NCBI RefSeq assembly: GCF_030157465.1
Contig: NZ_JAOAUU010000133.1
Location: forward strand, 1 to 38,108
DNA length: 38,108 bases
Direction of reading: 5' to 3'
From: Zoogloea sp.
GTDB taxonomy: Bacteria; Pseudomonadota; Gammaproteobacteria; Burkholderiales; Rhodocyclaceae
The translations under genes were made by a program, and so were the position numbers. The notes beneath the pieces are model-generated. The model was given only the letters and a program-made list of their open reading frames with translations, searched no databases and was not told where the DNA came from. Shown here one piece after another: positions 1-38,108 of the stretch. Positions within the stretch are counted from its first letter, which is position 1. Each line of letters starts with the position of its first letter.

Positions 1-200
1 CGCATGTTTGAGCCCGCAGGGCGAGTTTGCGAAGACCCCGCACGGCATTGCCGGAGGGAGGGAACCCCCGAAGGGGGCGCGGCAGCGGGGTACGTTTTCT
101 TGCCTTCTTCTTTGTCGTACAACAAAGAAGAAGGTCGCCCGCCGGGGCGAGACCCGGCCAATGTGACGCTAAACACGGGAAATCCGTCCCGCAAGGCCTC
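1..200. repeat. Hairpin-rich intergenic segment at window edge
   Basis: No convincing gene. The segment holds a perfect 13-bp inverted repeat (CCTTCTTCTTTGT at 103-115 with its complement at 122-134) around a 6-nt loop, and a second stem TCGCCC/GGGCGA at 135-150. From memory, similar 'CCTTC..TTTG / CAAA..GAAGG / CGCCCGCCGGGGCGA' strings recur between genes in betaproteobacteria, so I read it as a dispersed intergenic repeat or the 3' tail of an upstream transcript. An open frame at 4-312 runs through the hairpins and has low-complexity, protein-unlike content. The repeat identity is inferred from recall, not from a second copy in this window. Confidence 0.35.
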
Positions 201-337
201 ACCAGTTCGCTGGTCGAATGGAATCAACCACCAAGGTTCGCGCAACGTGTGGAAAGCGCTTCCCACGACAGGTGAAACTCTCCAAGCCCGGCGGGCCTGC
301 CAGGAAGAGTGATTACACACTTAACGCGAACAGAGCC

Positions 338-366
338 AAAAAATTCAGGCAACACGGCGTTGCCTG
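338..366 (-). terminator. Minus-strand rho-independent terminator after the ADH-cupin pair
   Basis: CAGGCAAC (346-353) and GTTGCCTG (359-366) form an 8-bp stem with a 5-nt loop. On the minus strand it is followed by a run of six T (complement of A338-343). It lies 57 bases downstream of the cupin stop, so it would end that transcript. Confidence 0.6.
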
Positions 367-387
367 AAAAAGGAGGTGTGTGAGTCA

Positions 388-414
388 GGGGAAACGATCT
401 GTTTCCCCTTTTTT
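388..414 (+). terminator. Plus-strand rho-independent terminator
   Basis: GGGGAAAC (388-395) pairs with GTTTCCCC (401-408), and six T follow at 409-414. It ends plus-strand transcription entering from the left, and with the 338-366 hairpin it separates convergent transcription units. Confidence 0.7.
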
Positions 415-422
415 CCGATGGA

Positions 423-965
423 TCAGGCCGGACGCTGTGCCCCGATCAGCACAAAGAACATGCGCGCCGGGCGATTGCTGCGATTACGCCACGCATGGCG
501 GGTGCCGACCTGAACGACGACGTCTCCCTGGCTGAGCTGCTGCTCCCGTCCATTTCCCAGATCGAGCAGCATTTCACCCTCGACGACGACACCGTAGTCG
601 ATGGTCTGGGTCGTGTGGTAGCCCGAGCCGTCCAGCTCGAAGCTTTCAGCGAGGCCGGGCACACGTGCGCAAAACTCTTCGGCCGCCTTTTGCGGGTCGA
701 TGCCGGCGCCGGCGAGCTGGGCGTCCGGTGGAAACGTCACCATCAAGGCCGTGGTTTCGCCGAGCCCCGGCAGCACGGAACGCAGCGTGGCGGCCTCATC
801 CCGTGGGGTCGGTTCGATCACGGGATCTGGCCGGGTATGCCAGACACGCGAAACCGCGAAGCCCGGGGTATGCGTAAAGGGTTCGGAACCCGCCGGCACG
901 CCAAACAGCTTCAGCTCGGCAAGGCCGGCCGCGTCGTGTCCTGTGACAATACGATTAGCGCTCAT
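423..965 (-). CDS. Cupin-domain protein, function unknown
   Basis: A 180-residue protein whose C-terminal half is a single cupin_2 barrel. A conserved stretch around residues 115-170 reads GSGYHTTQTIDYGVVVEGEM, then LSQGDVVVQVGTRHAWRN, giving His and Asp/Glu positions typical of a metal-binding cupin. The first 90 residues show no domain I recognise. The start lies 17 bases after the upstream alcohol dehydrogenase stop, so the two are probably co-transcribed and end at the 338-366 terminator. No strong Shine-Dalgarno sequence is visible. Cupins of this size next to dehydrogenases often serve as small-molecule isomerases or dioxygenases or as ligand-binding proteins; nothing here fixes the substrate. 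The link to amine catabolism is positional only. Confidence 0.75.
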   Translation of the reverse strand: MSANRIVTGHDAAGLAELKLFGVPAGSEPFTHTPGFAVSRVWHTRPDPVIEPTPRDEAATLRSVLPGLGETTALMVTFPPDAQLAGAGIDPQKAAEEFCARVPGLAESFELDGSGYHTTQTIDYGVVVEGEMLLDLGNGREQQLSQGDVVVQVGTRHAWRNRSNRPARMFFVLIGAQRPA

Positions 966-982
966 TGTGAACAGGCCCGAAG

Positions 983-2086
983 TCAGTAGGCGATATGGAA
1001 GTTGGTGAAGCCGTTTCCGTGCGCCTCGATGTCCTGCAGCGCCTCGTTGATATTTTCGAGCCTGTAGGGTCTGGGCTCGAGAATGCTTAAATCGGCGGTT
1101 CCCGCGGCAATCATGGCGGCCATTTCATCGCCTTCGGCCGGCGTGAACCAGAGCGAGCCAATGTATTGCAGCTGAGCGCACATGAAGGGATGGGGGTCGA
1201 TGGGAATGGGGCCTGCCACGCCGCCAATCTGCACGATGCGGCCGCCACGGGCCACGGCCTTCATGGCATCCACCGAATAATCGGCGGAGGCCTTTGCGCC
1301 AAGGGTGTCCAGCATCACATCCACTCCATCGGGGATGAGCTTTCGCACCTGTGCCTGGATGCTGCCGTCTTCCCAGCAAACCGGAACGACCCGCGACGGG
1401 TCGAGCGCCACCAGGCGCGCCAGGGCGAGCGGATCACGCCCGGCCACGACGACGCGTCCCGCGCCGAAAGCGAGCGCCAGGATTGCCGCCCCGACGCCGA
1501 GAGTCCCTGTGGCACCGAGAATCAGGATGTCCTGCCCGGGGCGAAGGCCGGATTTGCGGATCGCGGAGTAGGCCGTCCCCAGATAGCCAAGGCGCGCGCC
1601 ATGGGCGATGGGCATGCTCTGGGGAAGGCGGACGAGATTCGTCGTGGGGGCGATGGTGTATTCCCCGTAGCCCGCATAGGGATACTTTCTGAAAATGGAT
1701 TCGGAGTTCTCCCCGAACCCGAAGTAACCCATGAAGGTATAGCTGTCGCAACGCGTGGGCTCTCCGCGTTTGCAGTGACGGCATTCGCCGCAGCCAACGC
1801 CGGGGTTCACATAAACCCGATCGCCGGGTTTAAAGGCGCTGACCCCTTCTCCAACGGCCGCAACCGTCCCGGCGGCATCCAGCCCGAAGATGGCGGGTAG
1901 CGCCGGCAGCGGCAAAAAGGGGTACCAGCTTGGAAAGTGGGTTACCACGTTGCGGAGATTGGGAATGATCCCGCAGGTTTCGACGCGCACCAGCACATCG
2001 CCTTTTCCCGGCACGGGAACGGGCAGGTCGTCGATCTGGAATTTCCCGCCGATTTCGTGCAGACGAGCGGCTTTCATCGCATTCAT
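983..2086 (-). CDS. Zinc-type alcohol dehydrogenase (MDR superfamily)
   Basis: A 367-residue medium-chain dehydrogenase/reductase with an N-terminal GroES-like domain and a C-terminal Rossmann domain (ILGATGTLGVGAAILAL). Four cysteines in the spacing C-x2-C-x2-C-x7-C (GCGECRHCKRGEPTRC) match the structural zinc site. The usual catalytic GHE motif is replaced by GLD (PAIFGLDAAG), so the catalytic zinc site is altered; the substrate is not predictable. The frame stays open to 2137, but I chose the ATG at 2086 (MNAMKAARL) because AGGAGA lies 6 bases upstream; ATG at 2077 is an alternative. It heads a two-gene unit with the cupin. A palindromic box lies about 180 bases upstream (2267-2279). Confidence 0.85.
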   Translation of the reverse strand: MNAMKAARLHEIGGKFQIDDLPVPVPGKGDVLVRVETCGIIPNLRNVVTHFPSWYPFLPLPALPAIFGLDAAGTVAAVGEGVSAFKPGDRVYVNPGVGCGECRHCKRGEPTRCDSYTFMGYFGFGENSESIFRKYPYAGYGEYTIAPTTNLVRLPQSMPIAHGARLGYLGTAYSAIRKSGLRPGQDILILGATGTLGVGAAILALAFGAGRVVVAGRDPLALARLVALDPSRVVPVCWEDGSIQAQVRKLIPDGVDVMLDTLGAKASADYSVDAMKAVARGGRIVQIGGVAGPIPIDPHPFMCAQLQYIGSLWFTPAEGDEMAAMIAAGTADLSILEPRPYRLENINEALQDIEAHGNGFTNFHIAY

Positions 2087-2440
2087 TGATTGTCTCCTGG
2101 TTGTCATTGGCCGGGCCACGGTCGGGCGTCGGCTCATATCGTCAGGCTGAGTTGCGTCGGGGCAGAGCCGCCTCGCCGCGAGTCCGATTGAACATCTGAG
2201 AGGCTGGGCAAAGGCGGATCCGAATCTCCCGATAACTGGGCAAACCGAGCCGTGGGAAATGCCCTGGAAATACTATTTCGGGGGTAAGCATTCGACGCTC
2301 CAATCCCCGCTCGGCTTGTCCCGCTGGCGCACAAATGCAAGGGTGGGGGCTGCGTGACGGATGGAAATCGCTGCACATGCGCAGCTGTTTCCGGGCCCTC
2401 CGAAGGCATCACAGGTTCGATGCGTGTCGGGCGCGCCAAA
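2087..2440. other. Intergenic region upstream of the alcohol dehydrogenase
   Basis: About 350 bases without a supportable gene. A minus-strand frame covers 2134-2448, but its composition is low-complexity and it has no domain. The region should contain the promoter for the dehydrogenase-cupin pair. The only distinctive element is the 13-bp palindrome at 2267-2279, related to sequence ahead of the GcvT-led operon near 15.95 kb. Confidence 0.5.
2267..2279. promoter_or_regulatory. Palindrome GAAATA-C-TATTTC, candidate regulator site
   Basis: A perfect 6-bp inverted repeat around one base, 181-193 bases upstream of the dehydrogenase start. The flanks GG...GGGGG extend a resemblance to 15949-15977 (shared GGAAATACTA, then TACTAYTTCGGGG). 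This suggests one regulator acting on both transcripts; the regulator is unknown. Confidence 0.3.
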
Positions 2441-2479
2441 AAAAACAATGGGTTAGATCGGTGGATCTAACCCATTTTT
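2441..2479. terminator. Bidirectional terminator after folB
   Basis: ATGGGTTAGATC (2448-2459) pairs perfectly with GATCTAACCCAT (2464-2475) around a 4-nt loop. Five T follow on the plus strand, and on the minus strand the stem is followed by TGTTTTTTT. It lies about 75 bases past the folB stop and would end the long left amine operon. Confidence 0.75.
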
Positions 2480-2552
2480 GTTTCTGGCCCAGCCTTGGCC
2501 CGGATGCGGGCAATTCAATTCATGCGGGGCGAGTTGTTTGTAACGCTAGACC

Positions 2553-2948
2553 CTACAGGGCCGCCGTGATCGCCTTGACCGTCTCCGTCCGCCATGTGCC
2601 GGTTCGGGTTACCGAGACCCGTCGTGCCTTGGGCACCGCCAGGGGTTTTGCGATGGTCACTTCCGCCCGCTTGACCGGAAAGCGTCTGGCCAGCGTGTCG
2701 AGCATGGCCTGGCTCAGATGTTCGAGCAGGTGGAAGTGACGGGTGGCGAGAAGGGCTTCGAGGCATTGGACGATCTGGTCGTAATCCACGGTGTGGCGGA
2801 TGTCGTCGCTGCGGGCCGCGAGGGTGCCGTCGATTGCGAGCTGCAGGTCGATCTCCAGTGGCTGGCGGGCGGCGAGTTCGTGGGGGTAGATGCCGATGGA
2901 GGCGTCGAGGCTGAGGCCTTCGAGACGGATGAGGCAGTCGTGTTCCAT
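2553..2948 (-). CDS. folB: Dihydroneopterin aldolase FolB
   Basis: A 131-residue protein of the usual length for FolB, matching the family throughout (LIRLEGLSLDASIGIYPHE at the start, TVDYDQIVQCLEALLATRHFHLLEHLSQ in the middle, VTIAKPLAVPKARRVSV near the end with the conserved Lys). FolB converts 7,8-dihydroneopterin to 6-hydroxymethyl-dihydropterin plus glycolaldehyde in cytosolic folate synthesis. It starts one base after the folD stop, so it is translationally coupled as the last gene of the left operon. Its presence suggests raised tetrahydrofolate supply for the C1 units released by amine demethylation. The FolX epimerase is a close relative and cannot be wholly excluded. Confidence 0.85.
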   Translation of the reverse strand: MEHDCLIRLEGLSLDASIGIYPHELAARQPLEIDLQLAIDGTLAARSDDIRHTVDYDQIVQCLEALLATRHFHLLEHLSQAMLDTLARRFPVKRAEVTIAKPLAVPKARRVSVTRTGTWRTETVKAITAAL

Positions 2949-2949
2949 G

Positions 2950-3855
2950 TCAGGCTCCCTTGAGGATGGGGGCTTCCCATTCCTGGTAGTCGTCGGCGTG
3001 GCGCAGTCGGAGCGCGCGCTCGGCGGATCGGAGGGTGTTTTCGATGAGCATGGTGACGGTCATCGGTCCGACGCCGCCGGGGACGGGGGTGATCCAGCTG
3101 GCCTTTTCCTTGACGCCGTTGAAGTCCACGTCGCCGACGATTTTGCCGTCCGGGAGGCGGTTGATGCCCACGTCGATGACGATGGCGCCGTGCTTGACCA
3201 TCTGGGGCACGATCAGCCCGGGTCGGCCGGCGGCGACGATGAGGATGTCGGCGAGGATGGTGTGCTGGGCCAGATCGCGTGTTCTGGCGTGGCAGATGGT
3301 GACGGTGGCCTCGCGCTGCAGCAGCATCAGGGCCATGGGCTTGCCGACGATGTTGCTGGCGCCGACGACGACGACGTTCTTGCCGGCCACCTCGGTGCCC
3401 GTGGTGTCGAGCAGCAGTTGCACGCCGTAGGGCGTGCAAGGCGGAAAGATGGTGTTGCCGACGACCAGCCCGCCGACGTTGTAGAGGTGAAAGCCATCGA
3501 CGTCCTTGTGCACCGAAATGGCCTCGAGCACGCTGCGCCCGTCGATGTGAGGCGGCAGCGGGAGCTGGATCAGGATGCCGTGGACGGCCGGATCGGCGTT
3601 GAGTCGGGCGATGGTGGCGAGGACTTCGGCCTGCGGGGTGTCGTCGGGCAGGGCGATGTGGAAGGAGCGCACGCCGCACTCCTCGCAGGCCTTGACCTTG
3701 TTGCCGACATAGACGCGGGAAGCGGGGTTGTCGCCGACGAGGATGACGGCGAGGCCTGGGGTGACGCCCTGTTCGACGAGTGCGGCGACGCGGGTCTTGA
3801 AGCCCTCGCGCAGCTGTCTGGAAAGGGCCTTGCCGTCGATGATCTGGGCGGTCAC
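2950..3855 (-). CDS. folD: Bifunctional methylene-H4F dehydrogenase / methenyl-H4F cyclohydrolase FolD
   Basis: A 301-residue FolD of normal length. Visible motifs are YVGNKVKACEECG (Tyr49 and the catalytic Lys53 of the cyclohydrolase site), VHGILIQLPLP, DVDGFH, and PGGVGPMTVTML near the C-terminus, with a Rossmann stretch VVVVGASNIVGKPMALML. The enzyme oxidises 5,10-methylene-H4F to methenyl-H4F with NADP and hydrolyses it to 10-formyl-H4F in the cytosol. In this locus the methylene-H4F would come from MgdC, Tdm and the GcvT-like protein, and the formyl-H4F would go to PurU. The gene lies 196 bases after mgsC, with a repeat pair in the gap, and one base before folB. Confidence 0.95.
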   Translation of the reverse strand: MTAQIIDGKALSRQLREGFKTRVAALVEQGVTPGLAVILVGDNPASRVYVGNKVKACEECGVRSFHIALPDDTPQAEVLATIARLNADPAVHGILIQLPLPPHIDGRSVLEAISVHKDVDGFHLYNVGGLVVGNTIFPPCTPYGVQLLLDTTGTEVAGKNVVVVGASNIVGKPMALMLLQREATVTICHARTRDLAQHTILADILIVAAGRPGLIVPQMVKHGAIVIDVGINRLPDGKIVGDVDFNGVKEKASWITPVPGGVGPMTVTMLIENTLRSAERALRLRHADDYQEWEAPILKGA

Positions 3856-3930
3856 GGGGAAGTCTCCGGAAAAATGGGGGATGGAGTTACGTCGGTCGGC
3901 TTTTCCCGTGGCGGCCGCAGCGCGGGATGT

Positions 3931-4032
3931 GTCGGGTTACGCTGCGCTAACCCGACCTACGCGATGGGGTGCGGATGGGGTCGTAGTGCGGATGGGTCGT
4001 AGGTCGGGTTAGCCCAAAGGGCGTAACCCGAC
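3931..4032. repeat. Inverted pair of GTCGGGTTA...TAACCCGAC repeats
   Basis: Two palindromic copies lie in opposite orientation: 3931-3961 (GTCGGGTTA - CGCTGCGC - TAACCCGAC followed by CTACG) and 3998-4032 (CGTAG then GTCGGGTTA - GCCCAAAGGGCG - TAACCCGAC). Each is a stem-loop, and each carries GTAG at its outer edge in REP fashion. The sequence is a commonly seen intergenic repeat in proteobacteria, here between mgsC and folD. It is a different family from the GTAGGGGCGACTTCAG elements. Confidence 0.7.
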
Positions 4033-4051
4033 AAACAGCCCCGCCGGTTGC

Positions 4052-5413
4052 TCAGAAGCCCCGGCCCGGAATCCAGTTGGTACCCGCCAGCGGCACGCCG
4101 GCCATGGCGGCGGCTTCGATGGTGAGGGCCACCAGGTCTTCCGGCTCCAGGTGATGCACGTTCTGCTTGCCGCAGGCCCGGGCGATGGTGGTGAGTTCCA
4201 TGTTCAGGGTCTTGAGGTAGTTCTTGAGGTGCTTGGCACCGACCGCCGGCGACAGGCGCTGCTCCAGGATGGCGTCCTGGGTGGTGATGCCCACCGGGCA
4301 CTTGCCGGTGTGGCAGTGGTGGCAGAAGCCCGGCGACGTGCCGAGCGCGTTGTAGTCGGCGATGGCGTCGTGGTGACCACCGTTCTGGAAGTAGGTCTCG
4401 CCGTTGCAGCCCAGGGCCACCAGCACGCCCTGGCCGATGGCCACCGCGTCGGCGCCCATCGCCAGCGCCTTGGCCACGTCGGCGCCGGTGCGGATGCCGC
4501 CGGAGACGATGAGCTGGACCTTGCCCTTCATGTCCAGGTCTTCCAGGGCATCGACGGCCTGGCGCACGGCGGCCAGGGTCGGGATGCCCACGTGCTCGAT
4601 GAAGCAGGTCTGGGTGGCGGCGGTGCCCCCCTGCATGCCATCCACCACCACCACGTCGGCGCCGGAATGCACGGCCAGCTTCACGTCGTTGAAGGTGCGG
4701 GTGGCGCCGACCTTCACGTAGATGGGCTTCTCCCAGTCGGTGATTTCGCGCAGTTCCTGGATCTTGATGGCCAGGTCATCCGGGCCGGTCCAGTCCGGGT
4801 GACGGCACGCGGAGCGCTGGTCCACGCCTTCCGGCAGGGTGCGCATCTTGGCGACGCGGGGGTTCACCTTCTGGCCCAGCAGCATGCCGCCGCCGCCCGG
4901 TTTGGCGCCCTGGCCGATCACCACCTCGATGGCATCGGCCTTGCGAACGTCGTCCGGGTTGAAGCCGTAGCGGGACGGCAGGCACTGGTACACCAGGATC
5001 TTGGAGGAGCGGCGCTCTTCCGGCGTCATGCCACCGTCGCCGGTGGTGGTGGAGGTGCCCATCTCGGTGGCGGCCAGGCCCAGGGCTTCCTTCACGTTGG
5101 CGGAGAGGGCGCCGAAGCTCATGCCGGCGACGGTGATCGGGATGTCCAGCTCGATCGGCTTCTTGGCGAAGCGGGTGCCGAGGAGCGTCTTGGTGATGCA
5201 CTTCTCCCGGTAGCCCTCGAGGGGGTAGCGGGACATGGACGCGCCGAGGAAGACCAGGTCGTCGAAGTTGGGCAGCTTGCGCTTGGCGCCCATGCCGCGG
5301 ATTTCGTACAGGCCGTGGGCGGCCGCGTTGCGGATGTAGTCGAGGGTCTTGCGGTCGTAGCCGTAGGATTCCTCGCGGGAGAGATTCTTGAACTGCACGG
5401 GTTTGGTTTCCAT
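4052..5413 (-). CDS. mgsC: N-methylglutamate synthase FMN/FeS subunit (GltB2/GlxD-like)
   Basis: A 453-residue FMN-binding glutamate synthase-family protein. It has the TIM-barrel flavin region (IPITVAGMSFGALS near 91-104, TGDGGMTPEER, GQGAKPGGGGMLLG near 167-180, SGGIRTGADVAKALAMGADAVAIG near 304-327) and an FeS cysteine set (C364, C367, C372). In the N-methylglutamate (NMG) pathway, MgsC with MgsA and MgsB makes N-methylglutamate from gamma-glutamylmethylamide or methylamine and glutamate. The ATG at 5413 is preceded by GAGGAG at 7 bases; a TTG at 5428 is poorer. GlxD-type paralogues of unknown substrate look the same, so the assignment rests on the adjacent mgsA, mgsB, gmaS and mgd genes. 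Confidence 0.85.
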   Translation of the reverse strand: METKPVQFKNLSREESYGYDRKTLDYIRNAAAHGLYEIRGMGAKRKLPNFDDLVFLGASMSRYPLEGYREKCITKTLLGTRFAKKPIELDIPITVAGMSFGALSANVKEALGLAATEMGTSTTTGDGGMTPEERRSSKILVYQCLPSRYGFNPDDVRKADAIEVVIGQGAKPGGGGMLLGQKVNPRVAKMRTLPEGVDQRSACRHPDWTGPDDLAIKIQELREITDWEKPIYVKVGATRTFNDVKLAVHSGADVVVVDGMQGGTAATQTCFIEHVGIPTLAAVRQAVDALEDLDMKGKVQLIVSGGIRTGADVAKALAMGADAVAIGQGVLVALGCNGETYFQNGGHHDAIADYNALGTSPGFCHHCHTGKCPVGITTQDAILEQRLSPAVGAKHLKNYLKTLNMELTTIARACGKQNVHHLEPEDLVALTIEAAAMAGVPLAGTNWIPGRGF

Positions 5414-5491
5414 GGTGGAACTCCTCAAAATTCGTCGGCTAAGTCCGTCTGCCGGTGGGGCAGGCCGCGGCTTGCGGCCCGCCTGGCCTGA

Positions 5492-6181
5492 TCAATATTC
5501 CTGGTTCGCGTCGGCGTTCCAGTGGTACAGGGAGCGCTTGGAGGCGATGCGCCGGAAGGCCTTGGGGTCGTGGTCGAGGCCGGCCTGGTCGAGCAGGCTG
5601 GCGACGGCGGCGATGTCTTCGTCCGTCATCGGTTCGTACTGGGCGTCGGCGCCGAGGGATTTGACGCTGCCCTTCACGTACAGCACCGCTTCGTAGAGCG
5701 AGTCGCCCAGCGCGTCGCCGGCGTTGCCGCAGATCACCATGCGGCCGGCCTGGGCCATGAAGGCGGAGAAGCTGCCCACCGAGCCGCCGACGACGATGTT
5801 GCCGCCCTTGAGCGAGATGCCGCAGCGCAGGCCGGCGTCGCCCTCGATGACCAGCAGGCCGCCGTGGGCCGAGGCGCCGGCGCCGTTGCTGGCGAAGCCC
5901 TTGACGTGCACCTTGCCGCTCATCATGTTTTCGGCCACGCCGGTGCCGGCGCTGCCGGTGATGGTGACGGTGGCCGTCTTGTTCATGCCGCCGGCGTAGT
6001 AGCCGGCATGGCCGACCACTTCCACTTCGATGGGGCAATCCAGGCCGACGGCAATGTTGTGGGCACCGTCCGGGTTGAGGACGCTTACGTGGCCGACTTT
6101 GCCTTCCTTGGCACCCGTGTGCAGGAAGGTATTGAGCTCCCGCAGGGGCTGTGCGGCCAGGTCGAAGGTCAGGCGTTCCAT
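5492..6181 (-). CDS. mgsB: N-methylglutamate synthase GXGXG subunit (GltB3/GlxC-like)
   Basis: A 229-residue protein made of the GXGXG beta-helix found at the C-terminus of glutamate synthase large subunits. The Gly-rich coils are visible (GHAGYYAGGMN, GSAGTGVAENMMSG, GGLLVIEGDAG, GGNIVVGGSVGS, GRMVICGNAGDALG). In stand-alone form it bridges the amidotransferase and FMN subunits of the three-part N-methylglutamate synthase. The start overlaps the last 13 bases of mgsA, with GAGGAG upstream, so the pair is translationally coupled; mgsC follows after 78 bases. About 60 residues after the beta-helix form a helical tail rich in acidic residues. Confidence 0.85.
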   Translation of the reverse strand: MERLTFDLAAQPLRELNTFLHTGAKEGKVGHVSVLNPDGAHNIAVGLDCPIEVEVVGHAGYYAGGMNKTATVTITGSAGTGVAENMMSGKVHVKGFASNGAGASAHGGLLVIEGDAGLRCGISLKGGNIVVGGSVGSFSAFMAQAGRMVICGNAGDALGDSLYEAVLYVKGSVKSLGADAQYEPMTDEDIAAVASLLDQAGLDHDPKAFRRIASKRSLYHWNADANQEY

Positions 6182-7077
6182 ACGTACATCTCCTCGGGGG
6201 CAGGTTCAAAAACGTTGGCGTGCTTGATGCCGGGCAGGTGGGCCAGGGACCGGAACTCGGAGGCGATGGCCACGTAGTCGTCGGTCTCGGCCACCACCGC
6301 CGGCTTGCAGGCGAAGGGGTCGCGGATCAGGGCCAGCTTGTCCGGCGTGCCCATCAGGAAGGTGAAGAAGCCGTCGAGTTCCTCGAAGCCCTTCTGCAGC
6401 GCGGTTTCCAGGTCGTCGCCTTCACGCAGGCGCCATTCCAGGAAGCGGCAGGCGGCCTCGGTGTCGTTGTCGGTCTCGAAGGTGATGCCCCGCGGTTCCA
6501 GCATGCGGCGGATGCCGTTGGGGTTGGAGAGCGAGCCGTTATGCACCAGGCAAAAATCCTCGCCGGCGGTGAAGGGGTGGGCGCGGTCGGGCGTCACGGC
6601 GGATTCGGTGGCCATCCGGGTGTGGCCGACCAGGTGCGAGCCGGTCAGCTTGTCGAAGCCGTAGCGGGCGGCAACGGAAGCCGGGGTGCCGATGTCCTTG
6701 TAGAGGTCGATGCTGCGCCCGGTGGACAGGATGTGCAGCTTGGGGTGGTGTTCCTTGATCCAGCGCTTGACCACCGTGGGGGCGATGTCGAAGCTCAGGA
6801 TGGCGTGGTTGCCCTTGGGCTCCACGGCGGCGGTGACGCCCAGGTGGCCTTTCAGTTCGTGGGTGAGGCCGAGCCAGTTGAAGTCGGCGCCGTCATCCGT
6901 GAGGCCGGAGTAGAGGCTGATCTTGCGTTCGTTTTCGGCCAGCGGCGTGCCGAACACCGCCAGGCCGGCGGAGTCGGGGCCGCGCTCGGTCATGCCGATG
7001 AGCATGGGCACCATCAGCGCGCCGAGTTGTTCCCGCAGGGCCGGTGTCTTCACCAGCAGTCCAACGATTCCACACAT
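6169..7077 (-). CDS. mgsA: N-methylglutamate synthase amidotransferase subunit (class II GATase, GlxB-like)
   Basis: A 302-residue class II glutamine amidotransferase. Placing the start at 7077 makes Cys2 the N-terminal nucleophile (MCGIVGLL), as the family requires, with AAGGAGA upstream; the longer frame to 7131 would bury it and run into a repeat. Other motifs are ERGPDSAGLAVFG, GHTRMATES (glutamine-binding Arg), HNGSLSN and ETDNDTEA. In the complex it would strip the amide or methylamide group from the gamma-glutamyl donor and pass the amine to the FMN subunit. It is preceded by a REP-like element (7095-7162) and gmaS and overlaps mgsB. A PurF-like enzyme is ruled out by the absence of a phosphoribosyltransferase domain. 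Confidence 0.85.
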   Translation of the reverse strand: MCGIVGLLVKTPALREQLGALMVPMLIGMTERGPDSAGLAVFGTPLAENERKISLYSGLTDDGADFNWLGLTHELKGHLGVTAAVEPKGNHAILSFDIAPTVVKRWIKEHHPKLHILSTGRSIDLYKDIGTPASVAARYGFDKLTGSHLVGHTRMATESAVTPDRAHPFTAGEDFCLVHNGSLSNPNGIRRMLEPRGITFETDNDTEAACRFLEWRLREGDDLETALQKGFEELDGFFTFLMGTPDKLALIRDPFACKPAVVAETDDYVAIASEFRSLAHLPGIKHANVFEPAPEEMYVWNA

Positions 7078-7094
7078 GCTTGTTTCTCCTTCAT

Positions 7095-7162
7095 GTAGGG
7101 GCGACTTCAGTCGCCCACGGAGGTTGATCAAGGTTCGGATGGGCGACTGAAGTCGCCCCTAC
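7095..7162. repeat. GTAG-headed REP-doublet-like element, copy A
   Basis: GTAG followed by GGGCGACTTCAGTCGCCC, a 28-base spacer, then the inverse ending in CTAC. Each arm is a 7-bp stem with a TTCA-type loop, and the two arms can also pair with one another. It fills the gmaS-mgsA gap. Confidence 0.85.
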
Positions 7163-7182
7163 AGAGTCACCCTTACAGGGGG

Positions 7183-8511
7183 TCAGAAAAATTCCAGGTA
7201 GTTCTTGATTTCCCAGTCCGACACGTGGCGCATGTACTCGACCCATTCCATGTGCTTGAGGCGCAGGAACTCGCCGGCGACGGGGCCCAGGGCCTTGCAC
7301 AGCACGGTGTCCTTCTCCAGCGCGAGGAGGGCTTCGTGGAGGTTCTGGGGCAGGATCTCGATGCCGGCGGCCTTCAGTTCTTCGGGGCTCAGGGCATAGA
7401 GGTTCTGGTTTTGCGGATCGCCCGGGTCGAGGTTGCGCTCGATGCCGTCGAGGCCGGCGGCGATTACCGCGGCGGTGGCCAGGTAGGGGTTGCAGGCGCC
7501 GTCGGGCAGGCGCAGTTCGAGCCGGCCGTGGGGGATGCGCACCATCGACGAGCGGTTGTTGTCGCCGTAGCTGATGTAGGCCGGGGCCCAGGTGGCGCCG
7601 GTCATGGAGCGGCCGACGACGAGGCGCTTGTAGCTGTTGACCGTCGGGGCGCAGATGGCGGCCAGCGCCGGGGCGTGGGCCAGGATGCCGGCGAGGAACT
7701 GGTAGGCCAGCTTCGACAGTTCGAGCCCGTGCCGGTCGCTCTTGTCGGAGAACAGGTTGGTCTTGCCGTCGCCGATGGACATGTGGATGTGCATGCCGTT
7801 GCCCGGCCGGTTGGCGAAGGGCTTGGGCATGAAGGAGCAGATCATGCCCAGATCGTTGGCGATCTCCGAGGCGGCCATCTTGAACAGCAGATAGTGGTCG
7901 GCGGAGGTCAGGCAGTCGGCGAAGGTGTAGTTGATCTCGAACTGGCCGTTGGCGTCCTCGTGGTCGATCTGATAGACGTCCACATCCACCGCCCGCAGGC
8001 TGTCGGTGAGCGTTTCGAGAAACTCGCGGTTGCGCGACAGGCCCTTGTAGTCGTAGCAGGGCTTGGGCAGCGTGTCGGTCGGATCGGTGGGGATGATCTG
8101 GCCGTTGGCGTCCTTCTTGAGCAGGGAGAACTCCGGCTCCAGCCCGGTGAAGAAGGTGTAGCCCTTCGCGTTGAGGCGCTTGATCTGGTTTTTCAGCACC
8201 ACGCGGGTGTCCAGCGGCCAGGGTTCGCCCTTGACGTGGCCGTCGCAGGCGATACGGGCGTAGCCGGGTTGCCAGGGCACCAGGGTCAGGGTGTCCAGAT
8301 CGCCGATGGCCATGTAGTCGGGGCCGTTGGGCTCGATGCCGAGGCCCGACACCGCGAAGCCCGCAAAGCCGGCGCCGGTGGTGAGGATGCTCTCGAAATG
8401 GGCTGCGGGAACGGCCTTGGTCTTGGCCGTGCCGTGGATGTCGACGAACTGGGCCAGGACGTACTTGACGTCGTTGTCCGCAAGAAACTGCTTGGCTTCT
8501 GTGGGCGTCAT
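7183..8511 (-). CDS. gmaS: Gamma-glutamylmethylamide synthetase (glutamine synthetase family)
   Basis: A 442-residue glutamine synthetase-fold protein. The beta-grasp N-terminus ([21 protein letters not shown]) is followed by the catalytic domain, with metal-binding [34 protein letters not shown] and the nucleotide/glutamate site [21 protein letters not shown]. GmaS ligates methylamine to the glutamate side chain with ATP, the first step of the NMG pathway. Length and the joint presence of mgs and mgd genes favour GmaS over ordinary GlnA, but GlnT-type (class III) synthetases are similar and this cannot be settled by eye. Start ATG at 8511 has AGGAGA at a good distance; it follows mgdD after 31 bases. 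Confidence 0.8.
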
Positions 8512-8542
8512 TGCCGCTCTCCTGAAGGTGGGTTGGGGGGAT

Positions 8543-9142
8543 TCAGTTGAAGCTGTGGGGGGCGACCGCGCCGCCGCCCAGCTCGACGGCGATGCCGAGC
8601 AGGGTTTCCCACAGGTAATGTCCGTAGGTGCCGTCGCACCAGATACGTACCGCCGGCTGGCCGTTGCGAAGCTCCGGGATGACCGTGACGCCGACCCCGA
8701 CCATCGAGGTGAGAACGACCGGCCGGGCGGCCAGCTCGAGGGGCCGGAAGTTGACGTTGCAGGTCTGGCGCAGCAGCTCGTCGAGGCGGGCTCCGCCGAG
8801 GATCAGGGCGGCGTCCTGACGCAGCACCGGATACACGCCGGCCGCCCGTGGGGCGCTGACCAGCGGGGCGATCAGCGCGTCCGGGCCTTCGATCAGGAAC
8901 TCGGTGAAGCCGAGCCGGGCGATCCGCCCGCCGCCATCCAGCGGCAGCCAGCTATTCGGCTGGGGCGGGATCGGCAGGCCCAGGCCCTGCAGCCAGGCGA
9001 CGGTGCCGGGGCCCTTGCAGCCGTGGCGGGCGGTGAGGGACACATCGGCCAGGCCGAGGCGGGCCACGGCGGCAGGCTGGTCGGCGGGGGCGAGCAGGGT
9101 GGCGATTTCGGCCACCGGGCTCACGGCGAGAGCGGAAATCAT
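8543..9142 (-). CDS. mgdD: N-methylglutamate dehydrogenase gamma-type subunit (SoxG-like)
   Basis: A 199-residue protein in the position and size of the sarcosine oxidase gamma subunit. It resembles a shortened GcvT fold ([44 protein letters not shown] near the middle; [25 protein letters not shown] near the end). The start at 9142 overlaps the mgdC stop as ATGA and has AAGGAGG four bases upstream; the longer open frame to 9898 is antisense-like sequence inside mgdC. Gamma subunits vary strongly in sequence, so context carries most of the weight. It would sit with MgdA-C in the heterotetramer. Confidence 0.8.
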
Positions 9143-12051
9143 GCGGCCTCCTTCTGCTTGAGGTTGTCCGGGTCGTAGAACGGGGTTGCGCTGACTTCGG
9201 CCTGCACCATCGCGCCGTCGGTGAGGCGGATGCTGACCGTGGTGCCGATGGCGGCCAGGTCGGGGCGCAGGAAGGCCAGGCCGATGTAGCGCTCGAGGCT
9301 GGGGCTGAAGGCGATGCTGGTAACCCGGCCGGCGATGTCGCCGCCGTCGATGACCAGGTTGCATTCGAGGGGCACCGCGCCGCTGTAGCCCACCGGGAAG
9401 GTGATGCCGGCCAGTTGCTGCTTGTGCGGCTTCTTGGCGATGGCGGCGAGGCTGCGCTGACCGATGAAGAAGGGCTTGGTCATCTTCACGGCCCAGCCCA
9501 TGCCCACTTCCAGCGGCGTGGTGAGGCCGTCGGTGTCCTGGCCGATGATGATGTGGCCTTTTTCGAGGCGCAGCAGGCGCTGGGCTTCGACGCCGAAGGG
9601 GCGGATGGCGTGGGCCTTGCCGGCCGTCATCAGCGCATCCCACAGGGCGCCGCCCATGCTGGCGGGTACGTGGATCTCGTAGCCCCATTCGCCGACGAAG
9701 CCGACGCGCATCAGGCGGGCCGGGATTTTTCCACCACTCACTGCGACCTCGCCCTCGCGCAGCGCCAGGTAGGGGAAGGCAGCGGCCGACAGATCGAGCC
9801 CGGTGAGCGTCGCCAGCACTTCGCGGGATTTCGGCCCGGCCAGGTTCATCGCGGCGAAGGCGCCGGTGTGATTGACGATGCCGCAGTCGAGCCGCCACAG
9901 GGTGTTGAGGCGCGACAGCTCGCGATACACGGTGGCCGCCCCGGAGGTGGTGGTGGTGAAGTAGAAGTGGTCTTCAGCCAGCCGGGCCACCACGCCGTCG
10001 TCGATGACCACGCCGGACTCGTCGCACATCACCGCGTAGCGGGTCATGCCGACTTTGAGGTTGGCGTAGTTGGACGTATAGACCCGCTCGAGGAATTCCG
10101 CCGCCTGGGGGCCGATCACCTCCAGTTTGCCGAGGGTGCCCACGTCGATCAGGCCAACGCCCTTGCGCACGGCGGCGACTTCTTCGCGGATGCAGGCCAG
10201 GCGTTCCTTGCCGGCGACCTGGTAGAACTCGGGGCGCTGCCAGGCACCGGCCGGCATCCAGCGGGCGCCGAGGGCGTCGTGGCGGCTGGCGAGCGGGGTG
10301 CGGCGCTCGGGGTTGAAGCCGCGGCCGGCCAGGATGGCCATCGGTACCGGGTGGTAGAAGGGCCGCGCGGTGGTGGTGCCGACCTGCTGGGGTTCCTTGC
10401 CGGTCAGGCGGGCCAGGATGCGCAGCCCGTTCATGTTGGAGTGCTTGCCCTGGCTGGGGCCCATGCCGTTGGTGGAGAAGCGCTTGAGCAGCTCGATGTT
10501 GTCGAAGCCCTCCTGGACGGCGTTGCGAAAATCCTTGAACTGCAGGTCTTCGTCGAAATCGACGAAGTTCTTGCCGTCCGGGTGATCGACGATGGGCCAC
10601 GGGTGGCTGGGGCACTCGGCTTCCGGCGGCAGGGCGGCGCCGCTGGCGCGGCCGAAGCCGACCGAGGCGGCGGCGTGGCTGCCGGCGCGGGTGCCGTCGG
10701 CAAGGCGACGTTCCAGTTCATGCACGCCGTTGACCCGGCCGCAGGCGAACACGCCGTCGGGCAGCGCCTCGGGGACGAACTGTTCCACCGCCCGGTCGAA
10801 GCGCATGCGGGTGCCGGCCTGATACAGCAGGTTGGCGGCCGGCGCCCAGCCGACGCTCAGCAGGATGCCGTCGCAGGCGATGTCGCGGATCTGGGCGGAC
10901 GGGCTGCCGTCGGCCTGCAGTGTGGCGATGCGGGCTCCGGCGCACAGGCCGTCGGCACCGGGCAGGGCCTCGACGATGCAGCTGCCGGGCAGGATCTCGA
11001 TGCCGGCCTGGCGCAACAACTTGGCTTGCGGCTCGGCGCTGCCGGCGGCGGGGCGCAGGTCCACCACGGCGGCCACGCTGACACCCTGGGCCAGCAGGTC
11101 GAGGGCGGCGCGGTAGCCGTCGGCATTGGCCACCAGCACCACGGCCTTGCTCACCGGCTTGACGCCGTAGCGGTACATCAGGCGCTGGGCGGCGGAGGCC
11201 AGCATGATGCCGGGCAGGTCGTTGTTGCGGAACACGGCGGGCTGCTCGAAGGCGCCGCTGGCGACCACCACGCTGCCGGCGCGCATCTTGAGCATCCGGT
11301 CGGCGCTGACCAGCGGAATCCAGTGATCCTTGTAGTAACCGGCGGCGTAGGTGGCGGTGACGACGCGGATGCATGCATCGGCGGCGACCTTGGCGAGCAG
11401 CTCGGCGAGGAGCCGGCGGCGGCTGGTGTCGTTGCCGATCTGGTAGGTGGCGCTGCCGCCGGCGTGGGCGTTTTCATCGACCACCACCACGTCGGCACCC
11501 TGGGCGGCGGCGGCCAGCGCGGCGGACAGCCCGGAGGGGCCGGCGCCGATCACCAGCACGTCGCAAAAGTCGTAGGCCTTGGGCGTGGTGTGCTGGGCGC
11601 TGGCGAGATCCACGCTGCCGAGGCCGGTCATGGTGCGGAACATGCGTTCCCACATCGGGAACAGCTTCCTGGTGTGGAAGGCCTTGTAGTAGAAGCCGAC
11701 CGGCAGGAAGCGGGCCATCTTGCCGAGGAAACGGCCCTTGTCGTCGGCCAGGCCTCCGAAGGTGTTCACCGCGGTGAGGGTCATGCCGGCCACCAGGGGC
11801 GTCACGTCGGCGCGCACGTTGGGCTGGTCGCCCCACTGGTGGAGGGCGTTGGTGTCGTGGTTGGCCAGGGACAGCACGCCCCGCGGCCGGTGGTACTTGA
11901 AGCTGCGGCCGAGTACGCGCACGTCGGCGCCCCACAGGGCCGAGCTGACGGTGTCGCCGGCGTAGCCCTTGAAAGTCCGGCCTTCAAAGCTGAATTCGAC
12001 GGGTTTGGAGCGGTCGATCCACTCACCGCTGCTGGCGGGCAATCGCATCAT
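9139..12051 (-). CDS. mgdC: N-methylglutamate dehydrogenase / sarcosine oxidase alpha-type subunit
   Basis: A 970-residue alpha subunit, normal length for SoxA/MgdC. Residues about 17-90 form a Fer2_4-like domain without the cluster cysteines, 160-460 an NAD/FAD-type Rossmann region (VIGAGPSGLSAA at 167-178; VVVDENAHAGGSATY), and about 580-970 a GcvT-like folate-binding domain (VGLIDVGTLGKLEVIGP; EWGYEIHVP; GQDTDGLTTPLEVGMGWAVK). In the family the beta subunit oxidises the N-methyl amine and this domain captures the formaldehyde as methylene-H4F. It overlaps mgdB (TGATG) and mgdD (ATGA). Tetrameric sarcosine oxidase has the same architecture; neighbours gmaS and mgsABC favour N-methylglutamate. 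Confidence 0.85.
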   Translation of the reverse strand: MMRLPASSGEWIDRSKPVEFSFEGRTFKGYAGDTVSSALWGADVRVLGRSFKYHRPRGVLSLANHDTNALHQWGDQPNVRADVTPLVAGMTLTAVNTFGGLADDKGRFLGKMARFLPVGFYYKAFHTRKLFPMWERMFRTMTGLGSVDLASAQHTTPKAYDFCDVLVIGAGPSGLSAALAAAAQGADVVVVDENAHAGGSATYQIGNDTSRRRLLAELLAKVAADACIRVVTATYAAGYYKDHWIPLVSADRMLKMRAGSVVVASGAFEQPAVFRNNDLPGIMLASAAQRLMYRYGVKPVSKAVVLVANADGYRAALDLLAQGVSVAAVVDLRPAAGSAEPQAKLLRQAGIEILPGSCIVEALPGADGLCAGARIATLQADGSPSAQIRDIACDGILLSVGWAPAANLLYQAGTRMRFDRAVEQFVPEALPDGVFACGRVNGVHELERRLADGTRAGSHAAASVGFGRASGAALPPEAECPSHPWPIVDHPDGKNFVDFDEDLQFKDFRNAVQEGFDNIELLKRFSTNGMGPSQGKHSNMNGLRILARLTGKEPQQVGTTTARPFYHPVPMAILAGRGFNPERRTPLASRHDALGARWMPAGAWQRPEFYQVAGKERLACIREEVAAVRKGVGLIDVGTLGKLEVIGPQAAEFLERVYTSNYANLKVGMTRYAVMCDESGVVIDDGVVARLAEDHFYFTTTTSGAATVYRELSRLNTLWRLDCGIVNHTGAFAAMNLAGPKSREVLATLTGLDLSAAAFPYLALREGEVAVSGGKIPARLMRVGFVGEWGYEIHVPASMGGALWDALMTAGKAHAIRPFGVEAQRLLRLEKGHIIIGQDTDGLTTPLEVGMGWAVKMTKPFFIGQRSLAAIAKKPHKQQLAGITFPVGYSGAVPLECNLVIDGGDIAGRVTSIAFSPSLERYIGLAFLRPDLAAIGTTVSIRLTDGAMVQAEVSATPFYDPDNLKQKEAA

Positions 12052-12305
12052 TCTTCTCCCGGGTAAAAGTAGGTCTTGAGCACGAGGTCTTTCTCGGTGT
12101 CACGCTCGGCGATGAACCAGGTGTTGCTGGGGGTGTGGCACCACCATTCGCGCTTCACGCCGGGGGCGCCGTTGCGGTTGAAGACGTAGTCGGCCCATTC
12201 GTCGTCGCTGGCTGCGGCGGGGTCGGGCATGGGGCGCACTTCGCCCCAGTAGAAGAATTCGGAGACGGGGCGGGGGCCGTTGAGGGGGCAGGTCAAAATC
12301 TTCAT
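12048..12305 (-). CDS. mgdB: N-methylglutamate dehydrogenase delta-type subunit (SoxD-like)
   Basis: An 85-residue SoxD-like subunit. ATG at 12305 (MKILTCPLNGPRPVSEF) is preceded by AGAGGAAA; the frame to 12344 runs into mgdA. The sarcosine oxidase delta zinc motif CPYCG is CPLNG here, so the second Cys is Asn, which argues against a classical SoxD zinc site and, from memory, fits the Mgd type. The remainder (SDDEWADYVFNRNGAPGVKREWWCH, AERDTEKDLVLKTYFYPGEE) follows the family. It lies 25 bases after mgdA and overlaps mgdC by four bases. The subunit supports alpha/beta assembly in this family. Confidence 0.85.
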   Translation of the reverse strand: MKILTCPLNGPRPVSEFFYWGEVRPMPDPAAASDDEWADYVFNRNGAPGVKREWWCHTPSNTWFIAERDTEKDLVLKTYFYPGEE

Positions 12306-12330
12306 GGCGGGTTTCCTCTCAGTGGCCGAC

Positions 12331-13572
12331 TCAGTGACCCACACTCGCCGCGCCCTTTTCGCCGGTGAGGGCGAAATTGCGGAAGCGGTCGAGGGAGAAG
12401 CCGGTGATCAGCGGGTGGGGCGTGTCATTGACCAGCGTGTGGGACATGGTCTTGCCGCACACCGGGGTGGCCTTGAAGCCCCAGGTGCCCCAGCCGGAAT
12501 CCAGGTAGAAGCCTTCGACCGGGGTCATGCCCATGATTGGCGCGAAGTCGGGGGTCATGTCTGCCATGCCGGCCCACTGGCGCATCACCTTCACCTTGGA
12601 GAGGAAGGGGAACATCTCCAGCATGTGGGTGCTGAGGCCTTCGACGAAGTCGAGCGTCGAGCGGGTGCCGTGCAGTTCATACGGGTCCAGCGAGGCGCCC
12701 ATCACCAGCTCGCCGCGGGCCGACTGGCTGATATAGACATGCAGGCTGCCGGACACCAGGATCGGGTCGAGCCAGGGCTTGACCGGTTCGCTGACCATGG
12801 CCTGCAGCGGGTGGATGTAGAGCGGCGTCTTGACGTCCACCATCTTGAGGATGCGCGGGGTCGAGCCGGCTACGGCGCACAGCACCTTGTTGGTGGCGAT
12901 GTAGCCGCGGGATGTCTTGACGCCCTTTACCTTGCCGCCTTGCACGTCGATGCCGAGCACTTCGGTCTGCTGGTGGATTTCCACGCCACGCTGGTCGGCG
13001 CCGCGGCCGTAGCCCCAGGCCACCGCATCGTGGCGGGCCACCGAGCCGGGCGCGTGGTAGAGGGCGCCGAGGATCGGGGAGTGACCGGCGCAGGACAGGT
13101 CGATCATCGGCGCGGCTTCCTTCACCACTTCCGGCCCGACCACTTCCGAATTGATGCCGTAGTGCTTGTTCACCTCGGCGCGCCAGCGCATGGTGCGCAG
13201 GGCCGAATCCGTGTGGGCCAGGGTGAAGTGGCCACGGTTGGCGTAGAACAGGTTGAGATCGAACTCGGTGGACAAGTCCTGCCACAGCTTCACCGACTCG
13301 TCATAGAACTTGACGCCCTCGGGGGTCAGGTAGTTGGAGCGGATGATGGTGGTGTTGCGGCCGGTGTTGCCACCGCCGATGTAACCCTTTTCGAGCACGC
13401 ACACATTGGTGATGCCGTGGTCGCGGGCCAGGTAGTAGGCGGCGGCCAGGCCGTGCCCGCCAGCACCGATGATCACCACGTCGTAGCTCGATTTGAGCTT
13501 TTCGTGATGGGTGAACATCCGGGGTTCCGGATGCTTCTTGTTGAGCGCGAAGCGCAGCAGTCGCCAGGGCAT
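12331..13572 (-). CDS. mgdA: N-methylglutamate dehydrogenase / sarcosine oxidase beta-type flavoprotein
   Basis: A 413-residue DAO-family flavoprotein and catalytic subunit. It has the dinucleotide fold DVVIIGAGGHGLAAAYYL (31-48), LEKGYIGGGNTGRNTTIIRSNY, the region LYHAPGSVARHDAVAWGYGRGAD (His173 corresponds to the His that carries covalent FMN in tetrameric sarcosine oxidase), and a C-terminal GWGTWGFKATP motif. It would oxidise the N-CH3 group of N-methylglutamate, returning glutamate. The ATG at 13572 has GAGG 8 bases upstream; a second ATG 18 codons in is possible. It is the first mgd gene, 137 bases after purU with a REP-like element in between. Confidence 0.88.
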   Translation of the reverse strand: MPWRLLRFALNKKHPEPRMFTHHEKLKSSYDVVIIGAGGHGLAAAYYLARDHGITNVCVLEKGYIGGGNTGRNTTIIRSNYLTPEGVKFYDESVKLWQDLSTEFDLNLFYANRGHFTLAHTDSALRTMRWRAEVNKHYGINSEVVGPEVVKEAAPMIDLSCAGHSPILGALYHAPGSVARHDAVAWGYGRGADQRGVEIHQQTEVLGIDVQGGKVKGVKTSRGYIATNKVLCAVAGSTPRILKMVDVKTPLYIHPLQAMVSEPVKPWLDPILVSGSLHVYISQSARGELVMGASLDPYELHGTRSTLDFVEGLSTHMLEMFPFLSKVKVMRQWAGMADMTPDFAPIMGMTPVEGFYLDSGWGTWGFKATPVCGKTMSHTLVNDTPHPLITGFSLDRFRNFALTGEKGAASVGH

Positions 13573-13615
13573 GTTTGATCCTCAAGTATCCGTATGCGGC
13601 GTGTGGGGGCCGCCT

Positions 13616-13683
13616 GTAGGGGCGGCTTCAGCCGCCCGGTTTTTCGTTGATCAGACTCCGCGGGCGGCTGAAGCCGCCCCTAC
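13616..13683. repeat. GTAG-headed REP-doublet-like element, copy B
   Basis: Same layout as copy A, but both arms read GGGCGGCTTCAGCCGCCC. The A to G and T to C changes are matched on both sides of the stems, so pairing is preserved. It fills the purU-mgdA gap. Confidence 0.85.
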
Positions 13684-13709
13684 AGGGCCGGTATTCGGTT
13701 CGCAGGAAC

Positions 13710-14573
13710 TCATCGGAACACCACGGTCTTGTTGCCATGCACGAGCACCCGGTCTTCGAGGTGGTAGCGCAGTCCGCGGGCGAGTACGGCCTTCTCGATG
13801 TCCTTGCCGTAGCGCACCAGGTCGTCGGGGGCGTCGGAGTGATCGACGCGGATGACGTCCTGCTCGATGATCGGGCCCTGATCCAGCTCGCTGGTGACGT
13901 AGTGACAGGTGGCGCCGATCAGCTTCACGCCGCGGGTGTAGGCCTGGTGGTAAGGCCTGGCGCCGACGAAGCTGGGCAGAAAGCTGTGATGGATGTTGAT
14001 GATCTGGCCCGGGTAGTTCTCGCACAGCTCGGGCGACAGGATCTGCATGTAGCGGGCCAGCACCATCACGTCGCCCTCGGCCTCGCGGAACAGGTCGGCG
14101 ACCTTGGCGTAGGCGGCGGGCTTGTTGTCGGGAGTTACGGGCACGTGATGGAAGGGGATGCCGTGCCACTCGACAAAACCGCAGAAGGTTTCGTGGTTGG
14201 AGATGACGCAGGGGATCTCGATGTTCAGCTCGTCGGCCTGCCAGCGGGCGAGGAGGTCGTAGAGGCAGTGCTCCTGCTTGGAGACGAGGATGACCACGCG
14301 TTTTTTGCGGGCGGAGTCGGAGATGCGCCAGTCCATGCCGAACTCGGCGGCGATGGGGGCGAACTTGTCGCGCAGGGCGTCGATGCCGAAGGGCAGGGAG
14401 TCGGCGATGATCTCCTGGCGCATGAAGAAGCGATTGGCTTCGGCATCGGCGTGGTGGCTGGCCTCGGTGATCCAGCCCTTGTTGTTGGCCAGAAAGGCGC
14501 TGACGGCGGCAACGATGCCGACCCGGTCGGGGCAGGAGAGCGATAGCGTGTAGCGTCGGGTGGGGGGGCTCAT
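13710..14573 (-). CDS. purU: Formyltetrahydrofolate deformylase PurU
   Basis: A 287-residue PurU, close to the 280 of E. coli. An N-terminal ACT domain (LSLSCPDRVGIVAAVSAFLANNKGWI) is followed by a formyltransferase-fold domain with IINIHHSFLPSFVGARPYHQAYTRGVKLIGAT and the catalytic Asp region QDVIRVDHSD. It hydrolyses 10-formyl-H4F to formate and free H4F, recycling folate after amine demethylation and letting formate go to oxidation. The ATG at 14573 (MSPPTRRYTL) has AAGGACA upstream; the open frame reaches back to 14678 through a repeat. It lies between the GcvT-like gene and mgdA, with REP-like elements on both sides. Confidence 0.92.
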   Translation of the reverse strand: MSPPTRRYTLSLSCPDRVGIVAAVSAFLANNKGWITEASHHADAEANRFFMRQEIIADSLPFGIDALRDKFAPIAAEFGMDWRISDSARKKRVVILVSKQEHCLYDLLARWQADELNIEIPCVISNHETFCGFVEWHGIPFHHVPVTPDNKPAAYAKVADLFREAEGDVMVLARYMQILSPELCENYPGQIINIHHSFLPSFVGARPYHQAYTRGVKLIGATCHYVTSELDQGPIIEQDVIRVDHSDAPDDLVRYGKDIEKAVLARGLRYHLEDRVLVHGNKTVVFR

Positions 14574-14646
14574 GGCTGTTGTCCTTGTGCTCGGCCTCTG
14601 GAGGGCCATTGGTTCATCCGGGGGTGAGGCGGCGGATCGGGGCGAT

Positions 14647-14731
14647 GTAGGGGCGACTTCAGTCGCCCACGGACTCAAACAAACGATCTACCTTGATTTG
14701 GCCGGCTGAGGGCGACTGAAGTCGCCCCTAC
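14647..14731. repeat. GTAG-headed REP-doublet-like element, copy C
   Basis: GTAG plus GGGCGACTTCAGTCGCCC and its inverse ending in CTAC, here with the longer spacer of about 45 bases. It fills the gap between the GcvT-like gene and purU. Confidence 0.85.
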
Positions 14732-14754
14732 AAATGCACATCGCTCTTCGCCGC

Positions 14755-15885
14755 TCAGCCCTTGGCCGTGCGCTTGATCTTGTCCGGGTCGTCGAAGGGC
14801 AGGGTGTGGGTGGTGGCCGCGCAGCTCAGGGTGGCGCCGCGTAGTTGCAGCTTGCGCCCGGCCACGGCGTAGGCCGGGTCGAGGCGGGCGATGGCCATCG
14901 AGCGCTCGGTCAGGCGCGAGTACATGCCGCAGGTCACCAGGCCGACCTGGGTTTCTCCGTCGTAGAGGGCGTCGCCGCCCAGCGCCGCTTCCTTCGTGGC
15001 CAGTTCCACGCCGTAAATCTTGAAGCGTTCCCGGCCCTGCAGGCGGTAGTGCTCGGCGGCGCCGCGAAAGTCCGTCTTGCCCGGCGACACGGTGAAGTCG
15101 AGGCCCAGTTCCCACAGGCTGTCGCCGATCGGCTGGCCTTCCATCGGGTACATGTCGGAGTTGTCGTAGGGGTAGAACAGCAGGTAGCTCTCGACCCGCA
15201 GCCAGTCGAGGGCCGTGAAGGAACAGGGCATGATGCCCAGCGCCTTGCCCTCGGCGACGATGGTGTCCCAGATCAGCGGCGCGTCGGCCGCCTTGCAGAA
15301 GATCTCGTAGCCGCGCTCGCCGGTGTAGCCGGTGCGCGACAGCATCACCGGCCGGCCGAAGAGGGTGGTCTGCAGGTGATGGAAGTAGGGCAGATCGCGG
15401 ATGCCCGGCACGTGCTTCGCCAGGAAGTCCACCGCCGCCGGCCCCTGCAGGGAGAGGTCGTGCAGGTCGTCGTCGAACAGCACCACCACGTTGCGGCCCA
15501 CCGCGCCGCGGGTCAGGATCTCGTGGCCGGCGCCGGAGCCATGCACCACCATGAAGGCGTTGGGCCCGTTGCGGTAGATCACGCAGTCGTCGATGAACTT
15601 GCCGGCTTCGTTGAGCATGCAGGCGTACACCGACTTGCCCGGGTAAAGCTTGCTGACGTTGCGGGTGGTGGCAAAGTTGATCAGCGCTTCGGCGTGGGGG
15701 CCGATGATGTGCATCTTCTTGAGGCCCGACACATCCATCAGACCGGCCTTGGTGCGGATCGCTGCGTGCTCGTCGGCCAGGCTGGTGGAATAGGTCCACG
15801 CGGTGCCCATGCCGTTCCAGTCTTCGAGACCGGAACCCAGGGCGCGATGGCGGTCGGCGAGGACCGAAAGTCTCCATGAACTCAT
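14755..15885 (-). CDS. GcvT-family folate-dependent aminomethyltransferase/demethylase
   Basis: A 376-residue protein of GcvT fold from end to end (GLMDVSGLKKMHIIGPHAE near 48-66; SLQGPAAVDFLAKHVPG; LSRTGYTGERGYEIFC; ALDWLRVESYL; SPGKTDFRG; GLVTCGMYSRLTERSMAIARLDP). The family moves C1 units between an amine or sulfonium and H4F; members include GcvT, DmdA and dimethylglycine or methylated-amine demethylases. It is not near gcvH or gcvP, so glycine cleavage is unlikely. It heads the left amine operon and could be the GcvT-like DmmD partner of dimethylamine monooxygenase (inference from context). Start ATG at 15885 has AAGGAG 6 bases upstream. The specific substrate is unknown. Confidence 0.8.
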   Translation of the reverse strand: MSSWRLSVLADRHRALGSGLEDWNGMGTAWTYSTSLADEHAAIRTKAGLMDVSGLKKMHIIGPHAEALINFATTRNVSKLYPGKSVYACMLNEAGKFIDDCVIYRNGPNAFMVVHGSGAGHEILTRGAVGRNVVVLFDDDLHDLSLQGPAAVDFLAKHVPGIRDLPYFHHLQTTLFGRPVMLSRTGYTGERGYEIFCKAADAPLIWDTIVAEGKALGIMPCSFTALDWLRVESYLLFYPYDNSDMYPMEGQPIGDSLWELGLDFTVSPGKTDFRGAAEHYRLQGRERFKIYGVELATKEAALGGDALYDGETQVGLVTCGMYSRLTERSMAIARLDPAYAVAGRKLQLRGATLSCAATTHTLPFDDPDKIKRTAKG

Positions 15886-15948
15886 CTGAAACTCCTTCTC
15901 TGAAAGGGGTTGGGGATTGAGTTCATTAGGCCAGCCGCGCGGGCCGCG

Positions 15949-15977
15949 GGAAATACTACTCTGGTACTACTTCGGGG
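15949..15977. promoter_or_regulatory. Tandem TACTACT boxes ahead of the GcvT-led operon
   Basis: TACTACT occurs twice with an 11-bp period (15954-15960 and 15965-15971), one helical turn, inside GGAAATACTACT...TACTACTTCGGGG, 64-92 bases upstream of the GcvT-like start. The flanks match the palindrome region at 2267-2280. Such spacing suggests cooperative binding of a regulator on one DNA face; LuxR/NarL-type boxes can look like this. A TTGACA lies further upstream on the minus strand (16008 to 16003) with no good -10 at the right distance, consistent with activator dependence. The regulator is inferred only. Confidence 0.4.
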
Positions 15978-16036
15978 AGAGGGGCGGTGGGGGCAGCGAG
16001 CCTGTCAATATGTTTGTGTTTGAAGCATCGCTTGTG

Positions 16037-16057
16037 CTAGTCCCGTAGTGGGACTAG
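16037..16057. promoter_or_regulatory. Palindromic operator of higBA
   Basis: CTAGTCCC and GGGACTAG form a perfect 8-bp inverted repeat around GTAGT, ending 9 bases before the higB start. This is the expected place for the autoregulatory operator bound by the HigA antitoxin. Confidence 0.7.
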
Positions 16058-16066
16058 TGTTGACGC

Positions 16067-16369
16067 ATGAAAATCATCGCCATCAAAACACTGCGGGATT
16101 TTTGGGAGACCCACCCTGCGGCAGAACAGCCGCTCAGGGCTTGGGTGGATGAGGTGCGTAAGGCGCAGTGGATGCAACCGGCCGACATCAAGGCTCACTA
16201 CCGCAATGCCAGCTTTTTGCATAACCGGCGGGTCGTGTTCAATATCAAGGGCAATGATTTCCGTTTGATCGTGGCGGTGGCCTACCGGGTAGGCGTCGTT
16301 TACGTGAAATTTATCGGCACCCACGTGCAGTACGACGCCGTGGATGCTGCAACTATTGAACTGGAGTGA
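16067..16369 (+). CDS. higB: Type II toxin HigB
   Basis: A 100-residue HigB_toxin-family protein (RelE superfamily). The typical start MKIIAIKTLRDFWETHPAAEQPLRAWVDE is followed by FLHNRRVVFNIKGNDFRLIVAVAY and VYVKFIGTHVQYDAVD, the mRNA interferase core with conserved Lys/Arg/His. It would cleave mRNA on the ribosome when free of HigA. Toxin-first order is typical of higBA. No real Shine-Dalgarno site precedes the ATG, and the operator palindrome almost touches it, so the transcript may be leaderless or poorly translated. It is followed three bases later by higA. Confidence 0.9.
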   Translation: MKIIAIKTLRDFWETHPAAEQPLRAWVDEVRKAQWMQPADIKAHYRNASFLHNRRVVFNIKGNDFRLIVAVAYRVGVVYVKFIGTHVQYDAVDAATIELE

Positions 16370-16372
16370 ATC

Positions 16373-16729
16373 ATGGACATCTGCCCGATCCGCACTGAGG
16401 CCGACCACCGTGCGGCCCTGGCCGACATTTCCAGGCTGATGGAGGCCGACCCCGAGCCGGGCACCCCCGACGGTGATCGCCTCGATGTACTGGCGACGCT
16501 GGTGGAGGCCTACGAGGCCAGGCGCTATCCGGTGGCGCCCCCCGATCCGATTGAAGCCATCAAGTTCCGAATGGACCAGGAAGGCCTCACCGCCAAGGAT
16601 TTGACGCCCTACATCGGGCGGCTCAACCGGGTGTATGAGGTGCTGTCACGCCGGCGGCCCCTCACGCTGCCGATGATCCGACGCCTGCACTCCGGGCTGG
16701 GCATTGCGGCTGAGAGTCTGATCGCCTGA
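16373..16729 (+). CDS. higA: Antitoxin HigA (HTH-type)
   Basis: A 118-residue antitoxin with an acidic N-terminal half (ADISRLMEADPEPGTPDGDRLDVLATLVEAYEARRYP) and a C-terminal helix-turn-helix (IKFRMDQEGLTAKDLTPYIGRLNRVYEVLSRRRPLTLPMIRRLHSGLGI). It neutralises HigB and represses the operon through the palindrome at 16037-16057. It starts three bases after higB with no own promoter visible. The pair lies between the catabolic operon and the two-component genes and is the likely stabiliser of this accessory segment. Confidence 0.9.
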   Translation: MDICPIRTEADHRAALADISRLMEADPEPGTPDGDRLDVLATLVEAYEARRYPVAPPDPIEAIKFRMDQEGLTAKDLTPYIGRLNRVYEVLSRRRPLTLPMIRRLHSGLGIAAESLIA

Positions 16730-16739
16730 CGCTGGATGT

Positions 16740-16774
16740 AAAAAACCGCCCAACGGGGGCTCACCCGCCCCGTT
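16740..16774 (-). terminator. Possible minus-strand terminator overlapping the response-regulator stop
   Basis: On the minus strand AACGGGG (16774-16768) pairs with CCCCGTT (16758-16752), followed after GGGCGG by six T (complement of A16740-16745). The stop codon of the broken regulator (16761-16763) lies in the loop. It also separates this unit from the convergent higBA. The gap before the T run makes it imperfect. Confidence 0.35.
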
Positions 16775-17442
16775 CCTCTTCCCGCAGTTCCCGCAGCCAC
16801 ACGGCGGCTTCGAAGCGGTTGCGCAGGTTGAGCTTTTGCAGCACGTGCTTCACGTGCACCTTCACCGTGCTTTCGGCGATGCCCAGCGAGCGGGCGATGA
16901 TTTTGTTGGAGGCGCCCTTGGACACCAGTTCCAGGGTTTCCTGCTCCCGTGCGGTGAGGGAGGCCTAACCTTCGTCGATGCTTTCCCGGGTGGGGGGGCT
17001 GGGGCTTGGCCAGCAGGCCGCCTACCTCGGATGACAGCACGGTGCCGCCGGCGGCCACCTGGCGCAGCTTGAGGCAGAACTCGTCCGGCTCCATGTCCTT
17101 GAGCAGATAGCCGCTGGCCCCGGCCTTGAGGGCCTCCATCACGTCGAAGCTGGAATCGGACACGGTGAGCATCACCAGCCGGGTGGTCGAGCCGGCGCTT
17201 TGCAGCGCGCGGATGACCGAGATGCCGTCGAGCCCCTTCATGTGCAGGTCCACCAGGGCCACGTCGGGGCGGTGGGGCAGCACCGCCTCGATGCCCTCGG
17301 CGCCAGAGGCGGCCTCGGCCACCACTTGAATGTCGCCGTACATCGAAAGCAGCTGGCCGATGCCCTTGCGGAAGAGGGCGTGGTCATCCACCACCACGAG
17401 GCGGATCGACGCCCCCTCGGCGCCCGGCGGGGCGCCCGTCAT
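16761..17442 (-). pseudogene. NarL/FixJ-family response regulator, frameshifted
   Basis: The receiver domain is intact: VVVDDHALFRKG with Asp19/20, phosphoacceptor Asp65 in VALVDLHMKG, Thr93, Lys115 in YLLKDMEPDE. After AKPQPP (about 16999) the frame leaves the family. In the next frame the LuxR-type DNA-binding domain continues perfectly, LTAREQETLELVSKG, NKIIARSLGIAESTVKVHVKHVLQKL, ending EERGG at 16761. Dropping one C from the C7 run (minus strand; G at 16992-16998) restores the frame, but then a TAG follows SIDEG, seven codons later. So two lesions are needed, or one slip nearer the TAG. As it stands the product loses its DNA-binding domain and runs to 16609. The kinase partner is 43 bases upstream. 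An assembly error is possible. Confidence 0.85.
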
Positions 17443-17485
17443 TGCGTGTTACATGGCGCGTGTTTCCTTGTTGGAGTCATCGGGT

Positions 17486-19033
17486 TCAGTGGCCCGCCGA
17501 GCGGGGCCGGAAGCGCATCTCGACGCAGGTGCCGGTGCCGCCCGCGCCTTCGTCCACATCCAGGCTGCCGCCCAGCTGGCGGGCCCGTTCACGCATGATC
17601 GACATGCCGTGGTGGCCCTCGCCGCCGCTGTCGGGCTGGATGCCGCGGCCGTCGTCCTCCACCAGCACCAGCACCTCCCCGTCCTCGTCCCGTTCCAGGC
17701 GGATCAGGGCGTGCTCGGCGCGGGCGTGGCGAACCACGTTGGTCAGCGCTTCGCGGGCGATCTGCAGCAGGTGGAATTCCTCGTTGACCGACAGGGGCAA
17801 GTCCCCCAGCCGGTAGTCCAGGCCGATCTCGGTGCCCGCCCGGGCCGACAGTTCGTCCACCACCTCGCGCAGGGCTTGCTGCAGCCCGCCGGGCGGCATG
17901 CTGGTGCGAAAGGCCGAGAGCAGTTCGCGCAGGTGGCGGTAGGCGCTGTCGAGGCCGGTCTTGATCTCGCCGGAGATGTCGAGCACGGCGCCGGCCGGGG
18001 CGCAGGCGGCGCAGCTGCGGCCGATCTCCAGCTGCAGGCGGGCGATCTGCAGCTTCATGTAGGACAAAGCCTGAGCCAGGGAGTCGTGGAGTTCGCCGGC
18101 GATGGCGCTACGTTCGTCCATCAGGGCCAGCCGGCGGCGGCGCTGGTTGCGCTGCAGGTTGCCCAGGGACAGGGCGAACAGGCCGGCCACCGCGTCCACC
18201 AGCCGGCGGTGGCGGCTCTCGAAGAGAAAGTCGCCGCGGGCCTCGACGATCAGCACGCCGTAGATGTTGTCTGAATCCCGCACCGGCACGGCCAGCTCGA
18301 CGATCTCCCCGTCCGGCCCGGCCACCGAGCGGCGCAGGCCGCCGCTGCGGGCCAGCTCGTCCACGTCGAACTCGTCGAGCAGGCGGGCCAGGCGCGGGGC
18401 GCCCAGCACGGCCGGCACGCCCAGTCCCTCGGCCACCGGGTCGAGCAGGGCGAGGGTGCAGCAGTGGGCTTGCAGGCAGTCCGCCATGTCCTCGAGCAGG
18501 GTCGTGAGCCAGGGGGCGCTGGCGCTGTTCTCGGCCAGGCTGGCACAGGCCCGGTAGATGAATTCCAGCGAGCGGGCGGCAAAGCGCTCCTGTTCCCGGG
18601 CCTGGCGGGACAGGCGCTCGCCGTCGGCCAGCCGCCCGGCCAGCTGGGCCGCCACCGAATCCAGGCTGCGCGCCAGGCGGTCGATCTCGTCGCTGCCCCC
18701 GGCCGGGGCCGCCACCGCACCAGCGGTGTGCGCGGCGACGCCGGCCAGCGCGAGATCGGTGCGCACTGCCAGCACCTTCCAGGCCGTGCGCAGGATCAGG
18801 CCGCAGCCCGCTACAAACAGTAAAACGAGCACCACCTGGATCAGCCCGACCCCGGCGAGGCGGGCCGCGGCGTCACCGTCGGGCCGGGCCAGGGCCAGGC
18901 TTTCCAGGCGCGCCGCCACGCCGGCGCTGACGAACAGGGCCGCGCTGAGGCTGGCGAGGCAGGCCAGCATCAGGCTCAGGCGGGACAGGAGGGGATAACG
19001 GTCGAGCACCGGAGAGGGCCGTTCAGGATGCAC
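17486..19033 (-). CDS. NarX-type sensor histidine kinase
   Basis: A 515-residue membrane kinase. Two transmembrane segments (about 19-42 and 61-82) flank a loop of only about 18 residues, too short for a NarX periplasmic nitrate domain. A HAMP-like linker, a GAF-like region (about 160-300, with CLQAHCCTLALL), the HisKA_3 box DERSAIAGELHDSLAQALSY with His316, the N box REALTNVVRHA and the G box VEDDGRGIQ / GHHGMSIMRERARQLGG follow. It would phosphorylate the neighbouring response regulator, which is broken. The start is a GTG at 19033 without a clear ribosome site; other starts are possible. Cysteines at 191-192 and in RSCAAC could be redox or metal sensing (speculative). Confidence 0.85.
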   Translation of the reverse strand: MHPERPSPVLDRYPLLSRLSLMLACLASLSAALFVSAGVAARLESLALARPDGDAAARLAGVGLIQVVLVLLFVAGCGLILRTAWKVLAVRTDLALAGVAAHTAGAVAAPAGGSDEIDRLARSLDSVAAQLAGRLADGERLSRQAREQERFAARSLEFIYRACASLAENSASAPWLTTLLEDMADCLQAHCCTLALLDPVAEGLGVPAVLGAPRLARLLDEFDVDELARSGGLRRSVAGPDGEIVELAVPVRDSDNIYGVLIVEARGDFLFESRHRRLVDAVAGLFALSLGNLQRNQRRRRLALMDERSAIAGELHDSLAQALSYMKLQIARLQLEIGRSCAACAPAGAVLDISGEIKTGLDSAYRHLRELLSAFRTSMPPGGLQQALREVVDELSARAGTEIGLDYRLGDLPLSVNEEFHLLQIAREALTNVVRHARAEHALIRLERDEDGEVLVLVEDDGRGIQPDSGGEGHHGMSIMRERARQLGGSLDVDEGAGGTGTCVEMRFRPRSAGH

Positions 19034-19178
19034 CGGGCAACAGTGCGACGTTACCTATGAGCAACTTTTGCGCCTCTGATGAAACTCATGCCGATGGTCT
19101 GGGGCGCGCGCCGTGGAGTGATTCCTGCTTGAAGCCAGGTGCAGCCGGCCCGGCGCCGGCCATCTTCCGCGGAATTCC

Positions 19179-20993
19179 ATGACCCTCTATTTTGTCGCCA
19201 CCCTGCTGCTCACCACCCTGTCGGCCATCGTGCTGGTCGATGCCGGCCCGCCATCGCCGGCCGTCTGGGGGCTGCCCCTGCTGCCCGGCCTGGCCTGGAC
19301 TGTGCTGCGCTTCAGCGGCCGTGGGCGCATCACGGCGCCGCCCCGCAGCGAGGTGGCCCACCACCAGCCCCTGACCCACTTTGCCCTGCACAGCGGCCTG
19401 CCCGCGCTGCTGGTGGCGCAAGGGCGCATCACCAACGCCAACCTGGCGCTGCTCAAGGCCCTCGGGCTGGAGGCGCGGGGCGACGAAGTGATCGGCATGC
19501 CCCTCGACAACATCGTCCACCCCAAGCACCACCGGCGTCTGGTGGCCCTGCTGGCGGCCGAAACGGCGTCCGGCGACGCCGGCGTGATCACCCTGCTGCG
19601 CGCCGACGGCGTGCCCTGGCTGGCCCGCCTCAGCCTCTTTCGCGGCGACCGCTCGCCGGTGGCGCTGCTTCAGTTCGGGGCGCCGGACGAACTCCCGGAA
19701 GCCGGCCCCGACCGCCAGTGGGGCAACCGGATGGGCCACTTCGCCGGCGAAATCCTGTTCGCCCTCGACAGCCAGCTGCTCCTCACCTGGCTCAACCCCC
19801 AGTGGGAAAAAGCCACCGGCCGGGCCGTGGCCGACAGCCTGTTCGTGCCCTTTCTGCCGCTTTTTCATCTGGAAGACCGGGTGGCGCTCACCAAGGGCCT
19901 GCGCCAGTTGCAGGCCGGCGAACGCGACAGCCTGTGCCTTGAAGTGCGTACCCTGGCGGCGCGCAGCCCCGGCCCGCGCTGGGTTGAACTGCGCGCCTGG
20001 CCGCTGGACACGGCGGCCGGTGGCGAAAGCGGCATCGTCGGCATGCTGCTCGACATCGACCAGCGCCGGCGCAGCGAAGAAGCCCTGCGTGCCCAGCGGC
20101 GCAGCCTGCACACCATGCTCGACAACCTGCCGGGCATGATCTACCGGGGCCAGAACGACAAGCACTGGACCATGGAATTCGTCAGCGAAGGCTGCTTCGA
20201 GCTGACCGGCTACACCCCGCTGGAACTGGTGGATAACCAGTCGGCCAGCTTTGCCGACCTGATCCACCCGGAAGACCGGGATTTTGTGTGGAATTACGTG
20301 CAGATGCGCCTCACCCGGCGCGAGCGCTATGAATTGAGCTACCGGATCATCGACCGCGACGGCCAGATCCGCTGGGTGTGGGAGCAGGGGCGCGGCATCC
20401 ACTCCAGCCGCGGCGAGTTTCTCGGCCTGGAAGGCTTCATCACCGATGTCAGCAGCAGCCGCGGCGCGCAGGAAGAAGCCCGCCGCCGCCTGTTCTTCGA
20501 CAACGCCGCCGGGCTGCTGAGCTTCAGCTTGTTCCTCGACCGCCTGCAGCACCTCGTCGTCCATTCGGCGATTGCCGGCTATCCCTTCGCGCTGTTTCAC
20601 CTGGCCATCGAGCCCCTGAGCGGGATCGCCGCCGAGCACGGCCCGGCGATGGCCGAGCGGGTGATGGTGGAAACCGGCAAGCGCCTGCGGGTGGTGCACA
20701 GCGACTGCAACGGCGTGGCGCGTCACGGCGAGGGTTTTGCCGTACTGATCGCCGACTTCCGCCCGGAAACGCTGGCCTGGGCTGGCGGCTTCGACCTTGA
20801 TCCGGCCTCGCCGCCCGGCCTGGCCCGGCTCGCGGCCGCCCTGGCCGAGCTGGCTGCCCGGCCGCTACGCATCGACGGCCATTCGCTGGTGCTCTCCGGG
20901 CACGTCGGCATCGCCCCTGCGCCCGCCGGCAGCGCCGACGCCCAGACCGTGCTGGCCGCGGCGGCAGAAGCGGCGGGAGCGGCCGCCGGCTGA
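19179..20993 (+). CDS. PAS-domain signalling protein with degenerate GGDEF domain
   Basis: A 604-residue protein. The N-terminus is hydrophobic (about 1-43, one or two membrane segments). Then come three PAS-like units: about 65-170, 185-295 (ILFALDSQLLLTWLNPQWEKATGRAV) and 305-430 (MIYRGQNDKHWTMEFVSEGCFELTGYTP...WVWEQGRGIHSSRGEFLGLEGFITDVS, PAS plus PAC). A C-terminal domain follows (440-595) with the outline of a GGDEF cyclase, but the signature is HGEGF (RHGEGFAVLIADF, about 515-525). It lacks the Asp/Glu needed for diguanylate cyclase activity and is probably a non-catalytic sensor or adaptor. It is transcribed divergently from the histidine kinase with 145 bases between them. Ligand unknown. 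Confidence 0.8.
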   Translation: MTLYFVATLLLTTLSAIVLVDAGPPSPAVWGLPLLPGLAWTVLRFSGRGRITAPPRSEVAHHQPLTHFALHSGLPALLVAQGRITNANLALLKALGLEARGDEVIGMPLDNIVHPKHHRRLVALLAAETASGDAGVITLLRADGVPWLARLSLFRGDRSPVALLQFGAPDELPEAGPDRQWGNRMGHFAGEILFALDSQLLLTWLNPQWEKATGRAVADSLFVPFLPLFHLEDRVALTKGLRQLQAGERDSLCLEVRTLAARSPGPRWVELRAWPLDTAAGGESGIVGMLLDIDQRRRSEEALRAQRRSLHTMLDNLPGMIYRGQNDKHWTMEFVSEGCFELTGYTPLELVDNQSASFADLIHPEDRDFVWNYVQMRLTRRERYELSYRIIDRDGQIRWVWEQGRGIHSSRGEFLGLEGFITDVSSSRGAQEEARRRLFFDNAAGLLSFSLFLDRLQHLVVHSAIAGYPFALFHLAIEPLSGIAAEHGPAMAERVMVETGKRLRVVHSDCNGVARHGEGFAVLIADFRPETLAWAGGFDLDPASPPGLARLAAALAELAARPLRIDGHSLVLSGHVGIAPAPAGSADAQTVLAAAAEAAGAAAG

Positions 20994-21630
20994 ACCTGCC
21001 CCTCAGCCCGGCACCGCCTGCGCCAGCCGGCCGAACTGGCGGGGGCGCGGCCGATCGCCGCGAAGGGTGATCGACCTCGCTGCTAGTAGGTGCGGGGCCT
21101 GCGGTCGCCCGCCCCGCAACGTGCGCCAGGTCGTGAAGGACGCGATGCCCGGCGCCAGCCACAGCCCGGCCAGCGCCGTGACGGCCACCCCCGAGGCGAG
21201 GTCGGTGAGCGCCAGGTGGCGCAGGAAGACGAGTGCGAAGCGCCTCAGTGGAACCGCCTCCAGCCGCAAGCCCCCTTGCGGAACGCGACGAAGCAGCCCG
21301 CCGCACACAGGGCGACGGAGCTTGCCGCGAGCTGGAGCCAGAACGCGTCCGTCCATTCCGCCCGGCCCCGCACGAAGAGCATCAGAATGACCGAGCAGGC
21401 GAGTGCGCTGAGGGTGAAGACGACGCGGAGGGTTTGGCTGGGGGGGTTCATGGGCAGATCCCGATGGGCAGGTGGTGTATTTATACCCGGTGATGCGGGA
21501 GCTTTGCCTTGATGGAGGTGAAGCCGTGGCAGCGCCATGCCGGATGGCGAGCCCTGCGGCCCCGTTGTAAGCTGCGGGCCTGCGAATGTTCAGAAAAATC
21601 ACCATGGCCTTGAATGTCGAGCATCTTCTG
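20994..21630. other. Region with only weak small-ORF evidence
   Basis: About 640 bases between the PAS gene and the inverted-repeat element. Apart from the small frame at 21245-21451, a further minus-strand frame at 21003-21248 encodes about 81 residues with one hydrophobic stretch (LASGVAVTALAGLWLAPGIA). It has no ATG: the only start with a ribosome site (GGAGG, 8 bases) is a CTG that overlaps the stop of the upstream frame. These may be remnants of a membrane protein gene. Confidence 0.3.
21245..21451 (-). CDS. Putative small two-helix membrane protein
   Basis: A 68-residue frame starting MNPPSQTLRVVFTL, with two predicted membrane helices (about 8-26, VVFTLSALACSVILMLFV, and 33-52, FWLQLAASSVALCAAGCFVA) separated by a charged turn RGRAEWTD and ending in a basic tail. 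This positive/hydrophobic pattern is what a real small membrane protein would show. However, the ribosome site is poor, no family is recognised, and the opposite strand is also open here. It may be coupled to the non-ATG frame downstream (21003-21248). Confidence 0.35.
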   Translation of the reverse strand: MNPPSQTLRVVFTLSALACSVILMLFVRGRAEWTDAFWLQLAASSVALCAAGCFVAFRKGACGWRRFH

Positions 21631-21727
21631 GGTACCTCGAAAAACCCCTGATTTTCACCTCGAGCGCTTCGTAACTCCTTGATTTATCGATGCGTGATTT
21701 TTGGAAAATGAGGTTTTTCGAGGTGCC
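21631..21727. repeat. Imperfect terminal inverted repeat element, about 97 bp
   Basis: GGTACCTCGAAAAACCCCTG (21631-21650) and its near-complement ending ...GGTTTTTCGAGGTGCC (about 21703-21727) are inverted around a 46-base AT-rich centre that includes GATTTATCGATGCGTGATTTTT. It stands directly before the AT-richer defence genes. It looks like a MITE or a transfer boundary. No target-site duplication was identified. Confidence 0.5.
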
Positions 21728-21800
21728 CTTCTGAGGAAGGGAGCCACGCTGGACGACGCCCTGTTTATTGCAGCAATAAGAACTCTCACGGGAGCACATC

Positions 21801-22979
21801 ATGATTCAAATCATTCAGATTGACGGATTCAAGTCGGTCGTTTCACAGACGCTGGATCTGGGGCGAGTGAATTGTTTTATCGGCGCCAATGGCGTAGGGA
21901 AGAGCAATCTTCTCGAAGCTATTGGTGTGTTAAGTGCTGCAGCTAGTGGCAAGGTAGATGATGAGTCCCTGCTTCGTCGTGGAGTGCGGCCGGGAATGCC
22001 TCGGCTTTACAAGACATCGTTTGAGTCGGCCAGTGTTCCCGTGCATATCGGCTTGCGTGCTCAAAGCGACGATGGTGCCATTTATCGAGTTTCATTATTG
22101 AATCCACTGGAGAATCCAGAGCCTGCTTGGACGTTCAAAACGGAGCGGCTAACCTCCGGAGGAGACGAAATTGTTTCTGACGGAGTGCGCAATAAACGGA
22201 ATCTAACCCCGACTGCGGGATTGGCGGCACTGAAATTGGTGGAGGTTGATAGCATCAGTCCAGCGGCAAAGTTAATGAGCCGCCTGCAGAACTTTGCAAT
22301 TTACTCACCCAATACTCCGACTCTGCGTGCGATGGTGAGCGACCCCCAGTCGCGTAACCCGCTAGGGTTGTCCGGCGGGCGGTTGGCGGAGGGCTTTGCC
22401 GAGTTCCGCAAGACGATCCTTGATCAGGACGAGGAGTTGTTGGATAGCGTGTTTGAGTTAGTGGACTGGGTCGCTGATATTCAAACCACCTCATCGGCTG
22501 GGTCTCTGTTGTCGCCATCGGTTGCGCGCACCAAAGATGTATTGAAGTTCACTGATCGTTTCATGCGCAAGAGCCGAAATACTCTTACGGCTTATGATGC
22601 TAGCGAAGGTGCTTTATATGTGCTTTTCTGCGCGATTTTATGCCTGTCGCCACACGCACCGAAAATGTTCGCTATCGATAATCTGGATCAGGCCTTGAAC
22701 CCGAGATTGGTGGGGCGACTGACCGCCAAGCTCACTTCGTGGTTGGCACTCGATTCCGAAAAAAGGCAACTGCTCTTTACTGCACACAATCCGGCGGTTC
22801 TGGACGGGTTGGATTTGAGCAATCCTGAAGTAAGGCTGTTTGCAGTCGAGAGAAATAGTGAAGGACACACAGTTGTTCGTCGCATTAGTCTCAGCCCTGA
22901 ATTATTGGAGATGCAAGCCACTTATCCCTTGTCCCGTTTGTGGCTGATGGGAAATTTGGGAGCCATGCCGAATGTCTGA
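21801..22979 (+). CDS. SMC/AAA-type ATPase of a putative two-gene defence module
   Basis: A 392-residue ATPase of the AAA_15/AAA_21 (OLD/SMC-like) class. Walker A is GANGVGKS (28-35) after the typical start IIQIDGFKSVVSQTLDLGRVNCFIG. The Walker B-like site MFAIDNLDQALNPRL has Asn in place of the usual catalytic Glu, and the C-terminal FTAHNPAVLDGLDL is the H-loop region. Such ATPases pair with TOPRIM nucleases in OLD, Gabija, PARIS and AbiL systems, where the ATPase senses phage factors. Its stop overlaps the start of the TOPRIM-like gene by 8 bases, so they are coupled. The ATG at 21801 follows GGGAGCACATC. The DNA looks clearly less GC-rich than its neighbours, indicating transfer. Confidence 0.85.
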   Translation: MIQIIQIDGFKSVVSQTLDLGRVNCFIGANGVGKSNLLEAIGVLSAAASGKVDDESLLRRGVRPGMPRLYKTSFESASVPVHIGLRAQSDDGAIYRVSLLNPLENPEPAWTFKTERLTSGGDEIVSDGVRNKRNLTPTAGLAALKLVEVDSISPAAKLMSRLQNFAIYSPNTPTLRAMVSDPQSRNPLGLSGGRLAEGFAEFRKTILDQDEELLDSVFELVDWVADIQTTSSAGSLLSPSVARTKDVLKFTDRFMRKSRNTLTAYDASEGALYVLFCAILCLSPHAPKMFAIDNLDQALNPRLVGRLTAKLTSWLALDSEKRQLLFTAHNPAVLDGLDLSNPEVRLFAVERNSEGHTVVRRISLSPELLEMQATYPLSRLWLMGNLGAMPNV

Positions 22980-23697
22980 TCCCCGGATAGCCTTAATTGC
23001 GGAGGGTCCCACGGATTTCATCGTTATCGAAGCAGCCCTCAAGGCGATTTTGCAGCGCTCGTTTGTGCTCACTCAATTGCAGCCAGAGCCCACTCGCCCG
23101 GACATGGGCGGCGGTTGGGGAGGGGTATTCAAGTGGTGTCGGGAGTTCCGCCTGCGTGCGGCCACCAGCATTGAAGCAGACCCCACGCTGTCACAATTTG
23201 ATTTGGTGATATTGCATCTGGATGCGGATGTTGCAGGGAAACGTTACGCCCACTGTGGTCCAGCCGTGGAGCAGGCAGCTGCCGATCTGCAAGCTTTGCC
23301 GGGTGAGCAACCTTGTCCCCCTCCTGGTAACACAGTGGCCGCTTTGGAAACCGTGCTGCTGAGTTGGCTCGGTCTTGCGGCAGTTGGGCCAAAGAGCTTG
23401 TTTTGCATTCCCTCGAAAGCTAGTGATGCTTGGATGGCCGCCGCAGTCCTGCCTGCCGGACATGCTTTGCTGGCAGGGTTGGAATGCAATCTCCAGCTTG
23501 AGACGGCTCTATCTCAACTGCCCAAGGGGCAAAAACTCAGGAAATCCGTTCAAGACTACCGCTTACATGCCGGGTCTATTTCAAATAAATGGCAACAGGT
23601 GAAAAGCCATTGCACACAGGCTGGTGTGCTAGAACAGCGAGTACAACTCGTTGCACGGGCGTTTCCTGTACGAGCACCTCAGTCCTCTGCAATTTAG
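22972..23697 (+). CDS. TOPRIM-like protein, putative defence nuclease/effector
   Basis: A 241-residue protein. The N-terminus IALIAEGPTDFIVIEAAL carries the TOPRIM motif-1 Glu, and FDLVILHLDADVAG (about 77-90) the DxD-type motif, together the acidic metal site of TOPRIM folds (OLD nucleases, AriB of PARIS, AbiLii, DUF4276 proteins). The middle (NTVAALETVLLSWLG, FCIPSKASDAWMAAAVL) and the C-terminus are not recognised. It overlaps the ATPase gene by 8 bases. In related systems such a protein cleaves nucleic acid or host tRNA when the ATPase is triggered; here this is inference. I cannot assign it to one named system by eye. No T-rich terminator follows, only a 7-bp stem at 23716-23735. Confidence 0.75.
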   Translation: MSDPRIALIAEGPTDFIVIEAALKAILQRSFVLTQLQPEPTRPDMGGGWGGVFKWCREFRLRAATSIEADPTLSQFDLVILHLDADVAGKRYAHCGPAVEQAAADLQALPGEQPCPPPGNTVAALETVLLSWLGLAAVGPKSLFCIPSKASDAWMAAAVLPAGHALLAGLECNLQLETALSQLPKGQKLRKSVQDYRLHAGSISNKWQQVKSHCTQAGVLEQRVQLVARAFPVRAPQSSAI

Positions 23698-23778
23698 TCT
23701 AGAACTTTCGCCATAGCATTCAAGCACCTGAATGCAGTGCAGGCCTCCTTTTGGGACATGGAGGTTGGACGTGATTCG

Positions 23779-25683
23779 CTAAGCCCTTACGCGTGCCTTC
23801 GTCGGGTCGTAGTGCGGAAACGCGACCACTGTCGCATCCAGTCGTTTGCGGTGGCCGTCGAGTTGGCCAACCTGCAGGGCCGTTTCCAGTGATGAATAGG
23901 CGACATCGACCCGCGCCAGGGCGATCTGGGTGCCGAGGACCGGTGAGCGGACGGTGCTGGTGATTTCGCCGACTTTGGCGCGGCCGAGGTAGATGCCGTC
24001 GCCGTGGCTTGCCGGTTCGTTGCTGGCGATGGCGAGGCCGACGAGTTTGCGGCGGGGGTGGGCTTTGCGTTCTTCGAGGGCGGCTTTGCCGATGAAGTCT
24101 TCGGGCTTGGAGAGGGCGACGGTGAAGCCGATGCCGGCTTCGAAGGGGTCGGTCTGGTCGCAGAATTCGTGGCCGGCAAAGGCCAGGCCGGCTTCGATGC
24201 GCAGCATGTCGAGGGCGTCGAAGCCGAGCGGCGCGATGCCAAACTGCCCGCCGGCTTGCATCACGGCGTTCCATACGGCCGGGCCGTCCTTGGGGGCGCA
24301 CCACAGTTCATAGCCGAGTTCGCCGGTGTAGCCGGTGCGCGACACGACCAGTGGAATGCCGGTGGGGCCGCCCAGGCGCGCGGCGGTGAAGCGGAACCAG
24401 CCGAGTTCGCTGATGCTTGGCTGAACCGGGGCGGTCCACACAATCTTGTTCAGCAGTTCGCGGCTCTTGGGGCCTTGCACGGCGAGGTTGTGCAGGGCGT
24501 CGGTGGTGTCGCGGATGTGTACGTCGAAGTTGCCGGCGGCGGCTTGTTCCTTGAGCCACAGGCCGGTGGTGTCTTCGCCGCAGACGAAGCGGAACACGTC
24601 GCGGCTCATGCGGAAGACGGTGCCGTCGTCCATCATGCCGCCGTGGGCGTGGCATACGGCGGTGTAGACGATTTGCCCGACGGCGAGTTTGCGCAGGTCG
24701 CGGGTTTGCACCTTTTGCAGCAGGGCTTCGGCGTCGGGGCCGGATACATCGAATTTGCGCAGGGCCGACAGGTCCATGAGCGCCACTTTCTCGCGGCAGG
24801 CCCAGTATTCGGCAAGCGTGCCGTGGCCGACGAAGCTCTTTGGCAGCCAGAAGCCTTTGTAGTCGATGAAGTCGCGGGTGAGGGTTTCGGTGACCGGGGC
24901 GAAGGCGGTCGGGCGGGTCAGGCGGGCAGGGGAGTCGGGCGTCATGCGGTGGGCCATCGCGCGGGGGAAGGAATGGGCGGCGTCATAGATGCGCGCCTCG
25001 ATGTCGGTGGGTTGCCAGGCGTTGGCGGGGTCGATGTCGTCGGCGCAGGACGATACCGCCACCACCAGATCCTTCATGGCGCGCAGCAGCACGTAGTCGC
25101 CGGGCTTCGACCAGGGTTCGGCAAAGCCGAGGCTGCCGCAGGGCTGGATGAAGGTGTTGTAGAAGAAGTTGATGGCCGGCCAGCCGGCCCGCGGGCGGAT
25201 GCCGAGGGGCGCCAGCGCGGCGTTGAAGTTGTCGCTGCAGTTGGCGTGGCCGGGAAAGCCGGCGTCTTCGTAGTACTTGGCGGTGCAGGCGAGGGCAAAG
25301 GCGTCGTGGCGGCCGACGGTGTCCTGCACGGTTTCGAGCAGCGGTTGCATGCGCGCGTCGAAGTACTTGGCGTGCAGGCCCGGTTGGGGGTAGGCGGCGC
25401 CGGCGAGGGTGCGCGTTACGGTGGGGTCGAGGCCCCATTCCTCGCCAGTGGCCAGCGCCGCGGCGTCGAAGGCCAGCAGGTCGGAACACTGGCGGCCATC
25501 CACGTCGATGACCTGCAAAAACTGGCCGGCCTTGAGGGTGAAGGCGCGCGCGCTGGCCGCGGTGATGCGGATTACCACCAGCGCTTCGGGAAAAGCCTGG
25601 GCCGCAGGCGGCGGTGCTTCGGCGGCGAGCAGGAAGGGGTCGTCCTCCGGCTCGGTGAGGCACGGGGGGGCGATGTCGTTCAT
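23779..25683 (-). CDS. tdm: Trimethylamine N-oxide demethylase-like DUF1989-GcvT fusion
   Basis: A 634-residue fusion. Residues about 30-235 form a DUF1989 (urea-carboxylase-associated) domain with the three metal-type cysteines Cys66 (DGRQCSD), Cys149 (HANCSDN) and Cys213 (SSCADD). Residues about 275-634 are a GcvT-like H4F domain (LMDLSALRKFDVSGPDAE, MMDDGTVFRM, GYTGELGYELWC, FVGHGT). This matches Tdm of Methylocella, which cleaves TMAO to dimethylamine and formaldehyde and passes the C1 to H4F. The start at 25683 overlaps the flavin-reductase stop (ATGA) and has AGGAGG 7 bases upstream; the open frame continues to 25896 without meaning. It is the last gene of the right block. Related fusions may act on other methylated amines. 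Confidence 0.8.
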   Translation of the reverse strand: MNDIAPPCLTEPEDDPFLLAAEAPPPAAQAFPEALVVIRITAASARAFTLKAGQFLQVIDVDGRQCSDLLAFDAAALATGEEWGLDPTVTRTLAGAAYPQPGLHAKYFDARMQPLLETVQDTVGRHDAFALACTAKYYEDAGFPGHANCSDNFNAALAPLGIRPRAGWPAINFFYNTFIQPCGSLGFAEPWSKPGDYVLLRAMKDLVVAVSSCADDIDPANAWQPTDIEARIYDAAHSFPRAMAHRMTPDSPARLTRPTAFAPVTETLTRDFIDYKGFWLPKSFVGHGTLAEYWACREKVALMDLSALRKFDVSGPDAEALLQKVQTRDLRKLAVGQIVYTAVCHAHGGMMDDGTVFRMSRDVFRFVCGEDTTGLWLKEQAAAGNFDVHIRDTTDALHNLAVQGPKSRELLNKIVWTAPVQPSISELGWFRFTAARLGGPTGIPLVVSRTGYTGELGYELWCAPKDGPAVWNAVMQAGGQFGIAPLGFDALDMLRIEAGLAFAGHEFCDQTDPFEAGIGFTVALSKPEDFIGKAALEERKAHPRRKLVGLAIASNEPASHGDGIYLGRAKVGEITSTVRSPVLGTQIALARVDVAYSSLETALQVGQLDGHRKRLDATVVAFPHYDPTKARVRA

Positions 25684-26216
25684 GTGCAGACCTCCTGCTC
25701 CGCCAGCCGGCGGTAGCCGCCGGCGCTGAAGACCAGCGGGCTGCCGTCGCGAAAGCGCAGCTGCTTCACTTCGGCCACGAAGATGGTATGGTCGCCGCCG
25801 GGGTATTGGGCGTAGGGCCGGCATTCGAAGGTGGCGAGGGTGCCGTCGAGCAGCGGGGCGCCGTGCTCGCCGGCGCCGTAGGCGAGGTCGGCCCATTTGT
25901 CGGCGCCGCCCCGCGCGAAGCGGTTGGAGAGGTCTTCCTGCGCCTCCCCCAGCACGTGGATGGCCAGCGGGCCGCCGGCGGCGAAGGCTTCGCAGCAGGC
26001 CATGTTGCGGGCCAGGCTGAACAGCACCAGCGGCGGGTCGAGGGATACCGAGTTGAAGGAGCTGACGGTGGCGCCCACGGGCTGGCCGTCCGCGTCCCAG
26101 GTGGTGACGATGGTGACGCCGGTGGGAAAGAGGCCGAGGACCCGGCGGAACAGGCGCCCGTCAAAGGGCGCACGGTGGGCAGCCACGGGCACGGAGGGGC
26201 TGTCGAGGGTTTGCAT
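25680..26216 (-). CDS. Flavin reductase domain protein (two-component monooxygenase partner)
   Basis: A 178-residue flavin_Reduct/HpaC-like protein (LFRRVLGLFPTGVTIVTTWDADGQPVGATVSSFNSVSLDPPLVLFSLARN, then FAVHVL-type core AIHVLGEAQEDLSNRFA, ending in CRPYAQYPGGDHTIFVAEV). These proteins reduce FMN or FAD with NAD(P)H and hand it to a partner oxygenase. The nearest flavin-using gene is the acyl-CoA-dehydrogenase-fold protein 60 bases upstream, so the two probably form a two-component enzyme. Its stop overlaps the tdm start, tying it to TMAO chemistry. The start ATG at 26216 has AAAGGAGA at a good distance. Confidence 0.85.
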   Translation of the reverse strand: MQTLDSPSVPVAAHRAPFDGRLFRRVLGLFPTGVTIVTTWDADGQPVGATVSSFNSVSLDPPLVLFSLARNMACCEAFAAGGPLAIHVLGEAQEDLSNRFARGGADKWADLAYGAGEHGAPLLDGTLATFECRPYAQYPGGDHTIFVAEVKQLRFRDGSPLVFSAGGYRRLAEQEVCT

Positions 26217-26276
26217 GGCTTCTCCTTTGAGCCGCTCGCGAGGCTGGCCGGGCGCCGGCCCCGCGGGGGGCGGTGG

Positions 26277-27659
26277 TCAGGCCTGGGCTTCGGCCAGCAG
26301 CGTGGTGGCGAAGGCGGCTTTTTCTTCCTTGCTCATCTTCTTGAGTTCGTTGCCGAGCACGCGCTGGTTGACCGACTGGTTCCAGTAGTCGAGCACCTCG
26401 AAGCCGAGCAGCGCGGCCTTGCCGACGAACTGGCGCAGCACTTCGTTGGTGGGCCCCATCACCCAGCCGGCCTTGCCGTCGCGCAGCAGGCGCTCGATGC
26501 CGAGGGCCGGCTTGTAGCCGGTGCCGCCGCAGGCGTGGAGCATCTTGTCCACCACGTGGGTGACGTTCTTGGAGGAGAAGAACTTGACCTGCCACAGCCA
26601 GTTGAGCAGCGCGGTGCGCGGCAGGTGGCCGATTTCGGCATGGGGTGCCCAGTCGCAGTTGTTGGTCTGGTCGTCCAGCGCCTTGGCGGCCAGGTACACG
26701 TAGCTGCGGCTGGCGTTGGTGTCGATCAGGCACTCGCCGACGTAGTCCTGGATGGTCGGGTAGTCGGCCACGCGCATGCCCACGTCGTTGTGCACCTTGC
26801 GGGTGGTGTGGTTCTTGGTGATGTCCATGGCGGCCAGGCTGATGCCGTTCCAGCACGCCGAGGAGCACACCAGGAAGAAGGGGTCGACCACTTCGTCGTT
26901 CGATTTGGCGCCGTCACCCACCGGGCCGACCAGGGCGTCGGGGGCAATCTCGACGCCATCCACCGAGATCGGGCCGGACTGGTTGCCGCGCATGCCGAGG
27001 CCATCCCAGTTGGCGGGGTCGGCCTTGATCTGGTCTTTGGTGACTAGGAAGCACGACAGGTCGGAGTAGTTGCCGCCGAAGTCGGGCGAGGTGGTCTGGA
27101 TGATGTACCAGTCGGCAAAGCCGCCGGAGGTGGTCCAGGAGGCTTTCTTGAAGACCTTCCAGCCGCCGTCGGTGCGCTCGGCGCGGGACGACATGGGATA
27201 CCAGAAGTGAGAGCCGGTCTCGGGGTCGGAGTAGGACAGGGTGCCGATCAGCACGTCCTGGTCGACGCGGCGCAGGATGTCCTTGAGGCGCTCGTTGTCG
27301 TGGTGGCGCAGCAGCGCGGCGGCGCAGGCGCCCAGGTGCATGGTGTAGCACATGGCGGTGGAGGGGCAGCCGTAGCGGGCGATGGTCTCGACGACCATGG
27401 CGGCGCACAGGTGGTTTTCACCGCGGCCACCGAGTTCCTTGGGGATGGTCAGGCTCATCAGGCCCATGGCGGCCAGGGCTTCGAAGTTCTTGCGGGGGTA
27501 GATGTACTTCTTGTCGCTCTCGATGGCGTTGGGGCGCAGGGTGGTTTCGCACAGGGCGATCAGGTCGGCCTGCAGGGCCTTCTGCGCGGGGGACAGCATC
27601 CAGTGGGGGCTCCATTCGGCGCCGATACCTGCGGGGGTGAGGTGGGTGAGTGCGTTCAT
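26277..27659 (-). CDS. Acyl-CoA-dehydrogenase-fold flavoprotein, candidate amine N-monooxygenase
   Basis: A 460-residue protein with the three ACAD regions: helical N-terminus (LMSLTIPKELGGRGENHLCAAMVVE), beta middle (IGTLSYSDPETGSHFWYP, KKASWTTSGGFADWYIIQTT) and helical C-terminus (MLHACGGTGYKPALGIERLLRDGKAGWVMGPTNEVLRQFVGK). At the position of the catalytic YEGT of short/medium-chain dehydrogenases it has MGPT (401-404), so the catalytic Glu is absent. That, and the adjacent flavin reductase, point to group D flavin monooxygenases (DszC, isobutylamine N-hydroxylase) rather than beta-oxidation. Placed between the DMA monooxygenase genes and tdm, it may N-oxygenate trimethylamine or another methylated amine. 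Ribosome site AAGGAAG precedes the ATG at 27659. Fold secure, substrate inferred. Confidence 0.8.
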   Translation of the reverse strand: MNALTHLTPAGIGAEWSPHWMLSPAQKALQADLIALCETTLRPNAIESDKKYIYPRKNFEALAAMGLMSLTIPKELGGRGENHLCAAMVVETIARYGCPSTAMCYTMHLGACAAALLRHHDNERLKDILRRVDQDVLIGTLSYSDPETGSHFWYPMSSRAERTDGGWKVFKKASWTTSGGFADWYIIQTTSPDFGGNYSDLSCFLVTKDQIKADPANWDGLGMRGNQSGPISVDGVEIAPDALVGPVGDGAKSNDEVVDPFFLVCSSACWNGISLAAMDITKNHTTRKVHNDVGMRVADYPTIQDYVGECLIDTNASRSYVYLAAKALDDQTNNCDWAPHAEIGHLPRTALLNWLWQVKFFSSKNVTHVVDKMLHACGGTGYKPALGIERLLRDGKAGWVMGPTNEVLRQFVGKAALLGFEVLDYWNQSVNQRVLGNELKKMSKEEKAAFATTLLAEAQA

Positions 27660-27730
27660 GGTGGCTTCCTTTGCGTGAGCGTTTTGAAGGGGGTGGGTTT
27701 GATTCGTTTGGGTTTTTTGTATGGGCCTTT

Positions 27731-27816
27731 GTAGGGGCGACTTCAGTCGCCCTCCCCGCGTCGATGCATCGACATGCCGGTGGGCGGAGTCCGTGGGCGA
27801 CTGAAGTCGCCCCTAC
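27731..27816. repeat. GTAG-headed REP-doublet-like element, copy D
   Basis: GTAG plus GGGCGACTTCAGTCGCCC and its inverse ending in CTAC, with a spacer containing its own palindrome GTCGATGCATCGAC. It fills the gap between the heme demethylase gene and the ACAD-fold gene. Confidence 0.85.
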
Positions 27817-27831
27817 AGGGCAGAGGTCCGG

Positions 27832-28908
27832 TCAGCGTGGCGCGAGGGTGGTGACACCGGCCTCGGTGCCGACCGGCAGTTCGGCGCCGTCGTCGTGTCT
27901 GGCCAGCCATTCGAGGGCGGCGGGCAGGTAGCGGCTGAGGCCTTTGTATTCGGCGAGCTGGGGCGGCAGGGTGGACAACACCCGGTTGAGGCGCTTGCCC
28001 CACTTGGGCACGCGGGCCAGGTCGTCGAGCGAGGCCAGGTAGCAGCGGATCGGGAAGAGGATTGCGTTGCTGCGCGGCAGGCGCCACAGGGTTTGCAGCT
28101 CGACGCGCAGGTGCACTTTCTGGCCGGCGTTGTCGGGGGTCACGCTGGCGCGGTCGGGGCCCCACTCGGGGAAGCTTTCGGGCGAGGTGTCGAGGCGCGG
28201 GTTGATGCTCATGGTCCAGTTGAGGCGGCGCACCGGCTGGCCGAGGCGCAGCATCAGCAGGTACTTGAGGGCGCGCTCGAACACGCCGGCCTGATGCGCC
28301 AGGGGCACCGGGCCGTGCCATTCCATGAAGCTCATGCCCACGTCGAACTCCAGCGACCAGTCGGCCTGGGCGGTGACCATGCCAGCGTCCATGTACAGGT
28401 TGTCGTCGCGCTGGTCGCAGATGGCGAAGTCGCCCTGCGCTTGGCGGGTGATGTATTCGAAGGGCTCGCAGGGCAGGGTGTCGGCGTCGCCGAAGATGAA
28501 ACTCTGCTCGATGCCCAGCGGGCGGTTGATCCAGGTCCAGCGGCTGCCGAAGTCGTCGCCCTCCTTGGTGAGGGAGAACAGTTCCGGGTAGTCGGCCGAC
28601 AGGTTCTCCATCAGCAGCTCGAGGGTGTCCCACTGGGCCATCATCATGTGCGGCAGCACCTGGCAGCGGCCGGGGTCGCGCTCGAGGGTGATGGCCCGGT
28701 CGCGGCATTCGGCGATGTAGTGTTCATCCACGTCGAAGGGGCGCAGGAACACGTCGCTCGGGCCGCTGCGGGTGTGCGGCTCGATGTTGACGCTGTACAT
28801 GTAGCGGTCTTCCGGGAAGGGGAAGGGGAAGCGCAGGATGGCGGCGTCGCTGTTGCGGTAGCTGTAGTCGCCGCGGAAGGTTTCTTCGGGTTTGAAGGCG
28901 ATGGTCAT
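27832..28908 (-). CDS. Heme-dependent oxidative N-demethylase (DUF3445), dimethylamine monooxygenase catalytic subunit
   Basis: A 358-residue DUF3445 protein of the heme-dependent oxidative N-demethylase (HODM) family. Family-typical blocks are ILRFPFPFPEDRYMYSVNIEPH, VLPHMMMAQWDTLELLMENLSADYPELFSL, WTWINRPLGIEQSF, LHLRVELQTLWRLPRSNAILFPIRCYL. In Dmm systems this subunit carries heme and oxidises dimethylamine to methylamine and formaldehyde with electrons from the PDR-type reductase. Start ATG at 28908 follows AGGAGA. It lies 76 bases after the reductase with a REP-like element between. The substrate follows from the neighbouring dmmA-like and reductase genes; related HODMs may use other secondary amines. 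Confidence 0.88.
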   Translation of the reverse strand: MTIAFKPEETFRGDYSYRNSDAAILRFPFPFPEDRYMYSVNIEPHTRSGPSDVFLRPFDVDEHYIAECRDRAITLERDPGRCQVLPHMMMAQWDTLELLMENLSADYPELFSLTKEGDDFGSRWTWINRPLGIEQSFIFGDADTLPCEPFEYITRQAQGDFAICDQRDDNLYMDAGMVTAQADWSLEFDVGMSFMEWHGPVPLAHQAGVFERALKYLLMLRLGQPVRRLNWTMSINPRLDTSPESFPEWGPDRASVTPDNAGQKVHLRVELQTLWRLPRSNAILFPIRCYLASLDDLARVPKWGKRLNRVLSTLPPQLAEYKGLSRYLPAALEWLARHDDGAELPVGTEAGVTTLAPR

Positions 28909-28920
28909 GATCGTTCTCCT

Positions 28921-28977
28921 GTAGGGGCGAATTCATTCGCCCGTGTGGATGGGGTGGGCGACTGAAGTCGCGCCTAC
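28921..28977. repeat. GTAG-headed REP-doublet-like element, copy E (diverged)
   Basis: The left arm is GTAG plus GGGCGAATTCATTCGCCC, a variant that stays palindromic. The right arm is GGGCGACTGAAGTCGCGCC with one unpaired change, ending in CTAC. The spacer is the shortest of the five. It fills the gap between the reductase and HODM genes. Confidence 0.8.
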
Positions 28978-28984
28978 AGCGGTT

Positions 28985-29935
28985 TCACAAATCCAGTACC
29001 AATCTGCCGGCCTTCGCCCGCGATACGCAGGGCATGATCAGGCGGCCGGATGCGCGCTCGGCGGGGGACAGGACGTGGTCGCGGTGTTCGGCATCGCCTT
29101 CCAGCAGCGGGGTCACGCACACGCCGCAGGCGCCGCCGCGGCACAGGCACGGGGCGGCCACGCCGGCGCGTTCGATGGCTTCCAGCAGGCTTTCGTCCTG
29201 GCCCACTTCCACTTCGATGCCGGATCGGGCCAGGAAGGCACGGAAGGCCTCGCCACCGGACAGGGCCGAGCCGAAGTGCTCGCAATGCACGTGGCTGGCG
29301 GGCCAGCCGGCGGCCGCGGCGGCGCCGATCACCTCGTCGTTCATGGCGGCCGGGCCGCACACGTAGAGGTGCGTGCCGGCGGGCTGGGCGGCCAGCAGGG
29401 CCGGGATGTCGAGGCGGTGGCCGTCGGCGTCCCAGTGGAAGGCCACGCCGCTGCGGCCGGCGAGCCACGGGGCGAAGACGTCCTTCTCCGCTTCCCGGCA
29501 GCACACGTGCAGCGCGTGCTCGCCGCCGCTCATCGCAAAGTCGGCCAGGTAGGACAGGAAGGGCGTGATGCCGATGCCGCCGGCGATCATCAGGTGGCGC
29601 CGGGCGGTGCGCACCGGGGCGAACAGGTTGCCCGGCCAGCCCGCCGCGAGGGTGTCGCCGGCCTGGAGGTGCTCGTGGATGAAGGCCGAGCCGCCGCGGG
29701 AGGCGGGCACCAGGCGCACGATGATGTCCCAGGCATCCCGGGCGCCGGGCCGGCTGACCAGGGAGTAGGCGTTGCGCAAGCTGCGGCCCGCGCCGGCCAG
29801 CACCAGCTGGATGTGGGCACCGGCCGCGGCGGGGGGCAGCTTGCCGCCGTCCGCCGCCACCAGGCGCACATGGCGCAGGGTGGGGGCGATGTCGGTGACG
29901 GCCTCCACTTTCAGCTGCAGGGTTTCGCCGATCAT
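28985..29935 (-). CDS. PDR/VanB-family ferredoxin reductase of dimethylamine monooxygenase
   Basis: A 316-residue phthalate-dioxygenase-reductase type protein. An FMN-binding barrel with RNAYSLVS comes first, then an NAD(P) domain (MIAGGIGITPFLSYL, HVCCREAE), then a C-terminal plant-type [2Fe-2S] domain with the ligands in CLCRGGACGVC and a fourth Cys in LIMPCVSRA. It moves electrons from NAD(P)H through flavin and FeS to the heme demethylase. The start ATG at 29935 overlaps the dmmA stop (ATGA), so coupling is clear; the longer open frame to 30307 is not coding. VanB-like reductases also serve Rieske oxygenases, but none is in the window. Confidence 0.88.
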   Translation of the reverse strand: MIGETLQLKVEAVTDIAPTLRHVRLVAADGGKLPPAAAGAHIQLVLAGAGRSLRNAYSLVSRPGARDAWDIIVRLVPASRGGSAFIHEHLQAGDTLAAGWPGNLFAPVRTARRHLMIAGGIGITPFLSYLADFAMSGGEHALHVCCREAEKDVFAPWLAGRSGVAFHWDADGHRLDIPALLAAQPAGTHLYVCGPAAMNDEVIGAAAAAGWPASHVHCEHFGSALSGGEAFRAFLARSGIEVEVGQDESLLEAIERAGVAAPCLCRGGACGVCVTPLLEGDAEHRDHVLSPAERASGRLIMPCVSRAKAGRLVLDL

Positions 29936-30513
29936 GCGAAGACCTCCTCGATGGCCGGGATCTCGCCCGGTGCCTCGGCGTCCACCATCACGCCCATGAA
30001 GGCGCCCAGGCGGCGGGAGAAGTGGTCGCGCACCAGCAGGTGGCGGCCGCAGCCGCCGCAGGGCACGACGTTGGTGGTGACCCCGTCGGTGAAAGCGTGG
30101 CAGTGGGTGCACCACACCCGGCGGCGCAGGCTGCCGGCGTGGTGGAGCTGCACCTGGCCGGGGCCGAAGCCGATGAGCGCGGCGGCACCGGCCACCGACC
30201 ACAGAAAGGGCTCGGTGCCCTGCACGTAGAGCCGGTCGCCCATCCCGAACCCGCGGCTGGCGCAGGCGAAGGCGTCGAGTACCGCGTCCGGCCCGGCCAG
30301 CTGCCACACCTTGCCCAGGCCCGATGTGGCCGTCGGAGCGCCCACCAGCCAGGTCTGGAGTTGTCCGGCCACCGGGGCGAAGGTGCCGGCGAGGGCGTCC
30401 AGCCGGCCGTGCTGGAGGGTTTCGCCCTCGATCACCAGCAGGTGCCGGTTGCCGGCCAGGTCCGGCTCCAGGGCCCGGTATTCAGGGCGGCTCTTGATGT
30501 CGGAGTGCATCAT
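29932..30513 (-). CDS. dmmA: Dimethylamine monooxygenase subunit DmmA-like
   Basis: A 193-residue protein with no enzyme motif in its first 130 residues and a C-terminal zinc-ribbon or rubredoxin-like pair of Cys-x2-Cys knuckles (VWCTHCHAF ... VPCGGCGRHLLVRDHFSRRLGAFMGV). This composition fits the DmmA family, the small third component of the NADPH-dependent dimethylamine monooxygenase. Its exact role (electron transfer or assembly) is not clear to me. GAGGAG 7 bases upstream supports the ATG at 30513 (the next codon is also ATG); the open frame reaching 31452 is antisense to nothing real and lies within the permease. It starts 11 bases after the permease stop. Confidence 0.8.
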   Translation of the reverse strand: MMHSDIKSRPEYRALEPDLAGNRHLLVIEGETLQHGRLDALAGTFAPVAGQLQTWLVGAPTATSGLGKVWQLAGPDAVLDAFACASRGFGMGDRLYVQGTEPFLWSVAGAAALIGFGPGQVQLHHAGSLRRRVWCTHCHAFTDGVTTNVVPCGGCGRHLLVRDHFSRRLGAFMGVMVDAEAPGEIPAIEEVFA

Positions 30514-30524
30514 CGCGGGTCTCC

Positions 30525-32216
30525 TCAGATCACGGCCACGGCGTGGGCGACGGCGATCACCGCCGCGCCGCCGGCCAGGGCCAGCCAGGGCAGGATGCCG
30601 GCGCGGGTGCCGACGCCTGCTTCGTTGCCCAGGTGCATGTCTTCCTGCATCGCGGCGGGGAAGCGGCCCTTGTCGACGATGTAGTGGCGGTAGAAGAACA
30701 CCGGCAGGATCAGTGCCGCGGCGGCCAGGCCGGTGGCCAGGGTGCCGACGCCCCAGATGTCGGCGCCCATGCCCATCAGGCCCAGATTGACGAAGGCCAG
30801 CACGGTGCCGATGCCGATCAGCCAGGTCGGTGCCTTGTAGGGGCGCGGCCAGTGGGGGCGGTCGATGCGGTGGATCCAGGCGGCGTTGAGGTTGAGGAAG
30901 TTGAAGAGGATGTAGCAGACGTTGGAGATGGCCAGCACGAAGACGTAGTCGGACATCAGGAGCAGCAGCAGGTTGAAGCCCAGGTCGGTCCACATCGCCG
31001 CGGTGGGGGCGCCGTTGCCATTCACGTTGGAGAGGTACTTGGGCAGCCAGCCATCCACCGAGGCCTGGTAGAGGGTGCGCGAGGAGCCGGCCATCGAGGT
31101 CATGATCGACAGCACCAGGGCCAGCACCAGCATGGCCATCAGCACGTGTTCGATCAGCGCGCCGCCGCCCAGCATGTGGGCCATGGCCTGGGCTACGCCC
31201 ATGCCGCTGTAGATGTCGGGCGACAGGATGCCGTCGTACACCGCCGGGGTGACCACCGTGCCCGCCGCATCGAGGACGGCCGGGGTGACCATCTGCCCCA
31301 GGCCGAGGCTGCCCTGGAAGGCCAGCGGAACCACCGTGAATACGAAGATGCACAGGAGGCCCGAATACAGGATGGCCTTGAAGGTGTCGGTGCGCGGGTT
31401 GCGGAACTCGCGGGTGTAGCACACCGCCGTCTCGAAGCCGTAGGTGGACCACGCCGCCATGAACAGGCCGCCGGCGATCAGCGTGAAGCCGGCCATGTCC
31501 CAGCTGCCGTCGATCACCGCGCCGCCGGCATCCTTGGCCAGCGGGAAGAGCGGCGTCAGGTTGGCGGTGGGGATGTCACCGGAGAGCAGCGGCCACAGAC
31601 CGATCAGCATCAGCGGGGCGAGGGCGGCGATGCCCAGCACCATCTGCATGCGCGCCGCCTGCAGGATGCCGCGGTGCTGGATCGCGAAGGCCGCCAGCAG
31701 CACCGCGGCGCCGAGCACGAAGGTGGCGTTGATGCGCAGGGCCAGCCCGGCTTTCACGCCGCCAAGCTCGAGCAGGGTGATCTGCCAGGTGTTGATGGCC
31801 GCATCCGGCGCAAACAGGATGGACAGGATGTAGCCCGCCGCCAGCCCCGAGCCGATGGCCAGCACCGGCGACCAGGCCAGCCAGTTGCTCCACACCGACA
31901 GGGGCGCCAGCATCTTGCTGTAACGCACCCAGGCCACCGCGCCATACACCGACGCGCCGCCGGATTTGTGGGGGAACAACCCGGCGATCTCGGCGTACGA
32001 AAAGGACTGCAGGAAGCCGAAGGCGATCGAAATGATCCACACCGCCCACGATGGCTTGCCCACCGTGGCGGCAATGGAGCCGATGGAAAACAGCACCAGT
32101 GCCGGCACGCCACTGGCCACCCAGAAAGCGCCAGCCCAACCAATCTTGCGATGGAGCGTAGCGCTGGCGCCGCCGCTCCCGATGCCGCTCGCGGCATCCA
32201 CTGTCGTCGTGTTCAT
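30525..32216 (-). CDS. APC-superfamily permease, probable methylated-amine uptake
   Basis: A 563-residue polytopic inner-membrane protein with about 12-14 hydrophobic helices. It starts GWAGAFWVASGVPALVLFSIGSIAATVG (helix 1 with the APC GSI signature) and continues with FSYAEIAGLFPHKSGGASVYGAVAWV, GFETAVCYTREFRNPRTDTFKAILYSG and SMAGSSRTLYQASVDGWLPKYLSNVNGNGAPTAAM, all characteristic of amino-acid/polyamine permeases. As the first gene of the right block, it most likely imports the amine substrate (TMAO, dimethylamine or a related amine); that is inference. Start ATG at 32216 has GGGGAGA upstream; the frame reaching 32432 would overlap the divergent porin gene. It is divergent from that porin across 172 bases. 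Confidence 0.85.
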   Translation of the reverse strand: MNTTTVDAASGIGSGGASATLHRKIGWAGAFWVASGVPALVLFSIGSIAATVGKPSWAVWIISIAFGFLQSFSYAEIAGLFPHKSGGASVYGAVAWVRYSKMLAPLSVWSNWLAWSPVLAIGSGLAAGYILSILFAPDAAINTWQITLLELGGVKAGLALRINATFVLGAAVLLAAFAIQHRGILQAARMQMVLGIAALAPLMLIGLWPLLSGDIPTANLTPLFPLAKDAGGAVIDGSWDMAGFTLIAGGLFMAAWSTYGFETAVCYTREFRNPRTDTFKAILYSGLLCIFVFTVVPLAFQGSLGLGQMVTPAVLDAAGTVVTPAVYDGILSPDIYSGMGVAQAMAHMLGGGALIEHVLMAMLVLALVLSIMTSMAGSSRTLYQASVDGWLPKYLSNVNGNGAPTAAMWTDLGFNLLLLLMSDYVFVLAISNVCYILFNFLNLNAAWIHRIDRPHWPRPYKAPTWLIGIGTVLAFVNLGLMGMGADIWGVGTLATGLAAAALILPVFFYRHYIVDKGRFPAAMQEDMHLGNEAGVGTRAGILPWLALAGGAAVIAVAHAVAVI

Positions 32217-32306
32217 CTGCGTTCTCCCCAAGGTCGAAAAACCACACCGCTGACTGCGATATGGCTGCACTGTCCGCCCCGTTGCTGCAGCGAACAATTC
32301 GACTTT

Positions 32307-32340
32307 GGGAGTAGGTCGGAGGGGGAATTGAGGGAGTAGG
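32307..32340. promoter_or_regulatory. Direct repeat GGGAGTAGG in the divergent permease-porin promoter
   Basis: GGGAGTAGG occurs at 32307-32315 and 32332-32340, start to start 25 bp, between the permease (minus) and the porin (plus). The position suits a shared regulator binding site for uptake genes. AGTAG also forms the core of the boxes ahead of the GcvT-led operon when read on that operon's strand. No factor can be named. Confidence 0.35.
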
Positions 32341-32388
32341 CGCGCGAGCGTGAAATGGCACCATCCCAACACCGACAGAGGCAAAACC

Positions 32389-33258
32389 ATGAAACCCGCG
32401 ATGAAATCCGCAGTCCGGAACGCAGTGTGCAACTACGGGGCCGGGCTGCTGCTCGGCTTGCCGGCAATGGCTGCCTTCGCCGAGGATGCCCCGGCTCCGG
32501 CCCCGGAGCTGACCAGCAACATCGGCGTCGTGTCGGAATACGTGTTCCGCGGCATCCGCCAGACCTGGGGCAATCCCGCGTTGCAGGGCGGCTTCGACTA
32601 CGCCCATGCATCGGGCTTCTACGCGGGCGCCTGGATGTCCAACACCAGCGCCAACCTGTATGCCAACGCCACCATCGAGATCGACCTCTACGGCGGCTAC
32701 CGGGGCGCGGTGGGCGATTTAACCTACGACGTGGGGCTGCTCCAGTTTCTTTTTCCGGGGGCCAACTACGACAAGATCACCCCCGCCGGCAGCTACGCCA
32801 GGAAGAGCTACAACTCCACCGAGGTGTATCTCTCCGGCACCTGGCAGTGGCTCAACGTGAAGTACTCCCGCGCCATCACCGACGTGGGCTATTTCGGCTT
32901 CACCAGCAACAACGCCGGGGTGGGCGCCTTCCCGGGCAATCCGTCGTCGGGCGTCAGCGGCGGCGACACCACCGGCTCGTGGTACATCGAGGCCAACGCG
33001 GCCTACGAGTTTCTGCCCACCTGGACGGCCAGCCTCCACGCCGGGCGCCAGACCATCACCAATTCGAAGGGGCTGGATTATTCCGACTACAAGGTGGGCG
33101 TCAGCAAGGCCATGCCCGGCAGCTGGACCCTGGGCCTGGCCTACACCACCACGGTGGGTGCCGATTACTGGAAGAACTATCCCAGCGTCGCCGGCAACGG
33201 AACGACCAAGGACATGAGCGCGGGCACCTGGATCGCCTCGGTGAACCGGACCTTCTGA
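32389..33258 (+). CDS. TorF-family putative outer-membrane porin
   Basis: A 289-residue protein with a signal peptide (about 1-31: basic N-terminus, then YGAGLLLGLPAMAAFA before EDAPAPAPE). It matches the TorF/Gcw_chp beta-barrel family: SNIGVVSEYVFRGIRQTWGNPALQGGFDYAHASGFYAGAWMS, then alternating aromatic strands and a terminal Phe (VNRTF), the outer-membrane assembly signal. It probably provides outer-membrane passage for the amine or N-oxide substrate, as it is divergent from the permease and such proteins occur beside TMAO genes. ATG at 32389 has AGAGG upstream; an earlier in-frame ATG at 32350 would disrupt the signal peptide. Confidence 0.85.
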   Translation: MKPAMKSAVRNAVCNYGAGLLLGLPAMAAFAEDAPAPAPELTSNIGVVSEYVFRGIRQTWGNPALQGGFDYAHASGFYAGAWMSNTSANLYANATIEIDLYGGYRGAVGDLTYDVGLLQFLFPGANYDKITPAGSYARKSYNSTEVYLSGTWQWLNVKYSRAITDVGYFGFTSNNAGVGAFPGNPSSGVSGGDTTGSWYIEANAAYEFLPTWTASLHAGRQTITNSKGLDYSDYKVGVSKAMPGSWTLGLAYTTTVGADYWKNYPSVAGNGTTKDMSAGTWIASVNRTF

Positions 33259-33289
33259 TCTACGCTGTCGAGCTTGCGAAGCCTCTGCG

Positions 33290-33314
33290 CCGGTCCCTGG
33301 AAAGGGGCCGGTTT
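33290..33314 (+). terminator. Possible terminator after the porin gene
   Basis: CCGGTCCC (33290-33297) pairs with GGGGCCGG (33304-33311, one T-G wobble) around TGGAAA, followed by TTTGCGTTT. The T run is short. It lies between the porin and the convergent DUF2894 gene. Confidence 0.4.
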
Positions 33315-33344
33315 GCGTTTCTGCCGGCCCACGCCGGTGTGGCC

Positions 33345-34103
33345 TCAGCCGGGGTTGCTGCGGCCGGTTTTCCGTTTCTTGTCACGCTCGCTGCGAACGA
33401 TGTTCTTTTGCACGGTTTTATTGCTGCTGTCCGCCTGGTCCAGCCATAAAAGGGCGTCCGCGTAGGCCATGAAGCGCCGGAGGTATTCCGGCGAGATGTC
33501 GCGCATCAATTTGAGTGACTGAAGCACCAGCAGGTGGGAATTGAGCGGGCCGGCGTTCTCGGGCGCTTGCGCAAGCGCGCGGGCCAGCTGCTGATCGACC
33601 TTGAGCCTGGACCAGGTGTTTCTGAAATACGCCAGGGCTGTGAGTTCTTCCCGGGGCTTGAGCGCTTCTCCGGCGCCATTTACGGGCACGTTTTGCGGCG
33701 AATGCTGCTGGATATGGGACAGCAGTTCGGCCAGGGGGTGCGCGCGATAGCGGTCTTGCAGGCTGGCGATGAATTGACGCAATTCGCGGAAATTGCCGGC
33801 GCGGTAAATGGCGTCCAGCCGGTCGGCCGCATCCGGAAATTGCGCCACGGTGCAGGCCAGGGTGTCGCCGGCCCGGGTTTGGGTTTGATCGAATCGTGCG
33901 GTGTATTCGTCAAGCGCCGTTGCCAGCCTGCCGTCCAGAACGCGTCTGGCGTCACCCTGCTCGGCGGCCGAGCGTCGGGCCAAGGCCTCGATGAAACGAA
34001 AGCGGACGGGATCGAGGTGGTCTGCGCCACGGGCGCGCAGGGCGTCGATCGTCACGCGGGGATCGACGGCTTCCAGGGCTCCGGGCGTCCCGGATTCACT
34101 CAT
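33345..34103 (-). CDS. DUF2894 protein, last gene of the Zorya-like operon
   Basis: A 252-residue soluble protein recognised as DUF2894: VTIDALRARGADHLDPVRFRFIEALARR near the start, a helical middle, ELTALAYFRNTWSRLKVDQQLARALAQAPENAGPLNSHLLVLQSLKLMRDISPEYLRRFMAYADALLWLDQA, and a basic tail KKRKTGRSNPG. The function is not established. It overlaps the OmpA-like gene by 8 bases, with ATG at 34103; the open frame to 34226 lies inside that gene. If the operon is a type III Zorya system, it would be the ZorG component (from memory of that classification). Confidence 0.8.
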   Translation of the reverse strand: MSESGTPGALEAVDPRVTIDALRARGADHLDPVRFRFIEALARRSAAEQGDARRVLDGRLATALDEYTARFDQTQTRAGDTLACTVAQFPDAADRLDAIYRAGNFRELRQFIASLQDRYRAHPLAELLSHIQQHSPQNVPVNGAGEALKPREELTALAYFRNTWSRLKVDQQLARALAQAPENAGPLNSHLLVLQSLKLMRDISPEYLRRFMAYADALLWLDQADSSNKTVQKNIVRSERDKKRKTGRSNPG

Positions 34104-34740
34104 GGGGGCCTGTGTCCGTCTTGGCCGATTGCGGGACCGGCGCCATTTCCACGCGCCGGTTCTGCGCTCGCCCCTTTTCGTCGGCATTGGAGGCCACCGG
34201 CTGCTCGGGGCCAAAGGCCGCGGCAAATATCGATGCAGCCGGAATGCCTTCGTCGATCATGGCCCGGGTGACCGTCAAGGCGCGCTGGGCTGAAAGCTCC
34301 CAGTTGTCGGCGAATTGCCGGTTGCTGTCCCGCATCGGCCTGTCGTCGGTAAAGCCGCTCACCATCAGCATTTCACCGCGGGCGCCCAGATAGGCGGCCA
34401 GTGGCGGCGCCAGGCTCTTGAGAATCTGCCGGCCCTCGGGCTGGAGCTGGTCGGAGTTGAGGGCAAACAGCACGCTGCCGCTGATGCCGATGCGCCCGTT
34501 GTTCAGCGTGACCCGGCCGGACGCGAGCGGAACCGCCAGGGCTTTTTCCAGGGCCAGGCGCCTGCGCTCTTCAATTTGCCGCTTGTGCACCTCGGCTTCC
34601 AGGCTGGTGGCCAGTTCGAGCTGAACCCCGAGCACGCCGACCAGGATCAGCACGAAGGCCCCCAGAAGGCCGGACATGAGATCGCCGAATACGGCCCATA
34701 CCGGCGTGCTGTGCTCGAGGCCGTCGTCGATGTTTTCCAT
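34096..34740 (-). CDS. OmpA/MotB-like peptidoglycan-binding membrane protein (ZorB-like)
   Basis: A 214-residue protein with one N-terminal transmembrane helix (FGDLMSGLLGAFVLILVGVLGV), which begins with Asp20 in the place of the ion-binding Asp of MotB/ExbD/ZorB. A coiled linker (LEAEVHKRQIEERRRLALEKAL) leads to a C-terminal OmpA_C domain (ISGSVLFALNSDQLQPEGRQIL, VSGFTDDRP, NWELSAQRALTVTRAMIDEGIP, RAQNRRVEM). It would be the stator's peptidoglycan anchor. The ATG at 34740 has GAGG 7 bases away; a GTG at 34746 overlapping the preceding stop is less likely. It sits between the DUF802 and DUF2894 genes. Confidence 0.85.
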   Translation of the reverse strand: MENIDDGLEHSTPVWAVFGDLMSGLLGAFVLILVGVLGVQLELATSLEAEVHKRQIEERRRLALEKALAVPLASGRVTLNNGRIGISGSVLFALNSDQLQPEGRQILKSLAPPLAAYLGARGEMLMVSGFTDDRPMRDSNRQFADNWELSAQRALTVTRAMIDEGIPAASIFAAAFGPEQPVASNADEKGRAQNRRVEMAPVPQSAKTDTGPHE

Positions 34741-34742
34741 CG

Positions 34743-36953
34743 TCACACCTCGCCGGCAAGCGATGCCTGTTTGCTGGAAAGCTGCTGGAGATCTTCGACG
34801 ATCTGCTTTTGCGACAGGATGCTCAAGTCGATGATTTCCCGTGCCTGGGCCACGTAATAAGCGAGCTGATCGTCGCTGCGTGCCATGGATGTGTTGAGCG
34901 AGCCTTCGATGCGCTGCAGCGTCTCCATCAGTTTTTCGTTGGAATCACTGAACAGCTGAACCGCGAAGCCGAATGCCTCGCTCAGGCTCGAGACCTCGAT
35001 GGCGCCGCTGGTGATCCGCGTGGCGACGTCAGTCATTTTTGCGGCTTCGGCCTCGATGCTGGCCTCGAAGCGGGTGCTGCTGCGCTCGAGCAAGGCGGTG
35101 GACGATGCGACGAGGGCGTCGATGGCGCCCCGCTGTTCGGTCGAGGCATGGTTGATGGCGTCGAGCAGGGCGCCCAGTGTTTCCATGATGCGGCTGCGCT
35201 CCTCGAGGAGCACGTTGTCCCGCGCGATGCTGGCGGAGAGTTCCTGGCGCAGCTCGCCGATCACTTCGGCCGCAGCCCGGGGTGCTTCGGCGGCGGTCTG
35301 CATGAGCCTCGATACTTCGTCGATGGTGGTGCTGGCCTGGGCCTGCGCCTGGGTGGTGAGGCTGCGGGCGGTTTCTTCCAGCGTCTGGCACAGGTGTTGT
35401 TGCTGGGCGAGGCTCCGGGCGCCCGCGGCCTGCCATTCCTGGTGCAGCGATGTGCTCGTCGACTCCAGGGCTTGGGCCAGGTTTGCCAGCCGTTGCTGGT
35501 CCGACGCGGCCAGTTCTGCCTGCAAGGCGGCGTGGGATTGATTGACCGTGGCGAGCAGCGCAGCCGACCGCTGGGCAAAGGTCTCGGCGAAGGATTCGAG
35601 GGATTTGTGCAGCTCCCCGGTCAGGTTTTCGCTGCTGCGCGCATGGCTGGCCAGGGCGTCGGTCCAGGTGTCCGCGATGTGTGTTGCGGTTGTGCCGAAG
35701 CGGTTCGAGAGCGCGCCCAGCTGCGTCTCCAGCCTGTCGGCCAGCTTTTCGTGCAGCGCGCTGGTGTCCCGCGCAATGCCGGTGACGGTGCTCGCCAGGT
35801 CTGCCTGCAAGGCTGCGTGGGTCTGGTCCACCGTGGCCACCAGCGCTGCCGAGCGGTGCTCGAAAGTGTCGGCCCAGGTTTGCAGCGTGCCGTTCAGGCC
35901 CGCCGTGAGGGTTTCGCTGGTGTGCGCGTGGCGGTTCAGGGCGTCGGTCCAGGTGTTTGATACCGTGGTGACGGTGGCGCTGAAACGCTCGGAGAGTCCG
36001 TCGAGCTGCGACTGGACCGTGTCGGCCATCTTTGTGTGCAGGGCGCTCGTTTGCTGCGCAATGCCGCTCATCGTGGCTTCGACCACGGGCTGAATCGTTT
36101 CGCCAGCCAGGCGGGCGCTTGCGGTCAGGCTCTCCTTGAGGGACTGGTCGACGGACGACGCCAGGTCGGAGTAAATGCCCTTGGCGTCGCGGTAATGGTT
36201 TTCCTGGTTGGCCAGCAGGCGTTCGCTTAATTGCTGGCTCTGCTGGTCCATCTGCACCATCATCGCCTGCAGTTTATCCACCACATCGGGCAGGGCCCGG
36301 GCTTGAAGCTGCAAGGCCCTGAAAGTTTCCTGGCGTTGATGGACCAGGGAAAAACCGCGCAATACGGTGGCGATCCGGGTGTCCAGCACGTGCGCCGTTT
36401 GCAGGCGTTCGCGACGGCACAGGGCCGAGACGAGGCCCAGCATCGCCGAGGCGGCCACGCCCGCAACCGATGTGCCGAAAGCCACGCCCAATCCCTTTAC
36501 CGGAGCAGCCAGGGAGGCGCGAATGGTTTGAAGGTCGGTGGTGCTTTCCAGGGCGATGACCGCGCCGTTGAGGGTGACCACCATGCCCAGGAAAGTGCCC
36601 AGCATCCCCAGCAGCACCAGCAGCCCCACCAGATAAGGCGTCATTGCCGGGCCGGGCAGGCCGACACGCTCACCCTCGATGCGCAGGCGCACGGCGTTCT
36701 GCAGTGACGGATGCAGCGTGTCGAGCCAGTTGCCGAGATCGGGCAGGTTCTCGGGAATTGCCGCCAGTGCCCTGGCCAGGGTGGATGTGGCCTGGCTGAA
36801 ACGCAGCAGTTCGAGGGCGCCCGCGACATAGACCGTGCCGATGATCGCCGTCATGGTCAGCGCCAGCGGACTGGTGCCGATGTAGCCGACGCCAACCCAC
36901 GACACGGCGATCAAGCCCACGAAAAAAGCCGTCAAAAAAATCGTTCTATTCAT
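34743..36953 (-). CDS. DUF802 MotA/ExbB-like membrane protein with long coiled tail (ZorA-like)
   Basis: A 736-residue protein. Four membrane helices lie in the first 180 residues (about 5-24, 29-50, 106-127, 154-178); the last two (YLVGLLVLLGMLGTFLGMVVTL and GLGVAFGTSVAGVAASAMLGL) match the MotA/TolQ/ExbB proton-channel core. The remaining 550 residues are a long alpha-helical tail with DUF802 repeats, two of them close tandem copies (298-388 and 393-482, offset 95 residues, for example TSALH-K-AD and TWTDAL-H). This is the shape of ZorA, a motor subunit with a cytoplasmic tail. ATG at 36953 overlaps the DUF3348 stop (ATGA); the frame to 37088 is not used. It precedes the MotB-like gene. Confidence 0.85.
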   Translation of the reverse strand: MNRTIFLTAFFVGLIAVSWVGVGYIGTSPLALTMTAIIGTVYVAGALELLRFSQATSTLARALAAIPENLPDLGNWLDTLHPSLQNAVRLRIEGERVGLPGPAMTPYLVGLLVLLGMLGTFLGMVVTLNGAVIALESTTDLQTIRASLAAPVKGLGVAFGTSVAGVAASAMLGLVSALCRRERLQTAHVLDTRIATVLRGFSLVHQRQETFRALQLQARALPDVVDKLQAMMVQMDQQSQQLSERLLANQENHYRDAKGIYSDLASSVDQSLKESLTASARLAGETIQPVVEATMSGIAQQTSALHTKMADTVQSQLDGLSERFSATVTTVSNTWTDALNRHAHTSETLTAGLNGTLQTWADTFEHRSAALVATVDQTHAALQADLASTVTGIARDTSALHEKLADRLETQLGALSNRFGTTATHIADTWTDALASHARSSENLTGELHKSLESFAETFAQRSAALLATVNQSHAALQAELAASDQQRLANLAQALESTSTSLHQEWQAAGARSLAQQQHLCQTLEETARSLTTQAQAQASTTIDEVSRLMQTAAEAPRAAAEVIGELRQELSASIARDNVLLEERSRIMETLGALLDAINHASTEQRGAIDALVASSTALLERSSTRFEASIEAEAAKMTDVATRITSGAIEVSSLSEAFGFAVQLFSDSNEKLMETLQRIEGSLNTSMARSDDQLAYYVAQAREIIDLSILSQKQIVEDLQQLSSKQASLAGEV

Positions 36954-37723
36954 TGCTGATTTGAATCCTGGTTGCCAAGTGCGTCGATCAGCCCCGCGAC
37001 CGGCTGCAGGCGAACGTCCAGTTCTGCCAGCAGCACGGCCTGCATGTCCTTGCAGAATGCCGCCAGCCATCCTCCCGGCTGAAGCCACGCCTCCGGATCG
37101 TCCGGTGTCGCGGTATCAACACGTGCCGTCTTGTGCGCCTGGTGCAGGTGCTCGAAGCGTTTTGCGAGAAGCTGGGGCACGGTTGCCAGCAAGTTGCGCT
37201 CGCGGGGCCCCAGGGCCTGGTCCAGCACACCATCCAGGGCGGCAAGCCGCTTGAGGGCGGGGGAGTGATCTGCCAGTGCGTTGCGCACACTGGCACGCAA
37301 GGGGCCAATGTGCGCGTTCATGTCCCGTTGATGGGCGAGGTAATACCTCTGGAAGGGCAGGAAGTCCGCCGCGTCTTCGTCGGTTGGATGCAGGGACGGG
37401 GCGGGCAGTTTTATTCGTGCCTTGCCTGGGTTGAGGACGCCATCGATACGGATTGAGTCGGCCAGCATGGCACGCACCCGCGCAAATTCCTCGTGCACGG
37501 CAAGGCCCGCCCGCTGGGGGGCTCCGGTTTGCGCATCCGGCACGCTCGCCGCGCGGTCATTAATAACGGAGAAGAGCGATATCGCGTCCGTAAAGTCCAG
37601 CCACTGACCCAGCCTGTCCGCAAAGGATTGCCTCGAATCGGCAACATCAGCGACAGACAGCTCGGCAAGGATGCGAATGAACCCGGAACTATGGAAATTT
37701 GTACGCGGCACCCCTTGCGCCAT
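36950..37723 (-). CDS. DUF3348 protein, first gene of the Zorya-like operon
   Basis: A 257-residue soluble protein with the DUF3348 pattern: FIRILAELSVADVADSRQSFADRLGQWLDFTDAISLFSVI at the N-terminus, FLPFQRYYLAHQRDMNAHIGPLRASVRNALADHSPALKRLAALDGVLDQALGPRERNLLATVPQLLAKRFEHLH in the middle, and WLAAFCKDMQAVLLAELDVRLQPVAGLIDAL near the end. It is helical and has no enzyme motif I recognise. As I recall, the ZorF component of type III Zorya is a DUF3348 protein. It is first in the operon and overlaps DUF802 by four bases. The start at 37723 fits family length; an internal GTG five codons in (after GGCGCAAGGG) is an alternative. Confidence 0.82.
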   Translation of the reverse strand: MAQGVPRTNFHSSGFIRILAELSVADVADSRQSFADRLGQWLDFTDAISLFSVINDRAASVPDAQTGAPQRAGLAVHEEFARVRAMLADSIRIDGVLNPGKARIKLPAPSLHPTDEDAADFLPFQRYYLAHQRDMNAHIGPLRASVRNALADHSPALKRLAALDGVLDQALGPRERNLLATVPQLLAKRFEHLHQAHKTARVDTATPDDPEAWLQPGGWLAAFCKDMQAVLLAELDVRLQPVAGLIDALGNQDSNQQ

Positions 37724-38096
37724 ACCGAAAACCGACGTCCACCAGCCAAAGAGGCGGCAAGGCTACTACAAAGTGGCGGGCAGGTCAGCGTTGCCGGGAA
37801 TCGTGGCGGCGAGGCCGGATTTTCTGAAGCGTATCAATCAATCAAGCGATCGCCTCGACGGGCAGCGGCCCCGGACGGTCATGTCCCGTCAGTCATCGAA
37901 GCACGTGGCTAAGCGCGTTTGCTCGAAATCCTCGCCGGACGGCATTTCATGGCCTCTGCCCGCTCTTGCTTACTATATGAAGAGCTCAGCTGGTGAGCGG
38001 CATGTGGCTGTTGCGTCCGTGTTGCAGCGGTTCTTGCGGAGCAATTCTGTCTGGTGGGTGTAAAGTCCTCCGACCTGCAATCGATGGAGAGCCTTA
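37724..38096. other. Divergent promoter region at right edge
   Basis: About 370 bases between the DUF3348 operon (minus) and a gene that begins at the very end (plus). A plus-strand frame at 37671-38063 overlaps the DUF3348 start antisense and has no recognisable content. A sequence TTGCGG - 17 bases - GGTGTAAAG near 38035-38063 could be a weak promoter for the rightmost gene. The region should also hold the DUF3348 operon promoter, which I could not place. Confidence 0.4.
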
Positions 38097-38108
38097 ATGA
38101 AGAAGCTG
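38097..38108 (+). CDS. Start of a gene cut by the window edge
   Basis: ATGAAGAAGCTG (Met-Lys-Lys-Leu) begins at 38097, with GGAGA 6 bases upstream. Lys-Lys-Leu after Met is a common opening of an exported protein's signal peptide. Only four codons are visible, so nothing can be said about function. Confidence 0.45.

Follow-up and report, generated by a model that had tools for sequence, protein, structure and literature searches.

The substrate of the demethylase Tdm is trimethylamine N-oxide (TMAO). Among the enzymes with an acyl-CoA dehydrogenase (ACAD) fold, isobutylamine N-hydroxylase and the nitrososynthases oxygenate an amine nitrogen with reduced flavin; their substrates are primary amines or amino sugars. 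The formation of tertiary-amine N-oxides would be, as far as we know, a new reaction for ACAD-fold monooxygenases. In PMC13390433, the trimethylamine (TMA) step is attributed to Tmm, and according to PMC13352529, Tmm is a single polypeptide with NADPH and FAD and group D enzymes convert DMS to DMSO; DMSO is reported there to form from DMS with just the reductase as well. In marine surveys, tmm is one of the markers by which the use of methylated amines is tracked (PMC5520151).

In the present study, we analyzed a 38,108-nucleotide stretch of Zoogloea DNA (the window) in which tdm adjoins genes for an ACAD-fold protein and a flavin reductase. We consider it probable, with a likelihood of about 75%, that these two proteins form a two-component (group D-like) TMA N-monooxygenase that is a non-orthologous replacement of Tmm. 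With only slightly less confidence, we propose that this is a second, unrelated bacterial TMA monooxygenase, two-component and ACAD-fold, that feeds Tdm with TMAO in a wide range of bacteria, filamentous cyanobacteria among them, and that has been repeatedly exchanged with Tmm. The pair resembles Tmm (class B FMO; NF058570) in the proposed flavin-dependent conversion of TMA to TMAO and in its place near tdm, in some cyanobacterial islands with shared neighbors. Unlike Tmm, to which it is unrelated in fold and sequence, it consists of an ACAD-fold protein and a separate flavin reductase, with domains other than those of Tmm. With the group D ACAD-fold enzymes DszC and Dms1-3 of Acinetobacter baylyi, it shares the fold and, as proposed here, the use of a separate reductase and the oxygenation of a small soft nucleophile; it differs from them in its proposed amine substrate and its tdm-linked operon, and the likeness to Dms1-3 is by description only. 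Also by description, it is alike in ACAD-fold flavin chemistry to isobutylamine N-hydroxylase and the nitrososynthases, and different in substrate class.

All the genes of the window described here are on the minus strand. The ACAD-fold protein (460 aa, 26277-27659), the candidate oxygenase component for TMA to TMAO on the basis of Pfam, AlphaFold, Foldseek and tdm linkage, has an ATG start preceded by AGGA. It is followed by the candidate reductase component, a RutF/HpaC-type flavin reductase (178 aa, 25680-26216), and by Tdm, the TMAO demethylase (634 aa, 23779-25683). On the other side are the genes for the putative dimethylamine monooxygenase, namely a HODM alpha-like subunit (PF11927, E 1e-67; 27832-28908), a ferredoxin/NAD reductase subunit of 316 aa (Fer2 and NAD_binding_1; 28985-29935), and a DmmA-family subunit of 193 aa (NF041259, 97.5 bits, cut-off 60; 29932-30513). 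The open reading frames and Pfam matches agree with the placement of the pair between the dimethylamine monooxygenase genes and tdm, as described in the sequence-only reading, and the overlap that it had reported between the reductase stop and the tdm start was confirmed as the four bases ATGA (tdm start at 25683, reductase end at 25680). A full-length ACAD copy with 92-96% identity was present in 12 congeneric genomes, two further genomes had split or cut copies, and the gene order of the window was repeated at the named Zoogloea loci wherever the flanks sufficed; thus, the arrangement is not due to chance. The Tdm of the window scored 1065 bits with NF053776, narrowly missing the 1100-bit cut-off, and has no counterpart of roughly the first 157 model positions. 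A small protein (162-175 aa) encoded after Tdm in cyanobacteria was considered as the N-terminal domain absent from the short Tdm and rejected, as BLAST, HMM and hhalign comparisons gave no significant match.

The window also seems to carry genes for the rest of the route from TMAO to glutamate and C1-folate. A type III glutamine synthetase (TIGR03105, 643.5 bits, cut-off 469.6; 7183-8511) is, from its context, likely the gamma-glutamylmethylamide synthetase GmaS. Three genes with Glu_synthase, GXGXG and GATase domains (4052-5428, 5492-6181 and 6169-7131) probably encode N-methylglutamate synthase subunits, and the SoxA-like (9139-12051) and SoxB-like (12331-13572) genes, which match TIGR01372 and TIGR01373 below their cut-offs, likely encode N-methylglutamate dehydrogenase. 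The formyltetrahydrofolate deformylase PurU (TIGR00655, 363 bits, cut-off 286; 13710-14678) belongs to C1 handling. The oxidation of TMA to TMAO is the sole pathway step in the window without a known enzyme. The window had been described as lacking a Tmm, and a tblastn search of it with two Tmm proteins (E 1e-3) indeed gave no match. A tmm gene outside the window had been named as counter-evidence; NF058570 did not match anywhere in the genome to which the window belongs (4.7 Mb, listed as 100% complete). The only match to the general FMO family (PF00743) in this genome covered 41 positions (E 4.7e-4) and was flagged above the family cut-off at 28.9 bits together with its frame neighbors. This gap in the pathway, together with the genome-wide lack of an NF058570 match, counts for the ACAD pair as the TMA oxidizer. 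In agreement with the stated lack of a TmoXVW-like ABC importer, tblastn of the window with TmoX, TmoW and TmoV from genome G155 (E 1e-3) was negative. That reading needs one amendment, as a different kind of TMAO importer is present: the gene at 30525-32216 encodes a TMAO permease of the TmoP family (NF053774, 'trimethylamine N-oxide permease', 840 bits, cut-off 690), so that Tdm could also run on imported TMAO, independently of TMA oxidation, which counts against the proposal.

The co-occurrence of the ACAD clade with tdm was tested as set in advance, and the outcome was as predicted: the link between the clade and tdm extends over several phyla. Of the 44 ACAD loci flanked by 9 kb or more on each side, 41 had a Tdm match, and the median ACAD-Tdm distance was 608 bp (62 of 80 loci having a Tdm match). 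The linked ACADs, 65-96% identical, were from Zoogloea, other Proteobacteria and Cyanobacteria, and were also found in MAGs labeled Latescibacterota, Gemmatimonadota and Armatimonadetes. At E 1e-60, the ACAD was absent from all 45 Tdm-lacking alphaproteobacteria and all 289 Tdm-lacking cyanobacteria (two samplings assumed to be the same draw), or 0/334 when pooled. Some genomes have diverged copies with 45-62% identity; those at L140-L142 sit in genomes already aligned and add no independent evidence. Carriage on plasmids was rejected, as the best matches among 72,556 plasmid records were all below 60% identity (top four, 30-32%).

We then compared the distributions of the ACAD clade and Tmm. 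Among 50 Tdm-bearing genomes (class and phylum samples, centers excluded), seven had the ACAD only, 32 had Tmm only, 11 had neither, and none had both (Fisher p 3.2e-4). Eight of the 14 gamma Tdm genomes contain ordinary ACADs with 24-29% identity (E 1e-29 to 3e-22); these were scored as absence of the clade. In the case of G763, the single ACAD copy is diverged and on a different contig from tdm; without that copy, p was 1.2e-3. The Tmm genomes include G552 (a broken fragment) and G820 (two pieces), without which p was 7.8e-4, and with G763 moved and both of these removed, p was 2.4e-3. As the genomes in this count are not independent, a test on the Tdm tree, from which the partial Tdm of G563 was excluded, served as the control. 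The tree showed 10 changes of ACAD state, and on average Tmm was opposite in 5.2 of six supported independent pairs and changed in the same direction in 0.0; the median p was only 0.0625, and 36 of the 87 rows had been selected for the presence of the ACAD. The 11 genomes with neither gene are a point against the proposal.

Tmm was also searched for in the genomes of 50 of the 80 ACAD loci, the excluded 30 being Zoogloea-type copies, near-copies and short contigs. It was absent from 45 of these 50 genomes chosen for having the ACAD. The two occur together in five (L076, L084, two Labrys and L126), which is a further point against; at L076 and L084, Tmm is placed between the ACAD and tdm, and at L126 no Tdm match lies within 10 kb of the ACAD. 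The Dmm subunit PF11927 was equally common alongside either gene, being found in 21 of 55 genomes with the ACAD (including one fragment) versus 10 of 25 with Tmm, and the ACAD as a substitute for the dimethylamine (DMA) enzyme was therefore rejected. The ACAD clade excludes Tmm in the sampled Tdm-bearing genomes and does not track the Dmm subunit.

These distributions bear on the strongest alternative: the pair would still be a two-component flavin monooxygenase in this pathway, but its substrate would be a methylated amine other than TMA, namely DMA, MMA, or some tertiary or quaternary amine that yields TMA. The five genomes with both genes would fit this explanation, and the diverged copies suggest that a wider family may use several amines, as does L153, where, by eye, such a copy lies beside an MttB-family-like gene and a GMC-type oxidoreductase. 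We nevertheless regard it as unlikely: the exclusion involves Tmm and not PF11927, the window already has candidate enzymes for the DMA and MMA steps, and the usual neighbor is Tdm, which needs TMAO.

The ACAD-fold protein matched Acyl-CoA_dh_N (6e-17) and Acyl-CoA_dh_1 (5e-12) of Pfam, and its AlphaFold model had a pLDDT of 81.3 and a pTM of 0.83. In the Foldseek search (50 matches listed of 712), it matched ACAD-fold proteins with target-normalized TM values of 0.76-0.88, including DszC (about 19% alignment identity) and 5z8t (about 24%). Pfam, AlphaFold and Foldseek thus all gave the acyl-CoA dehydrogenase fold of group D flavoprotein monooxygenases. Among the matches listed, dehydrogenases and monooxygenases rank alike, and the fold search was rejected as a discriminator; the fold alone decides nothing. 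The closest NCBIfam model was NF049984 of the Rv1679/FadE16 family, at 199.5 bits far under its cut-off of 600. Curated models of known members (DszC, HsaA, HPA hydroxylase and SfnB) were not passed, with 36-65 bits against cut-offs of 431-850 (56 against 850 in the case of DszC).

The active-site positions bear on a second alternative, namely an acyl-CoA dehydrogenase or other flavin dehydrogenase or oxidase whose part in the pathway is an unrelated or accessory one. The Pfam domains, the fold, and the true dehydrogenases among the top structural and sequence matches listed would speak for it. In the columns that we take to be the base positions of MCAD and isovaleryl-CoA dehydrogenase (IVD), the clade has Gly402 at the MCAD-type glutamate (47/47 aligned rows) and Phe261-Phe262 at the isovaleryl-type GLDxER site (Phe261 in 47/47 and Phe262 in 46/47), so that all 47 rows lack a glutamate at either position, as in group D enzymes, which have no acyl-CoA dehydrogenase catalytic base. 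All 47 rows also read HxDVG where ordinary ACADs read RxQFG, presumably their FAD motif. In a yardstick of nine non-clade ACADs, R-x-QFG was found in eight and the GLDxER glutamate in seven; its absence in the other two indicates that the loss of this glutamate is not unique to the clade. Judging from Gly402, Phe261-Phe262 and HxDVG, the protein is probably not an ordinary dehydrogenase, and this alternative, which is also at odds with a flavin reductase homolog at most full-flank loci and with mutual exclusion with a monooxygenase, seems very improbable. Across the 47 rows, from several phyla, 169 residues are invariant, and the invariant aromatics include Tyr105, Trp153, Tyr154, Trp175, Tyr185 and Trp270, which are candidates for lining a putative amine pocket above the flavin.

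The 178-aa reductase matched Flavin_Reduct (PF01613) with E 4e-42, and matched the NCBIfam models for the HPA hydroxylase reductase, FerA, HsaB and StyB, each under its cut-off. A homolog was found at 30 of the 44 full-flank ACAD loci, and the adjacent reductase is presumably the partner of the ACAD-fold protein. No reductase of the same type was found near the ACAD at 25 cyanobacterial loci, eight of which have full flanks; this lack of an adjacent reductase counts against the proposal. We infer the substrate, product, flavin and mechanism of the pair as follows. Reduced flavin would be generated by the reductase at the expense of NAD(P)H and bound by the ACAD-fold subunit, where its reaction with O2 would yield a C4a-(hydro)peroxyflavin. 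This intermediate would then hand one oxygen to the nitrogen of TMA, giving TMAO. The earlier proposal of a two-component oxygenase acting on TMA is thus supported at the level of sequence by the tdm linkage, the exclusion of Tmm, the lack of tracking with Dmm, and the missing base glutamate.

That the ACAD gene is instead a passenger moving with tdm islands by horizontal transfer, without a role in TMA oxidation, in hosts living on imported TMAO, might be suggested by the permease in the window, the 10 changes of state on the Tdm tree and the 11 genomes with neither gene, but is highly doubtful, as the avoidance of Tmm (0/50 with both), the 169 invariant residues and the absence from 334 Tdm-lacking genomes are not expected of a passenger.

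If the ACAD-fold protein and the reductase do oxidize TMA, surveys based on Tmm would undercount TMA oxidizers, and the reaction would be more widespread, would reach cyanobacteria and would have evolved more than once. Amine N-oxide chemistry would be placed on the ACAD fold, and the annotation of such genes as acyl-CoA dehydrogenases would need correcting. Among the matches listed in our literature search, outside which lie most subscription papers, preprints and largely the full texts, there was no previously known ACAD-type TMA monooxygenase and nothing on growth on TMA by the ACAD-bearing genera.

The exchange with Tmm may be seen in individual neighborhoods. In G155, the ACAD/reductase pair adjoins tdm and an OpuAC-type importer, and no FMO-like match was found in this context at E 1e-5. 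The cyanobacterial islands share SBP3, PhyH, a GmaS-like protein, Tdm and the small protein, and among these islands with shared neighbors, Tmm is present in G869 and G979 and the ACAD in L104, L106 and L125.

The amine genes of the window lie on the minus strand and run, in transcription order, from a TMAO permease gene (30525-32216) through three dimethylamine-monooxygenase-type genes (29932-30513, 28985-29935, and 27832-28908) to the ACAD-fold gene (26277-27659), the flavin reductase gene (25680-26216), and finally tdm (23779-25683). The ACAD stop lies 60 bases from the reductase start, and the reductase gene overlaps tdm at ATGA. Elsewhere on this strand are a GmaS-like type III glutamine synthetase gene, three N-methylglutamate-synthase-like genes, and two SoxA/SoxB-like genes resembling NMG dehydrogenase, with roles assigned from family and context, as well as purU. 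Because all these genes are present, the full route from TMAO via DMA, MMA, and GMA/NMG to glutamate and C1-folate appears to be encoded in the window; the conversion of TMA to TMAO is the step without a known enzyme among the window genes.

The sequence-only reading proposed a two-component flavin oxygenase for this step or for hydroxylation of another methylated amine, noting the absence of Tmm and of a TmoXVW-like importer. The former point was upheld, as the Tmm model NF058570 had no match in the source genome (4.7 Mb, 174 contigs, listed as 100% complete) or in any of the 13 congeneric genomes searched, which included it. The general FMO model gave a single 41-position match there (E 4.7e-4), which passed the family cut-off at 28.9 bits with frame neighbours counted. 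TmoX, TmoW, and TmoV were likewise unmatched in the window at E 1e-3, but the permease gene means that the importer argument stands only in part.

We scanned 84,980 species genomes for ACAD relatives and analyzed the best 80 of 106, whose best segments share 65-96% identity with the window protein. The hosts of these 80 are Proteobacteria (Zoogloea, Azoarcus, Parazoarcus, Caballeronia, Xanthobacter, Aquabacter, Labrys, Dongia, and others), 25 cyanobacteria counted from record titles (Leptolyngbya, Nodosilinea, and others), and MAGs labelled, perhaps wrongly, as Latescibacterota, Gemmatimonadota, Acidobacteria, Armatimonadetes, and Obscuribacterales. The expected co-occurrence with tdm was confirmed: 62 of the 80 loci had a Tdm match (at least 45% identity, some partial). 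Among the 44 loci whose flanks reach 9 kb or more on each side, 41 had one, the exceptions being L110, L120, and L126. A reductase homologue was found in 44 of the 80 loci (30 of the 44 with long flanks) and in none of the 25 cyanobacterial loci, where the ACAD would need a reductase from elsewhere. The gene order varies (ACAD-FR-tdm, FR-ACAD, and ACAD-tdm-FR, FR being the reductase), with the gene set kept together.

Tdm was found in 15 of 369 genomes from the window's class, 35 of 385 from that of Xanthobacter, and 3 of 292 from the cyanobacterial phylum. With three centre genomes left out, the resulting 50 Tdm genomes comprised 7 with the ACAD (six alphaproteobacteria and G155), 32 with Tmm, 11 with neither, and none with both (Fisher p 3.2e-4; 7.8e-4 to 2.4e-3 with doubtful genomes moved). 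The ACAD was absent from 45 Tdm-lacking alphaproteobacteria and from 289 Tdm-lacking cyanobacteria, the two cyanobacterial searches being taken as one draw, as their number and listed handles agree. Against replacement of Tmm, 5 of 50 genomes picked for having the ACAD also contain Tmm. As close relatives are not independent, we built a Tdm tree of 87 rows, 36 of them picked for having the ACAD, on which the ACAD state changes 10 times. Of six supported independent pairs, an average of 5.2 had Tmm changing opposite to the ACAD and an average of 0.0 had both changing together (median p 0.0625); the direction is consistent and the pairs are few.

In two sampled Tdm-bearing cyanobacteria (G869 and G979), the neighbours of Tmm are PhyH-family, SBP3, GmaS-like, tdm, and small unknown genes. 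The ACAD in cyanobacterial loci L104, L106, and L125 has the same kinds of neighbours and an ammonium transporter, also present in the G979 island. None of the five islands has both ACAD and Tmm; they have shared content more than strict synteny, because gene order differs among them. These and other cyanobacterial ACAD islands, with Tdm, GmaS-like synthetases, ammonium transporter, SBP, and in some cases a copper amine oxidase or MOSC protein, apparently serve the use of methylated amines as a nitrogen source. G155, a 1.7-Mb genome from another family of the window's class, has tdm followed by an OpuAC-type binding protein, an ATPase, a permease, the ACAD at 72% identity, and the reductase at 41%, with no FMO-like match in the genome at E 1e-5. 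Between its ACAD and reductase genes, 33 residues (L049:6699-6797, minus strand) are 58% identical to the Tdm C-terminus, perhaps the remnant of a second tdm.

The ACAD is probably a non-orthologous displacement of Tmm, of which exclusion (0 of 50 with both) and a swap inside islands with common neighbours are the usual signature. Both support the proposed two-component TMA oxygenase, and we put the probability that the ACAD and reductase form a TMA N-oxygenation system at roughly 0.75. As a point against, the permease makes TMA oxidation dispensable for Tdm. Action of the pair on another methylated amine is unlikely, and no rival explains the exclusion and swap as well as displacement of Tmm. 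A 2026 paper (PMC13390433) names Tmm as the catalyst of TMA oxidation to TMAO, and in PMC5520151 marine genomes and metagenomes are surveyed for tmm, tdm, dmmDABC, and gmaS. A chemical parallel is found in PMC13352529, where group D enzymes of the ACAD fold, together with a flavin reductase, oxidize DMS to DMSO and DMSO2. No ACAD-type TMA monooxygenase appeared among the full-text literature matches listed, and we propose a new substrate and pathway place for an ACAD-fold two-component flavin monooxygenase.

The predicted structure has the ACAD fold (pLDDT 81.3, pTM 0.83). In the Foldseek ranking, DszC and a 'flavin-containing monooxygenase' (5z8t) stand close to dehydrogenases, and the fold is therefore undecisive for function. 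Gly402 aligns with the glutamate of the EGTNQ stretch in 3pfd and 8i4p, and the isovaleryl-type GLDxER glutamate, present in 7 of 9 non-clade ACADs from Tdm genomes, falls at Phe261-Phe262, the exact residue depending on gaps. Gly402 and Phe261 are invariant in all 47 aligned clade proteins; at position 262, 46 have Phe and the remaining one has Val. The absence of both of these glutamates, the catalytic bases, speaks against acyl-CoA dehydrogenation; the clade is not alone in having no such glutamate, since L044 and L045, the other two non-clade ACADs, also lack it. All 47 have HxDVG where 8 of the 9 have R-x-QFG, which we take to be the FAD motif of ordinary ACADs; its loss beside a reductase neighbour would fit reduced flavin supplied from outside.

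The 47 rows share 169 invariant residues. Three more copies located near tdm, L143-L145, retain 163-165 of these, and the five diverged copies L146-L149 and L154 retain 114-149, with a change at position 261. Diverged copies with 45-62% identity occur in G812 (L153 and L154), G735 (L155), G447 (L152), and G763 (L157), with no Tdm match in the stretches fetched around them; these and the other diverged copies may form a sister group that acts on a different substrate, possibly another amine. By eye, L153 adjoins MttB-type- and GMC-type-looking genes.

Replacement of Dmm by the ACAD was rejected, as the frequency of PF11927 (a dimethylamine-monooxygenase-type subunit) is 21 of 55 among ACAD genomes, counting one fragment, and 10 of 25 among Tmm genomes; the ACAD therefore behaves as a replacement of Tmm.

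The window Tdm has 634 residues vs 763 in NF053776, lacking about 157 N-terminal model positions, and the cyanobacterial Tdm of G462, G869, and G979 likewise begin at model positions 144-148. Short Tdm proteins of cyanobacteria and of an Armatimonadetes MAG are followed by a small protein of 162-175 residues (L125:15262-15768, L122:13745-14248, L106:14198-14713, L113:10952-11479, L116:7505-7993, L124:14336-14857; also in L196 and L197). Five searched had no Pfam match, and their identification as the missing N-terminus was rejected, as no relatedness was found.

A response regulator and histidine kinase (16609-19033, minus strand) beside the methylamine genes are possible regulators. An 18-base REP-like palindrome, GGGCGACT(TC/GA)AGTCGCCC, occurs in pairs, with near-variants, at gene edges of the window operons (7099/7141, 14651/14710, 27735/27795, and 28925/28958). 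Two overlapping genes between the amine genes (21801-23697, plus strand) match PDC-M31A/B, a PADLOC candidate defence system (628 and 334 bits). A ZorA3/ZorB3-like pair (33345-37723, minus strand), which PADLOC scores at 1011 and 375 bits, has DUF2894 and DUF3348 genes as neighbours; the whole looks similar to type III Zorya.
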